From NCBI GenBank assembly GCA_905182485.1, contig CAJJBO010000034.1, positions 1-49,556 on the forward strand: a DNA stretch of 49,556 nt, read 5' to 3'. This document shows, one piece after another, positions 1 to 49,556 of the stretch; within the stretch, counting starts at the first letter, position 1; every line of letters starts with the position of its first letter. The notes under the pieces are model-generated. The model was given only the letters and a program-made list of their open reading frames with translations. It was not told the origin of the DNA and did not search any database. A program made the translations under genes and the position numbers. The DNA is from an uncultured Luminiphilus sp. Its GTDB lineage: Bacteria > Pseudomonadota > Gammaproteobacteria > Pseudomonadales > Halieaceae.

Positions 1-147
1 AATGACTTTTCCCGTGGAGCGGATATCTCGCATGTGCTGATCGAGGTAACGAGCGGCGGTGGTGAGCGCTGACTCCTCGTCAGCGGGGCAAGCGACTTGA
101 TACTCCTTGTCGAGGATATCGACGCTGACGGTGTTAGAGCGGCTCAT
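1..147 (-). CDS. zapA: Cell division protein ZapA, N-terminal part (cut by window edge)
   Basis: The first 49 codons of a leftward gene are visible; the rest lies beyond position 1. The translation opens MSRSNTVSVDILDKEYQVAC and continues with ADEESALTTAARYLD, the beta-hairpin plus helix start typical of ZapA. ZapA is a small cytoplasmic protein that bundles FtsZ filaments in the division ring. Its ATG (145-147) overlaps the stop codon of the upstream small coiled-coil gene (ATGA), so the two are probably co-translated. The divergent ygfB-pepP-ubiH-ubiI order next door is the same as in E. coli and supports the call. Confidence 0.9.
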   Translation of the reverse strand, partial: MSRSNTVSVDILDKEYQVACPADEESALTTAARYLDQHMRDIRSTGKVI

Positions 148-353
148 GCAGTACCATCCAAAGACCGCAATCTGGCCAAAGACGTCTCAACGTGCTCGCT
201 AGCTTGACGTTGCCGTTCCAATAACTCGCGGCGCTCTTTTTGCAGCTCTGCAGTGCGCAGCTTCAAGGCACGATTTTCTCGGTTTAACTCGCGGCTCAGC
301 TCAATGAGGTCAGTCACTTTTGTTTCCAGCGCCTGTATGAGGTTTTCAGCCAC
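144..353 (-). CDS. ZapB-like small coiled-coil protein (TIGR02449 family)
   Basis: A 69-residue protein that is almost entirely one predicted coiled coil: heptad-like leucines and charged residues run from about residue 5 to 60 (for example LIQALETKVTDLIELSRELN). Small coiled-coil proteins of this type sit directly upstream of zapA in Pseudomonas and related genera, and are annotated TIGR02449 or ZapB-like. By that context it probably takes part in organising the FtsZ ring. It overlaps zapA by 4 nt and starts at an ATG preceded by a sigma70-like promoter. The exact function is inferred from neighbourhood and structure only. Confidence 0.8.
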   Translation of the reverse strand: MAENLIQALETKVTDLIELSRELNRENRALKLRTAELQKERRELLERQRQASEHVETSLARLRSLDGTA

Positions 354-384
354 GGCATGTACACTATGTCAGTTAGAAGCAAGC

Positions 385-414
385 ACTATAATGCGCGTTG
401 TTTCACCGGGTCAA
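385..414 (-). promoter_or_regulatory. Predicted sigma70 promoter for the zapB-like/zapA operon
   Basis: Read on the minus strand, TTGACC (409-414) is followed after 17 nt by TTATAG (386-391), or after 18 nt by TATAGT (385-390). Both hexamers are close to the sigma70 consensus. The start codon of the zapB-like gene follows about 30 nt downstream. The -10 overlaps the -10 of the oppositely directed ygfB promoter. Confidence 0.55.
387..392 (+). promoter_or_regulatory. Predicted -10 element for the ygfB-pepP-ubi run
   Basis: A perfect TATAAT lies at 387-392, about 130 nt upstream of the ygfB start. No good -35 hexamer is visible at 16-18 nt spacing (CTATGT is the best), so an activator or a weak basal promoter is possible. 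The leader between it and ygfB contains no ORF that I can support. Confidence 0.4.
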
Positions 415-520
415 TGCACGGCAACACAACTGAGATGACGACGGGCTATTTTAGGAAGTAGCGTTGCGTCATCATCGATGAATAAGGTTTCAATTACCGA
501 CAATTAGGGATGGCATTATT

Positions 521-1123
521 TTGTTATTCGACGCACTGGGCGCATTCGAAGATATGCCTCATTGGGAAGAGGCGGCAGACAGCCTTTTCAATGCGGGCCT
601 GACTATTAATCCGTCTGCGCTTCATGGCGGTATGGTGGGTTTGCTGGCGGCGGGATTTAGCCCGCGCACGGAGCAACATTTTTCGTCGACCGTGGCGGCA
701 TTGGAAAAAGCATTGGCGGTCGAGTTAACAGGGGATTTGGTCGACTTTATCTCCCGCTTGAGTCTTGCGACCTTGTCGGCTATTGAGGATGCAGATTACA
801 CCTTTCAACCGATGTTGCCGCCAGACGATGATGCCTTAGAAGAACGCTTATTATCCGTTTCTGAGTGGAGTACGGGGTTTTTATCGGGCTTCACACAAGG
901 GATCACGATTCGCGAAGCAGCGGGTCAGCCTGTTGCGGGCTTAACGGCTGAGGCGCTGAAAGATATCGCTGCTATCGCGCAAGTCGATACTGAGGAGTCT
1001 GATTCTGAAACGTCAGAGCGACAACTGGATGACATCATCGAATACTTACGGTTTGCCGCCATCAACACCGTGATGGAAGCACAAGCGCTACAGGAGACTG
1101 ATCTTGAAGATCACCAAAGCTGA
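521..1123 (+). CDS. ygfB: YgfB/YecA family protein (UPF0149)
   Basis: A 200-residue protein of the UPF0149/YgfB family. The recognisable parts are the N-terminal alpha-helical segment with LHGGMVGLLAAG (about residues 34-45) and the central WSTGFLSGFTQG, the hallmark tryptophan-glycine segment of the family. Its biochemical role is not established in most species; in Pseudomonas a YgfB homologue influences regulation of AmpDh3. I chose the TTG at 521 because AGGGA lies 10 nt upstream and no ATG or GTG exists in frame back to the stop at 479. It overlaps pepP by 20 nt, which suggests translational coupling. Gene order ygfB-pepP-ubiH-ubiI is conserved in gammaproteobacteria. Confidence 0.85.
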   Translation: MLFDALGAFEDMPHWEEAADSLFNAGLTINPSALHGGMVGLLAAGFSPRTEQHFSSTVAALEKALAVELTGDLVDFISRLSLATLSAIEDADYTFQPMLPPDDDALEERLLSVSEWSTGFLSGFTQGITIREAAGQPVAGLTAEALKDIAAIAQVDTEESDSETSERQLDDIIEYLRFAAINTVMEAQALQETDLEDHQS

Positions 1124-2423
1124 GTTTACGCGTCGCCGTAAAAAACTGATGTCTATGATGGACAAGAACAGTATTGCGATCATCCCTGGTGCGCGGGAGG
1201 TCACTCGGAGCCGAGATACCGAATATCCGTTTCGGCAGAATAGCGATCTCTTTTACTTAACAGGATTCGAGGAGCCTGAGGCAGTGTTGGTCCTCCTACC
1301 GGGTCGCCGGCAGGGTCAGGTGATCTTGTTTTGTCGAGAGCGCGACCCCGACATGGAGCTTTGGAATGGTTATCGACTGGGACCGGAGGGCGCGATAGCG
1401 TATCTGGGGCTCGATGATGCTTTTCCTATTGATGATCTCGATGAAATTCTTCCTGGTCTCATTGAGGGAACGAATCGGATCTACTACTCGATGGGCCACG
1501 ATGATCATTTTGATCAGCGGGTGATGGGTTGGGTAAATCAGATCCGACGCCTCGCGCGGAGCGGGGCGGCGCCCCCTGCCGACTTCACTGACAATTGCTT
1601 TCTGCTGCATGAGCAGCGCTTGATCAAGTCCGCTGCCGAACTGCGCGTGATGCGCAAAGCAGGTGAGATCAGCGCTGAAGCGCACATTCGTGCCATGCGC
1701 GAGTGTCGTGCGGGACGATACGAATACCACCTTGAAGCGTCTATTCAGCATACTTTTGCAGAGCATGGCGCACGTTTTCCTGCCTACAACTCCATTGTGG
1801 GTTCAGGCGTTAATGCCTGCGTACTGCATTACACAGAAAACAACGCGCGCATGCGCGGCGGTGATTTGGTGTTGATTGACGCCGGCTGCGAATACGAGGG
1901 TTATGCGGCTGACATTACCCGCACCTTTCCGGTCAGCGGTCGTTTTTCCCCGGAGCAACGCGCTCTGTATGACGTCGTGTTGGCGGCGCAGCATGCCGCG
2001 ATTGCCAAGGTCAAACCCGGTAACACGTGGAATCAGCCCCACGATGCCACCGTACGGGTGATTACCCGGGGACTCATTAAGCTGGGTTTACTGAAAGGTC
2101 AGGAGCGCGATTTGATCAAATCAGAAGCTTATCGCGACTTTTATATGCATCGAGCCGGCCATTGGCTGGGTCTGGATGTTCACGACGTGGGGGACTATCG
2201 CGTGGGTGGGCGTTGGCGGCAGTTAGAGGCGGGAATGGTCATGACCATCGAACCTGGTATTTACGTCGCGCCTGACAACACGCGCGTTGCCAAGCGGTGG
2301 CGTGGCATCGGGGTGCGAATAGAGGATGATGTGGCGGTGACTGAGACAGGATGCGACGTAATGACCGGCGACGTTCCGACGGATGCCGACGAGATTGAAG
2401 CGCTGATGTCAGGGACGCCATGA
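1104..2423 (+). CDS. pepP: Xaa-Pro aminopeptidase (aminopeptidase P)
   Basis: A 439-residue M24B metallopeptidase that removes an N-terminal residue preceding proline. The N-terminal aminopeptidase-P domain covers about residues 1-170 and the pita-bread catalytic domain about 175-435. The five dinuclear metal ligands line up with those of E. coli PepP: D259 and D270 (LVLIDAGCEYEGYAAD), H353 (MHRAGHWLGL), E383 (MTIEPG) and E407 (VRIEDD). It starts at TTG 1104 inside the end of ygfB, with GGAG just upstream, and its TGA overlaps the ATG of ubiH (ATGA). The enzyme is expected in the cytoplasm. Length and motifs are normal. Confidence 0.95.
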   Translation: MKITKAEFTRRRKKLMSMMDKNSIAIIPGAREVTRSRDTEYPFRQNSDLFYLTGFEEPEAVLVLLPGRRQGQVILFCRERDPDMELWNGYRLGPEGAIAYLGLDDAFPIDDLDEILPGLIEGTNRIYYSMGHDDHFDQRVMGWVNQIRRLARSGAAPPADFTDNCFLLHEQRLIKSAAELRVMRKAGEISAEAHIRAMRECRAGRYEYHLEASIQHTFAEHGARFPAYNSIVGSGVNACVLHYTENNARMRGGDLVLIDAGCEYEGYAADITRTFPVSGRFSPEQRALYDVVLAAQHAAIAKVKPGNTWNQPHDATVRVITRGLIKLGLLKGQERDLIKSEAYRDFYMHRAGHWLGLDVHDVGDYRVGGRWRQLEAGMVMTIEPGIYVAPDNTRVAKRWRGIGVRIEDDVAVTETGCDVMTGDVPTDADEIEALMSGTP

Positions 2424-3619
2424 ACTCTCATTCGCAGGTGCTGATTCTGGGTGGGGGGCTAGCGGGGCTCTCGTTCGCCATTGCTATCGCCTGTGAGAAT
2501 CCTGATTCAGACATTGTGTTGTTGGAGGCCAGTCCCTTTCGATCGGGGTCACCTAATCCACTCGATACGCGGGGCTCTGCACTCAATTTACATTCTGTGT
2601 CACTGCTGGAATCGTGGGGCATATGGTCAGGTCTGCGTTCCGCCGCTGGAGCGATACGCGATATTCATGTCTCTCATCGTGGCCATTTTGGTAGCACGGT
2701 GATGACGGCCGCCGAACTTGATGTCTCCGCCTTGGGCTATGTCGTGGAGAACCATGAGCTCGGTCAGCAGTTGCTGGCTCGTGCCACGCAGTTGGGCATT
2801 ACCATTCGATCCCCGGTCCGGTGCAGTGGGCTTCGGACCGATGCAGGCACACCAGCGATTGAGACAGAAGAGGGTGAAGTGATCACCGCTGACCTTGTCT
2901 TAGTGGCTGCCGGCGTTGCGCCCGATTGGTTTGCTCAGTTGGGTATCAGCGTCTTGGAGCGACCGACCCCTAATACCGCACTGGTATTTAATGCGAGCTT
3001 CCCAGGACAGCAAAGCGGTCGTGCTTTTGAGCGCTTTACCGAAAATGGGCCATTAGCAGTGTTGCCGTTGCAGACGCTGAGTCATACCGATCAGCGCTAT
3101 AACGTGGTGTGGTCGGTGTCCAATAGCACAGCAATTACGTTTGGCGATCTGGACGATGAGGCTTTCCGCAACCACTTTCAGGATGCATTTGGTTGGCGGT
3201 TAGGGCGCGTTCAGGCCGTGGGGCGGCGCAGCCAGTGGCCATTGATGCGGTTATCGGCCTCGGAGCAGTTCCGCGCGGGCTTTCTCTTAGTAGGCAATGC
3301 AGCGCACACGCTGCACCCTGTCGCGGGGCAAGGGTTAAATCTCTCCTTGCGAGAAGCCGGCTTGTTGGCACAAGCAATCGCCGACGCACAGCAGCGTTCA
3401 GCAGCCATCGGCTGTTTAGCGAGTTTAAAAACTTATCTCGATCAAGTGTCCGATGAGCAGCGCCTTGTCGTCGACAGCACCGATGCGTTGGCCACCCTCT
3501 TCAATCGCCGAGGGCCGCTACTGGATGTCCCTCGAGACGCATCACTTGCCTTGCTAGATTTACTGCCAGCGATCCGGCAACAAGTTGCCAGTGTTGGAAC
3601 GGGCCGGCGCTATGCCTGA
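2420..3619 (+). CDS. ubiH: 2-octaprenyl-6-methoxyphenyl hydroxylase (UbiH family)
   Basis: A 399-residue flavin monooxygenase of ubiquinone biosynthesis, expected to hydroxylate C1 of the prenylated ring. The dinucleotide-binding GGGLAG is at residues 11-16, and the UbiH-type FAD signature GNAAHTLHPVAGQG begins at residue 292. The GNAAHTLHP form is typical of UbiH rather than UbiI or UbiF. The usual DG motif (AADG) between the two is replaced by VAAGVAPDW at about 161-170, which is unusual (see findings). It is coupled to pepP by ATGA and to ubiI by an 8-nt overlap, the same order as in E. coli. Confidence 0.88.
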   Translation: MNSHSQVLILGGGLAGLSFAIAIACENPDSDIVLLEASPFRSGSPNPLDTRGSALNLHSVSLLESWGIWSGLRSAAGAIRDIHVSHRGHFGSTVMTAAELDVSALGYVVENHELGQQLLARATQLGITIRSPVRCSGLRTDAGTPAIETEEGEVITADLVLVAAGVAPDWFAQLGISVLERPTPNTALVFNASFPGQQSGRAFERFTENGPLAVLPLQTLSHTDQRYNVVWSVSNSTAITFGDLDDEAFRNHFQDAFGWRLGRVQAVGRRSQWPLMRLSASEQFRAGFLLVGNAAHTLHPVAGQGLNLSLREAGLLAQAIADAQQRSAAIGCLASLKTYLDQVSDEQRLVVDSTDALATLFNRRGPLLDVPRDASLALLDLLPAIRQQVASVGTGRRYA

Positions 3620-4817
3620 TCGCTACACTGAGCGCAGCGCGGATGTGCTGATCGTTGGCGCTGGCATTGCCGGGCTGTCCTTAGCGATTGCTTTGAGCAA
3701 AAGTGATTGTCATGTCGTGGTGATTGATGGCGCTGATCGTCCCAAGCCAGTCAACGCAGGCGTTGCATTAAATGACTGGGATCTTAGAGTCAGTGCATTG
3801 ACACCCACGTCCATTCGTTTTCTCGAGTCACTCGGCGTGTGGCAGAGGATTCCCAGCGAGCGCACTGCCCCCTACCAGGCCATGTGTGTTTGGGATGCTG
3901 ACGGCACGGGCCGAATCACCTTTAACGCAGAGGATGTCGCCGCACCTTGCCTCGGACACATTGTTGAGAACCGACAAACGGTGCAGGCGTTGCTAGAGTG
4001 CGCAGAGGCTTGCAGCGGCGTGGAGCTCCGCTGGCAAAGTGCACTGGAGTCCCTGTCTCGCAAACCGGATGGTTGGTCTATCGATTGTGCCGGAGATCAA
4101 CGCCTCTCTGCACAACTTGTTGTCGCGGCTGACGGTGCCCGTTCAAAGGTGCGTCAGCTGACAGCGCAGCCCACTCGGGATTGGGATTATCATCAGAGTG
4201 CGATTGTTGGCACAGTTGCGCTATCGTCGCCACATCAAGCAACGTGCTGGCAAGCTTTCCTAAGTACTGGTCCATTAGCGCTACTGCCATTGCCCGATCC
4301 TTCTAAAGTAGCGCTGGTTTGGTCGTTAGATGTGCAGGAGCATTCAGGGGTTGCGGCGCTGTCGGATACCGCTTTTATTGAGGCTTTAAATCAGGCCTTG
4401 GGTCCATTAGCGCCTCATGCGGAGGCGGTAGGAACCCGCGTGAGTTTTCCGCTCAAACAAAGCCATGCGATCGATTACGTGGACGACGCGTTAGTATTGG
4501 TTGCTGATGCGGCACACAGCATCCATCCATTGGCCGGACAAGGCATCAACCTTGGGCTGTCCGATGTGCGCATTTTGGCGCAAGAACTACTGGCGGGTTG
4601 CGCCGGTGGCCTCACGGTTTCGAGCCCCGTTTCCTTAAAACGCTATCAACGCCAGCGTAAGTCGGAAAATCTCGCCATGATGGCGGCGATGGAGGGTTTT
4701 AAGCGCGGCTTTGGTAGCCCTCATCCCGCCGCAGTGATACTGCGGAATATCGGCCTGAATATGGTTGAGCGTCAGCCCTTGCTTAAGCGATGGTTTATGC
4801 GGCAAGCGATTAGCTGA
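3612..4817 (+). CDS. ubiI: Ubiquinone biosynthesis C5-hydroxylase (UbiI/VisC family)
   Basis: A 401-residue FAD-dependent hydroxylase that should act at ring position C5 in ubiquinone synthesis. GAGIAG near residues 16-21 binds the FAD adenosine. An intact DG motif (AADGARSKVRQL) is in the middle, and the second FAD signature is VADAAHSIHPLAGQGINLGL. I chose the ATG at 3612 because it places the Rossmann strand at the usual distance from the N terminus; a TTG at 3585 would add nine residues without a better ribosome site. Position after ubiH fits UbiI, but UbiF-type hydroxylases are close relatives and cannot be excluded by eye. Confidence 0.85.
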   Translation: MPDRYTERSADVLIVGAGIAGLSLAIALSKSDCHVVVIDGADRPKPVNAGVALNDWDLRVSALTPTSIRFLESLGVWQRIPSERTAPYQAMCVWDADGTGRITFNAEDVAAPCLGHIVENRQTVQALLECAEACSGVELRWQSALESLSRKPDGWSIDCAGDQRLSAQLVVAADGARSKVRQLTAQPTRDWDYHQSAIVGTVALSSPHQATCWQAFLSTGPLALLPLPDPSKVALVWSLDVQEHSGVAALSDTAFIEALNQALGPLAPHAEAVGTRVSFPLKQSHAIDYVDDALVLVADAAHSIHPLAGQGINLGLSDVRILAQELLAGCAGGLTVSSPVSLKRYQRQRKSENLAMMAAMEGFKRGFGSPHPAAVILRNIGLNMVERQPLLKRWFMRQAIS

Positions 4818-4946
4818 CTTGCGGGCATGAGCGCGATTACGCAGGTCACGGTTTCGCGACGCAGCGAGCCGTCCGTTTAACATCACCAGTTCGTTTCACC
4901 CCATTTAGTGGGTGTGTTTTGACAGTTATTGAGTGAGGGGGTCGTT

Positions 4947-5339
4947 ATGCCTCAGGATCCAGACAATCTGCATTACGCAGCAACTCATGAGTGGGCCCGG
5001 CTGGAAGCGGATGGCTCAGTGACGGTTGGTATTACTGAGTATGCGCAGCAGGCGTTGGGGGATGTCATGTATGTCGAGCTACCTATGGTGGGTGCTGTCG
5101 TCTTGGCGGCAGGGTTCACTGGCATTGTGGAGTCCGTTAAGGCGGCGTCAGATATCTATGCGCCGATAGCGGGCACGGTGCTCGCCGTGAATGAGGCATT
5201 AGCCGATACCCCCGAGCAGATTAATGAGGATCCCTATGGCGCAGGATGGTTTTATCGCTTACGGCCAGAGGAGCCATCGCAGCTTAACGCGCTGCTGGAC
5301 GCCGGGGGCTACGCGTCTGCCGCAGCGGCAGAGACTTAA
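4947..5339 (+). CDS. gcvH: Glycine cleavage system H protein
   Basis: A 130-residue lipoyl carrier protein. It shuttles the aminomethyl group between the P, T and L proteins of the glycine cleavage system. The lipoylation lysine is K65 in GIVESVKAASDIYAP, matching E. coli GcvH K64 in position. ATG 4947 is preceded by GAGGGGG at 9 nt, so it is preferred over the upstream TTG at 4929. Unlike many gammaproteobacteria, no gcvT or gcvP is adjacent: ubiI lies upstream and a convergent HAD gene downstream. I saw no glycine riboswitch in the 129-nt gap before it. The partner proteins must be encoded elsewhere. Confidence 0.92.
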   Translation: MPQDPDNLHYAATHEWARLEADGSVTVGITEYAQQALGDVMYVELPMVGAVVLAAGFTGIVESVKAASDIYAPIAGTVLAVNEALADTPEQINEDPYGAGWFYRLRPEEPSQLNALLDAGGYASAAAAET

Positions 5340-5353
5340 TAGTGCTGTTGCAT

Positions 5354-5995
5354 TTAGGGGCGTAGCGAGAGTACCGTCCAGCCGTGGCGTTCCGCATGCG
5401 CAGCGAGCAGGGGGTCGGGGTCTACCGCGACGGGATGGCCGACTTCACTGAGAAGCGGTAAATCGTTGTGAGAGTCGGAATAAAACCAGGTGTCACTGCA
5501 CGCGTCGCGGTCCTCATCAGACGAGCGCCAAGCGGCAAGGTGCGCACAGAGGGTCGCAGGGTGGCCGTGCGCCACGCGCAGCGGTCGCGCCGCCTCCATA
5601 AGGTCGACACCGCCCAGGGGCACGAAGGCCGTCTGGGCGAGCTTGGCGACGTCCGCAGGTTTGGCTTGGGTATGGAGCAGACCGCGGCGCCTCGCCTTGG
5701 CCGCTATCAGCGTAAATGCCTTGTCCAGCAGCATGGGTTCGACGCATTGAGTTATAAATTGCCGCTGTAAAGCGCGCACAGAGGCCTTTGTTTTGCCGGT
5801 AAGGGGCGCGAGCACAAACTGAAGGTAGGCCGTCATGTCGAGGTTACCTGCCTGATACGCTTCATAAAATTGATCGTTAGTGCGCGCAAAGTTTGCCGCG
5901 TCGACCAAGCCTTTTTCGACTAGGAACTCCCCCCAGCGGTGATCAGAATCGCCAGCGAGTAACGTATTATCGAGGTCAAAGATAGCGAGGGCCAT
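5354..5995 (-). CDS. HAD-superfamily IB phosphatase-like protein with eroded motifs
   Basis: A 213-residue protein starting MALAIFDLDNTLLAGDSDHR. That is HAD motif I with both aspartates, in the form seen in the SerB-like HAD-IB family. Motif IV is also intact near the C terminus (WFYSDSHNDLPLL, followed by the family-typical VAVDPDP). The middle (about residues 100-165) is abnormal: the ITATN-type motif II is replaced by LLHTQAK, and the motif III lysine segment (normally FxxGKxxRL) is missing where HGHPATLCAHL now stands. This part is strongly GC-rich. It may be a decaying gene or contain compensating base-call errors. ATG 5993-5995 was chosen because it precedes motif I directly. It is convergent with gcvH, 14 nt apart. 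Confidence 0.65.
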   Translation of the reverse strand: MALAIFDLDNTLLAGDSDHRWGEFLVEKGLVDAANFARTNDQFYEAYQAGNLDMTAYLQFVLAPLTGKTKASVRALQRQFITQCVEPMLLDKAFTLIAAKARRRGLLHTQAKPADVAKLAQTAFVPLGGVDLMEAARPLRVAHGHPATLCAHLAAWRSSDEDRDACSDTWFYSDSHNDLPLLSEVGHPVAVDPDPLLAAHAERHGWTVLSLRP

Positions 5996-6163
5996 GGCGT
6001 TATTCGGTTGCTCCCAAAAAAATAAGACCTCTTCGTTGAGTCCCGTTGACAGAGGATGTGTGGAAGAATACGGATTGGAAGCCTGCGTCACAATCCCGTT
6101 GGGCTTAACTCGTGTGCGACGACTCGGTATCGGATCTTGAATACAGAAGCAGACAACGACAGG

Positions 6164-6676
6164 GTGATCGATAAAGACGGCTTCAGGCCAAATGTCGGCA
6201 TTGTCATTTGTAACGAAGATGATCAGGTGCTCTGGGGGCGCCGGGTCAATGGCAGAGATTCGTGGCAATTTCCGCAAGGCGGGATTCACCGAGGCGAAAC
6301 GCCAGAGGTTGCAATGTACCGTGAGCTGGAGGAGGAGGTCGGACTCAAGCCAGACATGGTGAAAGTATTGGGGCGAACCCAGAGTTGGTTGCATTACCGG
6401 CTGCCCAAGCGGTTTATTCGTCCCTCTGAGGATCCCGTTTGTATCGGTCAAAAGCAGGTTTGGTTTTTGATGAGATTAACGGCAGCAGAGAGCGATATCA
6501 GGTTAGATGCCGATGACACCCCAGAATTTGATCACTGGCGCTGGGTGACATATTGGTATCCCATTTCGGCGGTGGTGGACTTCAAGCAAGCCGTTTACCG
6601 ACAGGCGCTGACACAATTAGCGGGTCGTCTTAGCCCGCAGCGCAGGCCTGCGCGCAGACGGCGTGGGGGCCGCTGA
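6164..6676 (+). CDS. rppH: RNA pyrophosphohydrolase RppH
   Basis: A 170-residue Nudix hydrolase that removes pyrophosphate from the 5' triphosphate end of mRNA and so triggers RNase E-dependent decay. The start GTG at 6164 gives [17 protein letters not shown], which aligns with the E. coli N terminus. The Nudix box [20 protein letters not shown] runs from residue 39, with metal ligands E54, E57 and E58. WHRW-type sequence [10 protein letters not shown] and the arginine-rich tail ([11 protein letters not shown]) are also typical. The stop overlaps the ATG of ptsP by one base. The order rppH-ptsP-lgt-thyA is conserved with E. coli. Longer upstream starts exist in frame but add non-family sequence. 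Confidence 0.93.
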
Positions 6677-8952
6677 TGCTCGAATTGCTCCGCCGGCTGA
6701 TTCAGGATGTTAACGCTGCCGATTCGCTTGAAGATGCACTTAATCTAATTGTTGCTCAGGTTAGAGCGGCGATGCGGACGGATGTGTGCACGATTTACCT
6801 GCATGATAAAGCGAGTCAGAAGTTGATATTTCGGGCCACCGAGGGGCTGAACTCGAACAAGGTAGGACAGTTTGGTTTGGGCTTCGATGAGGGGCTCGTG
6901 GGCTGGGTTGCGACACGCGAGGAGCCACTGAACCTTGATAATGCCATTGCGCATCCTCAGTTTCAGTTGGTCGATGGTTTAGGGGAAGAGCCTTTTAACG
7001 CGTTTTTGGGCGCCCCGATTATTCATCAGAGAGACCTTTTGGGCGTATTGGTGGTGCAACAAGGTGATCATCGTCGATTTTCTGAGGATGAAGAGGCCTT
7101 TCTGATCACCGTCTCTGCCCAGCTTGCCGGGGTGATTGCCCATGCGGAGCTAGCGGGCGCTATTGGACAAACGGTGTCGGTTGCTGCCGCCACCGAGAGC
7201 GCAGTAAGGCTCTCGGGCGTTGCCGCGTGCGCGGGTATTGGTATTGGCACAGCGGCTTGGATTTCGCCGGTCGCCGATTTGCAGACGGTGCCGTCACGTA
7301 AAGCAGACGATCGGGTCGCCGAATTACGCGCGTTTCGTGAGGCGCTCGCCAGCGTTCGCAGCGACATACAGCAAGTGGCGGAAAATTTAAAAAGCGAGCT
7401 CGGACCCGAGGATCACGCCTTATTTGGGGTCTATCTCAGCATTCTTGATGATTCGGTTTTAGGGAGTGAGGTTGCCGCTCTGATTAAAGCTGGTGAGTGG
7501 GCGCAGGGTGCATTGAGTCAGGTGATGTTGCGCCACATCCGACATTTTGAACGCTTAGATCACTCTTACCTCCGTGAGCGGGCAGTCGATGTCCGTGACT
7601 TGGGGACTCGTGTGCTGAGTTATCTGCAGGACGCCAGCCGCCAGGAGGTGGATTATCCAGCGGCGACGATTTTAGTGGCAGAGGAATTAACCGCCGCCAC
7701 GCTGGGAGAGATTCCCAGAGATCGGCTCGCCGGTATTGTATCGATGCGAGGCAGTGCTAATAGCCACACCGCGATTTTGGCAAGAGCTATGGGGATTCCT
7801 GCTGTGGTAGGCGTTGAGGATCTGCCCCTCAAGCGGTTGCCCGACCAGCGACTCGTGGTCGACGGCTACAACGGCCGAGTCTATGTGAACCCCCATAATG
7901 ATTTACTGGCGCGCTTTGAGGCGCTGCTCGCAGAGGACGAGGCGTTATTTGAGGAACTTGCGCCATTGGCATCCCAGCCCGCGCAAACCTCAGATGGCAA
8001 CACTATTCCTCTCTGGGCTAACACGGGTGTCGCCGCCGATGTGCAAAGGGCTCGGGAATTCGGAGCTGAAGGTGTGGGCCTTTACCGAACCGAAGTCAGC
8101 TTTTTATTGCGGGATCGATTCCCGAGTGAGGAGGAGCAAAGACAGCTGTATCGTGAGCAGTTAGAGGCGTTTAATCCCGCACCCGTGACCATGCGGACAC
8201 TCGATATCGGTGGCGATAAAGCCTTGCCTTACTTTCCTATCGAAGAATCCAATCCCTTTTTGGGTTGGCGTGGTATCCGGGTCACTCTAGATCATCCGGA
8301 AATTTTTCTGACACAGGTGCGTGCCATGTTAAAGGCCAACGAGGGCCTCGATAATTTACGCATTTTATTGCCCATGGTGACAGCCATCGACGAGCTTCGT
8401 GCGGCACGATCGCTGATTGGCAGATGTCACACCGAAGTGCTCAGCGAGGGGTTTACTGCACCCTTGCCCGATATTGGCGTGATGATCGAGGTGCCTGCCG
8501 CGGTCTATTTGGCAGGGCCGTTGGCACAAGAAGCCGATTTTTTATCAGTGGGTTCCAATGACCTGACGCAATACTTATTGGCGGTTGACCGCGGTAATAC
8601 CCGCGTTGCCGCCCTGTATCAAGCGTTGCATCCTGCGGTGTTGGCGGCGTTCGCTCACATTATTAAAGCCGCTCACGGTGAGAACAAGCTAGTCAGTATT
8701 TGCGGTGAGTTGGCAGGCGACCCGCGCGCTGCGCCATTATTGGTTGCGATGGGATTCGACCAGCTGTCGATGAATGCGGGAAGCTTGTCCTTGGTGAAGC
8801 GGGTTCTCAGTGCCTTCAGTACGGCGGAGCTGGCTGATTTGATGGCGACACTATTACCTCTTAGATCGGCTCAAGAGGTGATGACCGCATTAGATTCGGC
8901 ACTGAGTCAGCGTGGACTCGATATTTTTCTCAGACGCCGCGGAGACGACTAA
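6676..8952 (+). CDS. ptsP: PTS-Ntr enzyme I (phosphoenolpyruvate-protein phosphotransferase)
   Basis: A 758-residue cytoplasmic phosphotransferase, the first component of the nitrogen-related PTS. It takes phosphate from PEP and passes it to NPr (PtsO). An N-terminal GAF domain (about residues 1-160) would sense small molecules such as glutamine in known homologues. The phosphohistidine domain has the active H364 in GSANSHTAILARAMGIPAVV. The C-terminal PEP-binding barrel contains GGDKALPYFP, FLSVGSNDLTQYLLAVDRGN and CGELAGDP. Length is close to E. coli PtsP (748). It follows rppH with a one-base overlap and abuts lgt. Confidence 0.95.
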   Translation: MLELLRRLIQDVNAADSLEDALNLIVAQVRAAMRTDVCTIYLHDKASQKLIFRATEGLNSNKVGQFGLGFDEGLVGWVATREEPLNLDNAIAHPQFQLVDGLGEEPFNAFLGAPIIHQRDLLGVLVVQQGDHRRFSEDEEAFLITVSAQLAGVIAHAELAGAIGQTVSVAAATESAVRLSGVAACAGIGIGTAAWISPVADLQTVPSRKADDRVAELRAFREALASVRSDIQQVAENLKSELGPEDHALFGVYLSILDDSVLGSEVAALIKAGEWAQGALSQVMLRHIRHFERLDHSYLRERAVDVRDLGTRVLSYLQDASRQEVDYPAATILVAEELTAATLGEIPRDRLAGIVSMRGSANSHTAILARAMGIPAVVGVEDLPLKRLPDQRLVVDGYNGRVYVNPHNDLLARFEALLAEDEALFEELAPLASQPAQTSDGNTIPLWANTGVAADVQRAREFGAEGVGLYRTEVSFLLRDRFPSEEEQRQLYREQLEAFNPAPVTMRTLDIGGDKALPYFPIEESNPFLGWRGIRVTLDHPEIFLTQVRAMLKANEGLDNLRILLPMVTAIDELRAARSLIGRCHTEVLSEGFTAPLPDIGVMIEVPAAVYLAGPLAQEADFLSVGSNDLTQYLLAVDRGNTRVAALYQALHPAVLAAFAHIIKAAHGENKLVSICGELAGDPRAAPLLVAMGFDQLSMNAGSLSLVKRVLSAFSTAELADLMATLLPLRSAQEVMTALDSALSQRGLDIFLRRRGDD

Positions 8953-9741
8953 GTGGTGCCCTATCCTAATATTGATCCCGTTGCCATCGCGCTGGGCCCG
9001 ATCACCGTGCATTGGTATGGCCTCACCTACCTCGGTGGCCTCGCCTTTGCGTGGTGGCTAGCGCGTCATCGAGCGGCGCAACCCCATACGCCACTCCAGC
9101 GTCATCAAGTGGATGATCTTATTTTTTATGCGGCGGTTGGCATCGTGATTGGAGGCCGGTTGGGCTATACCCTTTTTTACGGACTCGATCGTCTTATCGG
9201 CGATCCGCTATGGTTGTTTAGGGTTTGGGAAGGCGGCATGGCATTTCACGGTGGCTTTCTGGGTGTGCTGGTGGCGATGACACTGTTTGCGAGACAGCAC
9301 CACATTCAGGCAGGGCAGTTGCTGGATTTTGTTGCCCCCCTCGCGCCCGTTGGCCTCGCTTTAGGTCGATTAGGCAACTTTATCGGGCAGGAGCTGTGGG
9401 GCAGAAGTGCTGACATCCCTTGGGCGATGGTGTTTCCTCGGGATCCCCTGGCTTTGGCGCGTCACCCCTCGCAGCTCTACCAGTTTGCACTCGAGGGTTG
9501 TCTCTTATTCATTCTGCTCTTATGGTTCAGTCGACAGCCGCGGCCCCAGTGGGCCGTCTCCGGTGTCTTTTTGATGGGCTATGGGTTGTTTCGATTTTTA
9601 GCAGAGTTTTTCCGCGAGCCAGACGCTCATATTGGGTTTGATGCCATGGGCTGGATGACACGAGGTCAATTATTGTGTGTGCCCATGCTGATGGCAGGCA
9701 TTTGGTTACTTTATTGGGCTTATCGACCGACCCAGCGATGA
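8953..9741 (+). CDS. lgt: Prolipoprotein diacylglyceryl transferase Lgt
   Basis: A 262-residue inner-membrane enzyme with about seven membrane segments. It transfers diacylglycerol from phosphatidylglycerol to the lipobox cysteine of prolipoproteins. The Lgt signature [14 protein letters not shown] lies at residues 138-151, and the essential histidine-glycine pair is in MAFHGG (H99, G100). It starts at GTG 8953 immediately after the ptsP stop, with GGAG a few bases earlier. Two lipoproteins encoded in this window (DUF4136 and MltF-like) would be substrates. Confidence 0.95.
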
Positions 9742-9748
9742 GGAAAGC

Positions 9749-10582
9749 ATGCAGGCGTATCTCGACTTATTAAACGACATTCGCGATCACGGGATTGACC
9801 GTGGCGACCGCACCGGCACCGGTACTCGGTCCGTTTTCGGCCGGCAACTCCGCTTTGATCTCGCGCAGGGGTTCCCGTTACTCACCACTAAGAAAGTGCA
9901 CTTTAAAAGCGTCGCGAATGAACTGATTTGGTTTCTCAGCGGTGATACCAACACGCAGTGGTTGCGCGAGAATGGCGTGCGCATTTGGGATGAGTGGTCA
10001 ACCGAAGACGGGGAGCTCGGGCCTCTATACGGCGCACAGTGGCACGCCTGGCCCACTCGGGACGGCGGCAGTATTAATCAAATCGACTACGTGGTGGATT
10101 GCCTGCTGAATCGGCCTGATAGCCGCCGCATCTTGTTTCACGCTTGGAACGTCGAATACTTGCCTGATGAAACCATCAGTCCACAGGATAATGTCCGAGC
10201 GGGTAAAATGGCGTTGCCACCCTGTCACCTGCTTTATCAATTTTACGTCGCCAACAAAACACTCTCTGCCCAGTTGTATATTCGTTCAAGCGATGCGTTT
10301 TTAGGCCTGCCCTTCAACATAGCATCGGTGGCGTTGTTGACCCATATGCTGTCTCAGCAATGCGGCTTAGCGCCTGGAGAGGTTGTCATTACGTTGGGCG
10401 ACGCTCACCTCTATAGCAATCATGGTGAGCAGGTCGCGACGCAGCTTGATCGCGTCCCTGGGGTCTGCCCGTCTTTGAACATGTTGCGCCATCCAGAATC
10501 CATTTATGGTTACCGCTTCGACGATTTTGAACTGGTTGGCTATGACCCCGCGCCAAATATCCCTGCTCCGGTGGCGATCTGA
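9749..10582 (+). CDS. thyA: Thymidylate synthase
   Basis: A 277-residue cytoplasmic enzyme that methylates dUMP to dTMP using 5,10-methylene-tetrahydrofolate. The catalytic cysteine is C159 in [14 protein letters not shown]. The folate and phosphate sites [31 protein letters not shown] and [19 protein letters not shown] are all present. It is a few residues longer than E. coli ThyA (264). It lies 7 nt after lgt with AGGAAAG as ribosome site, and its TGA shares a base with the ATG of folA, coupling dTMP synthesis to regeneration of the folate it oxidises. Confidence 0.96.
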
Positions 10583-11124
10583 TGACAGGATCTCGGCAAG
10601 ATAATGATATTCCTGTCGTCTTGGTGCTGGCGGCAGCTGAAAATGGCGTGATCGGACGGGGAGACGCCCTACCATGGGATTTACCCGATGACTTGCGTCA
10701 TTTTAAACGGACCACATTGGGACGGCCCATTATCATGGGGCGGAAAACCTTTGACAGTGTTGGTTTCCCGCTGCCTGGGCGCCGCAACATAGTGGTCACT
10801 CGCGATCAAAATTGGCATCATGAGGGCGTCACGACGTGTCACACGCTGTCAGACGCCTTGGAATGCGCCTTTGGGCAGGCGCTCATTGACGGCGCCGACG
10901 CGGCTATGGTGGTGGGCGGTGCTGAAATCTACCGGTTGGTATTACCAAGAGCTGACAAAGTGGTATTGACGCGGGTTCATGGCGCGGTTGACGGTGACGT
11001 GGTGTTCGATCTTGACCTTCTGGCGCAGTGGCGCGAGACCGCGCAAACCGCTTACGACGCAGTAGATGGCAACAGCCATGCCTTCACGATTGTTGAGCTG
11101 GAACCGCCTGCTCGCCCCATCTGA
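10582..11124 (+). CDS. folA: Dihydrofolate reductase
   Basis: A 180-residue NADPH-dependent reductase that regenerates tetrahydrofolate. Family hallmarks are the GVIGRGDALPWDLPDDLRHF segment, with the substrate-binding aspartate in PDDL, the NADPH-binding MGRKTFDSVGFPLPGR, and the later VVGGAEIYRLVLP. It is slightly longer than typical chromosomal enzymes (about 160), mostly through the C-terminal part. It is translationally coupled to thyA. No rho-independent terminator is visible after it. Confidence 0.95.
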   Translation: MTGSRQDNDIPVVLVLAAAENGVIGRGDALPWDLPDDLRHFKRTTLGRPIIMGRKTFDSVGFPLPGRRNIVVTRDQNWHHEGVTTCHTLSDALECAFGQALIDGADAAMVVGGAEIYRLVLPRADKVVLTRVHGAVDGDVVFDLDLLAQWRETAQTAYDAVDGNSHAFTIVELEPPARPI

Positions 11125-11257
11125 TCCGCGAAAACGGTTTAACGTCGGTGGGCAAATTATTTGCGTTGGCGAAACGGACGGGTTAAATTCGCTCCCCCAA
11201 TGTTGGCAGACGCGATATTATAGGAATAACAGCGTCACCAATTTAGCTTATAGAAGA

Positions 11258-11273
11258 GTTGGCCTAGGCCAAC
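11258..11273. promoter_or_regulatory. 16-bp perfect palindrome upstream of the TonB operon
   Basis: GTTGGCCTAGGCCAAC reads the same on both strands. It lies 39 bp upstream of the DUF3450 start codon, in the 187-nt gap after folA. Symmetric sites of this size are typical dimer operators; a leader hairpin is the alternative. No convincing sigma70 promoter is visible nearby (TATTAT at 11216-11221 lacks a -35). Confidence 0.4.
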
Positions 11274-11311
11274 GCATTCCAGATTTTGCTTTGAGAGGAA
11301 GTATCGATCCT

Positions 11312-12082
11312 ATGACTACGACTCGACTTAAAAGTTTACTGTTGGCAATCTGTGTCGGCGGCAGTGCGTCGCTGGCCGCTGCACAGTCCATCGACCCCAT
11401 CGTCGAGGTGGGCAAGCAACGGGCAGTGGCGGCAAAGTCCTCCCAGGCCAAGATTGACCGACTCGCGGACGAGGCGGCCAGCTTGTTGTCTGACTATAAA
11501 ACGGTCATGAAGCAAGTGGATGGCCTCAAGGTCTATAACGCACGCTTGGAGCGCCAGATTGCGAACCAAGAGAAGCGCATCACCGATATCGATGCCTCTA
11601 TCTCTGAGGCGTCCGTCATTCAGCGCCAGATTCCACCCTTGGTGACGCGGATGCTGGACGGACTCGAGCAGTTCATTCAATTGGATATGCCGTTCGACCT
11701 CGATACCCGCTTGGGTAATATCGAAGCCGTTCGAGCCAACATGGATCGCTCGGATGTGACGTCTGCTGAGGCGTATCGTCAAGTGTTAGAGCTTTATTCT
11801 ATCGAGCTGCAGTACGGTCGTGGCATTGAGTCCTACAGCGACTCTATTAACCTTAACGGCGCGGCACGCGAAGTGGATATTCTGCGCATTGGCCGCGTGG
11901 CCCTCGTTTACCAGAGCACCGATGGCGCCGAGACGGGTGCTTGGAACCGTGAGACGCAAAGCTGGGAGGAGTTACCTGCCGGTGATTATGCTTCAGAAGT
12001 GCGTAAAGGCGTTCGTATCGCGAAGAAGCAAGCGACGATCGAACTCTTAAATATGCCCGTATCAGCCCCGGAGGCGAACTGA
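11312..12082 (+). CDS. DUF3450 family periplasmic protein, first gene of TonB operon
   Basis: A 256-residue protein of the DUF3450 family, recognised from its position before ExbB-like genes and its layout. An N-terminal signal peptide ends near SLAAAQS (about residue 25). A long helical, probably coiled-coil region follows (DRLADEAASLLSDYKTVMKQ onward), then a C-terminal part with VALVYQSTDGAETGAWN. The ATG at 11312 has GAGAGGAAG 9-17 nt before it and puts the signal peptide at the N terminus; longer in-frame starts back to 11066 overlap folA and were rejected. It probably acts in the periplasm as a structural partner of the ExbB complex. No enzymatic motif is seen. Confidence 0.8.
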   Translation: MTTTRLKSLLLAICVGGSASLAAAQSIDPIVEVGKQRAVAAKSSQAKIDRLADEAASLLSDYKTVMKQVDGLKVYNARLERQIANQEKRITDIDASISEASVIQRQIPPLVTRMLDGLEQFIQLDMPFDLDTRLGNIEAVRANMDRSDVTSAEAYRQVLELYSIELQYGRGIESYSDSINLNGAAREVDILRIGRVALVYQSTDGAETGAWNRETQSWEELPAGDYASEVRKGVRIAKKQATIELLNMPVSAPEAN

Positions 12083-12083
12083 A

Positions 12084-13508
12084 ATGCGTTCTCAATTTCT
12101 GAAAGTATCTGCTCTGGCGCTGGCAAGCGCGCTATATATTCCCTTTACGCTCGGCCAAGAGGCTGAGGCAGAAGTCGAGGCGCCGCCTCCCCCGACTCCG
12201 CAGGAAGTCGCTGCTGAAAATCTTGACCAGCTACTTGAGTTGGTGGAGCGAGGTCAGGCACGAGCTTCATCTGAAAACAAAGCGCGCGAACAGCGTTTTG
12301 CTAGCGACAAGGCCAACCAAGCTACGGCGTTAAAGCGTGCTGAAGACGAGCGCTTGCGGGAAGAGCGGCGCTCTGCCCGATTGGAGAAAAAGTTTGAAGA
12401 AAATGAGCTGTTGATCGCAGCGAAGCAAGAGCAGCTGAAAGAGCGATTGGGCACCTTGTCTGAGTTGTTTGGCCATTTGACAGCCGCCTCCGGCGATTTG
12501 GCGTCTAACGTTGAGGTCTCTTTGGTGAGCTCTGAGTACCCCGGCCGTGAAGGGTTCCTGAAGGCGTTAATTGCCAAGATGTCAGGTTCAGATCAACTGC
12601 CGCGTATCGATGAGATTGAAAAAGTCTGGTTTGAGCTGCTGCGTGAGATTCGCGAGCAGGGTGAGATCAGCCGTTACATCGCGAAGGTGGCGACGCCTTC
12701 TGGTGAGTTGAACGAGCGAGAGGTTGTCCGGGTGGGTGCGTTCAACATTATCGATACCGAGGGCAATTACCTCTCTTTCAACATCGATCAGCTATCTGAG
12801 TTGCCTCGGCAGCCTGGTGGTGGCTTTAACGGACAGGCGCAGGACCTCGCTTCGGCGCAATCGGGATTATCGCAGTTTGGTATTGACCCCACTGGTCCTA
12901 CCGGCGGCTCTTTTCTGGCCGCTATTATCGATAGCCCCACTATTTCTGAGCGGTGGCATCAGGGTGGATACGTCGGTTACGCCATTACGGCGGTGGGCAC
13001 CTTTGCCTTCATTCTGGCCATTTTCCGACTGATCGTGCTGACTTCTGTAGGTAGCAAGGTGTCATCTCAGCTCAAGTCGACGTCGGCACGCGCCGATAAT
13101 CCTTTGGGACGGGTCTTAAAGGTTCACGAAGATCATCCCAATATGGATCCTGAGACGCTTGAGCTGAAAATGGCCGAAGCGGTACTAAGTGAAACGCCAA
13201 AACTTGAACAGGGTCTCACGCTGTTGAAAATCATTGCCGCAGTGGCGCCGTTAATGGGGCTGCTGGGTACGGTGACCGGCATGATCATCACCTTCCAGGC
13301 GATCACCATCTTTGGCGCGGGCGATCCCAAGGCGATGGCTGGTGGTATCTCCTCAGCATTGGTGACCACGGTACTGGGTCTGTTGGTTGCGATACCCACG
13401 GTATTGCTTCATACAGTGGTGAATGGACGTTCGCAGCGGATTATTCATTTGCTGAACGAGCAAGCCACGGGCATTGTGGCGGAGCATTCCGAGCGCGCGC
13501 ACAACTGA
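12084..13508 (+). CDS. Long MotA/TolQ/ExbB-family proton channel protein (TtpC-like)
   Basis: A 474-residue ExbB-family protein with an unusual periplasmic front end. A signal peptide is followed by an acidic, proline-rich stretch (EAEAEVEAPPPPTPQE) and a long charged coiled coil (about residues 70-130). After a middle domain there is a membrane segment near residue 300 and the ExbB channel core with APLMGLLGTVTGMIITFQ and GISSALVTTVLGLLVAIPT. This architecture matches TtpC of the Vibrio TonB2 system, where the periplasmic extension is needed for TonB2 function. It starts 1 nt after the DUF3450 stop. Function is inferred from that family; sequence identity could not be measured. Confidence 0.82.
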   Translation: MRSQFLKVSALALASALYIPFTLGQEAEAEVEAPPPPTPQEVAAENLDQLLELVERGQARASSENKAREQRFASDKANQATALKRAEDERLREERRSARLEKKFEENELLIAAKQEQLKERLGTLSELFGHLTAASGDLASNVEVSLVSSEYPGREGFLKALIAKMSGSDQLPRIDEIEKVWFELLREIREQGEISRYIAKVATPSGELNEREVVRVGAFNIIDTEGNYLSFNIDQLSELPRQPGGGFNGQAQDLASAQSGLSQFGIDPTGPTGGSFLAAIIDSPTISERWHQGGYVGYAITAVGTFAFILAIFRLIVLTSVGSKVSSQLKSTSARADNPLGRVLKVHEDHPNMDPETLELKMAEAVLSETPKLEQGLTLLKIIAAVAPLMGLLGTVTGMIITFQAITIFGAGDPKAMAGGISSALVTTVLGLLVAIPTVLLHTVVNGRSQRIIHLLNEQATGIVAEHSERAHN

Positions 13509-13531
13509 TTGCTCGGGGAGGCTAGCGGCTC

Positions 13532-14047
13532 ATGGGTATCTTCGAGGTCATTCTCGCCTTTATGGAAAAGGGCGGAGACGTGTTGTGGCTGATTGCCATC
13601 TTAGTGTTGTTTATGTGGACGCTGATTTTTGAGCGGGCCTGGTACTTCTCTTCTGTCTGGAAGCAGGACCGCGCTGCGGTGCTCGCGAACTGGGAAGGAC
13701 GCGGTGAGCGAAAGTCATGGAACGCTAAAAAGATCCGAGAGCGTTTGCTGTCTGAGAGTCGCGAGCTGATTAACGACAATATGAACGTGATCGCTACGTG
13801 CGTCGCGTTATGTCCGCTGCTCGGCCTGTTGGGCACTGTGACGGGCATGATCGAAGTCTTTAATGTGATGGCCGTGACGGGTGGTGGTGATGCAAAGTCG
13901 ATGGCCGGCGGAGTAGAGCGGTCAACAATTCCGACGATGGCAGGCATGGTTGCTGCGCTGTCGGGATTATTCGCTAACACCTACTTACAGCGCATTACTA
14001 ATCGTGAGCGACAACTGCTCACAGATCAATTGACGTCGGATCACTGA
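13532..14047 (+). CDS. exbB: ExbB proton channel subunit (MotA/TolQ/ExbB family)
   Basis: A 171-residue inner-membrane protein with three membrane segments: VLWLIAILVLFMWTLIF near the N terminus, then CPLLGLLGTVTGMIEVF, then TIPTMAGMVAALSGLFANTY. It is the short ExbB form, without the periplasmic extension of the preceding gene. With ExbD it should conduct protons and energise TonB. GGAGG-like sequence (GGGGAGG) stands 14 nt before the ATG. It is the second ExbB-family gene in a row, so the motor may be a hetero-oligomer or the two genes may have separate roles. Confidence 0.88.
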   Translation: MGIFEVILAFMEKGGDVLWLIAILVLFMWTLIFERAWYFSSVWKQDRAAVLANWEGRGERKSWNAKKIRERLLSESRELINDNMNVIATCVALCPLLGLLGTVTGMIEVFNVMAVTGGGDAKSMAGGVERSTIPTMAGMVAALSGLFANTYLQRITNRERQLLTDQLTSDH

Positions 14048-14071
14048 TCCTTTCGCTGGATCGAGGAAGTT

Positions 14072-14476
14072 ATGCGGAAAATCGGGAAACAAAAGGAACA
14101 GGACGGCGCAGAGATTGATCTGACACCGATGCTAGACGTCGTGTTTATCATGTTGATCTTCTTCATCGTGGTCGCCTCATTTATCAAAGAGGCGGGCGTT
14201 GAAGTGAATCGTCCTGATACGAACCAGCCGGATAATCCAGAGGACTCGACGAGTATCGTTGTTGAAGTGGCCGCGGATAATCAGATTTGGATGGAGAATC
14301 GCCGAGTCGATATCCGTGCGGTGCGGGCCAATATCCAGCGTTTATTAGCTGAAGATCCCGAAGCGCCAGTTACCATCAAGGTGGAAAAAGGCGCAGAAGC
14401 GGGCATTGTGATCGACGTGGCGGATGCCGCCCGAGAATCTGGGGTTGGGGCTGTTAACTGGGCCTCTGACCGTTAA
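14072..14476 (+). CDS. exbD: ExbD/TolR family protein, copy 1
   Basis: A 134-residue single-span protein. The N-terminal cytoplasmic tail leads into IDLTPMLDVVFIMLIFF, in which D22 is the conserved membrane aspartate that carries protons in ExbD/TolR. The remainder is a periplasmic domain. It would form the core of the ExbB pentamer. AGGAAG lies 5-10 nt before the ATG. Its periplasmic domain differs clearly from that of copy 2 (14488-14904), although the membrane helix is nearly identical. Confidence 0.88.
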   Translation: MRKIGKQKEQDGAEIDLTPMLDVVFIMLIFFIVVASFIKEAGVEVNRPDTNQPDNPEDSTSIVVEVAADNQIWMENRRVDIRAVRANIQRLLAEDPEAPVTIKVEKGAEAGIVIDVADAARESGVGAVNWASDR

Positions 14477-14487
14477 GGAATATAGTT

Positions 14488-14904
14488 ATGGGTATGCGTG
14501 ATCAGGCGAGGCCAGGCGCCGATGAAGGAGGCAGTCAAATTGATTTGACGCCGATGCTCGACGTCGTGTTCATTATGCTGATTTTCTTCATCGTGACCTC
14601 TTCGTTTGTGAAAGAGCCCGGCGTGGAACTTTTAAAGCCGCAGGCCTCTACGATGGAAGCCTGTGATCGTGGGACGATTATTTTTGCGGTTGATGGCAAT
14701 GGCGACATTTTTTATAACAAAAATAAAGTCTCGCTAGATCGCGTGATGCGGACCGCAGAGGCGGCGAAGAAAGAGGCGCCTCAGGCAAATATTGTTGTGC
14801 AGGTAGACAGGGAGACTCCCGCTTATGTGGTGGAGGACCTGATTGATATCGTGCGGCCTATTCTTACTGCGCCGCCCTGCATCTCCACGGATGAAGAGGC
14901 TTAA
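14488..14904 (+). CDS. exbD: ExbD/TolR family protein, copy 2
   Basis: A 138-residue ExbD/TolR protein with the membrane helix IDLTPMLDVVFIMLIFF (conserved aspartate at residue 25) followed by a distinct periplasmic domain (EPGVELLKPQASTMEACD). Cysteines near residues 66 and 131 (MEACDRG, APPCIS) could form a disulfide. It lies 11 nt after copy 1 with AAGGAA as ribosome site. Two adjacent ExbD genes allow an asymmetric ExbD dimer inside the pore, but this is inference. Confidence 0.87.
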   Translation: MGMRDQARPGADEGGSQIDLTPMLDVVFIMLIFFIVTSSFVKEPGVELLKPQASTMEACDRGTIIFAVDGNGDIFYNKNKVSLDRVMRTAEAAKKEAPQANIVVQVDRETPAYVVEDLIDIVRPILTAPPCISTDEEA

Positions 14905-14909
14905 TCGTT

Positions 14910-15512
14910 ATGGGTAGTTCTGCTCGTGTCGCCCTGAGTGCCGCCCTTGCGGTACCGGTTGCTGTTGCGCTCTTCTTCATCATGTTTAAGTTAATTGATC
15001 GTGACTACGAGCAGGACGATTCAAAAGCCCGGAAGATCGCTGATATCGTGGTACCCGACAAGACGATCGAAACCAATCTGAAAGAAGTGAAGCCAGAGAA
15101 GGTAGAGGATCCAGAGGAGCCCCCGCCCGATCTTGAGCCGATACAGTTTGATACTCAGCTGGATATGAATGTGGCCAATACGGCCCCCCTTACCGGCATC
15201 AACCTCAATCTCAACGCATCAGGCATGTCGTCGGGTGACGGTGAATATCTCCCCATCGTGAAAGTGGCGCCTATTTATCCTCGTCGCGCACAGACCCGCG
15301 GTATTTCCGGGTACTGTATCGTCGAGTACACCGTCACGAGGACCGGCTCCATTCGAGATCCTTTTGCGGTGGATTGCTCACCTAAAGGGATTTTTGAGAG
15401 AGCCTCTGTTAAGGCGTCGGCCAAGTTTAAGTACAAGCCGCGAGTGGTAGATGGTGAGCCGATTGAGGTCGCAGGCGTTCAGAATAAATTTACTTACGAG
15501 CTGGAAAACTAA
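14910..15512 (+). CDS. tonB: Energy transducer TonB
   Basis: A 200-residue TonB-family protein anchored by one N-terminal membrane helix (ALAVPVAVALFFIMFKL, about residues 12-28). A short proline/glutamate-rich linker follows (EDPEEPPPDLEP, about 67-78), then a C-terminal TonB domain starting at VAPIYPRRAQTRG. The linker is much shorter than in E. coli TonB (239 residues), as in TonB2-type proteins, which rely on an extra periplasmic partner to span the periplasm. It follows the second exbD by 5 nt. It is expected to transmit the proton-motive force to outer-membrane receptors such as that at 40.3-42.8 kb. Confidence 0.88.
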   Translation: MGSSARVALSAALAVPVAVALFFIMFKLIDRDYEQDDSKARKIADIVVPDKTIETNLKEVKPEKVEDPEEPPPDLEPIQFDTQLDMNVANTAPLTGINLNLNASGMSSGDGEYLPIVKVAPIYPRRAQTRGISGYCIVEYTVTRTGSIRDPFAVDCSPKGIFERASVKASAKFKYKPRVVDGEPIEVAGVQNKFTYELEN

Positions 15513-15528
15513 GTTGAAAGGCGTAGCC

Positions 15529-16896
15529 ATGACATTTTTTTCGTTTTGTCGACTGACAGCCCTAGTGACACTGGCGATGTTCGCCACGGTGTTAATCGAT
15601 CGCACGGCTCCGTCGGTCTTGATCTCGCAGGCTGTTGCCCAAGACGAAAAAAAGGAACCGCGTGAAACGCGTCGCACGCCTGCATTGCGTAACAAGGTTT
15701 ACGAGCGGCTAGCAGAAGCGCAAGTGCTGGCTGAAGAGAAGAATTATATCGGTGCTAAAGAGATCCTCGATGACATGATCTCTGAAGAGGGCAAGCGTGC
15801 ACTTAACAGCTATGAGTTGGCTAACGTTTACAACCTGCAAGCTTTCCTCAGCTACTCCAAAGAAGATTATCAGGGCTCATTGCGCTACTACGAGCTCGTA
15901 ATTGCGCAGCCTGATATCCCCCTGGCGATGGAGATTAATACCCGATTCACGGTAGCGCAGCTTTATTTTGTACAAGAAAAGTGGCGCCAGGGTATCGATG
16001 CGCTCCTAGTCTGGTTTAATTTAAACGAGAAACCCAACGCCGGTGCTTATGTTTTGTTGGCGCAAGGCTATTACCAAGTCAAAGACTATAATTTGGCCCT
16101 TCAGAATGTGGAAACCGCGATCTCTATGCACGAAGTCGAGGGTAAGTTGCCCAAAGAGCAGTGGTATAACTTGGCGCGATTCCTCTATTTTGATAAAGAG
16201 GATTACGACTCAGCACTGAACGTGTTGAATACATTGATCATCTACTACCCGAAGAAGCAATACTGGATTCAGGCCTCTCATCTTTATGGTGAGAAAAAAG
16301 ATGAAACCCGGCAGTTGGCGCTGATGGAAGCCGCTTATGAGCAGGGATTCTTAGATCGCAGCAGCGAGCTGGTCACCATGGCCTACCTATATCTCAACGC
16401 AGAGGCGCCTTATTACGCGGGTTCAGTGATTCAGAAAGGCCTAGATGAAGAACTTGTCGAGGAGAAATCCAAGAACTACGAGCTTGCCGGTAGCGCTTGG
16501 GCGCAGGCGAGAGAAGTCGAGAAATCGATTCCCATGATGGAAAAGGCGGCAGCTAAGTCTGACGAGGGCGAGTTATACGTGCGCCTGGGCAATGTCTACC
16601 TTGACGGCGACCAGTTTGCGAAGGCCGCCGAGTCAGTTCAGAAGGGCTTGAAGCGTGGCGGTGTGAAGCGTCCGGACCAAGCTAGGCTGGTGCTCGGCAT
16701 GTCCTACTTCAATATGGGCGAATACAACAAGGCCAGACGCGCGTTCCGGGATGCTGGAAAGGACGAGCGGTCTGAAAAGTACTCGAAGCAGTGGATCAAA
16801 TACATTGCGAGTGAGGAACAGCGTCAGATTCGAGCTGCAGAAAGATATTTTCTAATTGCTGACAACGCATGGGTAGGAAAAGAAAAAGGGGCCTAA
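15529..16896 (+). CDS. Secreted TPR-repeat protein, last gene of TonB operon
   Basis: A 455-residue protein with a signal peptide (membrane-like LTALVTLAMFATVLI, cleavage probably near AVAQ-DEKK, residue 37). Several helical repeats of tetratricopeptide type follow, for example LANVYNLQAFLSYSKEDYQG and LGNVYLDGDQFAKAAESVQK. It should be periplasmic and act as a scaffold; TPR proteins accompany DUF3450/TtpC-type TonB operons in other marine gammaproteobacteria. The ATG at 15529 (GAAAGG ribosome site, 8 nt spacing) was preferred because it places the signal peptide first; a GTG at 15451 would overlap tonB. Its TAA lies in the loop of the terminator that ends the operon. Confidence 0.85.
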   Translation: MTFFSFCRLTALVTLAMFATVLIDRTAPSVLISQAVAQDEKKEPRETRRTPALRNKVYERLAEAQVLAEEKNYIGAKEILDDMISEEGKRALNSYELANVYNLQAFLSYSKEDYQGSLRYYELVIAQPDIPLAMEINTRFTVAQLYFVQEKWRQGIDALLVWFNLNEKPNAGAYVLLAQGYYQVKDYNLALQNVETAISMHEVEGKLPKEQWYNLARFLYFDKEDYDSALNVLNTLIIYYPKKQYWIQASHLYGEKKDETRQLALMEAAYEQGFLDRSSELVTMAYLYLNAEAPYYAGSVIQKGLDEELVEEKSKNYELAGSAWAQAREVEKSIPMMEKAAAKSDEGELYVRLGNVYLDGDQFAKAAESVQKGLKRGGVKRPDQARLVLGMSYFNMGEYNKARRAFRDAGKDERSEKYSKQWIKYIASEEQRQIRAAERYFLIADNAWVGKEKGA

Positions 16897-16908
16897 AGGC
16901 CCCTTTTT
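16883..16908 (+). terminator. Rho-independent terminator of the TonB operon
   Basis: AAAAAGGGGCC (16883-16893), loop TAAA, GGCCCCTTTTT (16898-16908): an 11-bp perfect stem with a T run. The stop codon of the TPR gene (16894-16896) lies inside the loop. The symmetric A/T flanks could also terminate leftward transcription. Confidence 0.92.
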
Positions 16909-17032
16909 AGTTGTTGTCGCGATGTCATGACGCCGCTGACTGTGAGACTGCTACTCCCTTAGGCAAGATAATATGCCCTATCTCCTGCTGATGCCCTAAA
17001 TAGCATGGTGCAGGTGAGCGTGAGTAACGTAG

Positions 17033-17051
17033 CCGGGAAGCGTCTTCCCGG
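17033..17051. other. GC-rich hairpin after the cold-shock gene
   Basis: CCGGGAAG-CGT-CTTCCCGG, an 8-bp perfect stem, lies just downstream of the leftward csp stop. No T run follows on either strand. It may stabilise the csp mRNA 3' end or be a weak terminator. Confidence 0.4.
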
Positions 17052-17059
17052 CGAAGAGC

Positions 17060-17266
17060 CTACTGCGGGTTGACGTTTTCCGCTTGAGGGCCTTTTTGGC
17101 CGTCTGTGACAGTGAACTCAACCTTCTGGCCGTCGGTCAGGGTCTTGAATCCGTCACCTTGAATAGCGCTGAAGTGTACAAAGACATCCGGCCCGTCTTC
17201 TTGTGCGATAAATCCATAGCCTTTGGTCTCATTGAACCACTTCACGGTACCCGTTACTGTTGACAT
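17060..17266 (-). CDS. CspA-family cold-shock protein
   Basis: A 68-residue single-domain RNA/DNA chaperone. RNP1 (KGYGFIAQ) and RNP2 (VFVHFSAI) are both intact, in the normal order of the five-stranded OB fold. It starts [12 protein letters not shown]; the ATG at 17264-17266 has AAGGTAG about 9 nt upstream and is preferred over an in-frame ATG six codons earlier. It binds single-stranded nucleic acid and prevents mRNA secondary structure. Which of the csp paralogues this is cannot be told. Confidence 0.95.
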
Positions 17267-17334
17267 GTTTTCTACTACCTTCATTAATGATTTCTTACGT
17301 GTCCTTGCGGACTGTTATGCTCGGCGTTCACCCT

Positions 17335-17340
17335 ATTATA
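17335..17340 (-). promoter_or_regulatory. Predicted -10 of the cold-shock gene
   Basis: On the minus strand a perfect TATAAT lies about 70 nt upstream of the csp start codon. The -35 region is weak. The leader of about 60 nt is shorter than the 150-nt cspA leader of E. coli. Confidence 0.45.
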
Positions 17341-17371
17341 GCCCGAAGACGGTAATAATGGCTCAGCGACA

Positions 17372-17437
17372 AGCGCGCTGGATCTTCCCAGCCCCTGCAG
17401 TGTAGCACTCTGTAGCGCCCGCGCAGGTGCTTTTTTT
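17372..17437 (+). ncRNA. Possible small RNA with its own terminator (rightward)
   Basis: Between csp and pyk, both leftward genes, there is a rightward terminator-like structure: GCGCC (17415-17419), loop, GGTGC (17426-17430), then T7 (17431-17437). Two further small hairpins precede it: GCTGG/CCAGC at 17377-17392 and AGTG/CACT at 17399-17409. No coding gene on the plus strand could use this terminator. The 5' end is a guess; no clear promoter is seen. This is weak evidence, given for checking. Confidence 0.25.
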
Positions 17438-17471
17438 GTCAGTTTAGGCACTGTATTTGGGTAATTTGAGG

Positions 17472-18939
17472 TTATTTAACCGGCAAAATCTTCATGAGAT
17501 CGGTTTTACCGGCTTCACCCTGTGTGCTGCCCATGGTCATGAGGATAAAGTCCCCCCGGGAGAGAAATCCACCATCGACCAAAAACTCAACGGTCCGCGC
17601 CTCGAGGTCCTGAGGCGAAAAAGCAGCAAAATCAAAAAATAACGGGATGACACCGCGGCATAATGCGAGTCGTTGCAAGGTGTCAGGCCTTCGGCTTAAG
17701 GCGAAGATCGGTAAACCAGAGCTCAATCGAGACATCATCGTCGGCGTAGTGCCCCGCTCGGTGAGGCAGGCGAGACCGCGGACTTCAGGGAAATGATTGG
17801 CGCCATACATTGCGGATAAGGCAATGGCTTCCTGAGGGCTGGAGAATTCTCTGTCCGCGCGATATCGAGAGGTGCGTGCAACCGGGTGTTGTTCAGCCCC
17901 TAATGCCGCGTCGGCCATCGCTGACACCACCTCTACTGGAAACGCACCCACCGCGGTTTCGGCCTGACAACATAACGGCGTCCGTGCCGTCGAGCACAGC
18001 GTTGGCAACGTCAAATACCTCGGCACGTGTCGGCATAGAGCTGCTGATCATCGATTCCATCATCTGGGTAGCGGTGATGACCATTCGATCGCGTTTTCGG
18101 GTCGTAGAAATTAAATTCTTCTGAATGCCGATGAGCTGTGCATCACCCACTTCGACGCCTAAGTCGCCGCGAGCGACCATGACACCGTCACTGGCATCGA
18201 TAATGTTATTCAGTAGAGCCGTATCGGCGACTACCTCCGCACGCTCTATTTTCGCGATAATGGCAGGGTGAACATTTTGGTCTGCCAACAGCTGTCGCGC
18301 TTCTTGGATATCGGCGGCGCTTGAAACAAACGAAACGGCAACAAAGTCCGGTTCGATATCGGGCATTGCACGGATGTCGTCTAAGTCCTTTTCCGTTAAT
18401 GCGGGCGCCGCTAATCCACCCCCTAATTTGTTAACGCCTTTGCGTGCGCTCAGGCGGCCGCCGACCACGACAGTGCAGTTGACCTCAGTTTGGCTGACAT
18501 CATCCACCCGTAAGCGCAACTTACCGTCATCGAGCAACAGGACATCGTCTTGTTCGACACTCGAGGGTAATGCTTTGTATTCGACACAGACGCCCCGATG
18601 ATCTCCGGCATCTGGCGCGATCGTCAGGCTCAATTGGAAAGGGTCTCCTGCCTGCAGATCTACGGCGCCGTCTGCAAACCCGGCGATGCGGATTTTTGGC
18701 CCTTGCAGGTCCGCCAGAATACCGACGTAACGACCATGATGCCGAGCCTGTCGTCTGATGTGCTGGGCGACTTGGATATGATCTGACTGCGCCCCATGGC
18801 TGAAGTTCAAGCGAAACACATCTACGCCGGCACTCAGTAGGCGGCCAATCATGTCTTGGTTACTACTGCCAGGCCCTACGGTCGCCACTATTTTCGTGCG
18901 ACGCAGTGACTTTGATTTATGAGCCTTTTTAGCCGTCAC
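17472..18939 (-). pseudogene. pyk: Pyruvate kinase gene with one frameshift
   Basis: The reading frame from the ATG at 18939 encodes a pyruvate kinase (PEP + ADP to pyruvate + ATP): KIVATVGPGSS, FRLNFSHG, ILADLQGPKIR, AKIERAEV, MVARGDLGVEVG and the PTRAEVFDVANAVLDGTDAV active-site region. At GTDAVMLS the frame is lost. The remaining C-terminal domain continues in another frame as AETAVGAFPVEVVSAMADAA through to the stop at 17472. Deleting one base of the CC at 17963-17964 joins the two into a full-length protein of about 488 residues. Nothing else in the gene looks decayed, so this is either a recent mutation or a base-call error. A second pyruvate kinase elsewhere cannot be excluded. Confidence 0.88.
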
Positions 18940-19069
18940 GATATTACCTGTCTCTCCATGTTTTCGCCGCTGTGGTGCTTCAGGGTACTGTTCATATACA
19001 TCCTACAGTCCACTCGTTACGCGCAAACGCGGCATTGTGGTCAGGTCACCCTTGCGAACCTAAGCAAGT

Positions 19070-19085
19070 TAAACTGCGCAGTTTA
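19070..19085. promoter_or_regulatory. 16-bp perfect palindrome upstream of pyk
   Basis: TAAACTGCGCAGTTTA is fully symmetric. It lies in the 289-nt divergent gap between pyk (leftward, start 18939) and the small HTH-like gene (rightward, start 19229). It does not match the HexR site known from central-carbon genes. A minus-strand TATAAT lies at 19178-19183, so the site would be downstream of that start. The rest of the gap shows no gene. Confidence 0.4.
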
Positions 19086-19228
19086 TGATGCCTGCTCTTT
19101 GCGTCGCGAGAATTTCGTTAGAGTATGGCAGGATGAAGGGTGCTGGTGCTATGTCACAATACCGCACCCACTCGTTTATTATACCGCTCACCACGGCCCT
19201 ATTTTGCAACCTACTCACTCGATGAACC

Positions 19229-19564
19229 ATGCCGAATCCCGATACCAGAAGCCCTAACCCGCCCGTGGGGTATGCCTGCGACTGCACGTTATCGCGGCGC
19301 CAGCAAATCGAGCTCGTCGCTGAATTTCATGTGCACCGTATTCGCCCCTCGCGTATCGCTTATCGGTTGGGAATCGATATTGCGGAGGTAGAGGCTTGGT
19401 TATCTGGCGAGCAGGACGAGCAGCAATTTCAGCTCTTGATGACCTCACATAGACGGCGGAAATACCAAATGCAGCTGCATCGAGCCGACCGGCTGCGTGG
19501 TCAAAAAGCGTACGAAATGAGGGTGGCGGCAAAAAAAGACCTGCAGCAAGGCAATACGGTATAG
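19229..19564 (+). CDS. Small hypothetical protein with HTH-like segment
   Basis: A 111-residue basic protein that I cannot assign to a named family. Residues 22-60 (RRQQIELVAEFHVHRIRPSR, then IAYRLGIDIAEVEAWLSG) have the spacing of a helix-turn-helix of the homeodomain-like or transposase-resolvase type, with the second helix starting at IAYRLG. The C-terminal half is highly charged and rich in arginine and lysine, as in a nucleic-acid binding protein. Two cysteines sit near the N terminus (YACDCTL). It lies just before the NTF2-like gene in the same direction. Could be a small regulator; no proof. Confidence 0.6.
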   Translation: MPNPDTRSPNPPVGYACDCTLSRRQQIELVAEFHVHRIRPSRIAYRLGIDIAEVEAWLSGEQDEQQFQLLMTSHRRRKYQMQLHRADRLRGQKAYEMRVAAKKDLQQGNTV

Positions 19565-19613
19565 ATTGGCTGTCGGCTTCAGTGAGTTGCGATAGCGTAG
19601 AACAGGGAGTTTC

Positions 19614-20015
19614 ATGAGCGACACGACGGTAGATGCAATTGATCAGTGGCATCAGATGATGGCGACGGGACGTTACGATGGGCTTCAGGAGCTCTTGTCA
19701 CGCGATTGTGTGTTTTGGTCGCCAGTCGTGCACACGCCACAGCGGGGCCGAGATATCACATTAATGTACCTGACTGCAGCTGGGCAGGTGTTTGATACGG
19801 ACTTTCGTTATGTCCGTGAAATCAGAAGCGCTGATACCGCGGTACTCGAATTTGAATGCAGTGTGGATGACATTCAGGTCAATGGCATCGACATGATCCA
19901 AGTGGACAATAACCAGATCATCGATTTTAAAGTCATGATCCGCCCCTTGCAGGCCGTGAATAAGATTCATGAGAAAATGATGGCGATGTTGGCGCAAGCC
20001 AAGGCGGCATCTTAA
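19614..20015 (+). CDS. NTF2-like / SnoaL-fold protein
   Basis: A 133-residue protein with the pattern of the nuclear transport factor 2-like superfamily. An N-terminal helix (AIDQWHQMMATGRYDGLQEL) is followed by LLSRDCVFWSPVVHTPQRG, where the H and preceding residues line the cone-shaped pocket, and by beta strands ending in DNNQIIDFKVMIRPLQAVN. Members are isomerases, hydrolases or ligand-binding proteins; the substrate cannot be read off. The start ATG has CAGGGAG 6-12 nt upstream. It lies before ubiX with a 52-nt gap. Confidence 0.8.
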   Translation: MSDTTVDAIDQWHQMMATGRYDGLQELLSRDCVFWSPVVHTPQRGRDITLMYLTAAGQVFDTDFRYVREIRSADTAVLEFECSVDDIQVNGIDMIQVDNNQIIDFKVMIRPLQAVNKIHEKMMAMLAQAKAAS

Positions 20016-20067
20016 ACGAAAGCGTGCGCGGATTTGCCTCGCTCAATGACGATCGCCAATAGGAGCA

Positions 20068-20634
20068 ATGTTGTTGGACAGACTGATTATTGGCATTAGT
20101 GGTGCGTCGGGTGTTCAGTACGGCGTCCGGGCACTTGAGCTATTGCAAGCACTGCCTATCGAAACGCATTTGATCATGAGCAAATCTGCTGAATTAACAG
20201 TGCATCATGAACTGGATTGCTCTGTCGACGAAATCAAAGCATTAGCAGACGTGTATCACCCCGTGCGCAATGTGGGCGCTTCCGTTGCCAGTGGTTCGTT
20301 TCAAACGCGTGGGATGCTGCTGGCGCCCTGCTCTATCCGGACACTCGGCGAAATTACCACAGGCGTGACCTCTTCTTTGCTGACGCGGGCGGCTGATGTC
20401 ATCTTGAAGGAGCGTCGCCGGCTGGTCTTGATGGTCAGAGAAACCCCGCTGCACCTCGGGCACCTTCGCAATATGGTTGCCGTGACTGAAATGGGTGCCG
20501 TGGTTGCGCCGCCGGTCCCCGCATTTTACGCAAAACCAGATTCGGTCGACGCCATGGTGACACAAAGTGTGGCGCGAGCATTGGATCTTTTTGATATCAC
20601 CTTACCTGAGACGCATCGCTGGACTGAATCTTGA
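20068..20634 (+). CDS. ubiX: Flavin prenyltransferase UbiX
   Basis: A 188-residue flavoprotein that attaches a dimethylallyl group to FMN to make prenyl-FMN, the cofactor of the UbiD decarboxylase in ubiquinone synthesis. The N-terminal motif [20 protein letters not shown], the central [19 protein letters not shown] and the [20 protein letters not shown] segment are diagnostic. Ribosome site AGGAG is 3-7 nt before the ATG. ubiD is not in this window. The next gene starts inside its stop codon region. Confidence 0.94.
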
Positions 20635-21869
20635 AGGTTCGGCTCGACCGATGGCGCCAGCAGTCATTGGCGTGGCTGGTCTTTTTTGTCATCGTCGTTG
20701 ACTTGATTGGTTTTGGTATTGTGATTCCTATCCTGCCCTTTCTGTCGCCTCAACTGGGCGGTGGTAACGATGACATCGCGTTTATTCTGGTCAGCTATAG
20801 CGTTGCCGCGGCTTTTTTTGCGCCGGTGTGGGGACGCTTGTCCGATCGTGTCGGTCGGCGCCGCATTCTAGGCATTTGTTTGCTGGGTGGCGCAGCATCG
20901 CACTTTTTGCTGGCGGCCTCAGACTCACTTTGGATGGTGTATTTGGCGCGAGCTGTTGCGGGTGTGATGGCGGGGAGCGTGCCCGTTGCCACGGCAGTGA
21001 TTGCAGATGCGAGCTCTCCTGATCAGCGTTCGCGTGCCATGGGACTGATCGGCCGCGCGTTTGGTGTGGGACTGATCCTGGGTCCCGTGATCGGTGGTTT
21101 GTTAGCGCGTAATGACAACGATTTTGCTTTGCCCTGTATCGTAGCTGGAGTGTTATCAGTCATTGCTGCGTTGATGACGTTTACGTTATTGCCCGCGAGC
21201 CAGCCGCAGCGACCTGATGAGGGAGACGCGCCGACATCGATCTCACTACTTCAGATAGTGCAGCGTTCTGGTTTCTTTTTATTTATCGCTCAGTTTTGCC
21301 TTCACACCTGCGCCGTCAGCGCGGCTATTTATTTGTTTCCACTATGGGTCGCCGACGGACATGGCTGGCAAGCTCGGGAGGTCGGTCTGTTTTTTGGGTT
21401 AGTGGGTGTGGTGATGATTGTGACTCAAGGTAATGTTCTGGGAAGAATGACTGATCGATTTGGTAATGTCGGAGTGCTGCGGGGCGCGGCGCTTCTCTTC
21501 AGTGCATCCCTATTACTGTCGGGCTGGGTCTCTGGCATTTGGGCAATGACTTTAGTGAGCCTCTGTGTTTTTTCGTCGGCAACCCTTTGTTTGCCCATAT
21601 TGAATACGATTGCTAGCCATTTGGTGACGCCGTCATGGCGAGGCCAATTCTTTGGAATGACCGCGTCTTCCTCTGCTGTTGGCAGAGTGCTGGGCCCACT
21701 CATTGCCGCGGTATTGCTGGCGTACAGTGGTTTTGCCATGGCGTGGACGGGCATGGGGCTCCTGGTCAGTTTGATTGTGATTTGGTCACTAACTGATGGG
21801 GCCCGTTTGGAGTTTGCGGCAACGCAAAACATTTCAGAGTCAGCTCAGCCGCTTGCGAGAGACGCATGA
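20631..21869 (+). CDS. MFS transporter, TetA/DHA1-like
   Basis: A 412-residue protein with twelve likely membrane helices. The first helix, [18 protein letters not shown], matches the TetA-type drug:H+ antiporter 12-TMS group. The loop after helix 2 has the MFS motif [12 protein letters not shown], and motif C-like [12 protein letters not shown] is in helix 5. It starts with TTG overlapping the ubiX stop (4 nt), so it is probably co-transcribed. Its substrate is unknown; TetA-like does not imply tetracycline resistance. Confidence 0.87.
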
Positions 21870-22837
21870 AGCAAAAATGTGTTGTGGCGCTGTCCCTACC
21901 CAACGAACTGCTTGCTCGTTTAGCCGAACACTATGAGGTGCTGCCTTGGACCGAGGCTCAGGCAATATCCGAAGCTGAGCTCGTGAATCGGCTTCCCGGT
22001 GCGCAGGGCTTGCTCTGTACGCTGACCTCCCCCGTGACACCTGCCATGATTAACGCCGCCGATCAGCTTAAAGTGATTTCCACCATCTCAGTGGGTGTGG
22101 ATCATATTGATCTGCTGGCCGCATCAAGAGCTGCAATACCCGTTGGTCATACCCCGGGCGTGCTCGTTGATAGCACGGCTGATCTAACGCTTGCGTTGAT
22201 GTTAGCGGTGACGCGGCGAGTTGCTGAAGCGGATCGTTGGATTCGTTCAGGCCATTGGACGGACGGTTGGCAGTCGGATCTGTTACTGGGCACCGATATC
22301 AGTCAGGCGACCATTGGGATAGTGGGTCTAGGCCCAATTGGGGAGGCGGTGGTAACCCGACTCAAAGGGTTTGGGTGTCGGGTCTTAACGTGGAATCGCA
22401 CCCCAAAACAGGTAGCCGGTACCGAGCCGGTTGCGTTGGATGCACTGTTTGCTCAATCTGATATGGTCTCCCTGCACACCGCGCTGACTCAGGAGACAAC
22501 GCACATCGCTAGTCGAGCGCGGTTAGCCAGTATGCCCTCGGGTTCGTCACTCATTAACACTGGGCGCGGCCTGCTTGTCGACGAAGCAGCGCTGATTGAT
22601 GAGGTGCAATCTGGTCGACTCAAGGCCGGCTTAGACGTTTTTGTCAACGAGCCATTACCCGTTGACCACCCCTTTAAAAGGCTGGATAACGTGGTGGTGT
22701 TGCCTCATGTGGGCAGTGCCACAGCGGCTACACGTGACGCAATGGTGGCACGCGCATTCGGCAACTTGCACGCAGGCCTGGCAGGCCAGCGTGTTCCGTT
22801 TTGTGCCAACCCAGAGGTGTATGAAGTCGAGGGTTAA
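21866..22837 (+). CDS. D-2-hydroxyacid dehydrogenase (glyoxylate/hydroxypyruvate reductase-like)
   Basis: A 323-residue NAD(P)-dependent dehydrogenase of the D-isomer-specific family. The cofactor-binding GIVGLGPIGEAVVTRL is central, followed by catalytic arginine in NTGRGLLVDEAAL, glutamate in DVFVNEPLP and histidine in VLPHVGSAT. The arginine after the Rossmann strand (WNRTP) suggests a preference for NADPH. The similarity is greatest to glyoxylate/hydroxypyruvate reductases (GhrB/GRHPR), but 2-ketogluconate reductases are close. ATGA overlap with the MFS gene. Its stop overlaps the stop of the convergent DUF4136 gene by 4 nt. Confidence 0.88.
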   Translation: MKQKCVVALSLPNELLARLAEHYEVLPWTEAQAISEAELVNRLPGAQGLLCTLTSPVTPAMINAADQLKVISTISVGVDHIDLLAASRAAIPVGHTPGVLVDSTADLTLALMLAVTRRVAEADRWIRSGHWTDGWQSDLLLGTDISQATIGIVGLGPIGEAVVTRLKGFGCRVLTWNRTPKQVAGTEPVALDALFAQSDMVSLHTALTQETTHIASRARLASMPSGSSLINTGRGLLVDEAALIDEVQSGRLKAGLDVFVNEPLPVDHPFKRLDNVVVLPHVGSATAATRDAMVARAFGNLHAGLAGQRVPFCANPEVYEVEG

Positions 22838-23436
22838 CGGCCTTTTACATCGGGCAGTGGTCGAAACGCCTTTGCTAGGCCGCGCTGCAGTTTAGTGCGC
22901 ACCTTCTCCAAGTCAGGTTGATTCCTGTTTTCTACCACCTGACTGACACTGGCAGACCATGTCGGTGCCAAGTTAATACCGTCTTCAAATAACAACATTA
23001 GGCTGGCGATTTCTCGGGGTCCACTGAGTGCGTAGGTGTTGTCGATGATGGCTTGGTCAGGATTACGGTTGATCACCGCGGTGGTGGCACCGAAGTCAGG
23101 GGCAGTCTCGGTCGTTCCTCCCTCCAGAGCAGCGCGTAATTCGTAACTGACCACGAAATCACCCCCGCTCTCCTTGTAGCGGTAACCTTTTTTATCCAGC
23201 TCGCTCATCACAACGGCTCTGATCGTGCTCGATAGCTGATAAAAACCATCTAACGAACCGGACATGCCGGTGGGGATGTCCGATTTCCAGCTGAAAGAGT
23301 CATACCCTTTTGCTGCGAAACGGTCCGCGGGCATTGTGTCGACCTGCATGGTGGTACACGCGAGCAGGCCCATGCTGAGTAAGCCTAAGGCGCCGCGTTG
23401 AAGGAATAATGTCCAACTCATCGTGGTATTCATCAT
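22834..23436 (-). CDS. DUF4136 lipoprotein
   Basis: A 200-residue outer-envelope lipoprotein. The signal sequence ends in a lipobox LLAC with lipidated C27, so it would be a substrate of Lgt. The mature part has the DUF4136 pattern: an early FSW near residue 49 (GYDSFSWKSDIP), a helix with IRAVVMSELDKKGYRY, and FVVSYELRA. The function of the family is unknown. The ATG at 23434-23436 has GAGGAG 11 nt before it; a longer in-frame extension upstream overlaps the permease gene and was rejected. Confidence 0.82.
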   Translation of the reverse strand: MMNTTMSWTLFLQRGALGLLSMGLLACTTMQVDTMPADRFAAKGYDSFSWKSDIPTGMSGSLDGFYQLSSTIRAVVMSELDKKGYRYKESGGDFVVSYELRAALEGGTTETAPDFGATTAVINRNPDQAIIDNTYALSGPREIASLMLLFEDGINLAPTWSASVSQVVENRNQPDLEKVRTKLQRGLAKAFRPLPDVKGR

Positions 23437-23462
23437 GCTCTCAGTGCTCCTCAGAACCGTTA

Positions 23463-24221
23463 TCAAGTGAACCATATCAGCTTCACGATCATGACCGCGA
23501 TAGCAATAATGACTAGGGCACGAATCACTGGCTCTCCTCCGGCGAGGGTGAGCCTGGCCCCTAACCAACCGCCCACGCCGTTGCCCACTGCCATGACACC
23601 GCCGATCCACCACAGCAACTCCAGCTGGTTGCCAAATACAAATAGTGCGGAAAGGGTATAGAGGAGGATGATAAAGACCTTGTGGATGTTGGCTGTGACC
23701 AGGCTGAGTCCGAGCACCCGATGTAAAATGGGTAACAAAATGAATCCCATTCCAATTTGAATAAAGCCACCCCAGAACCCCGCTAGTACCATCAGTCCAT
23801 GCCCGGCTAGTAAGCGCTTCCGAGAAGGCTTTAGCGTGGCGTTGCTTTCCTGAGAGCCTGCATTGGTGAGTATGAGGATCAGCACCAAGGCCATGACACC
23901 GGCTAGGACAATATTAAATGCCTCTACCGAAATAGTGACGCCCAATAATGCCCCTGCAATGGCACCGGGAACGGCACATACTGCCAGCGACAGGACTAAA
24001 CGCAGCTCAGGGACGCCGTGTCGCAAGTAAGTCAGACAGGCACTGATGTTCTGCGCCACTATGGGCAGTCGATTGGTGCCGTTAGCAACAGGACCGGGCA
24101 CACCGAGGAACATCATGATCGGCACCGTGATGATGGAGCCGCCACCTGCCATAACGTTAATAAAGCCAGCGACAATGCCCGCTAAAATAAGCGCTGCATA
24201 CTCCCAAAGTGCTAGGTCCAT
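23463..24221 (-). CDS. TauE/SafE family permease (DUF81)
   Basis: A 252-residue inner-membrane protein with seven to eight membrane helices in two repeats. The family-typical GIVAGFINVMAGGGSIITVP is in the first helix and FWGGFIQIGMGFILLP opens the second repeat. Relatives export sulfite, sulfoacetate or other organic anions. The start lies 3 nt from the end of the glutathione reductase gene, which is read in the same direction, so the pair is probably co-transcribed and may be linked by thiol/sulfur chemistry. Substrate not determined. Confidence 0.87.
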   Translation of the reverse strand: MDLALWEYAALILAGIVAGFINVMAGGGSIITVPIMMFLGVPGPVANGTNRLPIVAQNISACLTYLRHGVPELRLVLSLAVCAVPGAIAGALLGVTISVEAFNIVLAGVMALVLILILTNAGSQESNATLKPSRKRLLAGHGLMVLAGFWGGFIQIGMGFILLPILHRVLGLSLVTANIHKVFIILLYTLSALFVFGNQLELLWWIGGVMAVGNGVGGWLGARLTLAGGEPVIRALVIIAIAVMIVKLIWFT

Positions 24222-24224
24222 GTC

Positions 24225-25574
24225 TTAGTCTCGCGGCGAGCGCATCGTCACAAATTCTTCGGCCGCGGTGGGGTGAATACCTACGGTCCGGTCGAAGTCC
24301 GCCTTGGTCGCGCCCATTTTTAATGCGATGGCGAGACCTTGGCAGATCTCTCCTGCGTCATCCCCTACCATATGAGCACCCAACACCCGGTCTGAGGGGG
24401 TATCGATGACGAGCTTCATCAGTGTCCGCTCATCGCGACCGCTTAAGGTATGTTTGAGGGGTCGAAATTCCGATTGGTAGATGGTCGTCTGGTAGCCGGC
24501 CGCCTGCGCTGCTTCTTCTGTCAGGCCCACCGTACCAATCGGTGGACTGCTGAACACGGCCGTCGCAATGGACTGGTAGTCCATGGTTTGTGGGGTGTTA
24601 TTGAATTGCGACTCGGCAAAGACCATTGCTTCAGCAATGGCTACAGGCGTGAGCTCCCAACCTCCTGTCATGTCACCCAATGCAAAAATAGAAGGTTCAT
24701 CGGTTTGGAATTGCTCGTTAACGCAGAGATAACCACTGTCATTGAGTTTGACAGCGGTGTGTTCGAGGCCCAGATGCGCAATATTGGGTCGCCGTCCGGT
24801 CGCGCACAGCACGGTATCGAAGTCGAGTCTGCCATCTGACAGGTGCGCTGTGATCACGCCGCTTTCGGCGGCTTCCAGCGAATGCGTGTCATGATTAAAC
24901 CGCAGATCAACCCCGGCTTTACGCATCTCCTCGGCCAAGAAACCGCGGATATCATGATCAAATCCCCTCAGGAATAAATCACCCCGGTAACTTTGCACTA
25001 CAGTTGCGCCCAACCCGGCGAAAGTGCTGGCGAATTCAGTTGCAATATATCCGCCGCCAACAACGAGGAGTCGCTCTGGAAATCGCGGGAGATCGAATAG
25101 CTCGTTGGAGTTGATCGCGAGATCGACTCCAGGGATATCCGGCATGGCTGGCCAAGTACCGGTTGCCAACAAAATTTTCTCGGCAGAGAGGGTCCGGTTA
25201 CCGACAACCACCGTTTGGGGCCCCGCCAAGGTACCATGACCCTCGATAATATCGACTCCGGGGCTGGTTAACAGTCGCTCATCAATGGAATTTTCTGAAA
25301 TTTCTTTGGTTTTATTATCTGTTACAGTTTGGTAATTAAACTGGGGTTGCTCACCGTGCCAGCCGAAGCCCTTGGCATCTTGCCAGGCGGCGCCATACTC
25401 ACTGGCGTAGACGTAGAGCTTTTTAGGAATGCAACCAACGTTGACGCAGGTTCCGCCCAGCGCACGCTCCTCGATTACCGCCACTTTAGCGCCGAATTCG
25501 GCGCATTTACGGGCCGCACGCACACCGCCGGAGCCCGCGCCAATCACTAATAAATCGTAGTCAAAAGTTTTCAT
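24225..25574 (-). CDS. gor: Glutathione-disulfide reductase
   Basis: A 449-residue FAD/NADPH oxidoreductase. FAD-binding GAGSGGVRAA begins near residue 12. The redox disulfide is C43/C48 in GGTCVNVGCIPKKL. NADPH site GGGYIATEFASTFAGLG is followed by arginines typical of NADPH use. The second FAD motif is FALGDMTGGWELTPVA, and the C-terminal base pair H/E lies in GIHPTAAEEFVT. Lack of an extra C-terminal redox tail separates it from mercuric and thioredoxin reductases. Maintains reduced glutathione in the cytoplasm. Confidence 0.93.
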   Translation of the reverse strand: MKTFDYDLLVIGAGSGGVRAARKCAEFGAKVAVIEERALGGTCVNVGCIPKKLYVYASEYGAAWQDAKGFGWHGEQPQFNYQTVTDNKTKEISENSIDERLLTSPGVDIIEGHGTLAGPQTVVVGNRTLSAEKILLATGTWPAMPDIPGVDLAINSNELFDLPRFPERLLVVGGGYIATEFASTFAGLGATVVQSYRGDLFLRGFDHDIRGFLAEEMRKAGVDLRFNHDTHSLEAAESGVITAHLSDGRLDFDTVLCATGRRPNIAHLGLEHTAVKLNDSGYLCVNEQFQTDEPSIFALGDMTGGWELTPVAIAEAMVFAESQFNNTPQTMDYQSIATAVFSSPPIGTVGLTEEAAQAAGYQTTIYQSEFRPLKHTLSGRDERTLMKLVIDTPSDRVLGAHMVGDDAGEICQGLAIALKMGATKADFDRTVGIHPTAAEEFVTMRSPRD

Positions 25575-25669
25575 CGTGGCCTTTCAGGTCTATTTACCCA
25601 TGAATGGGAGTTCCTATCCATTACTGCTTGGCTTACAGTCCCGCCTACAAAAATACACGACTAAAAGCG

Positions 25670-26845
25670 ATGACTATGTCGACACTAAGAATACACGCAA
25701 TCCTCTTTCTCGGCTTGCTCTCTGGCCTGTTTCATCTCTCGGTTTGGGCATCCGATAACGCTGTCGTGTCGGCAACGAAGTCACCGCCAGCTCGGATTGT
25801 TCTGATGGATCAATCCGTGATTTGGGGAGAGGTCATCGATATCCGCGAGGGCGAAGTCGTCGTGGAAACCCAATGGCTCGGTGAGGTATCGATTGATCTG
25901 ACGGCCATCATGCTGCTCGAGTCCGATCAAGAAATAGAACTGCTCACGAAAGATCAAAATAAATTTGCTTTGTCGTCATTACAGGTCGTAGAGGGCGAAG
26001 TGGTGCTGAAGGATAAGAAGAATCTAGCCGTTGATGAGTTATATGTTGCCAATCCTGAGGATTGGGAGGAAGGGCACGGATATAGTTTAGAAGGTCGAGT
26101 GACCAGCGCAGTGGAGTTTCTTCGCGGTAATACATCGACCGACCAGTTCAACGCCGATTTTGAGACCATCTTACGCAGCCAACGCGATCGAATTACTGTT
26201 CGCGGTGATTATGCGGAAACCAGTGCCGTTGTGCTGTCACCTGAATATGATGAGATGGGCGAGCCGGTGCTGGATGCGAATGGCGATCAAGCGGTGACCA
26301 AAGACTCAACCCCAACGATTGATAATTGGGCAATTGTCGGTAAGTACGATTATTTTCTCAGTAATTCGCAGAATTATCTGGGTGTGAATCTTGGCGTCAA
26401 TGCCGATCGATTTGCGGACATTGAGCGACGTGCTTATATCGGTCCCTACTTTGGGCGCAAACTATTTGTCGACAAGACCTATCAGTTGGATGCGGAATTA
26501 GGCGTGTCATATGTTGAGACCGATTTTATCGAGCGCGACTCTACCGACGACGGTCCTGTCGCCGCGGAATCTTCCGATAACTACTTTACGGGTATCAATC
26601 TCAATTTTACGGGTGAGACGGAACTCTTTGATGGGGCACTCAATTTGTACCTACGCCAGACCAATATTTTAAATGTGTCAGACATGGAAAAATCGATTTA
26701 TCGGACAACATTTGGGTTGCGATTTCCCCTGTTACTTGGGCTCGAGGTCGCTGCTGAAGCGTCAGCAGATTACGATGGTGGTGCTGCTCCGGGTAAGGAA
26801 AAGTTAGATGAGGCTGTGAAGTTTCGTATTGGCTATAACTGGTAA
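25670..26845 (+). CDS. DUF481 outer-membrane beta-barrel protein (YdiY-like)
   Basis: A 391-residue exported protein. A signal peptide (ILFLGLLSGLFHLSVWAS) is followed by a small beta domain (VLMDQSVIWGEVIDIREGEV) and a C-terminal beta barrel of alternating hydrophobic strands that ends in an aromatic (RIGYNW), typical of BAM-inserted proteins. The family is called putative salt-induced outer-membrane protein. ATG 25670 was chosen as the most upstream start that keeps a compact signal peptide; ATG 25676 is equally possible. It is divergent from gor. Confidence 0.82.
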   Translation: MTMSTLRIHAILFLGLLSGLFHLSVWASDNAVVSATKSPPARIVLMDQSVIWGEVIDIREGEVVVETQWLGEVSIDLTAIMLLESDQEIELLTKDQNKFALSSLQVVEGEVVLKDKKNLAVDELYVANPEDWEEGHGYSLEGRVTSAVEFLRGNTSTDQFNADFETILRSQRDRITVRGDYAETSAVVLSPEYDEMGEPVLDANGDQAVTKDSTPTIDNWAIVGKYDYFLSNSQNYLGVNLGVNADRFADIERRAYIGPYFGRKLFVDKTYQLDAELGVSYVETDFIERDSTDDGPVAAESSDNYFTGINLNFTGETELFDGALNLYLRQTNILNVSDMEKSIYRTTFGLRFPLLLGLEVAAEASADYDGGAAPGKEKLDEAVKFRIGYNW

Positions 26846-26871
26846 GTTTTGGTCAGATATGACGTGAGCCC

Positions 26872-28236
26872 ATGAGCCAGTCTCCGCAGTCAGATGTTGT
26901 GTTTCTCCCGCTCGGTGGATGTGGGGAAATCGGCATGAATTTCAATTTGTTTGGGCACCAAGGCCATTGGTTGGCGGTTGACTGTGGCATCACCTTGGAG
27001 CACGTCCCCGGTGCGGTGCGGCCCGCAGTTCAAATGCCCGATCCCCGTTTCATCGTCGATCACCGAGACCAACTCAGTGGCTTATTGATTACGCACGCGC
27101 ATGAGGATCATTTGGGTGCGTTACCGTATTTATGGGAGCAGCTGCGCTGTCCGGTTTATGCGACGCCATTTGCCGCCGCGGCACTGCGGCACAAAACCCG
27201 GGGGCGCCGCGGGGTCCTGCCGGCGCCGCTGATTGAGGTGACGCCAGGGGATCGATCACTCATCGGGCCTTTTTCTGTGGAGTGGATTCCCGTGACACAT
27301 TCCACGCCGGAGACCTGTGCACTGTGTATTAGTGTTGGTCAGACGCGAATCCTGCACACAGCGGACTGGAAAATCGATGCCGCACCGGTTGTGGGTCCCG
27401 CCTGGTCTGATAAACGCTTCGAGGCGCTGGGTGTTGAGGGTGTCGATGCGGTTATTTGCGATTCAACGAATGCTTTACAAGCGGGACGCTCCGTCACGGA
27501 GGGTCGTGTTGCGCAAGGTCTCACTGAGGCGATTCAGCGCTGTGAGGGTCGGGTTATCGTGGGGTGTTTTTCTAGCAACATCGCGAGAATTCAAACGCTG
27601 TCACAGATAGCAGCCGATACCGGACGATACTTAGGGGTCTTAGGTCGCTCGGCGGCGGGGATGGCGAATTGCGCACAGCAAGTGGGGTTGTTTCCGAGTC
27701 AGTTCAAACCGATTCACGCGGAGCACCTTGGATATTTGCCGCCTCGCGAAGTATTGGCTATTGCGACCGGCAGCCAAGGAGAGTCGGGTGCTGCCCTGCA
27801 TCGACTGGTGGCACAGACACACCCTCATTTGTCTTTAGATGCGGGTGATACGGTGATCTTATCTTCTAGGACGATTCCCGGAAATGAAGCGCCCGTTGCG
27901 CGACTGATTGAGGGATTCCGGGCAAGGGGGATTCATGTGCTCGAGGCCGATTCCAGTGATACCCCGCTGCATGCATCGGGCCACCCTTGTCAGGATGAGT
28001 TGCGCGACCTGTATCAGCTTTTAAAACCGTCACTCGTGGTCCCGGTTCATGGCGAGGCCGCACATATGATTGCCAATGCGCGAATCGCTAAACAAGCAGG
28101 CGCTTCGGCTGCGCTGACCGGAGTGAATGGCGATCTTTTTTACTTGAGTCCCGTACCCGGCGTCAGGCGACGTTATGCGCCGGTGGGTCGATTGCAGTGG
28201 TGCGAAGACACGGAACGCCTCATCAACGTGACTTGA
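26872..28236 (+). CDS. Compact RNase J-like MBL-fold hydrolase
   Basis: A 454-residue protein of the metallo-beta-lactamase/beta-CASP type. LPLGGCGEIGMNFNLF at the N terminus is the RNase J signature. Zinc ligands are in THAHEDHLGAL, in VTHSTPET and in HTADWKID. The beta-CASP part includes CFSSNIARI and the returning PVHGEAAHM near residue 395. It is about 100 residues shorter than Bacillus RNase J1 and lacks most of the C-terminal dimerisation domain. RNase J in gammaproteobacteria is uncommon next to RNase E; this group of compact relatives is not well characterised, so nuclease activity is inference. Lies 26 nt after the DUF481 gene. Confidence 0.83.
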   Translation: MSQSPQSDVVFLPLGGCGEIGMNFNLFGHQGHWLAVDCGITLEHVPGAVRPAVQMPDPRFIVDHRDQLSGLLITHAHEDHLGALPYLWEQLRCPVYATPFAAAALRHKTRGRRGVLPAPLIEVTPGDRSLIGPFSVEWIPVTHSTPETCALCISVGQTRILHTADWKIDAAPVVGPAWSDKRFEALGVEGVDAVICDSTNALQAGRSVTEGRVAQGLTEAIQRCEGRVIVGCFSSNIARIQTLSQIAADTGRYLGVLGRSAAGMANCAQQVGLFPSQFKPIHAEHLGYLPPREVLAIATGSQGESGAALHRLVAQTHPHLSLDAGDTVILSSRTIPGNEAPVARLIEGFRARGIHVLEADSSDTPLHASGHPCQDELRDLYQLLKPSLVVPVHGEAAHMIANARIAKQAGASAALTGVNGDLFYLSPVPGVRRRYAPVGRLQWCEDTERLINVT

Positions 28237-28244
28237 TACCTGTT

Positions 28245-29831
28245 CTAAGGCGTGGTCTTGATACCGGAGGCGCGTCGTGCTGCTGCTCGCTCAGCATCGG
28301 CAGCATTAATCCACCGGTAGGTTAAATAATATTTAAAAATATTGGCTACGTACTGCACAGTCTCTCTGCCAATCTGTTCGGCAACAATAATCTCGACATT
28401 GTCGAACCAAAGGTTGGGGTCGTAACCCCGTTCTCCCGCTTCTTTTCGCAGACGACGAATACGTCCAGGTCCCGCATTGTAGGCCGCCAGTGCCAGCAGT
28501 GAGCCGTTGCGCTCATCTAACTCAGGGCCGCTAAAATACCGGGTTTTGAGAAAGGCCATGTACTTCGCACCTGCCTCAATATTGGGTTCAAGCTCATCAA
28601 TATTTGGAATACTGACATTCTTATCTCCAGCGGTACTGGGTAAAAGTTGCATCACGCCAACCGCCCCTACATGGCTTCTAACGCTTTGGTCTAACCGAGA
28701 TTCTTGAAAGCCTTGTGCGGCGAGTAAGGTAGGGTCCATGCCGTAATCGGTGCCATATTTTTGAAACAGGGACGATAAAGATCGATAACGAGAGAGCTCT
28801 TCATCGCCAATGGCATTTTCAGCCCAATCGAAATCGCGGACGTAGCGGTTGCGAATGATGTTACCAAACAGCGTCCCCTCGCGGTTGTCTTTGAGAAAGC
28901 GATTCAGAAAACCTGCCAGCTTGGGGCTGTCTGGTCGCATTGCCCAGGCGAGCCGTCCCCCCTCGCGCAAAACAAGGTCATTTCGCACGGTCGTCCGGGT
29001 AAAAACTTCGCGCCACATTTGGGGTTTATAGCTATCCACAACTGCCCAAGGCAAGAGCCCTGCGTCGACCATTTCAATGAGGTCTTCATCTTCTAATGCT
29101 TCGTCAATGGCTTCTATTTGAATGCCCGACTTACCCTCAGCGACCAGTGCATCGCTCAGCAGTTTCACGCTCTCTGCATAGCTGCTGGATAAGCGAAGAT
29201 GGACCGTCTTTCCCGACAGGTCAGCCAGAGTCGCAATAGGCGGCGCGCTGGGTCCGGTGACGAGAATTTCTTTTAGCGGTTTACTGACAGGGATTGTGAA
29301 GTCGATCTGCGTCTCGCGATCTTCTGTGATGGTTGTCCCGGCAATGACGATGTCGCCATACCCTGCGGTCAAAGCCGGAAACAGTTGGTCTCTTGCAACG
29401 GGTATTACCGCGACCTGCACTGTGAGTAACCCGGTTTTAAAGGCTTCATTAACGACCTTTTGCAGCTTATCGGCGTATTCTTGCACCACACCTTTTGGGC
29501 CGTTTTCGAGGAAGTAACGCCCGGGGCCATAGACGGTTAGCACCCGGATGACTCGACGGTCGACCATGGCATCGAGATCTCCTAGTTTTGGCTCGATACT
29601 GAAACGGACTAGGTCCCTGTCGGCAGTGCCTGCGTAGTCATCGGTGGTCGTGGGATTGGCCGTGCCCACTGGCGTAATCGCTTCGTTGACCACGGACACC
29701 ATCGGCAAGTCTGTGGGCTGTTCGATCATCTCTGCAGTGGTACTCTCGCCGCAACCGACCAAGAGCGATAGGCATACCAGACACCATAGTCCGATCGCGC
29801 TGACTGTTTTATTGGGTTTTGATCGGAACAT
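28245..29831 (-). CDS. mltF: MltF-like membrane-bound lytic transglycosylase (SBP-SLT fusion)
   Basis: A 528-residue lipoprotein. The lipobox LLVGC gives lipidated C27. Residues about 90-330 form a periplasmic substrate-binding domain of the amino-acid ABC transporter type (RVLTVYGPGRYF, IVIAGTTITEDRETQIDFT). An SLT goose-lysozyme-like domain follows, with the catalytic glutamate in QGFQESRLDQ, then GAVGVMQLLPST and ALAAYNAGPGRI. This is the domain order of MltF, which cleaves peptidoglycan strands under control of the N-terminal domain. It converges with the RNase J-like gene, 8 nt apart. Confidence 0.9.
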   Translation of the reverse strand: MFRSKPNKTVSAIGLWCLVCLSLLVGCGESTTAEMIEQPTDLPMVSVVNEAITPVGTANPTTTDDYAGTADRDLVRFSIEPKLGDLDAMVDRRVIRVLTVYGPGRYFLENGPKGVVQEYADKLQKVVNEAFKTGLLTVQVAVIPVARDQLFPALTAGYGDIVIAGTTITEDRETQIDFTIPVSKPLKEILVTGPSAPPIATLADLSGKTVHLRLSSSYAESVKLLSDALVAEGKSGIQIEAIDEALEDEDLIEMVDAGLLPWAVVDSYKPQMWREVFTRTTVRNDLVLREGGRLAWAMRPDSPKLAGFLNRFLKDNREGTLFGNIIRNRYVRDFDWAENAIGDEELSRYRSLSSLFQKYGTDYGMDPTLLAAQGFQESRLDQSVRSHVGAVGVMQLLPSTAGDKNVSIPNIDELEPNIEAGAKYMAFLKTRYFSGPELDERNGSLLALAAYNAGPGRIRRLRKEAGERGYDPNLWFDNVEIIVAEQIGRETVQYVANIFKYYLTYRWINAADAERAAARRASGIKTTP

Positions 29832-29894
29832 AGGGGCCTCTTGAATACTCGCAGGTGTTGCGACGGATTCGCTGCTGATGAGTCGGCGACTGCC

Positions 29895-30878
29895 TTACGA
29901 TACTTGGCATTCCAACAGTAATTTACCAAAATGGAGCCCCGACCGCATGTACTCATGTGCGGCCAGCACGTCAGCCAGCGGAAACGAACTGTCGATGACA
30001 GGTAAAATATTGCCCGCCAGCACCTCGGGCCATATGTGCTCGCGAATTGCCTGAAAACAGGCAGCTCGCGAGGCGGTATCGAGTCGACGCAGGGTGCTAC
30101 CTGTCAGCGTGAGCCGTTTCATGAATAACGTCGCGAGGTTGATCTCGCTTTGCATACCCCTCATGACCCCAATACAGACAATCCGCCCATCAGGTGCGGC
30201 AAGCTCTAAATTGGCCTGCATGATATCTCCACCGGCGATATCAAGGATGACGTTGATTTGCTCAGCGTAACCCGCCTCCTTGAATTGCTCTAAGAGATTA
30301 TCTTCGCTGTGATTCGCTACAAATTCTGCTCCCAAATCGGTTACCGCGGCGCACCGCTCTTGCGATCCGGCGGTGGAGAGGGCGGTAGCGCCCATCGCTC
30401 GAACCATCTGGATGCCAAGCGACCCAATACCGCTGCTGCCGCCATGGATGAGCGCTGTCTCGTTGCGGGCCAACAGACCTCGTTCGAAAACGTTGTACCA
30501 AACCGTCAATAATGCCTCTGGCAGGGCGGCGCCTTGTTCGCTTGAGAGTGTATCCGGCAGCAGTAAGCAGTGGTCTTCGCGCACGATGGCAGCGGAGGCG
30601 TAACCCCCCCCATGTGCCAATGCGCAGACGCGATCACCAATGCCGCAATAAGTGACGGCTTCTCCAATGGCTACGACCTCGCCTGCGACTTCGAGTCCGG
30701 GTATGGGGGAGGCGTCGGTCGGGGGCGGGTAGAGTCCAAGGCGCTGCAGTAGGTCTGCCCGATTAACGCCAGAATGATGCACATTAATGAGGACTTCATT
30801 TTTAGCCGGTGTGGTGAGGGTGTCCGTCATCATGACTGCAGTGTCAGGGGTCGTGAACTCTATAAAGTGTCGTTGCAT
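29895..30878 (-). CDS. NAD(P)H quinone oxidoreductase, zeta-crystallin/PIG3 type
   Basis: A 327-residue medium-chain dehydrogenase/reductase without zinc ligands. The N-terminal SGVNRADLLQRLGLYPPP is the classic quinone oxidoreductase/PIG3 start, followed by PGLEVAGEVVAIG. The NADPH-binding region is LIHGGSSGIGSLGIQMVRA, with the zeta-crystallin style GGSSGIG. It likely reduces quinones or enones in the cytoplasm. It is leftward, 63 nt upstream of the MltF-like gene, and divergent from the iron alcohol dehydrogenase. Confidence 0.88.
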   Translation of the reverse strand: MQRHFIEFTTPDTAVMMTDTLTTPAKNEVLINVHHSGVNRADLLQRLGLYPPPTDASPIPGLEVAGEVVAIGEAVTYCGIGDRVCALAHGGGYASAAIVREDHCLLLPDTLSSEQGAALPEALLTVWYNVFERGLLARNETALIHGGSSGIGSLGIQMVRAMGATALSTAGSQERCAAVTDLGAEFVANHSEDNLLEQFKEAGYAEQINVILDIAGGDIMQANLELAAPDGRIVCIGVMRGMQSEINLATLFMKRLTLTGSTLRRLDTASRAACFQAIREHIWPEVLAGNILPVIDSSFPLADVLAAHEYMRSGLHFGKLLLECQVS

Positions 30879-30899
30879 CGCGGGGACCTTGTCTTATTG

Positions 30900-30915
30900 C
30901 AGTCCGACAGGACTG
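30900..30915. promoter_or_regulatory. Inverted repeat between quinone reductase and iron-ADH genes
   Basis: CAGTCC-GACA-GGACTG: perfect 6-bp arms with a 4-nt spacer, centred in the 98-nt divergent gap (30879-30976). A shared operator is the simple reading; a transcript hairpin is the alternative. Confidence 0.35.
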
Positions 30916-30976
30916 TTACCGCATTACTAGAGGCGGATAGACTAACCTGTAAGGCGACGGACTGGGAGGTCCTGCT

Positions 30977-32188
30977 ATGTTGCGATCGATGCCGGTAAGG
31001 CGGTTCAAGCGCGGATTCACGCTGGCACTCATCAAGCTACTGGTGGGTAATAAAGCCAGTGGCCTTCACCTATCCTATGTGGGGGCGGGTGCGGCGAAAC
31101 AGTTATGCCAACGGGTTGCCGATATTGGGCATACCAATGTATTGGTGGTCACGGATAAAGCGCTCAAAGAGCTGGGCTTGGCTGAGCAAGCGCTGCAGGG
31201 TTTGAGTGAATCGGGGGTCAATCTGCATTGGTATGCCGGTGTCGAGCCCGACCCAACTTTTACTCACGTCATGGAGGGAGCCAAAATACTTCGTGCAACA
31301 GGCTGTACGGCGATTGTTGCAGTGGGAGGAGGCTCCTCGATGGATGCCGCGAAAATTATTGCCTGTACCCGCTCTAGTGACGAGTCACCTGATCAATGGG
31401 TTGGCCTCAATAAGGTCCCTGACGATATTTTACCGGTTTACGCCATACCCACGACGTCTGGCACAGGCAGCGAAGCGACGATGGGTGCAGTGATCAAAGA
31501 TCCTGTCGAGCGCGTCAAAATGATTATTGCTGCCGAGGGTCTCTTGCCACAGGCCGTTGCATTGGATCCTGACCTATTGCTGGGGATGCCTCCCGCGGTG
31601 ACGGCAGCGACGGGGATCGATGCGTTGACCCACGGTATCGAAGCTTATATCTGCGTTTGGGATCGAGGGACTCGAAAAGAGAATGCACGTCTTGCTGTGC
31701 AGGGCGTTTTTCAGTGGCTGCCGAAGGCAATGGCAGAGCCAGATAATCGCGATGCTCGTTTGGGGATGGCGCTCGCCGCCTATCATGCCGGCGTGGCGAT
31801 TAATCAGGTCAGCGTGGGTAATGTTCATGCGATTGCACATCAACTGGGTGCTCGTTATGGGATCCCCCATGGGCAGGCTAACGCTCTGGCATTACCGCCA
31901 GTTCTCAAAACTTGCGTGGCAGAGGCAGAAAGCGCACTCGCCGAGCTCGCGGTGGTGACAGATGTCTCGGATGCCGCTTCACCGGCAGCAAGAGCGCAGG
32001 CGTTTATTGAGGCCGTATCTCAGTTGATTGCAGACGTGGGCATAGCGGAATCCGACGCTCGTATACAGCCCGCTGATTGGACGTCATTGACTCATGCGGC
32101 GATGGATGAAAGTGATGGCTATGTGTCACCACGGTTGCTGACGGCAGGGGAAATACTGGGCGTTTTGGAGCAGATTACCGCGCGCTGA
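30977..32188 (+). CDS. Iron-containing alcohol dehydrogenase
   Basis: A 403-residue group III alcohol dehydrogenase. Nucleotide-binding GGGSSMDAAKIIA and PTTSGTGSEATMGAVI are intact. The Fe ligands fall in DALTHGIEAYI, NVHAIAHQLGARYGIPHGQA and the preceding aspartate (ALDPDLL). The ATG at 30977 has a strong GGGAGGT 6-12 nt upstream. The N-terminal 20 residues are basic and unlike the family. It should interconvert an alcohol and an aldehyde or ketone with NAD(P)H; the substrate is unknown. Its 3' end overlaps the convergent esterase gene by 14 nt. Confidence 0.92.
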   Translation: MLRSMPVRRFKRGFTLALIKLLVGNKASGLHLSYVGAGAAKQLCQRVADIGHTNVLVVTDKALKELGLAEQALQGLSESGVNLHWYAGVEPDPTFTHVMEGAKILRATGCTAIVAVGGGSSMDAAKIIACTRSSDESPDQWVGLNKVPDDILPVYAIPTTSGTGSEATMGAVIKDPVERVKMIIAAEGLLPQAVALDPDLLLGMPPAVTAATGIDALTHGIEAYICVWDRGTRKENARLAVQGVFQWLPKAMAEPDNRDARLGMALAAYHAGVAINQVSVGNVHAIAHQLGARYGIPHGQANALALPPVLKTCVAEAESALAELAVVTDVSDAASPAARAQAFIEAVSQLIADVGIAESDARIQPADWTSLTHAAMDESDGYVSPRLLTAGEILGVLEQITAR

Positions 32189-33059
32189 TGGCTTCGATCC
32201 AAGTTTTTGTGATCGCCATAAAACGCTCATGGCCCGGCGTGGGTCCTTCTGAGCAGGGAAACCCATGGGCTTCTCGATCAAAATGCTCGTGCTGTACGAT
32301 GACGTTGGCCCGCTGAAGCGTGTTGGCGAGACGCCTGCCGTCGTCTCGCAGGGGATCCCTCTCGGCGGTAATTAAAAGCGATCGAGGAAATCCAGTTAAT
32401 GTCGTCCGGCGTCCCGGAAACATCAGCTCGACGCTTGGATCCGCAGGCGCAAGCCCATCAAGATAGGTATCGGTGAACCAGCGCATAATCGAGGTCGTTA
32501 GTGGTCCACTTTTAGCGTGCTCGGTGTAGGAGCGCATGGCCGCATGGTAGTGCTGAATGGCGGGGTACATCATGAGGCAGCCCCTCAAGCGAGGCTCATC
32601 GGGTAGTCTTGCAGCGGTTGCCAGTGTGAGATTACCGCCCGCACTGTCTCCAGCGATAACGACTTCTCCATTGTTGGGGGCGAGCGCATTGAGGTTATCA
32701 ATGATCCATCTTGAGGCGGCCAGTGCGTCGTTGTGCGCGGCCGGAAAGGGATGCTCAGGGGCGAGTCGGTAGTCTACGGACATCACCGTACACCGTGTTT
32801 GATCGGCAAGATGCAAACAAAATGGATGATGGGTATCGAGGTCGCCGATCGTCCAGCCGCCACCATGAAAATAGATAATCAGTGGCCGGTCTAGAGAGCC
32901 GTGGTACATGCGGGTCGCCAAGCTGTATTCGTCAAACGCCAGCTGTAAAACACTGGTTTTAACCTCTGGAAGCGGCGTGTCTTCCCACGCCAGCCGGTTC
33001 ATGCGGCGGTAATACCAGCGAAAGCACAGCGTTTTAAGTTTATTGAGAAGGGCTGTCAC
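32175..33059 (-). CDS. Alpha/beta hydrolase, HSL-type esterase
   Basis: A 294-residue carboxylesterase of the hormone-sensitive lipase family (family IV). The oxyanion hole is YFHGGGWTIGD, the nucleophile serine is in GDSAGGNLTLAT, the acid in ERDPLRDD and the histidine in REAHGFPC. No signal peptide; a cytoplasmic enzyme is expected. It is 6 nt downstream of the MBL-fold gene in the same direction, so both may serve the same ester or lactone pathway. Confidence 0.9.
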   Translation of the reverse strand: MTALLNKLKTLCFRWYYRRMNRLAWEDTPLPEVKTSVLQLAFDEYSLATRMYHGSLDRPLIIYFHGGGWTIGDLDTHHPFCLHLADQTRCTVMSVDYRLAPEHPFPAAHNDALAASRWIIDNLNALAPNNGEVVIAGDSAGGNLTLATAARLPDEPRLRGCLMMYPAIQHYHAAMRSYTEHAKSGPLTTSIMRWFTDTYLDGLAPADPSVELMFPGRRTTLTGFPRSLLITAERDPLRDDGRRLANTLQRANVIVQHEHFDREAHGFPCSEGPTPGHERFMAITKTWIEAISAR

Positions 33060-33065
33060 AGATCA

Positions 33066-34170
33066 TTACTCAGCGTCGACATACCGCGCGTCACGGTCCG
33101 ACTGGTATTCATAGCGGCCATCGTCGTTAAGCCGGCGACTGATATTACCGCGATGCCATAGATAGTTCAGATGCGCGACGGTTTCACCGGTTGCCATTTG
33201 TAGTTCTCCGTCCTGTATCTCTCGGCCAAACAAGCAGATAAAGCAATCTGGCAATATCTTGGGTTCCATGAGCAAGTCATAGAGCTTTCGCCAGAGCGAG
33301 TCGATGGCTATCGATAATCTGGTTCAGCCGCACGCGAACCCCGGTGAAGGGCGCCTGGTGTGCGGGGAGCACGAGCAAATCTTCCGGCAACATGCCCAGT
33401 AGCCGCGTGCTGGAGGCTAACCACGCTTCTAAGGGGTTACCGTCGGGTTCGGTCGGAAAAACCGACACGTTGGGCGTGATGCGGGGCAGGATTTGGTCGC
33501 CTGCGATGACCAGCTGCAGTGCTGGACAGTAAAGGCACGCATGCTCTGGTGAATGGCCTTCACCTACGACGATTTGCCAATAACGACCCCCAATGGCCAA
33601 TGTTTGTCGATCAGTGAGTCGCTGGTAGTTATGAGGAAGCGGTGTCGTAAACTGTCCGAAGCCACCGAAGCGATCCCTATAATTGTCGAGTTGACTCGTC
33701 GAAAAGCCCGCTCGGTGATAGAACGAAATGGCGGCGGGTGGTGCCTGTTCTCCGGTGTAACCCATAATCAGGCTGCCGGTCAGGAACTCGGCCTGCGTCA
33801 TATACAGGTCACAAGCAAAGCGTTCACATAACCATCCGGCGAGTCCAATGTGATCAGGATGCATATGCGTGCAAATCACACGCTTCACAGGCTTGTCGCC
33901 CATAAAACCGTTAAATAATGACTCCCAATGGGCCTTTGCTGTCTCTAAGTTGAGACAGGTATCGACAATCGTCCACCCATCGCCATCTTCTAGCAGCCAT
34001 AAGTTGATATGGTTGAGTGGTCCCGGCATGGTAAATCGTAGCCACCATACGCCAGGCGCCACTTCGAAAGGGACCTCTTCGGGATGCTCAAGCCGACCCC
34101 AAGGGTAGGTGAGGCCACGGTACTGTTCTTCCACACGTTTCAGGGGCAACGGTCCTTCATTACTCAACAC
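33066..34170 (-). pseudogene. MBL-fold metallo-hydrolase with winged-helix C terminus, frameshifted
   Basis: The frame from 34170 encodes a 297-residue metallo-beta-lactamase fold protein with zinc motif THMHPDHIGLAG, VVGEGHSPEHACLY, and VIAGDQILP. It stops at 33277 after DSHRLALAKAL. The next frame carries on with YDLLMEPKILPDCFICLFG and ETVAHLNYLWHRG, the winged-helix C-terminal domain normally fused to this family. One base appears to be missing near 33280. Reconstructed length is about 368 residues. The second part has no ribosome site of its own, so a frameshift in one gene is more likely than two genes. Relatives hydrolyse thioesters or lactones. The frameshift may be a sequence error. 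Confidence 0.78.
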
Positions 34171-34342
34171 GGAAAGCAGAAGTGTGCGCGTCAGCGCCCG
34201 CGGTGTCTACTCGTCCTCTCCCCATAGGGTTACAGACAAGGACAGTTCTCAATGTGATACTGCTCTGCCGCTCAGCCTGTATCGGTGCATGACGATGGAA
34301 TGGCGGGCCAGTCTTTTAGCACTGAATCCTGGAGGATCTTCG

Positions 34343-35722
34343 ATGTCAGCAAAGCTCGATACGCAAGCGCTTAAAAAATTAGATCAAGCGCACCACCTGC
34401 ATCCCTTCACTGATTTTGCAGACTATGCCCGCCATGGGGGGCGCATAGTGAGTCGCGCTGAGCACATTTATATTTTCGATTCTGATGGCAATAAAATTCT
34501 CGATGGTATGTCGGGGTTGTGGTGCTGCAACTTGGGCTATTCTCAGCAGCGTATTAAAGATGCGGTTGCTGCTCAGCTGGCAGAATTGCCTTTTTACAAT
34601 AACTTTTTCAGGTGCTCCAATCAGCCCGCTACGGAGTTGGCAGCGCGACTCTGCGAGGTAACGCCGGACCGGTTTCAACGCGTGTTTTTTACGAACTCGG
34701 GATCGGAGGCGAATGACACTCAAATTAAATTTGTCCATCGGTATTTTGATTTATTGGGCAAGCCGGAAAAGAAGCTCATTATCAGCCGCCACAACGCCTA
34801 CCACGGCAGCACCATTGGCGCGTCTTCCTTAGGCGGCATGTCTGCGATGCATCAGCAGACGATGGGCCTGGACTATATCCATCACATACAGCAGCCGCAT
34901 TGGTTTGAGGAGGGTGCTGATCTTGATCCTGAAGAGTTTGGTGTCCTGGCTGCGAAAGCATTAGAAACGGCGATTGATGAGCTAGGTGAGGATCGGGTTG
35001 CCGCCTTCATCGCAGAGCCTGTTCAAGGAGCTGGTGGTGTGATTGTGCCGCCTGAATCTTACTGGCCAGAGGTAAAGCGCATTTTGGATGAGCGGGACAT
35101 ATTGCTGATTTCAGACGAGGTGATCTGTGGTTTCGGGCGCACTGGGCGATGGTTTGGTTTTGAAACCTATGGGATAGAGCCGGATCTCGTGACCTTTGCG
35201 AAAGCGGTCACTAACGGGTATATGCCGCTTGGGGGCTGCCTCGTCAGCGACAAGATTGCTGACGTGCTGTTGTCAGGCGGCGGTGAATTCGCTCACGGTT
35301 TGACGTATTCCGGGCATCCAGCGTCTTGCGCGGCGGGATTGGCGACCCTCGATATTCTTGAGGAGACGCAAATTATTGAGCGGGGTGTGGTTGAGCTGGC
35401 ACCCTATTTTGCCAATCGGTTGATGGAGTTGGTTGATCATCCGATCGTGGGTCAGGTGCGAGTGAAAGGCTTATTCGCAGGCGTTGAACTGGTGCGTGAC
35501 AAAGCCTCCAGAGAGCGATTAGCACCTGCTTCTGCGGCCGCCGTGTACTGCCGTGATACTGCGATCACACAGGGGCTTATGGTGCGGCAAACCGGCGATG
35601 CCATGATCATGGCGCCACCGTTTGTCACCGAGCGATCTGAGATCGACTTTTTAGTGGATCAGCTGGCGATTGCATTGGATAAGACCGCCCAACATTATGG
35701 TGTGACGGCAACACCCGTTTGA
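34343..35722 (+). CDS. Class III aminotransferase (omega-amino acid:pyruvate type)
   Basis: A 459-residue PLP-dependent transaminase. PLP-phosphate loop TNSGSEANDTQ (117-127), cofactor aspartate D258 in ISDEVICGFGRTG, and Schiff-base lysine K287 in VTFAKAVTNGYMPLGG. The N-terminal LHPFTDFADYARHGGRI is typical of the omega-amino-acid--pyruvate and putrescine/beta-alanine aminotransferase group. The ATG at 34343 has GGAGG 9-13 nt upstream, and the earlier in-frame extension overlaps the MBL gene. The 172-nt gap before it, divergent from the MBL gene, has no other gene. Substrate not determined. Confidence 0.92.
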   Translation: MSAKLDTQALKKLDQAHHLHPFTDFADYARHGGRIVSRAEHIYIFDSDGNKILDGMSGLWCCNLGYSQQRIKDAVAAQLAELPFYNNFFRCSNQPATELAARLCEVTPDRFQRVFFTNSGSEANDTQIKFVHRYFDLLGKPEKKLIISRHNAYHGSTIGASSLGGMSAMHQQTMGLDYIHHIQQPHWFEEGADLDPEEFGVLAAKALETAIDELGEDRVAAFIAEPVQGAGGVIVPPESYWPEVKRILDERDILLISDEVICGFGRTGRWFGFETYGIEPDLVTFAKAVTNGYMPLGGCLVSDKIADVLLSGGGEFAHGLTYSGHPASCAAGLATLDILEETQIIERGVVELAPYFANRLMELVDHPIVGQVRVKGLFAGVELVRDKASRERLAPASAAAVYCRDTAITQGLMVRQTGDAMIMAPPFVTERSEIDFLVDQLAIALDKTAQHYGVTATPV

Positions 35723-35756
35723 TCTGTCCCGGACAGTGCCTCGTAAAACCAGACCT

Positions 35757-36257
35757 ATGAGATGGGTTGATAAAATTTGGTTTAACGCGCTGTGGTTCCA
35801 AGCGACTTGGTTCTGTTGTGTCATTGGCAGAGATTCGTGGGTTCCGATCGCGCTACTGTCAGTCGGGCTTCATTTTGTTTTGGTGAAGGATCGGTTGAAC
35901 GAGTTGCGGTGTCTGTTCCCCGTCGCTTTGGTGGGCATCAGCGTCGATGTGCTGTTAACGCTAGCTGGCGTGTTTGTTTTTCCTGAGTATTGGCTTGTCC
36001 CCTTGTGGCTGGTTATTTTATGGTGGGTCTTCGCGGCGGCGCTTTACCGTAGTTTTGCCAAAATAGGACAATCTATGTGGTTAGCCGCGCTACTGGGCAG
36101 TATTGCCGTCCCCTTTAATTATCTTGTTGGCGCTGGGTTGGGAGCGGTCTCATTGCCATTGGGTGAGATGGTGACCGCCGGTCTGCTGGCGTTGGTTTGG
36201 GCGGCGCTTTTGCCTGCTCTCTTTTGGATTTCACATCGTATGAGACCGACAACATGA
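35757..36257 (+). CDS. DUF2878 membrane protein
   Basis: A 166-residue inner-membrane protein with about five membrane helices. The opening WFNALWFQATWFCCVIG is the hallmark of DUF2878. The family has no proven function; in marine gammaproteobacteria it often occurs with chalcone-isomerase-like, cyclopropane fatty-acid synthase and DUF1365 genes linked to lipid modification, but here only the chalcone-isomerase-like partner is present. Start: ATG 35757 is used; a GTG seven codons earlier is equally open and neither has a good ribosome site. ATGA overlap with the next gene. Confidence 0.8.
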   Translation: MRWVDKIWFNALWFQATWFCCVIGRDSWVPIALLSVGLHFVLVKDRLNELRCLFPVALVGISVDVLLTLAGVFVFPEYWLVPLWLVILWWVFAAALYRSFAKIGQSMWLAALLGSIAVPFNYLVGAGLGAVSLPLGEMVTAGLLALVWAALLPALFWISHRMRPTT

Positions 36258-36826
36258 AGGTGATAGCTCGTTCTTATCTCGCCGCTGCGTTCATGCTGAC
36301 AGCACTAGGGTTAGGCGCTGCGTTACCCGCCCAGTCTGCTGAGCGAACAACCCTATCGGTCGCAGAGCCGTCGGTGACACAACCTGACGCACTTGCCCTA
36401 CAGGCATGGCCGACAGTGGGGCAAGCGCGCCTCAAAATATTGTTTTGGAATGTTTACGACTCTGTCTTATCGACTCCGAGTGGCACTTGGGACGATGCGG
36501 GGCCTTATCAATTAGCATTGACTTACTTGCGTGATATTCCGGCACAGCAGTTGGTTGATGAAACCGAAAAGGCTTGGCGCGATCAAGGCCGGAGTCATCC
36601 CGACGAAAATCAGTGGCTTCAAAGCTTGTTGTCGTTGTGGCCCGATGTGACCGAGGGCGATACGCTGGTGTTGGCGGTCGACGCAGCGGGCAATAATGCT
36701 TTCTGGTTGAATAACAGCGCCCTTGGCAGCATTGATCATCCGGATTTTGCGGCCTTTTTTGGCGGTATTTGGCTTGATGAAGATTCACCACGACCGGCAT
36801 TGCGTGCCAAGTTGGTAGGCCAGTAA
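36254..36826 (+). CDS. Chalcone isomerase-like exported protein
   Basis: A 190-residue protein with a signal peptide (FMLTALGLGAALPAQSAE). The chalcone_isomerase-like fold pattern is visible: WPTVGQARLKILFWNVYDSV, then LALTYLRDIPAQQLVDETEK, and FWLNNSALGSIDHPDFAAFFGGIWL. Bacterial members of this family are periplasmic and are not expected to act on flavonoids; a lipid-binding role is likely. The ATG overlaps the stop of DUF2878, so the two are coupled and probably work together. Convergent with the LuxR-type regulator. Confidence 0.82.
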   Translation: MKVIARSYLAAAFMLTALGLGAALPAQSAERTTLSVAEPSVTQPDALALQAWPTVGQARLKILFWNVYDSVLSTPSGTWDDAGPYQLALTYLRDIPAQQLVDETEKAWRDQGRSHPDENQWLQSLLSLWPDVTEGDTLVLAVDAAGNNAFWLNNSALGSIDHPDFAAFFGGIWLDEDSPRPALRAKLVGQ

Positions 36827-36836
36827 TAAAACTCTG

Positions 36837-37664
36837 TTAGGGCTGCTGACTGTGATACGACAGCAGCGGATCTTCTTCATGCGTTCCGGTATGGCAAGCG
36901 ATGGCGTCGACAAATAAATAAAATAATTCCGCCTGTGAAGAGATATCGAGCTTGGCATAGGCATGCTTGCGATGCAGTTTAATGGTCTCGGTCGATATTT
37001 GAAGTTTTTCTGCAATGAGCCGGGTGCTGTGCCCCAACAACACCAGCTCGATCACTTCCCGTTCACGACGCGTGAGCACTGAAGCCCCGAAGGCGCTCAG
37101 TGCGACCTGTAAGCGCTGGCGCAAACCTGTCTGACTCGCCGCGGGTGGCACTGCGTCATGCCAGTGTCGACGGACTAACGCGTCTACGACGGGGAAAACG
37201 GCCTGTAACAAGTTGATCTGTCGTTTTGAGAATGTTCGACTGCCGTCTGTCATACCAAACGCCAGGTTGACTAAACCATCGGTTAGTTTGATCAGCAGAC
37301 CACATTCGTCTTGAAAGCCGCAGTCCTGATACCAAGTACGATAGTACTCACTTTCTTTGAAGCCTTTGGGAGACAGCGTCTTCAGTTGAAAGACGCCAAA
37401 CCGTCCGTCGATCGTGGCAGCGCGATAAAAGGGGTCTAACAAAAACGGGCCCGTGACATAACGGTCGAGTGTGGTTTTACCTCGCCGCGGCGGAAGCGTG
37501 TATTCGATGATCGGGACGCCGGTATCTCGATAGCGGATGAGCGACGAGTCATCTGCTCCGACCCATTCCTGAATGCCGACGCTTAAGACCTCAGCGAACT
37601 CGGGTTCGTTGAGGTGAGAGACGGCATCGGTCATGACGCGGGAGAAGTGGGTTAGCAGATTCAT
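36837..37664 (-). CDS. LuxR-family transcriptional regulator
   Basis: A 275-residue regulator. The C-terminal LuxR/GerE helix-turn-helix starts near residue 195 with LTRREREVIELVLLGHSTRL and continues as IAEKLQISTETIKLHRKHAY. The N-terminal 180 residues look like a GAF/PAS-type sensor (GFQDECGLLIKLTDGLVNLA) with no receiver domain and no clear autoinducer-binding signature. It lies divergent from the GST-like gene, with a perfect palindrome between the two start codons that may be its own site. Confidence 0.88.
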   Translation of the reverse strand: MNLLTHFSRVMTDAVSHLNEPEFAEVLSVGIQEWVGADDSSLIRYRDTGVPIIEYTLPPRRGKTTLDRYVTGPFLLDPFYRAATIDGRFGVFQLKTLSPKGFKESEYYRTWYQDCGFQDECGLLIKLTDGLVNLAFGMTDGSRTFSKRQINLLQAVFPVVDALVRRHWHDAVPPAASQTGLRQRLQVALSAFGASVLTRREREVIELVLLGHSTRLIAEKLQISTETIKLHRKHAYAKLDISSQAELFYLFVDAIACHTGTHEEDPLLSYHSQQP

Positions 37665-37721
37665 TCACGAAGCTTAGCCGCATTGCGCCTCTCGGCCCAG
37701 CGGGTTTTGTCTGCCACATAG

Positions 37722-37735
37722 CGTCAAGCTTGACG
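37722..37735. promoter_or_regulatory. 14-bp perfect palindrome between luxR-type and GST genes
   Basis: CGTCAAGCTTGACG, fully symmetric, lies 58 nt upstream of the regulator start and 52 nt upstream of the GST start. Good operator candidate for the adjacent LuxR-family protein. The rest of the 122-nt gap shows no further feature. Confidence 0.42.
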
Positions 37736-37786
37736 TCCGACTGAACACCGCTCAGTGTGCCACGAAGACGCAAAGAGGCATCAGCG

Positions 37787-38719
37787 ATGACCGCAACCCA
37801 TTTAGTTTTGCACCAATACGATATTTCTCCTTTTTCTCAGAAAGCGCAAAAGATGATGGGTTTGAAAGGCCTCGCCTGGCAAAGCATTGAAATGCCGCTG
37901 ATTGCGCCAAAGCCTGATGTCGAGGCCTTAACCGGGGGTTATCGCGGGACGCCAGTATTGCAACGGGGTGCCGATGTCTATGTCGACAACTGGATGATTG
38001 CCCGCGCGTTAGATGATTTTGATCCGACACTACCGAGGCTCAATAGTCAGGGTGCGTTGCAGGCAGCAGCTGGCTATGCATGGAGTGAGCGGTTTTTTAC
38101 CCCGCTATTACATACCGCCTTCGCGACTTACAAGAACCAGTGGGATGACGATTTTCGCGCCGATCGTCAGCAGGTGTTCCCTGCCGTTGATTTCAATACG
38201 CTGTCGGTCGTTGATCCAGAGCGCCAAAGCCAGGTGCGCGCCTTTGTGAGCACGATTGCAGCGCAATTAACCCGCGGCGGTGCGTTTCTAAACGGTGACC
38301 ATCCCGATGGCTGGGATGTGCATGTTTGGGGCATGTGTTGGATGGTTCACAGCGCTTTGCCTGATTTGGTCCCAGTGATCGATGCTTTTCCTGTCGTGGC
38401 GAATTGGTATCAGCAGATGACAGATTTAGGCGTGGGGGAGCGAGCAGACGTCACGATAGACGTGGCGTGGAATCAGTTGAGCGAGGGGCAAATGGCACCG
38501 CTGCCCGACACGCCCCTGGACGAGCCATTGCGGGGTTGGCTCGGTCAGCAGGTGGTGGTCGGAACGGGATCAGCTGATCGGGGTGCCTCTGCGGGCAGAT
38601 TGTTAGCCGTTGATGCGGAGCAGGTCGTGATCGCCACCGAGCCACGCCAAGGTGCTAGCGCGCAGGTATGGTTTCCGCGCTTTGGTTATGCCCTTCGCTT
38701 AGCCAGCCAGTCGGCGTGA
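37787..38719 (+). CDS. Glutathione S-transferase-like protein
   Basis: A 310-residue protein. The N-terminal thioredoxin-like domain starts LVLHQYDISPFSQKAQKMMG, with the SPFSQKA active-site segment of omega/beta-type GSTs, and has GTPVLQRGADVYVDNWMI as the glutathione gamma-glutamyl site. A helical C-terminal domain follows to about residue 225. The last 75 residues form an extra domain (GWLGQQVVVGTGSADRGASA) not seen in ordinary GSTs. ATG 37787 with GAGG upstream is chosen over an in-frame upstream start. The reaction is unknown. Confidence 0.82.
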   Translation: MTATHLVLHQYDISPFSQKAQKMMGLKGLAWQSIEMPLIAPKPDVEALTGGYRGTPVLQRGADVYVDNWMIARALDDFDPTLPRLNSQGALQAAAGYAWSERFFTPLLHTAFATYKNQWDDDFRADRQQVFPAVDFNTLSVVDPERQSQVRAFVSTIAAQLTRGGAFLNGDHPDGWDVHVWGMCWMVHSALPDLVPVIDAFPVVANWYQQMTDLGVGERADVTIDVAWNQLSEGQMAPLPDTPLDEPLRGWLGQQVVVGTGSADRGASAGRLLAVDAEQVVIATEPRQGASAQVWFPRFGYALRLASQSA

Positions 38720-38732
38720 TTATCCTTAGGGA

Positions 38733-40001
38733 CTAACTGACCTCTACAAGGTCCAATGTGGCCTGATACAGAGGCTCTGCCCCGGTTTCGTTGACAATAA
38801 AGACGTTTTCCATGTGCGAGGGGCCCAGTGCACTGCCGAAGTAAAGGCAGTCGATGCTGATCACCATGCCCGCCTCGACTACGAACCCGCCCTGAGCACC
38901 ATGGAGCCCTGTGCCTGGATATCTGACCGGGCTTTCGAGCGGGACCAGACCCACCGAATGAGCCACCACCAGCAATTTTTCCGCCGGATCAAGGTACCCA
39001 GCCGCAGCGATATCCTGGAACTTGCAGATCTCTGCCGTATTGACCCCGGGCCTCAGGCGCCCGCTAATCGTCTCAAAGATTTCTCGCACGGCGGCGTACT
39101 GATCACGGTAAGGCTGCGATGCGGGCCCAATATGGGCGGTGCGATTAATGTCGATCCAGAAGTTTTTATAACGCCCCTGGGTTTCGAGAATCACAATCTC
39201 ACCCCCTTGAAACGGACGGCTGACGGGTGTGCGAAAGAGGTCGGGTCTGAAGACCAGGTCATAGGCACCACCAAATAGCATGGGGCTGCCTGGCAGAGGG
39301 TCTACATCGTGATCAATCATAAAGTGCGCCACGGATTTTTCGACTGCGGCCCATGTCGTCCCGATGCCCAGCTGCGAGATGGTGTAGGCCATGATGCCAT
39401 CGGCAATGTGACCACTCTCCTTAAGGGTAGCGATCTCATCTGACGTTTTAATCACCCGTGCGCCGAACATCGTATCCAGCGCATCTCCGGTGGACTGGCC
39501 GGTTAACGCCTCGACGTGGGCGGCTACTCGTAGATCATCGAATAACACCCGATCATTTTCTGAGAGGTGTCGGGACAAAGTCGCCGCGATGGCCTGAATA
39601 ATATCTGGTTGGCATTGGCCCTCGACCTGTTTCATCGCCCGCTCGAGCTCTACCAGCAGGTCATCAGGGAGCGCGAGGTGCGCATCTTCGGCACGGGCCG
39701 TTGAGCAGAAGTTCAGCATATCGAAGGTCGCGATGCGCTCTAAATGGACCGGATGGCCACCACGCTCCGAAACAATCAGAGAGATAATGCTGGCCTCGGG
39801 TAAAATCAGCACGACGGGTAGCGCCATATCGGTCGGGATAAATAACGCCGCGATGGGCTCCACCAGATGCCACCCGTCCATCACCGAGCTAAAGCCCGAG
39901 GCATAGAAAATATTATCTTGAGTGCTTAACAGCACCCCCGCAGCGCCTGCCGACGCCAGTTGGGCTCGGATTTTTATGATTTTCTCGGCGTGCATAGTCA
40001 T
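38733..40001 (-). CDS. M24-fold (creatinase/Xaa-Pro peptidase-like) protein with altered metal site
   Basis: A 422-residue protein with the two-domain creatinase/aminopeptidase-P layout: a creatinase-N domain (about 10-150) and a pita-bread domain (about 190-415). The usual metal ligands are only partly kept. Where the first aspartate is expected (LIDAG) the sequence is VILETQGRYKNFWIDINRT, so the first D is lost and the second (WIDINRT) is present. The histidine (VVAHSVGL) and a final glutamate (SHMENVFIV) are present, but TIEPG is replaced by SIDCLYF. It may be a hydrolase with a different metal site or a non-metal creatinase-like enzyme. It converges with the GST-like gene (13 nt). Confidence 0.82.
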   Translation of the reverse strand: MTMHAEKIIKIRAQLASAGAAGVLLSTQDNIFYASGFSSVMDGWHLVEPIAALFIPTDMALPVVLILPEASIISLIVSERGGHPVHLERIATFDMLNFCSTARAEDAHLALPDDLLVELERAMKQVEGQCQPDIIQAIAATLSRHLSENDRVLFDDLRVAAHVEALTGQSTGDALDTMFGARVIKTSDEIATLKESGHIADGIMAYTISQLGIGTTWAAVEKSVAHFMIDHDVDPLPGSPMLFGGAYDLVFRPDLFRTPVSRPFQGGEIVILETQGRYKNFWIDINRTAHIGPASQPYRDQYAAVREIFETISGRLRPGVNTAEICKFQDIAAAGYLDPAEKLLVVAHSVGLVPLESPVRYPGTGLHGAQGGFVVEAGMVISIDCLYFGSALGPSHMENVFIVNETGAEPLYQATLDLVEVS

Positions 40002-40064
40002 CTCGCTCTTTTGAACTTGTGAAAAAGCATGCGCTTCCTCACGAATACATTACTTTAATAGCTT

Positions 40065-40078
40065 ATTACGTAGGTAAT
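40065..40078. promoter_or_regulatory. Inverted repeat in the gap before the TonB receptor
   Basis: ATTAC-GTAG-GTAAT, 5-bp arms. It lies in the 263-nt AT-rich gap (40002-40264) between the leftward M24-fold gene and the receptor. No gene is supported in this gap; a 66-codon GTG-start frame at 40019-40219 has no family signal. Confidence 0.25.
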
Positions 40079-40239
40079 CTGTTTTGGTCGCCATTACTCA
40101 GTAGCGGCGCCATTTCACGCCGCTTGTCTGGACCCGCTTTTAGCAGTACCCTCAATACTTGCTGGTGTTCAGCAAGCTGGAAAGATAAGCATAAAGAGCG
40201 CTTGCCTCATTATTATTGACTAGAAATTAATAAATAAAA

Positions 40240-40264
40240 AAAGAGGCTAAATTATAACCTCTTT
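40240..40264 (+). promoter_or_regulatory. AT-rich hairpin overlapping a ribosome-site-like AAAGAGG
   Basis: AAAGAGG (40240-40246) pairs with CCTCTTT (40258-40264). The left arm looks like the only Shine-Dalgarno sequence upstream of the receptor gene, so the hairpin could mask it. Local composition is far richer in A and T than anywhere else in the window. Confidence 0.35.
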
Positions 40265-42796
40265 ATTAACAATTTTAAAATATACAAACACACACGAACT
40301 TTCGGGCGTTTTCCCGCCCGCAGCGCAGCACTCTCGCTCGCTATCGCTATAGCGACGCAAGCGGCACCAGTTTTCGCCCAAGACGAGGAAGCAAGCGTAA
40401 CAGCGCTTGAAGAGGTAATTGTCACAGGTACTAAGCGCGATGTATCGCAGCAAGACCTGCCGATCGCTGTGAGCACTATTACCGCTGCGCAACTGGAAAA
40501 GACTTTCCAGAACGATGTAACGGAGCTTGGACAACTCTCACCTAACGTCACCCTCACGCCCCAGAATGGTTTTAATGCCATTGCCGGCGGTATGCGTGGT
40601 ACGGGTTTTATCTCGATCCTAGTGACGAAAGATCCCTCTGTGGGCCTGACTGTCGATGATTATGCGTTTAACCACGTGCAGTCACAGTTCGTCGAGGTAT
40701 TCGACATTGAACAGGTAGAGATCTTCCGCGGCCCGCAGGGCACTTTATTTGGCAAGAACACCACTGGTGGTGCGATTGCATTCACTACAATCAAGCCCGA
40801 CGTGGGTGGAGAGCTCGGCGGTAAGTTCGAGGTGAACTATGGCCAATACACCAGTAATGATAGTGACATTGAGAAGTTCAAGTTCGCCCTGAACGTGCCA
40901 CTTGGCGACACGCTCGCGGCGCGGCTGTCAGTGATTCGTGATTACAGCGATGGCTTCTGGACCAACAGTAAGCCAATGGGTGGTGAGTTGGGGTGCTTTG
41001 CGTGTAGCGATACGGACCCGAATCTTCCCTCAGTTGACGACATCCGTTCGACCTATCCCACGACCGGTGACGGTAGCAACATTGGCGGTAAGGATGTGCT
41101 CGCGGGCAAGCTGAAATTCCGTTGGGAGCCCAACGAATGGATGGCGGCGGATCTGATTTTTGAGTATGTCAATGACGATTCTGAGACGCCGGCAACGGCC
41201 AACGATACCCCTGAAGGCGAAGGATATATTTGGCCTCTTATCGGTTTCCCGGGCTATCAGACGCAGGGCATCAGCGACCCGTTTATTACGGGACAAAGCT
41301 ATACGCAGAATTCGGTAATCGACCTAAATGGTGGCCACCAGATTGACGCCGATGGCATTTATTTGAATATGGAATTTGATCTCGGTGACTATGTTGTGAA
41401 GGCGATCACCGGCATGCGCGATCAGGACGAGATTCTGGCCAGTACCTACACCGGTGAGGCGTACACGTCGCTTTATGATGCAAGCAGAAATACGACCAGA
41501 GATACAACCCAGCTGGAGCTAAGAGTGGCCAGCCAGTATGAGGGGCCCTTCAACTTTGTCGCGGGCGCCGCTGCGTACACGGATGATCTCGAGTTTAACG
41601 TCTTTGCGAGCCTCGGGTTCTTCCTGCCATTGGCGGGTGCTGAGTTTTATCGCGATACCTTTGAAATTCAGTACACGACACAAGAGCGCGATACCTGGGC
41701 TGTTTACGCCGATGGGTCGTTTGACGTGACTGATCGCCTCACTCTGAGCGGCGGTGTTCGTTACACCCATGATGATAAGAACTTTGTTCGCCAAAACTTG
41801 GGTACCGCCGCTAACCCTGTCAGTAATTTTATTACCTTGGATCAGGCTCAGGGGCCTTTTACCAACCCGCTCCCGGAGTCGGCGTTTGGTAACGTACAAA
41901 AGAACTCAGAGACCTGGACCAAGACGACATTCCGCGTCGTCGCGGACTATAAGTTCACGGATGATGTGATGGCTTACGCCAGCTTCGCAACGGGCTTCGT
42001 AGCGGGCGGCTTCTCGGAGACCTGCGGCTCACCAAGCTCCTGCGCAGCTTACGATGCAGAGGAGAATGAGAATATAGAGTTTGGTCTCAAGGCTGATCTG
42101 CTCGACGGCACGATGCGTTTGAACGCTGCCTACTTCAATACTACCTATGAGAGTCTCCAGCGCGATACCGTTGTGACCATCAAGGATGCAGCCGGTAACG
42201 ACTTCCAAGAAACTCAGGCAGTCAACGTGGGCGAATCCACTGCTCAAGGTATCGAGATTGAGATGCAGTGGGCCGTCACCGACAACATGCGCATCGACGG
42301 CAACCTGGGTTGGCTTGATCATGAATACGATGACTACAGTCCGGGTATCAACCCCGGAGATCTCGGTATTTCTGGTGCGGGCGGCCAAATTAATCCGGAC
42401 TTGAGTGGTCTTGAGGTGCCGTTTTCACCTGAACTCAACTATGGCATCGGCGTGAGCTACTTTCAGGATCTAGCCAGTGGCGCCATGCTGACTTACAACG
42501 TGAATATGCACTATCAAGACGACGCCCAGACCAGTTCTTTCCCGGCAAATTTCCAGGGCGGTACTGCTGCCAGTCCTGTGATCAAGCAGAAGGGTAATAC
42601 CCAGCTTGAGGAGCGAACACTGGTAAACGGTTACATCACGTATACCGGCACCCAGGGCTTCGAAATGTCGATCTACGGAAAGAACCTGACTGACGAGCGA
42701 TATCGTGTATCGGCCAACCCGGTCGCGACGCTATGGAACTTCTCTCGTTTCGGACCGCCGCGTGAGTATGGCGTCCAGATCGGATACAGCTTCTGA
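40265..42796 (+). CDS. TonB-dependent outer-membrane receptor (start codon not canonical)
   Basis: A large outer-membrane receptor. An N-terminal signal peptide-like stretch (SAALSLAIAIATQAAPVFAQ, about 40322-40381) is followed by a TonB box (ALEEVIVTGTKR, about 40406-40441), a plug domain (VEIFRGPQGTLFGKNTTGG) and a 22-strand barrel ending in the aromatic F of GVQIGYSF. It imports a substrate using TonB energy. No ATG, GTG or TTG exists in frame upstream of the signal peptide back to the stop at 40235; ATT 40265 is the best guess, and the first standard start is GTG 40469, which would delete the signal peptide and TonB box. The family fits large-substrate or carbohydrate/aromatic receptors of marine bacteria; no substrate can be named. 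Confidence 0.85.
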   Translation: MNNFKIYKHTRTFGRFPARSAALSLAIAIATQAAPVFAQDEEASVTALEEVIVTGTKRDVSQQDLPIAVSTITAAQLEKTFQNDVTELGQLSPNVTLTPQNGFNAIAGGMRGTGFISILVTKDPSVGLTVDDYAFNHVQSQFVEVFDIEQVEIFRGPQGTLFGKNTTGGAIAFTTIKPDVGGELGGKFEVNYGQYTSNDSDIEKFKFALNVPLGDTLAARLSVIRDYSDGFWTNSKPMGGELGCFACSDTDPNLPSVDDIRSTYPTTGDGSNIGGKDVLAGKLKFRWEPNEWMAADLIFEYVNDDSETPATANDTPEGEGYIWPLIGFPGYQTQGISDPFITGQSYTQNSVIDLNGGHQIDADGIYLNMEFDLGDYVVKAITGMRDQDEILASTYTGEAYTSLYDASRNTTRDTTQLELRVASQYEGPFNFVAGAAAYTDDLEFNVFASLGFFLPLAGAEFYRDTFEIQYTTQERDTWAVYADGSFDVTDRLTLSGGVRYTHDDKNFVRQNLGTAANPVSNFITLDQAQGPFTNPLPESAFGNVQKNSETWTKTTFRVVADYKFTDDVMAYASFATGFVAGGFSETCGSPSSCAAYDAEENENIEFGLKADLLDGTMRLNAAYFNTTYESLQRDTVVTIKDAAGNDFQETQAVNVGESTAQGIEIEMQWAVTDNMRIDGNLGWLDHEYDDYSPGINPGDLGISGAGGQINPDLSGLEVPFSPELNYGIGVSYFQDLASGAMLTYNVNMHYQDDAQTSSFPANFQGGTAASPVIKQKGNTQLEERTLVNGYITYTGTQGFEMSIYGKNLTDERYRVSANPVATLWNFSRFGPPREYGVQIGYSF

Positions 42797-42817
42797 TCGA
42801 TTCATGGCAGTATCTCT

Positions 42818-42842
42818 AGGGCCCCTCCGGGGCCCTTTCTTT
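42818..42842 (+). terminator. Rho-independent terminator after the TonB receptor
   Basis: AGGGCCCC (42818-42825), loop TCC, GGGGCCCT (42829-42836), followed by TTCTTT. An 8-bp GC-rich stem with a short T-rich tail, 20 nt after the receptor stop, separating it from the E1 operon. Confidence 0.88.
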
Positions 42843-42869
42843 GCCTAGTCTTAAAACTTGTGAGGAGTC

Positions 42870-43844
42870 ATGGACATATCACCTGAGAAACTAGCCGATG
42901 CCTATCGGCTCATGAAGACCATTCGCGAGTTCGAGGAGCGAATGCGCTCGGAGTATCAGCAGGGCAAGCTACCGGGATTCATTCACATTTACCGTAATCA
43001 AGAGGCGATTGCAGTGGCCGCCTGTCTTGATATGACCAATGAAGATTACATTGCCAGTACGCACAGGGGCCATGGTCACTGTATTGCCAAAGGCTGTGAG
43101 ATCGAAGCCATGCTGCTGGAGCTCGCCTGCAAAGAGGATGGCTTGTGTAATGGTAAGGGTGGGTCAATGCACATTGCCGACATGTCCAAAGGGATGTTGG
43201 GTGCTAATGCGATTGTTGGGGGCGGTCCCCCGATTGCCGCAGGGGCTGCCCTGACGGCCAAAACTTTGGGTAACGGCGCAGTATCGATGGCCTTCATTGG
43301 CGATGGCGCATCGGATCAAGGCACCGTGGCGGAGGCTTTGAACCTGGCGGTGGTGCTGCAGCTTCCCATGATCTTTATGTACGAGAACAATCGCTACGCC
43401 GAGTTCACGCGCAACCCTAAACCAGATGGACGTATTGCCGAGCGCGCGGGCGCCTATGGCATGCCTGCGGAGGTCGTCGACGGCAGTGACTTTTATGCGA
43501 TGTACGACGCCTGTCAGCGCGCTATTACCCGAGGTCGCGAAGGCGGTGGTCCCACCGCGATCGAGGCTATTTGTAATCGCTTCTATGGACATTTCGAAGG
43601 GGATCCACAAGCCTACCGAGATCAAGATGAGTTAAAGCAAGAGCGTGTCGACAACGATCCGCTGGTGCGTTTTCTGGCTGATGAACGCACGGCGTCGCTG
43701 ACCGCTGAGATGACATCGTCTATCGATGCCGCGATTCTGGCTGAGATTGACCGTGGTTTCGAGGTCGCGCTAGCGGCAGCAGACCCTACGCCCGACAAGC
43801 TCTTTACCAATGTATATATTGAGTATGCAGGGAGGCTCCGCTAA
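42870..43844 (+). CDS. 2-oxoacid dehydrogenase E1 component, alpha subunit
   Basis: A 324-residue thiamine diphosphate enzyme subunit. The ThDP-binding motif is FIGDGASDQGTVAEALNLAV through YENN (GDG-X-NN type). STHRGHGHCIAKG and GKGGSMHIADMSKGMLGANA are characteristic of the acetoin dehydrogenase/PDH E1-alpha group, with the phosphorylation-loop type region NRFYGHFEGDPQAYR. It forms an alpha2beta2 enzyme with the next gene, decarboxylating a 2-oxo acid (or acetoin) and passing the acyl group to lipoyl-E2. TGAGGAG ribosome site before ATG 42870. Its stop overlaps the E1-beta ATG by one base. Confidence 0.93.
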   Translation: MDISPEKLADAYRLMKTIREFEERMRSEYQQGKLPGFIHIYRNQEAIAVAACLDMTNEDYIASTHRGHGHCIAKGCEIEAMLLELACKEDGLCNGKGGSMHIADMSKGMLGANAIVGGGPPIAAGAALTAKTLGNGAVSMAFIGDGASDQGTVAEALNLAVVLQLPMIFMYENNRYAEFTRNPKPDGRIAERAGAYGMPAEVVDGSDFYAMYDACQRAITRGREGGGPTAIEAICNRFYGHFEGDPQAYRDQDELKQERVDNDPLVRFLADERTASLTAEMTSSIDAAILAEIDRGFEVALAAADPTPDKLFTNVYIEYAGRLR

Positions 43845-44821
43845 TGAAAATGTCTATTCGTGAAGCCATTAATCAAACCTTACACGAGGAAATGGCCCGA
43901 GATGATCGGGTGGTAGTCATGGGCGAGGACGTTGCCAGTGATCAGGGTGGCGTTTATGGAATTACCGAAGGGTTGACGCAAAAATATGGGGTGCGACGTG
44001 TTATCGACACCCCCATTACTGAGTCGGCTATTGTGGGTGCCGCGGGCGGCGCCGCGCTGACGGGCTTGCGTCCGGTAGCGGAGCTGATGTTTGTCGATTT
44101 TCTGGGCGTCTGTCTCGATCAAATCTTGAATCAAATTGCGAAGTTTCGTTACATGTTTGGCGGTCAGGCAAGAACACCGCTGGTGATCCGAACGATGATC
44201 GGTGCCGGCACGGGCACTGGGCCGCAGCATTCTCAGATTCTCTACCCTCTGCTCGCTGCGATTCCCGGTATCAAAGTTGTATATCCTGCATTTCCGGCTG
44301 ATGCAAAAGGGCTGCTGACTACTGCGATTCGTGACGATGACCCCGTTATTTTTTGTGAACACAAAGCGCTTTATATGGACGAGTGTGAAGTGCCTGAAGG
44401 GGAATACCTGATTCCCTTTGGACAGGCGCGCACCGTGGTCGCTGGATCTGATATTACGATCGTGGCGATGTCACGCATGGTGGTGATTGCGGAGCAGGCT
44501 GCGGCTCAACTAAAGGAGAAGGGTATCAGTGCTGAAGTGATCGACTTGCGCACACTTTCTCCTCTTGATGAAGGTGCGGTACTGGAGAGCCTCGCAAAAA
44601 CCGGACGCCTCGTGGTGGTCGATGAATCGAACCCCTACTGCAGTATGGCCTCAGAAATTGCAGGACTTGCCGTTGAGCGAGGATTCGATACGTTGGATGC
44701 GCCAGTCAGACGTGTCACAGCGCCTCATACACCCGTGCCGGCCACGCCTTGTTTGGAGACAGAATATGTGCCCAATGCTGCTAAAGTGATCGCTGCGGTA
44801 GAGGAGACACTGGCCTACTGA
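43844..44821 (+). CDS. 2-oxoacid dehydrogenase E1 component, beta subunit
   Basis: A 325-residue partner of E1-alpha. VMGEDVASDQGGVYGITEGL, DTPITESAIVGAAGGAALTG and GPQHSQILYPLLAAIPGIKV are the standard E1-beta signatures; the C-terminal swivel domain begins near residue 200 (DITIVAMSRM). It contributes the other half of the ThDP site. The pair is close to acetoin and branched-chain type E1 proteins, which the eye cannot separate. A 42-nt gap follows before the quinoprotein gene. Confidence 0.93.
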   Translation: MKMSIREAINQTLHEEMARDDRVVVMGEDVASDQGGVYGITEGLTQKYGVRRVIDTPITESAIVGAAGGAALTGLRPVAELMFVDFLGVCLDQILNQIAKFRYMFGGQARTPLVIRTMIGAGTGTGPQHSQILYPLLAAIPGIKVVYPAFPADAKGLLTTAIRDDDPVIFCEHKALYMDECEVPEGEYLIPFGQARTVVAGSDITIVAMSRMVVIAEQAAAQLKEKGISAEVIDLRTLSPLDEGAVLESLAKTGRLVVVDESNPYCSMASEIAGLAVERGFDTLDAPVRRVTAPHTPVPATPCLETEYVPNAAKVIAAVEETLAY

Positions 44822-44863
44822 TGTAGGGCCTATTGATCTATTCATTCATGTAACTGGGGGAGC

Positions 44864-46748
44864 ATGATGCAATTTAAGCGAATGAATCGTTGGGCGTGGC
44901 TGGGCGTGTTGGCCTGCCTATTCGCGCAACAGAGTCTGGCTGCGACTGAGGCGCCGATCGACGGCATGGCGCTCTATCAAAAGCACTGTGCCGCCTGCCA
45001 CGAAGGTAAGGTCCCGCGGGCGCCGCACATGATTACCTTTTCTACCATTGGCGCAGAGGCGGTTTTGACCGCGATGAACGAAGGCGTGATGCGATCTCAG
45101 GCGTCCGCCTTGTCTGCTACTGAGCGTGAAGTGTTGGCCGGTTTTCTCGCCGGAGAAGCGATGGCTCCCCCGAATCCCATAATGGCCTGCGCTCAGCCCA
45201 TGGCGACGCTTGCGCGAGATGATAAATCAGCCATGAAAGGTTGGGGTGGCGATGCTCGGAATCAGCGTCACGCCCCTGAACATTCGACTGGGCTCACTCG
45301 CGATAATGTGGGCCAGCTTGCCCTAAAGTGGGTCTTTGCTTATCCCGGCGCACTCCGTGCGCGTTCCCAGCCTCTGGTTCACGATGGCGTGGTCTTTGTC
45401 GGTTCCCAGTCGGGCGACATTTATGCCCTCGATCTCGAGACCGGTTGTGCCCACTGGACTTACTCTGCCGGTGCAGAGGTCAGAAGCAGCTTGTCTTTGG
45501 GTCATGTACCCGGACGGCCGAATCCTGTGCTTTATATGGGTGATTTCAGCGCGACCGTTCACGCGGTAGATGCGTTGGACGGGTCGTTGATATGGCGCAC
45601 GGCGGTTGGTGACCACCCTGATGCCACCATTACTGGCTCCCCCAAGTTGCACGAGGGGAAGCTGTACGTGCCGATCTCTTCTTCGGAATGGGCCACCGCT
45701 GCTGATCCGGGATACGCCTGCTGCACTTTTCAAGGGGGCGTAGTGGCCGTCGATGCGGCTTCGGGTGCCCTTGAGTGGCGCAATCATGTTATCGACGAAG
45801 CTGCCGTAGAAACGAGTGAGAAGAATCCTTTTGGCGTGCCGCGAAAAGGCCCTGCCGGCGCGCCGGTGTGGAATAGCCCAACAATTGACGCCGACCGCGG
45901 CGTGCTTTACGTCGGTACTGGAGAGGGCTATACCTCGCCTGCGGCCGATACGAGCGACGCAGTCGTGGCGTTTGCTCTGGAGACGGGTGAACGGCGGTGG
46001 GCGAAGCAGCTTTTGGGTGGCGATGCCTGGAACATGGCTTGCTTCATAGGAGAGGCGGCCAACTGCCCTGAGGAAGACGGCCCTGATCTCGATATCGGCG
46101 CGTCCACCATTTTGTGGTCAGACGGCGATCGCGATTACTTGCTGGTGGGACAGAAGAGCGGTGACGTTTACGCGCTTGATCCCGATGAGGACGGTGCCGT
46201 GTTGTGGCACAACAAGGTGGGGCGAGGCGGCTTCCTGGGCGGCGTCCATTGGGGTATGTCTGCTGATACAGAGTCACTCTTCGTGCCCATTGCAGACACC
46301 ACCATCACAGGGCGGTTCACGGGGAGAGGTCTCTCCGGGAATCCATGCCCTCGACCCGACCTCGGGTGATCGAAAGTGGTATACGCCCAGCACCGTGGCT
46401 GACTGCGAGGGCAAGTCACCGGTGCCCATCTGTGATCAAGGCATGTCTGCCGCGATCACCAGCACTGACGGGTTGGTCTTTGCGGGAAGCCTAGACGGTA
46501 ACCTCAATGTTTACGACAGCGTCTCGGGGGAGATCATCTGGTCGTTCGATACCTTTGGTGACTTTGAGTCGGTGTCAGGCGATATGGCGCTCGGTGGTTC
46601 GATCGAATCTGATGGGCCGGTGCTTTACGAAGGGCACGTGCTGGTGAATTCGGGTTACCAGTTTGGCGCGCGCATGCCGGGCAATGCCTTAATGGTCTTT
46701 TCCGTATCGCCTGCCGCTACGTTGGCAAAAGGGCAGAATAATGAGTGA
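44864..46748 (+). pseudogene. Cytochrome c / PQQ beta-propeller quinoprotein dehydrogenase, one frameshift
   Basis: An exported protein: a signal peptide (WLGVLACLFAQQSLAA), a short cytochrome c domain with CAACH at residues 42-46, then a PQQ-type beta-propeller with repeated blades (GDIYALDLETGCAHWTYSAG, GGVVAVDAASGALEW, DVYALDPDEDGAVLW). This cytochrome-first order is that of polyvinyl-alcohol dehydrogenase-like quinoproteins, which oxidise alcohols in the periplasm. The frame breaks after TTITGRFTG at about 46325; removing one base restores EVSPGIHALDPTSGDRKWYT and runs to the stop at 46748, giving about 628 residues. The stop overlaps the E2 start by 8 nt. The frameshift is probably a sequence error. 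Confidence 0.8.
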
Positions 46749-47919
46749 GGGACTGGACGCCGTGACGATACCGAAGTGGGGTATCGAGATGACGCACGGC
46801 ACGATCGTTGCCTGGCACAAAAAGGTGGGGGATACCGTCGCCGCGGGTGAAGACATTGTCGATATCGAAACGGACAAAATCGTCAACAGCTTTGAGGCCC
46901 GCACCTCCGGGACGCTGGTGCGGATCTTGGCGGAGATTGGTGCGGAATTGCCGGTAGGGCAACTGATTGGTGTCATTGCGCCGGAGTCGGTGACTGAGGC
47001 GGCGGTAGATGCCTTCGTAGCCGCACAAGGTGCCGCCGTCGTCAAAACGGCTGAGGAGCCCGATGCGGCGGCGCTCCCCGCGACCTCGGCGGCGTCTTCC
47101 GGCACCGCCGTCAAAATCTCCCCGGCATTGCGCCGCAAGCTCGAGAGCGCCGGTCTCAATGCGGAACAGGTGACCGGGACCGGGCCCGGTGGCCGGATTG
47201 TCAAAGAAGATGTCGACCGCGCGCTCGCAGACCCCAGCGCCGCGTCAGAGACGCAGGCTGCGGGTAAGCCGCTGTCTGCGCAGCAGGCGACCGTGGCGCG
47301 AAAGCTCTCTCACGCACAATCCACCGTGCCCCTTTACCATGTTTCCCTCGATGTGGATGTGGAGTGCTGCCATGGCGTCGCTAGCTGCGGCGCCTCAAGA
47401 CGCGGCCGGCACCATCAACGATCTGATTATTGTGGCGGTGCAGCATGCGCTGGTCGGTCAGCCCGAGCTGAACAAAACCTTCGATGGCGACCGGATGACC
47501 TCGCTAGCAGGTCAGCCGGTGGGGTTGGCGGTGGCGACTGAAGATCACGTTGTGTTTGCACCGGTAGTACAAACGACCGTTGAAACACCGTTCTCCGAAC
47601 TGGTGAGTCAAGACCCGCGACCTGATTGGGCGCGACGCGAGCCGGCCAGATCAAGGCGGAGGATGCCGCTCCCCGCTGCCATTACCATCAGCAATCTCGG
47701 TATGTATGGCGTGAGCGCGTTCACGGCCATGGTGACGCCCCCCCAAGTGATGGTGCTATCAGTCGGCGCGATCCGTCGAGTACCGGCTTTTGATCGCCCA
47801 AGGGGCCGTGGTCGCGCCGCCGCTCTTGACGCTGCCGTGTGGGCAGCGACCACCGCGTGATCCTTGAGCAGCTTCAGGCAGCGACCTTTTTCGGCGCTAG
47901 TGCCCAGTGGCGTGGCTGA
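46741..47919 (+). pseudogene. Dihydrolipoamide acyltransferase (E2), several frameshifts
   Basis: The first part reads normally: a lipoyl domain with the lipoylation lysine in DIETDKIVNSFE, then a peripheral-subunit binding domain (ISPALRRKLESAGLNAEQVT and GPGGRIVKEDVDRAL). In the catalytic domain the frame changes at about 47374, 47614, 47635, 47672, 47798 and 47842. Each piece is recognisable: APQDAAGTINDLIIVAVQHA, AAITISNLGMYGVSAF, GAVVAPPLLTL and finally DHRV at 47848 with the catalytic histidine. The corrected protein would end at 47919. Clustered insertions in G/C runs suggest sequencing error. It completes the E1/E2 complex; E3 is not here. Confidence 0.8.
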
Positions 47920-47940
47920 ACGTGCCGTCGTAAAGCGCCC

Positions 47941-48385
47941 TCAACCCTCAGAGCCGATATCGAGTTGCCCGTCACCCGCTTGTGCCGCTTTGAGCGTCAT
48001 GGCGTTGAAGACATAGTCGACTTCACCCTCTGGGGTGAAATAGGTCACCGCGCCTTCTCCTAGAAAAAGCATTTCGGTCTCGACAACGCAGTGCGCGTCT
48101 CGATGTTCCGCAAAGATAGGCTCAAAGCCATAGGTGCCCTGCGCTGCGGTGCCCACGTCGTAAATTAATTCGCCACTCATGATGAAGAACTGGCCGGTGC
48201 CCCTCATGGCGATGGGCCTGAAAGCGAGCGCCGGGTTCCATGTGGACATACAACGCCCACTGCCCTGTTTTCTCACACAGCCTGAGGATTTTAAACTGTG
48301 TGCCGCCGCCGACATCTAACCACTCAAGTTCATGGATATTAGCCAGCAGATCGCCCGCTGGGGTGGTGGTGATACCCGCACTCAT
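47941..48385 (-). pseudogene. Cupin protein (2,4'-dihydroxyacetophenone dioxygenase/ChrR-like), one frameshift
   Basis: Start MSAGITTTPAGDLLANIHEL at 48385. The cupin core reads LRLCEKTGQWALYVHMEPGA then RFQAHRHEG, after which the frame must shift at the C4 run 48200-48203 to continue as TGQFFIMSGELIYDVG, then YGFEPIFAEHRDAHCVVETE and FLGEGAVTYFTPEGEV. Removing one C gives a complete protein of about 147 residues. The histidines of the HRHEG motif and the later glutamate/histidine are metal ligands of the cupin fold. The pattern resembles 2,4'-dihydroxyacetophenone dioxygenase and the ChrR cupin, but substrate is unknown. Leftward, with only 10 nt to the next leftward quinoprotein gene. Confidence 0.75.
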
Positions 48386-48395
48386 AGTCTGTCCT

Positions 48396-49556
48396 CTATT
48401 TTTTGTTGGGCAATTTAAAAGCGATCAAGTGGTCCCCAGGCGGCGTGCCCAATGCCGCGTGGCCGCCCGCTGCAATCACGACATATTGCGCGCTGTCTTT
48501 CTGTAGCTGGTAAGTAATGGGCAATCCATGGCCTGAAGTGGGCAGGCGACCTTTCCATAACTCGTCACCGGTTTGGGTGTCGAATGCCCGCAAGTAGTGA
48601 TCGGTGGTGGCACCAATAAACGTGAGGCCGCTCGCCGTCACGACGGGCCCGCCCAGGTTCGGTGATCCTTTGATGAACCAAAATGGGAACGGCGCCATGT
48701 CTCGTGTGGTGCCGAGGGGAACTTGCCAGTCAACATCGCCAGTCTGAAGGTCGATGGAGGCGAGGGGTACCCCAAGGTGGAGGGGTGCAAGGCACACCCA
48801 GGGGGGAGACGAACCCAAGCCAGCGGCGGTTGCAATAAGGTGGTCCCTTCACCCGGCTCCAAGATAAAGGGCCCGGGTGCGACCGGGTCTGGCCCCGTCT
48901 CGGGTCCGCACGCTTCTCGAGGCAATAACTGCAGGATCGTTCCCATGTGCAGCGTATTGACGATCAGTTTGCCTCTCACCGAATCGATGGCGGGTCCCCC
49001 CCCAGTTTTGGCCGCCAAACGCGCTGGGCATGTGCAACGCACCCTCGGTTGCCGGCGGCGTGAAAGGGCCCTCGTAACGGATGTCTTCAAGCGTGTTTGC
49101 GCAAGCCCCTTTATCCCATGGCGTCAGCCCCCACAGCAGCTCGTTTTCCCCCGGCAGTTCAAACAGGGATCGGGGCTTGCTCGGAATCGGCTGCGTGGGT
49201 GCCGTGAAGTCTCCCGCAACAGCACCTTGTGGGACGGCCGTCTCCACGACGGGAAAAAGCGGCTCTCCCGTCTTCTCGGTCGAGTAAAAAGACGTAACCC
49301 TGTTTGGTCGTTTGAGCGAGCCCAAGAATCGGGTTCACCCTCTCGTTCCCAGTCGAAAAACGTGGGCTGCGACGGCACGTCAAAATCCCAAATGTCGTGA
49401 TGAACGGTTTGAAAATGCCAGGCGACTTCGCCGGTGTCTATGTGCAGCGCCACCACTGAGCTGGAGTAATAATCGAGCCCGTCTCGTTGCCCGCCGTAAT
49501 AATCGGGTGAGGTGTTGCCGGTGGGCACGTAAACCAACCCCAAGTCTCGGGTCGAC
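48396..49556 (-). pseudogene. PQQ-dependent dehydrogenase (glucose/quinate/shikimate type), C-terminal part with several frameshifts, cut by window edge
   Basis: The leftward gene enters at the right edge as GLVYVPTGNTSPDYYGGQRD and SSSVVALHIDTGEVAWHFQT, classic for membrane PQQ dehydrogenases of the Gcd/QuiA family, then VHHDIWDFDVPSQPTFFDW. It then crosses frames at about 49331, 49267, 48996-49003 (C8), 48801-48806 (G6) and 48764, each restored by removing one base: LGLAQTTKQGYVFLLDREDG, PLFPVVETAVPQGAVAGDFT, PAIDSVRGKLIVNTLHMGT, LGVPCTPPPWGT, and finally ASIDLQTGDVDWQVPLGTTR to the stop at 48396. The C-terminal GLTFIGATTDHYLRAFDTQT and ELWKGRLPTSG are intact. It oxidises a sugar or alicyclic alcohol in the periplasm. 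N terminus lies outside the window. Confidence 0.8.

Follow-up and report, generated by a model that had tools for sequence, protein, structure and literature searches.

The window analysed here, 49,556 nucleotides long, is an entire contig (C34) of a Luminiphilus-like metagenome-assembled genome (MAG) of 42 contigs and 2.17 Mb that is 69.6% complete. The smallest of the 42 contigs measures 20,979 bases, and such contig sizes suit long reads. Four genes occupy the right tail of the window, and the identities first given to them in a sequence-only reading were upheld by Pfam. On the forward strand, a quinoprotein gene combining cytochrome c with a PQQ beta-propeller (44864–46748; ORFs, Pfam and alignment) has a single frame break near 46325, common to contig C7 of the same MAG, and is followed by a 2-oxoacid dehydrogenase E2 gene with lipoyl, E3-binding and catalytic domains (46741–47933; ORFs, gap comparison, Pfam and substitutions), which carries several extra bases from 47363 onward and has a noisy 3' part. 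On the reverse strand, a ChrR-type cupin gene (47941–48385) has a single extra base at 48200, and a PQQ-dependent dehydrogenase gene (48396–49556), truncated by the contig end, has six (48764 to 49546); both were identified from ORFs, the gap comparison and Pfam analysis of the C7 copy.

The final 3,609 bases of C34 (45948–49556) correspond to the initial 3,609 bases of C7 in a blastn match of 91% identity that reaches both tips. On a single contig of the related genome G004 (C43), the counterpart of the C34 end is followed by that of the C7 body, indicating that C34 and C7 are neighbours. In the C7 copy, the cupin and PQQ dehydrogenase reading frames are open, and the part of the quinoprotein gene that lies at the C7 tip is fragmented. 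Among named relatives, the C7 PQQ dehydrogenase comes closest to those of MAGs and single-cell genomes assigned to Luminiphilus and Halieaceae; the isolate HTCC2080 ranks lower. Likewise, the left tip of the window (1–2678) overlaps the right tip of another contig, C3; the 2,680 aligned columns contain no mismatch and 3 one-base gaps.

Extra bases and substitutions in the tail

The sequence-only reading had placed 13 frameshifts in the tail by eye, and every one matches a length difference relative to related genomes. Twelve were located to within about 15 bases; the one put at 48801–48806, a G run that is present in G004 as well, lies about 40 bases from the true event at 48841–48848. Three events were absent from that list: 47867 (+3, which the BLAST alignment splits into three single bases), 47912 (+2) and 49546 (+1). 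Within 46754–49556, where C34, C7, G004 and G013 are all comparable, 25 gap events were counted: 14 confined to C34, 9 confined to C7, 1 common to the two contigs, and a three-base event shared by C7 and G013. None was private to G004 or G013, none consisted of bases missing from C34 alone or from C7 alone, and the C34-only extra bases were found in none of the other three genomes or contigs compared over this interval. The extra base near 46325, which lies outside the interval, is present in C34 and C7 and absent from G004, G021 and G011. Two of the listed shifts, at 46325 and at 47614–47616 (near 47610), are thus common to both contigs; across the tail, 2 events occur in both C34 and C7 and 14 do not. 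By eye, the shared base near 46325 creates an inverted repeat at 46323–46336, with perfect 6-base arms around a 2-base loop, which is absent in G004.

Nearly all of the shifts had been attributed to a single additional base in a run of G or C, which comparison with the relatives did not confirm. Among 13 one-base insertions tested, a set that excludes the 46325 event, only three clearly lengthen a G/C run (47671, 48200 and 48764, in runs of three to four); three are ambiguous between references (48842, 48995 and 49331), and the remaining seven involve other bases or sites. The run of eight C at 48996 is equally eight long in G004 and C7.

Comparison of C34 with C7 yielded 31 frame-breaking extra bases, 16 in C34 and 15 in C7; within the 3,609-base overlap, those of C34 all lie no more than 2,194 bases from its tip, those of C7 all fall in its first 1,998 bases, and 27 of the 31 are closer to the tip of the contig that bears them. 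The tail also differs from interior parts of the window. Against G004, 47672–49556 contains 13 gaps whose length is not divisible by three alongside 94 mismatches, whereas 5704–12128 contains 1 such gap alongside 750 mismatches (Fisher p 1e-11). Over five interior stretches totalling about 35 kb, with coding and intergenic gaps pooled, such gaps number 38, a density of 1.08 per kb, whereas the tail has 6.9 per kb (p 4e-10). A similar contrast was obtained with G013, with 17 gaps and 268 mismatches in 46754–49556 compared with 5 gaps and 1,024 mismatches in 1–5494 plus 5704–10951 (p 3e-8).

For the first 46 kb, two clear frameshifts had been claimed; two candidates stand there, 17965 and 33285, at which a codon-model frameshift caller and G004 agree. 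Both are one-base insertions relative to G004 near codon-model breaks, and are possibly residual errors.

Missense change had been reported as absent from the broken genes, which is contradicted by a cluster of 35 C34-private substitutions in 47340–47945, although some of these may be alignment effects beside gaps. This noisiest stretch also holds 7 C34-only extra-base events and sits 1.6–2.2 kb from the C34 tip, in the middle of the overlap; elsewhere, C34-private substitutions number 0 in 46754–47340 and 4 in 47945–49556. The changed part of E2 takes in a stretch reading DHRVING in relatives, a conserved E2 motif. The cluster is distributed over codon positions 1/2/3 as 10/7/17, with 1 unassigned, compared with 67 of 76 G004-private substitutions at third positions in 46754–49556 (p 4e-5); against the G004-private substitutions of 47340–47945 only, p is 0.05. 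C7 is noisy in the same stretch (7/4/5; p 0.007 versus G004).

The identity of C34 to its relatives is itself uneven. C34 and C7 are 99.7% identical at 47954–48253 and 88–90% identical at 48254–48853, where C34 and G004 are 98–99% identical. In the interior, at 37001–39700, the relation to G004 is strongly mosaic, with stretches of 96–100% identity close to others as low as 78–83%, a pattern suggestive of recombination or of mixed strains within the bin.

Related loci and other contig ends of the MAG

The state of the four genes in relatives was surveyed with G021 proteins as queries at 24 of 79 named loci, counting pieces above 35% identity that share a strand and lie within 4 kb; the loci are not all independent, since one (L017) is G021 itself (100%) and some others apparently come from the same genomes as those compared above. 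The PQQ dehydrogenase is in one piece at 23 of 24 loci, the exception (L033) being in two frames, and L029 has one internal stop. The quinoprotein is in one piece at 12 of 13 matching loci (L021 is in two frames) and the cupin at 15 of 16 (L025 has two pieces in one frame). E2 is in one piece at all 18 loci, some of them cut by contig ends. At L020 (8422–8916, single-cell genome AG-894-J17) only residues 1–161 of E2 are matched and the cupin follows directly, possibly reflecting a truncated E2.

Overlapping tips recur across the MAG. Twelve contig-end pairs, chosen for matches reaching both tips (within 4 bases) with all others dropped, overlap tip to tip over about 0.76–5.3 kb. Besides the C34/C3 overlap, the C14/C2 overlap is nearly free of substitutions (2 mismatches, 3 gaps); strain divergence hardly accounts for indels on such a background, and assembly error is indicated instead. 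Four pairs exceed 99% identity, and 8 of their 13 gaps fall where one base, of any kind, occurs at least twice in a row. The other eight pairs are only 85–97% identical, so that strain differences are mixed with error there. When the 12 pairs are pooled, 125 of the 214 extra bases lie closer to the tip of their bearer (p 0.017), but the tendency fails across the 11 pairs other than C34/C7 (98 of 183, p 0.38); C38/C19 has just 5 of 41 closer to their own tip.

Contig ends were also scored with the codon-model caller, which is home-made and was applied to 82 of 84 ends. Its calls were denser in the outer 2 kb (36 breaks, 0.22 per kb) than at 5–12 kb (47 breaks, 0.08 per kb; p 2e-5), with a second rise at 3–4 kb (0.18 per kb). 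Its sensitivity is limited, as it detected only 5 breaks in the final 4 kb of C34, where about 16 events lie, and some calls are apparently false (there is no gap versus G004 or G013 at 6636 or 9702). The caller was trained on the stretches it scored, and we therefore treat its output as supporting evidence only.

Origin of the broken genes

Taken together, the frameshifts in the C34 tail are very probably sequencing or assembly errors at the contig tip. The sequence-only reading had preferred error to true pseudogenes, a view strengthened by the C34/C7 overlap, by the tipward and mostly private insertions, by the single-frame state of the genes in nearly all of the relatives surveyed, and by the near-identical C34/C3 overlap, which differs in single-base gaps only. 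With the exceptions of 47610 and 46325, each lesion occurs in one contig only, and the relatives lack it. They are concentrated near contig ends in C34 and C7 and in the tail relative to the interior; elsewhere in the MAG the concentration is weaker and not general. C34 and C7 both end within one 3.6 kb stretch, their tips overlapping, and each tip was probably built from few, poorly corrected reads, with low depth, incomplete polishing and long reads presumably all contributing. The middle 600 bases, noisy in both contigs, would look as if the tips had bridged a coverage hole. The four genes would then most likely be intact in the organism.

Several observations run against tip error. The insertions near 46325 and 47610 are common to both contigs, an outcome not expected from independent errors; moreover, the noisiest stretch is not at the very tip, the own-tip rule is not general, and the caller rises again at 3–4 kb. 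The shared insertions would be compatible with a noisy read incorporated in both tips, with a systematic error at these sites, or with a real lesion carried by the population. It is quite unlikely that the shared bases in the quinoprotein (about 46325) and E2 (about 47610) genes are real lesions, with tip errors superimposed, of a locus that one Luminiphilus lineage is losing. That all four genes are true pseudogenes, decaying after loss of the operon in this strain, is quite improbable. The two shared insertions would agree with decay, as would the 35 private substitutions with their near-flat codon-position spectrum in the 3' part of E2, in a stretch where C7 is noisy too. Yet none of the 25 gap events is a C34-only deletion, and the flat spectrum is confined to 47340–47945 rather than extending across the broken genes; private substitutions are almost lacking outside that stretch, even though the PQQ dehydrogenase bears six insertions. 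The insertions are moreover located in the tipward parts of two contigs, and the genes are single-frame in nearly all relatives examined.

Reads of several strains merged at the tip could produce both length differences and a substitution cluster, and the switch of C34 from C7-like (47954–48253) to G004-like (48254–48853) would accord with such a chimera. The C34-only extra bases occur in no compared genome, so mixing of known strains does not supply them, and mosaic identity to G004 is seen in the unbroken interior too; a chimera as the explanation is highly improbable, although strain mixture may act together with tip error. Phase-variable homopolymer tracts or programmed frameshifting in the service of regulation are scarcely credible, since, apart from the three insertions that lengthen runs of three to four, most lie outside runs, the runs are short, G004 and G013 have no length variation at these sites, and six lesions fall in one gene.

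PacBio continuous long reads, which have an insertion-rich error profile, were considered as the source, but the substitution cluster misfits simple raw-read error. To our knowledge, no single platform matches insertion-only errors combined with many substitutions. Unmerged tip-to-tip contig overlaps are a known feature of draft assemblies, and the 12 overlapping contig-end pairs of the MAG resemble them, although in 8 of the 12 the identity of 85–97% mixes strain differences with error. The available text of the Kastor paper (PMC12007338) describes errors in long-read assemblies as predominantly homopolymer-associated, with stress on deletions, and many detected insertion errors as tied to no particular homopolymer. 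As in the gene-fragmenting errors treated in that text, single-base indels in C34 break genes that are intact in relatives; unlike them, the C34 events are insertions only, mostly outside homopolymers, and are accompanied by a substitution cluster. The available part of PMC6325685 held nothing relevant, and no paper on this MAG was identified in the literature.

The broken tail genes are most likely an ordinary contig-tip artefact, and they should therefore not be read as pseudogenes. Their significance is one of data quality only: contig tips are unfit as a basis for statements on gene loss, on pseudogene counts or on the presence of PQQ and 2-oxoacid dehydrogenases in this MAG, and because of the tip-to-tip overlaps some loci occur twice, in differing versions. 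Contig-tip overlaps within one MAG also provide a rough, read-free gauge of indel error. The twelve overlapping contig-end pairs of this MAG (G000; L094–L173) could in addition serve to link its contigs.
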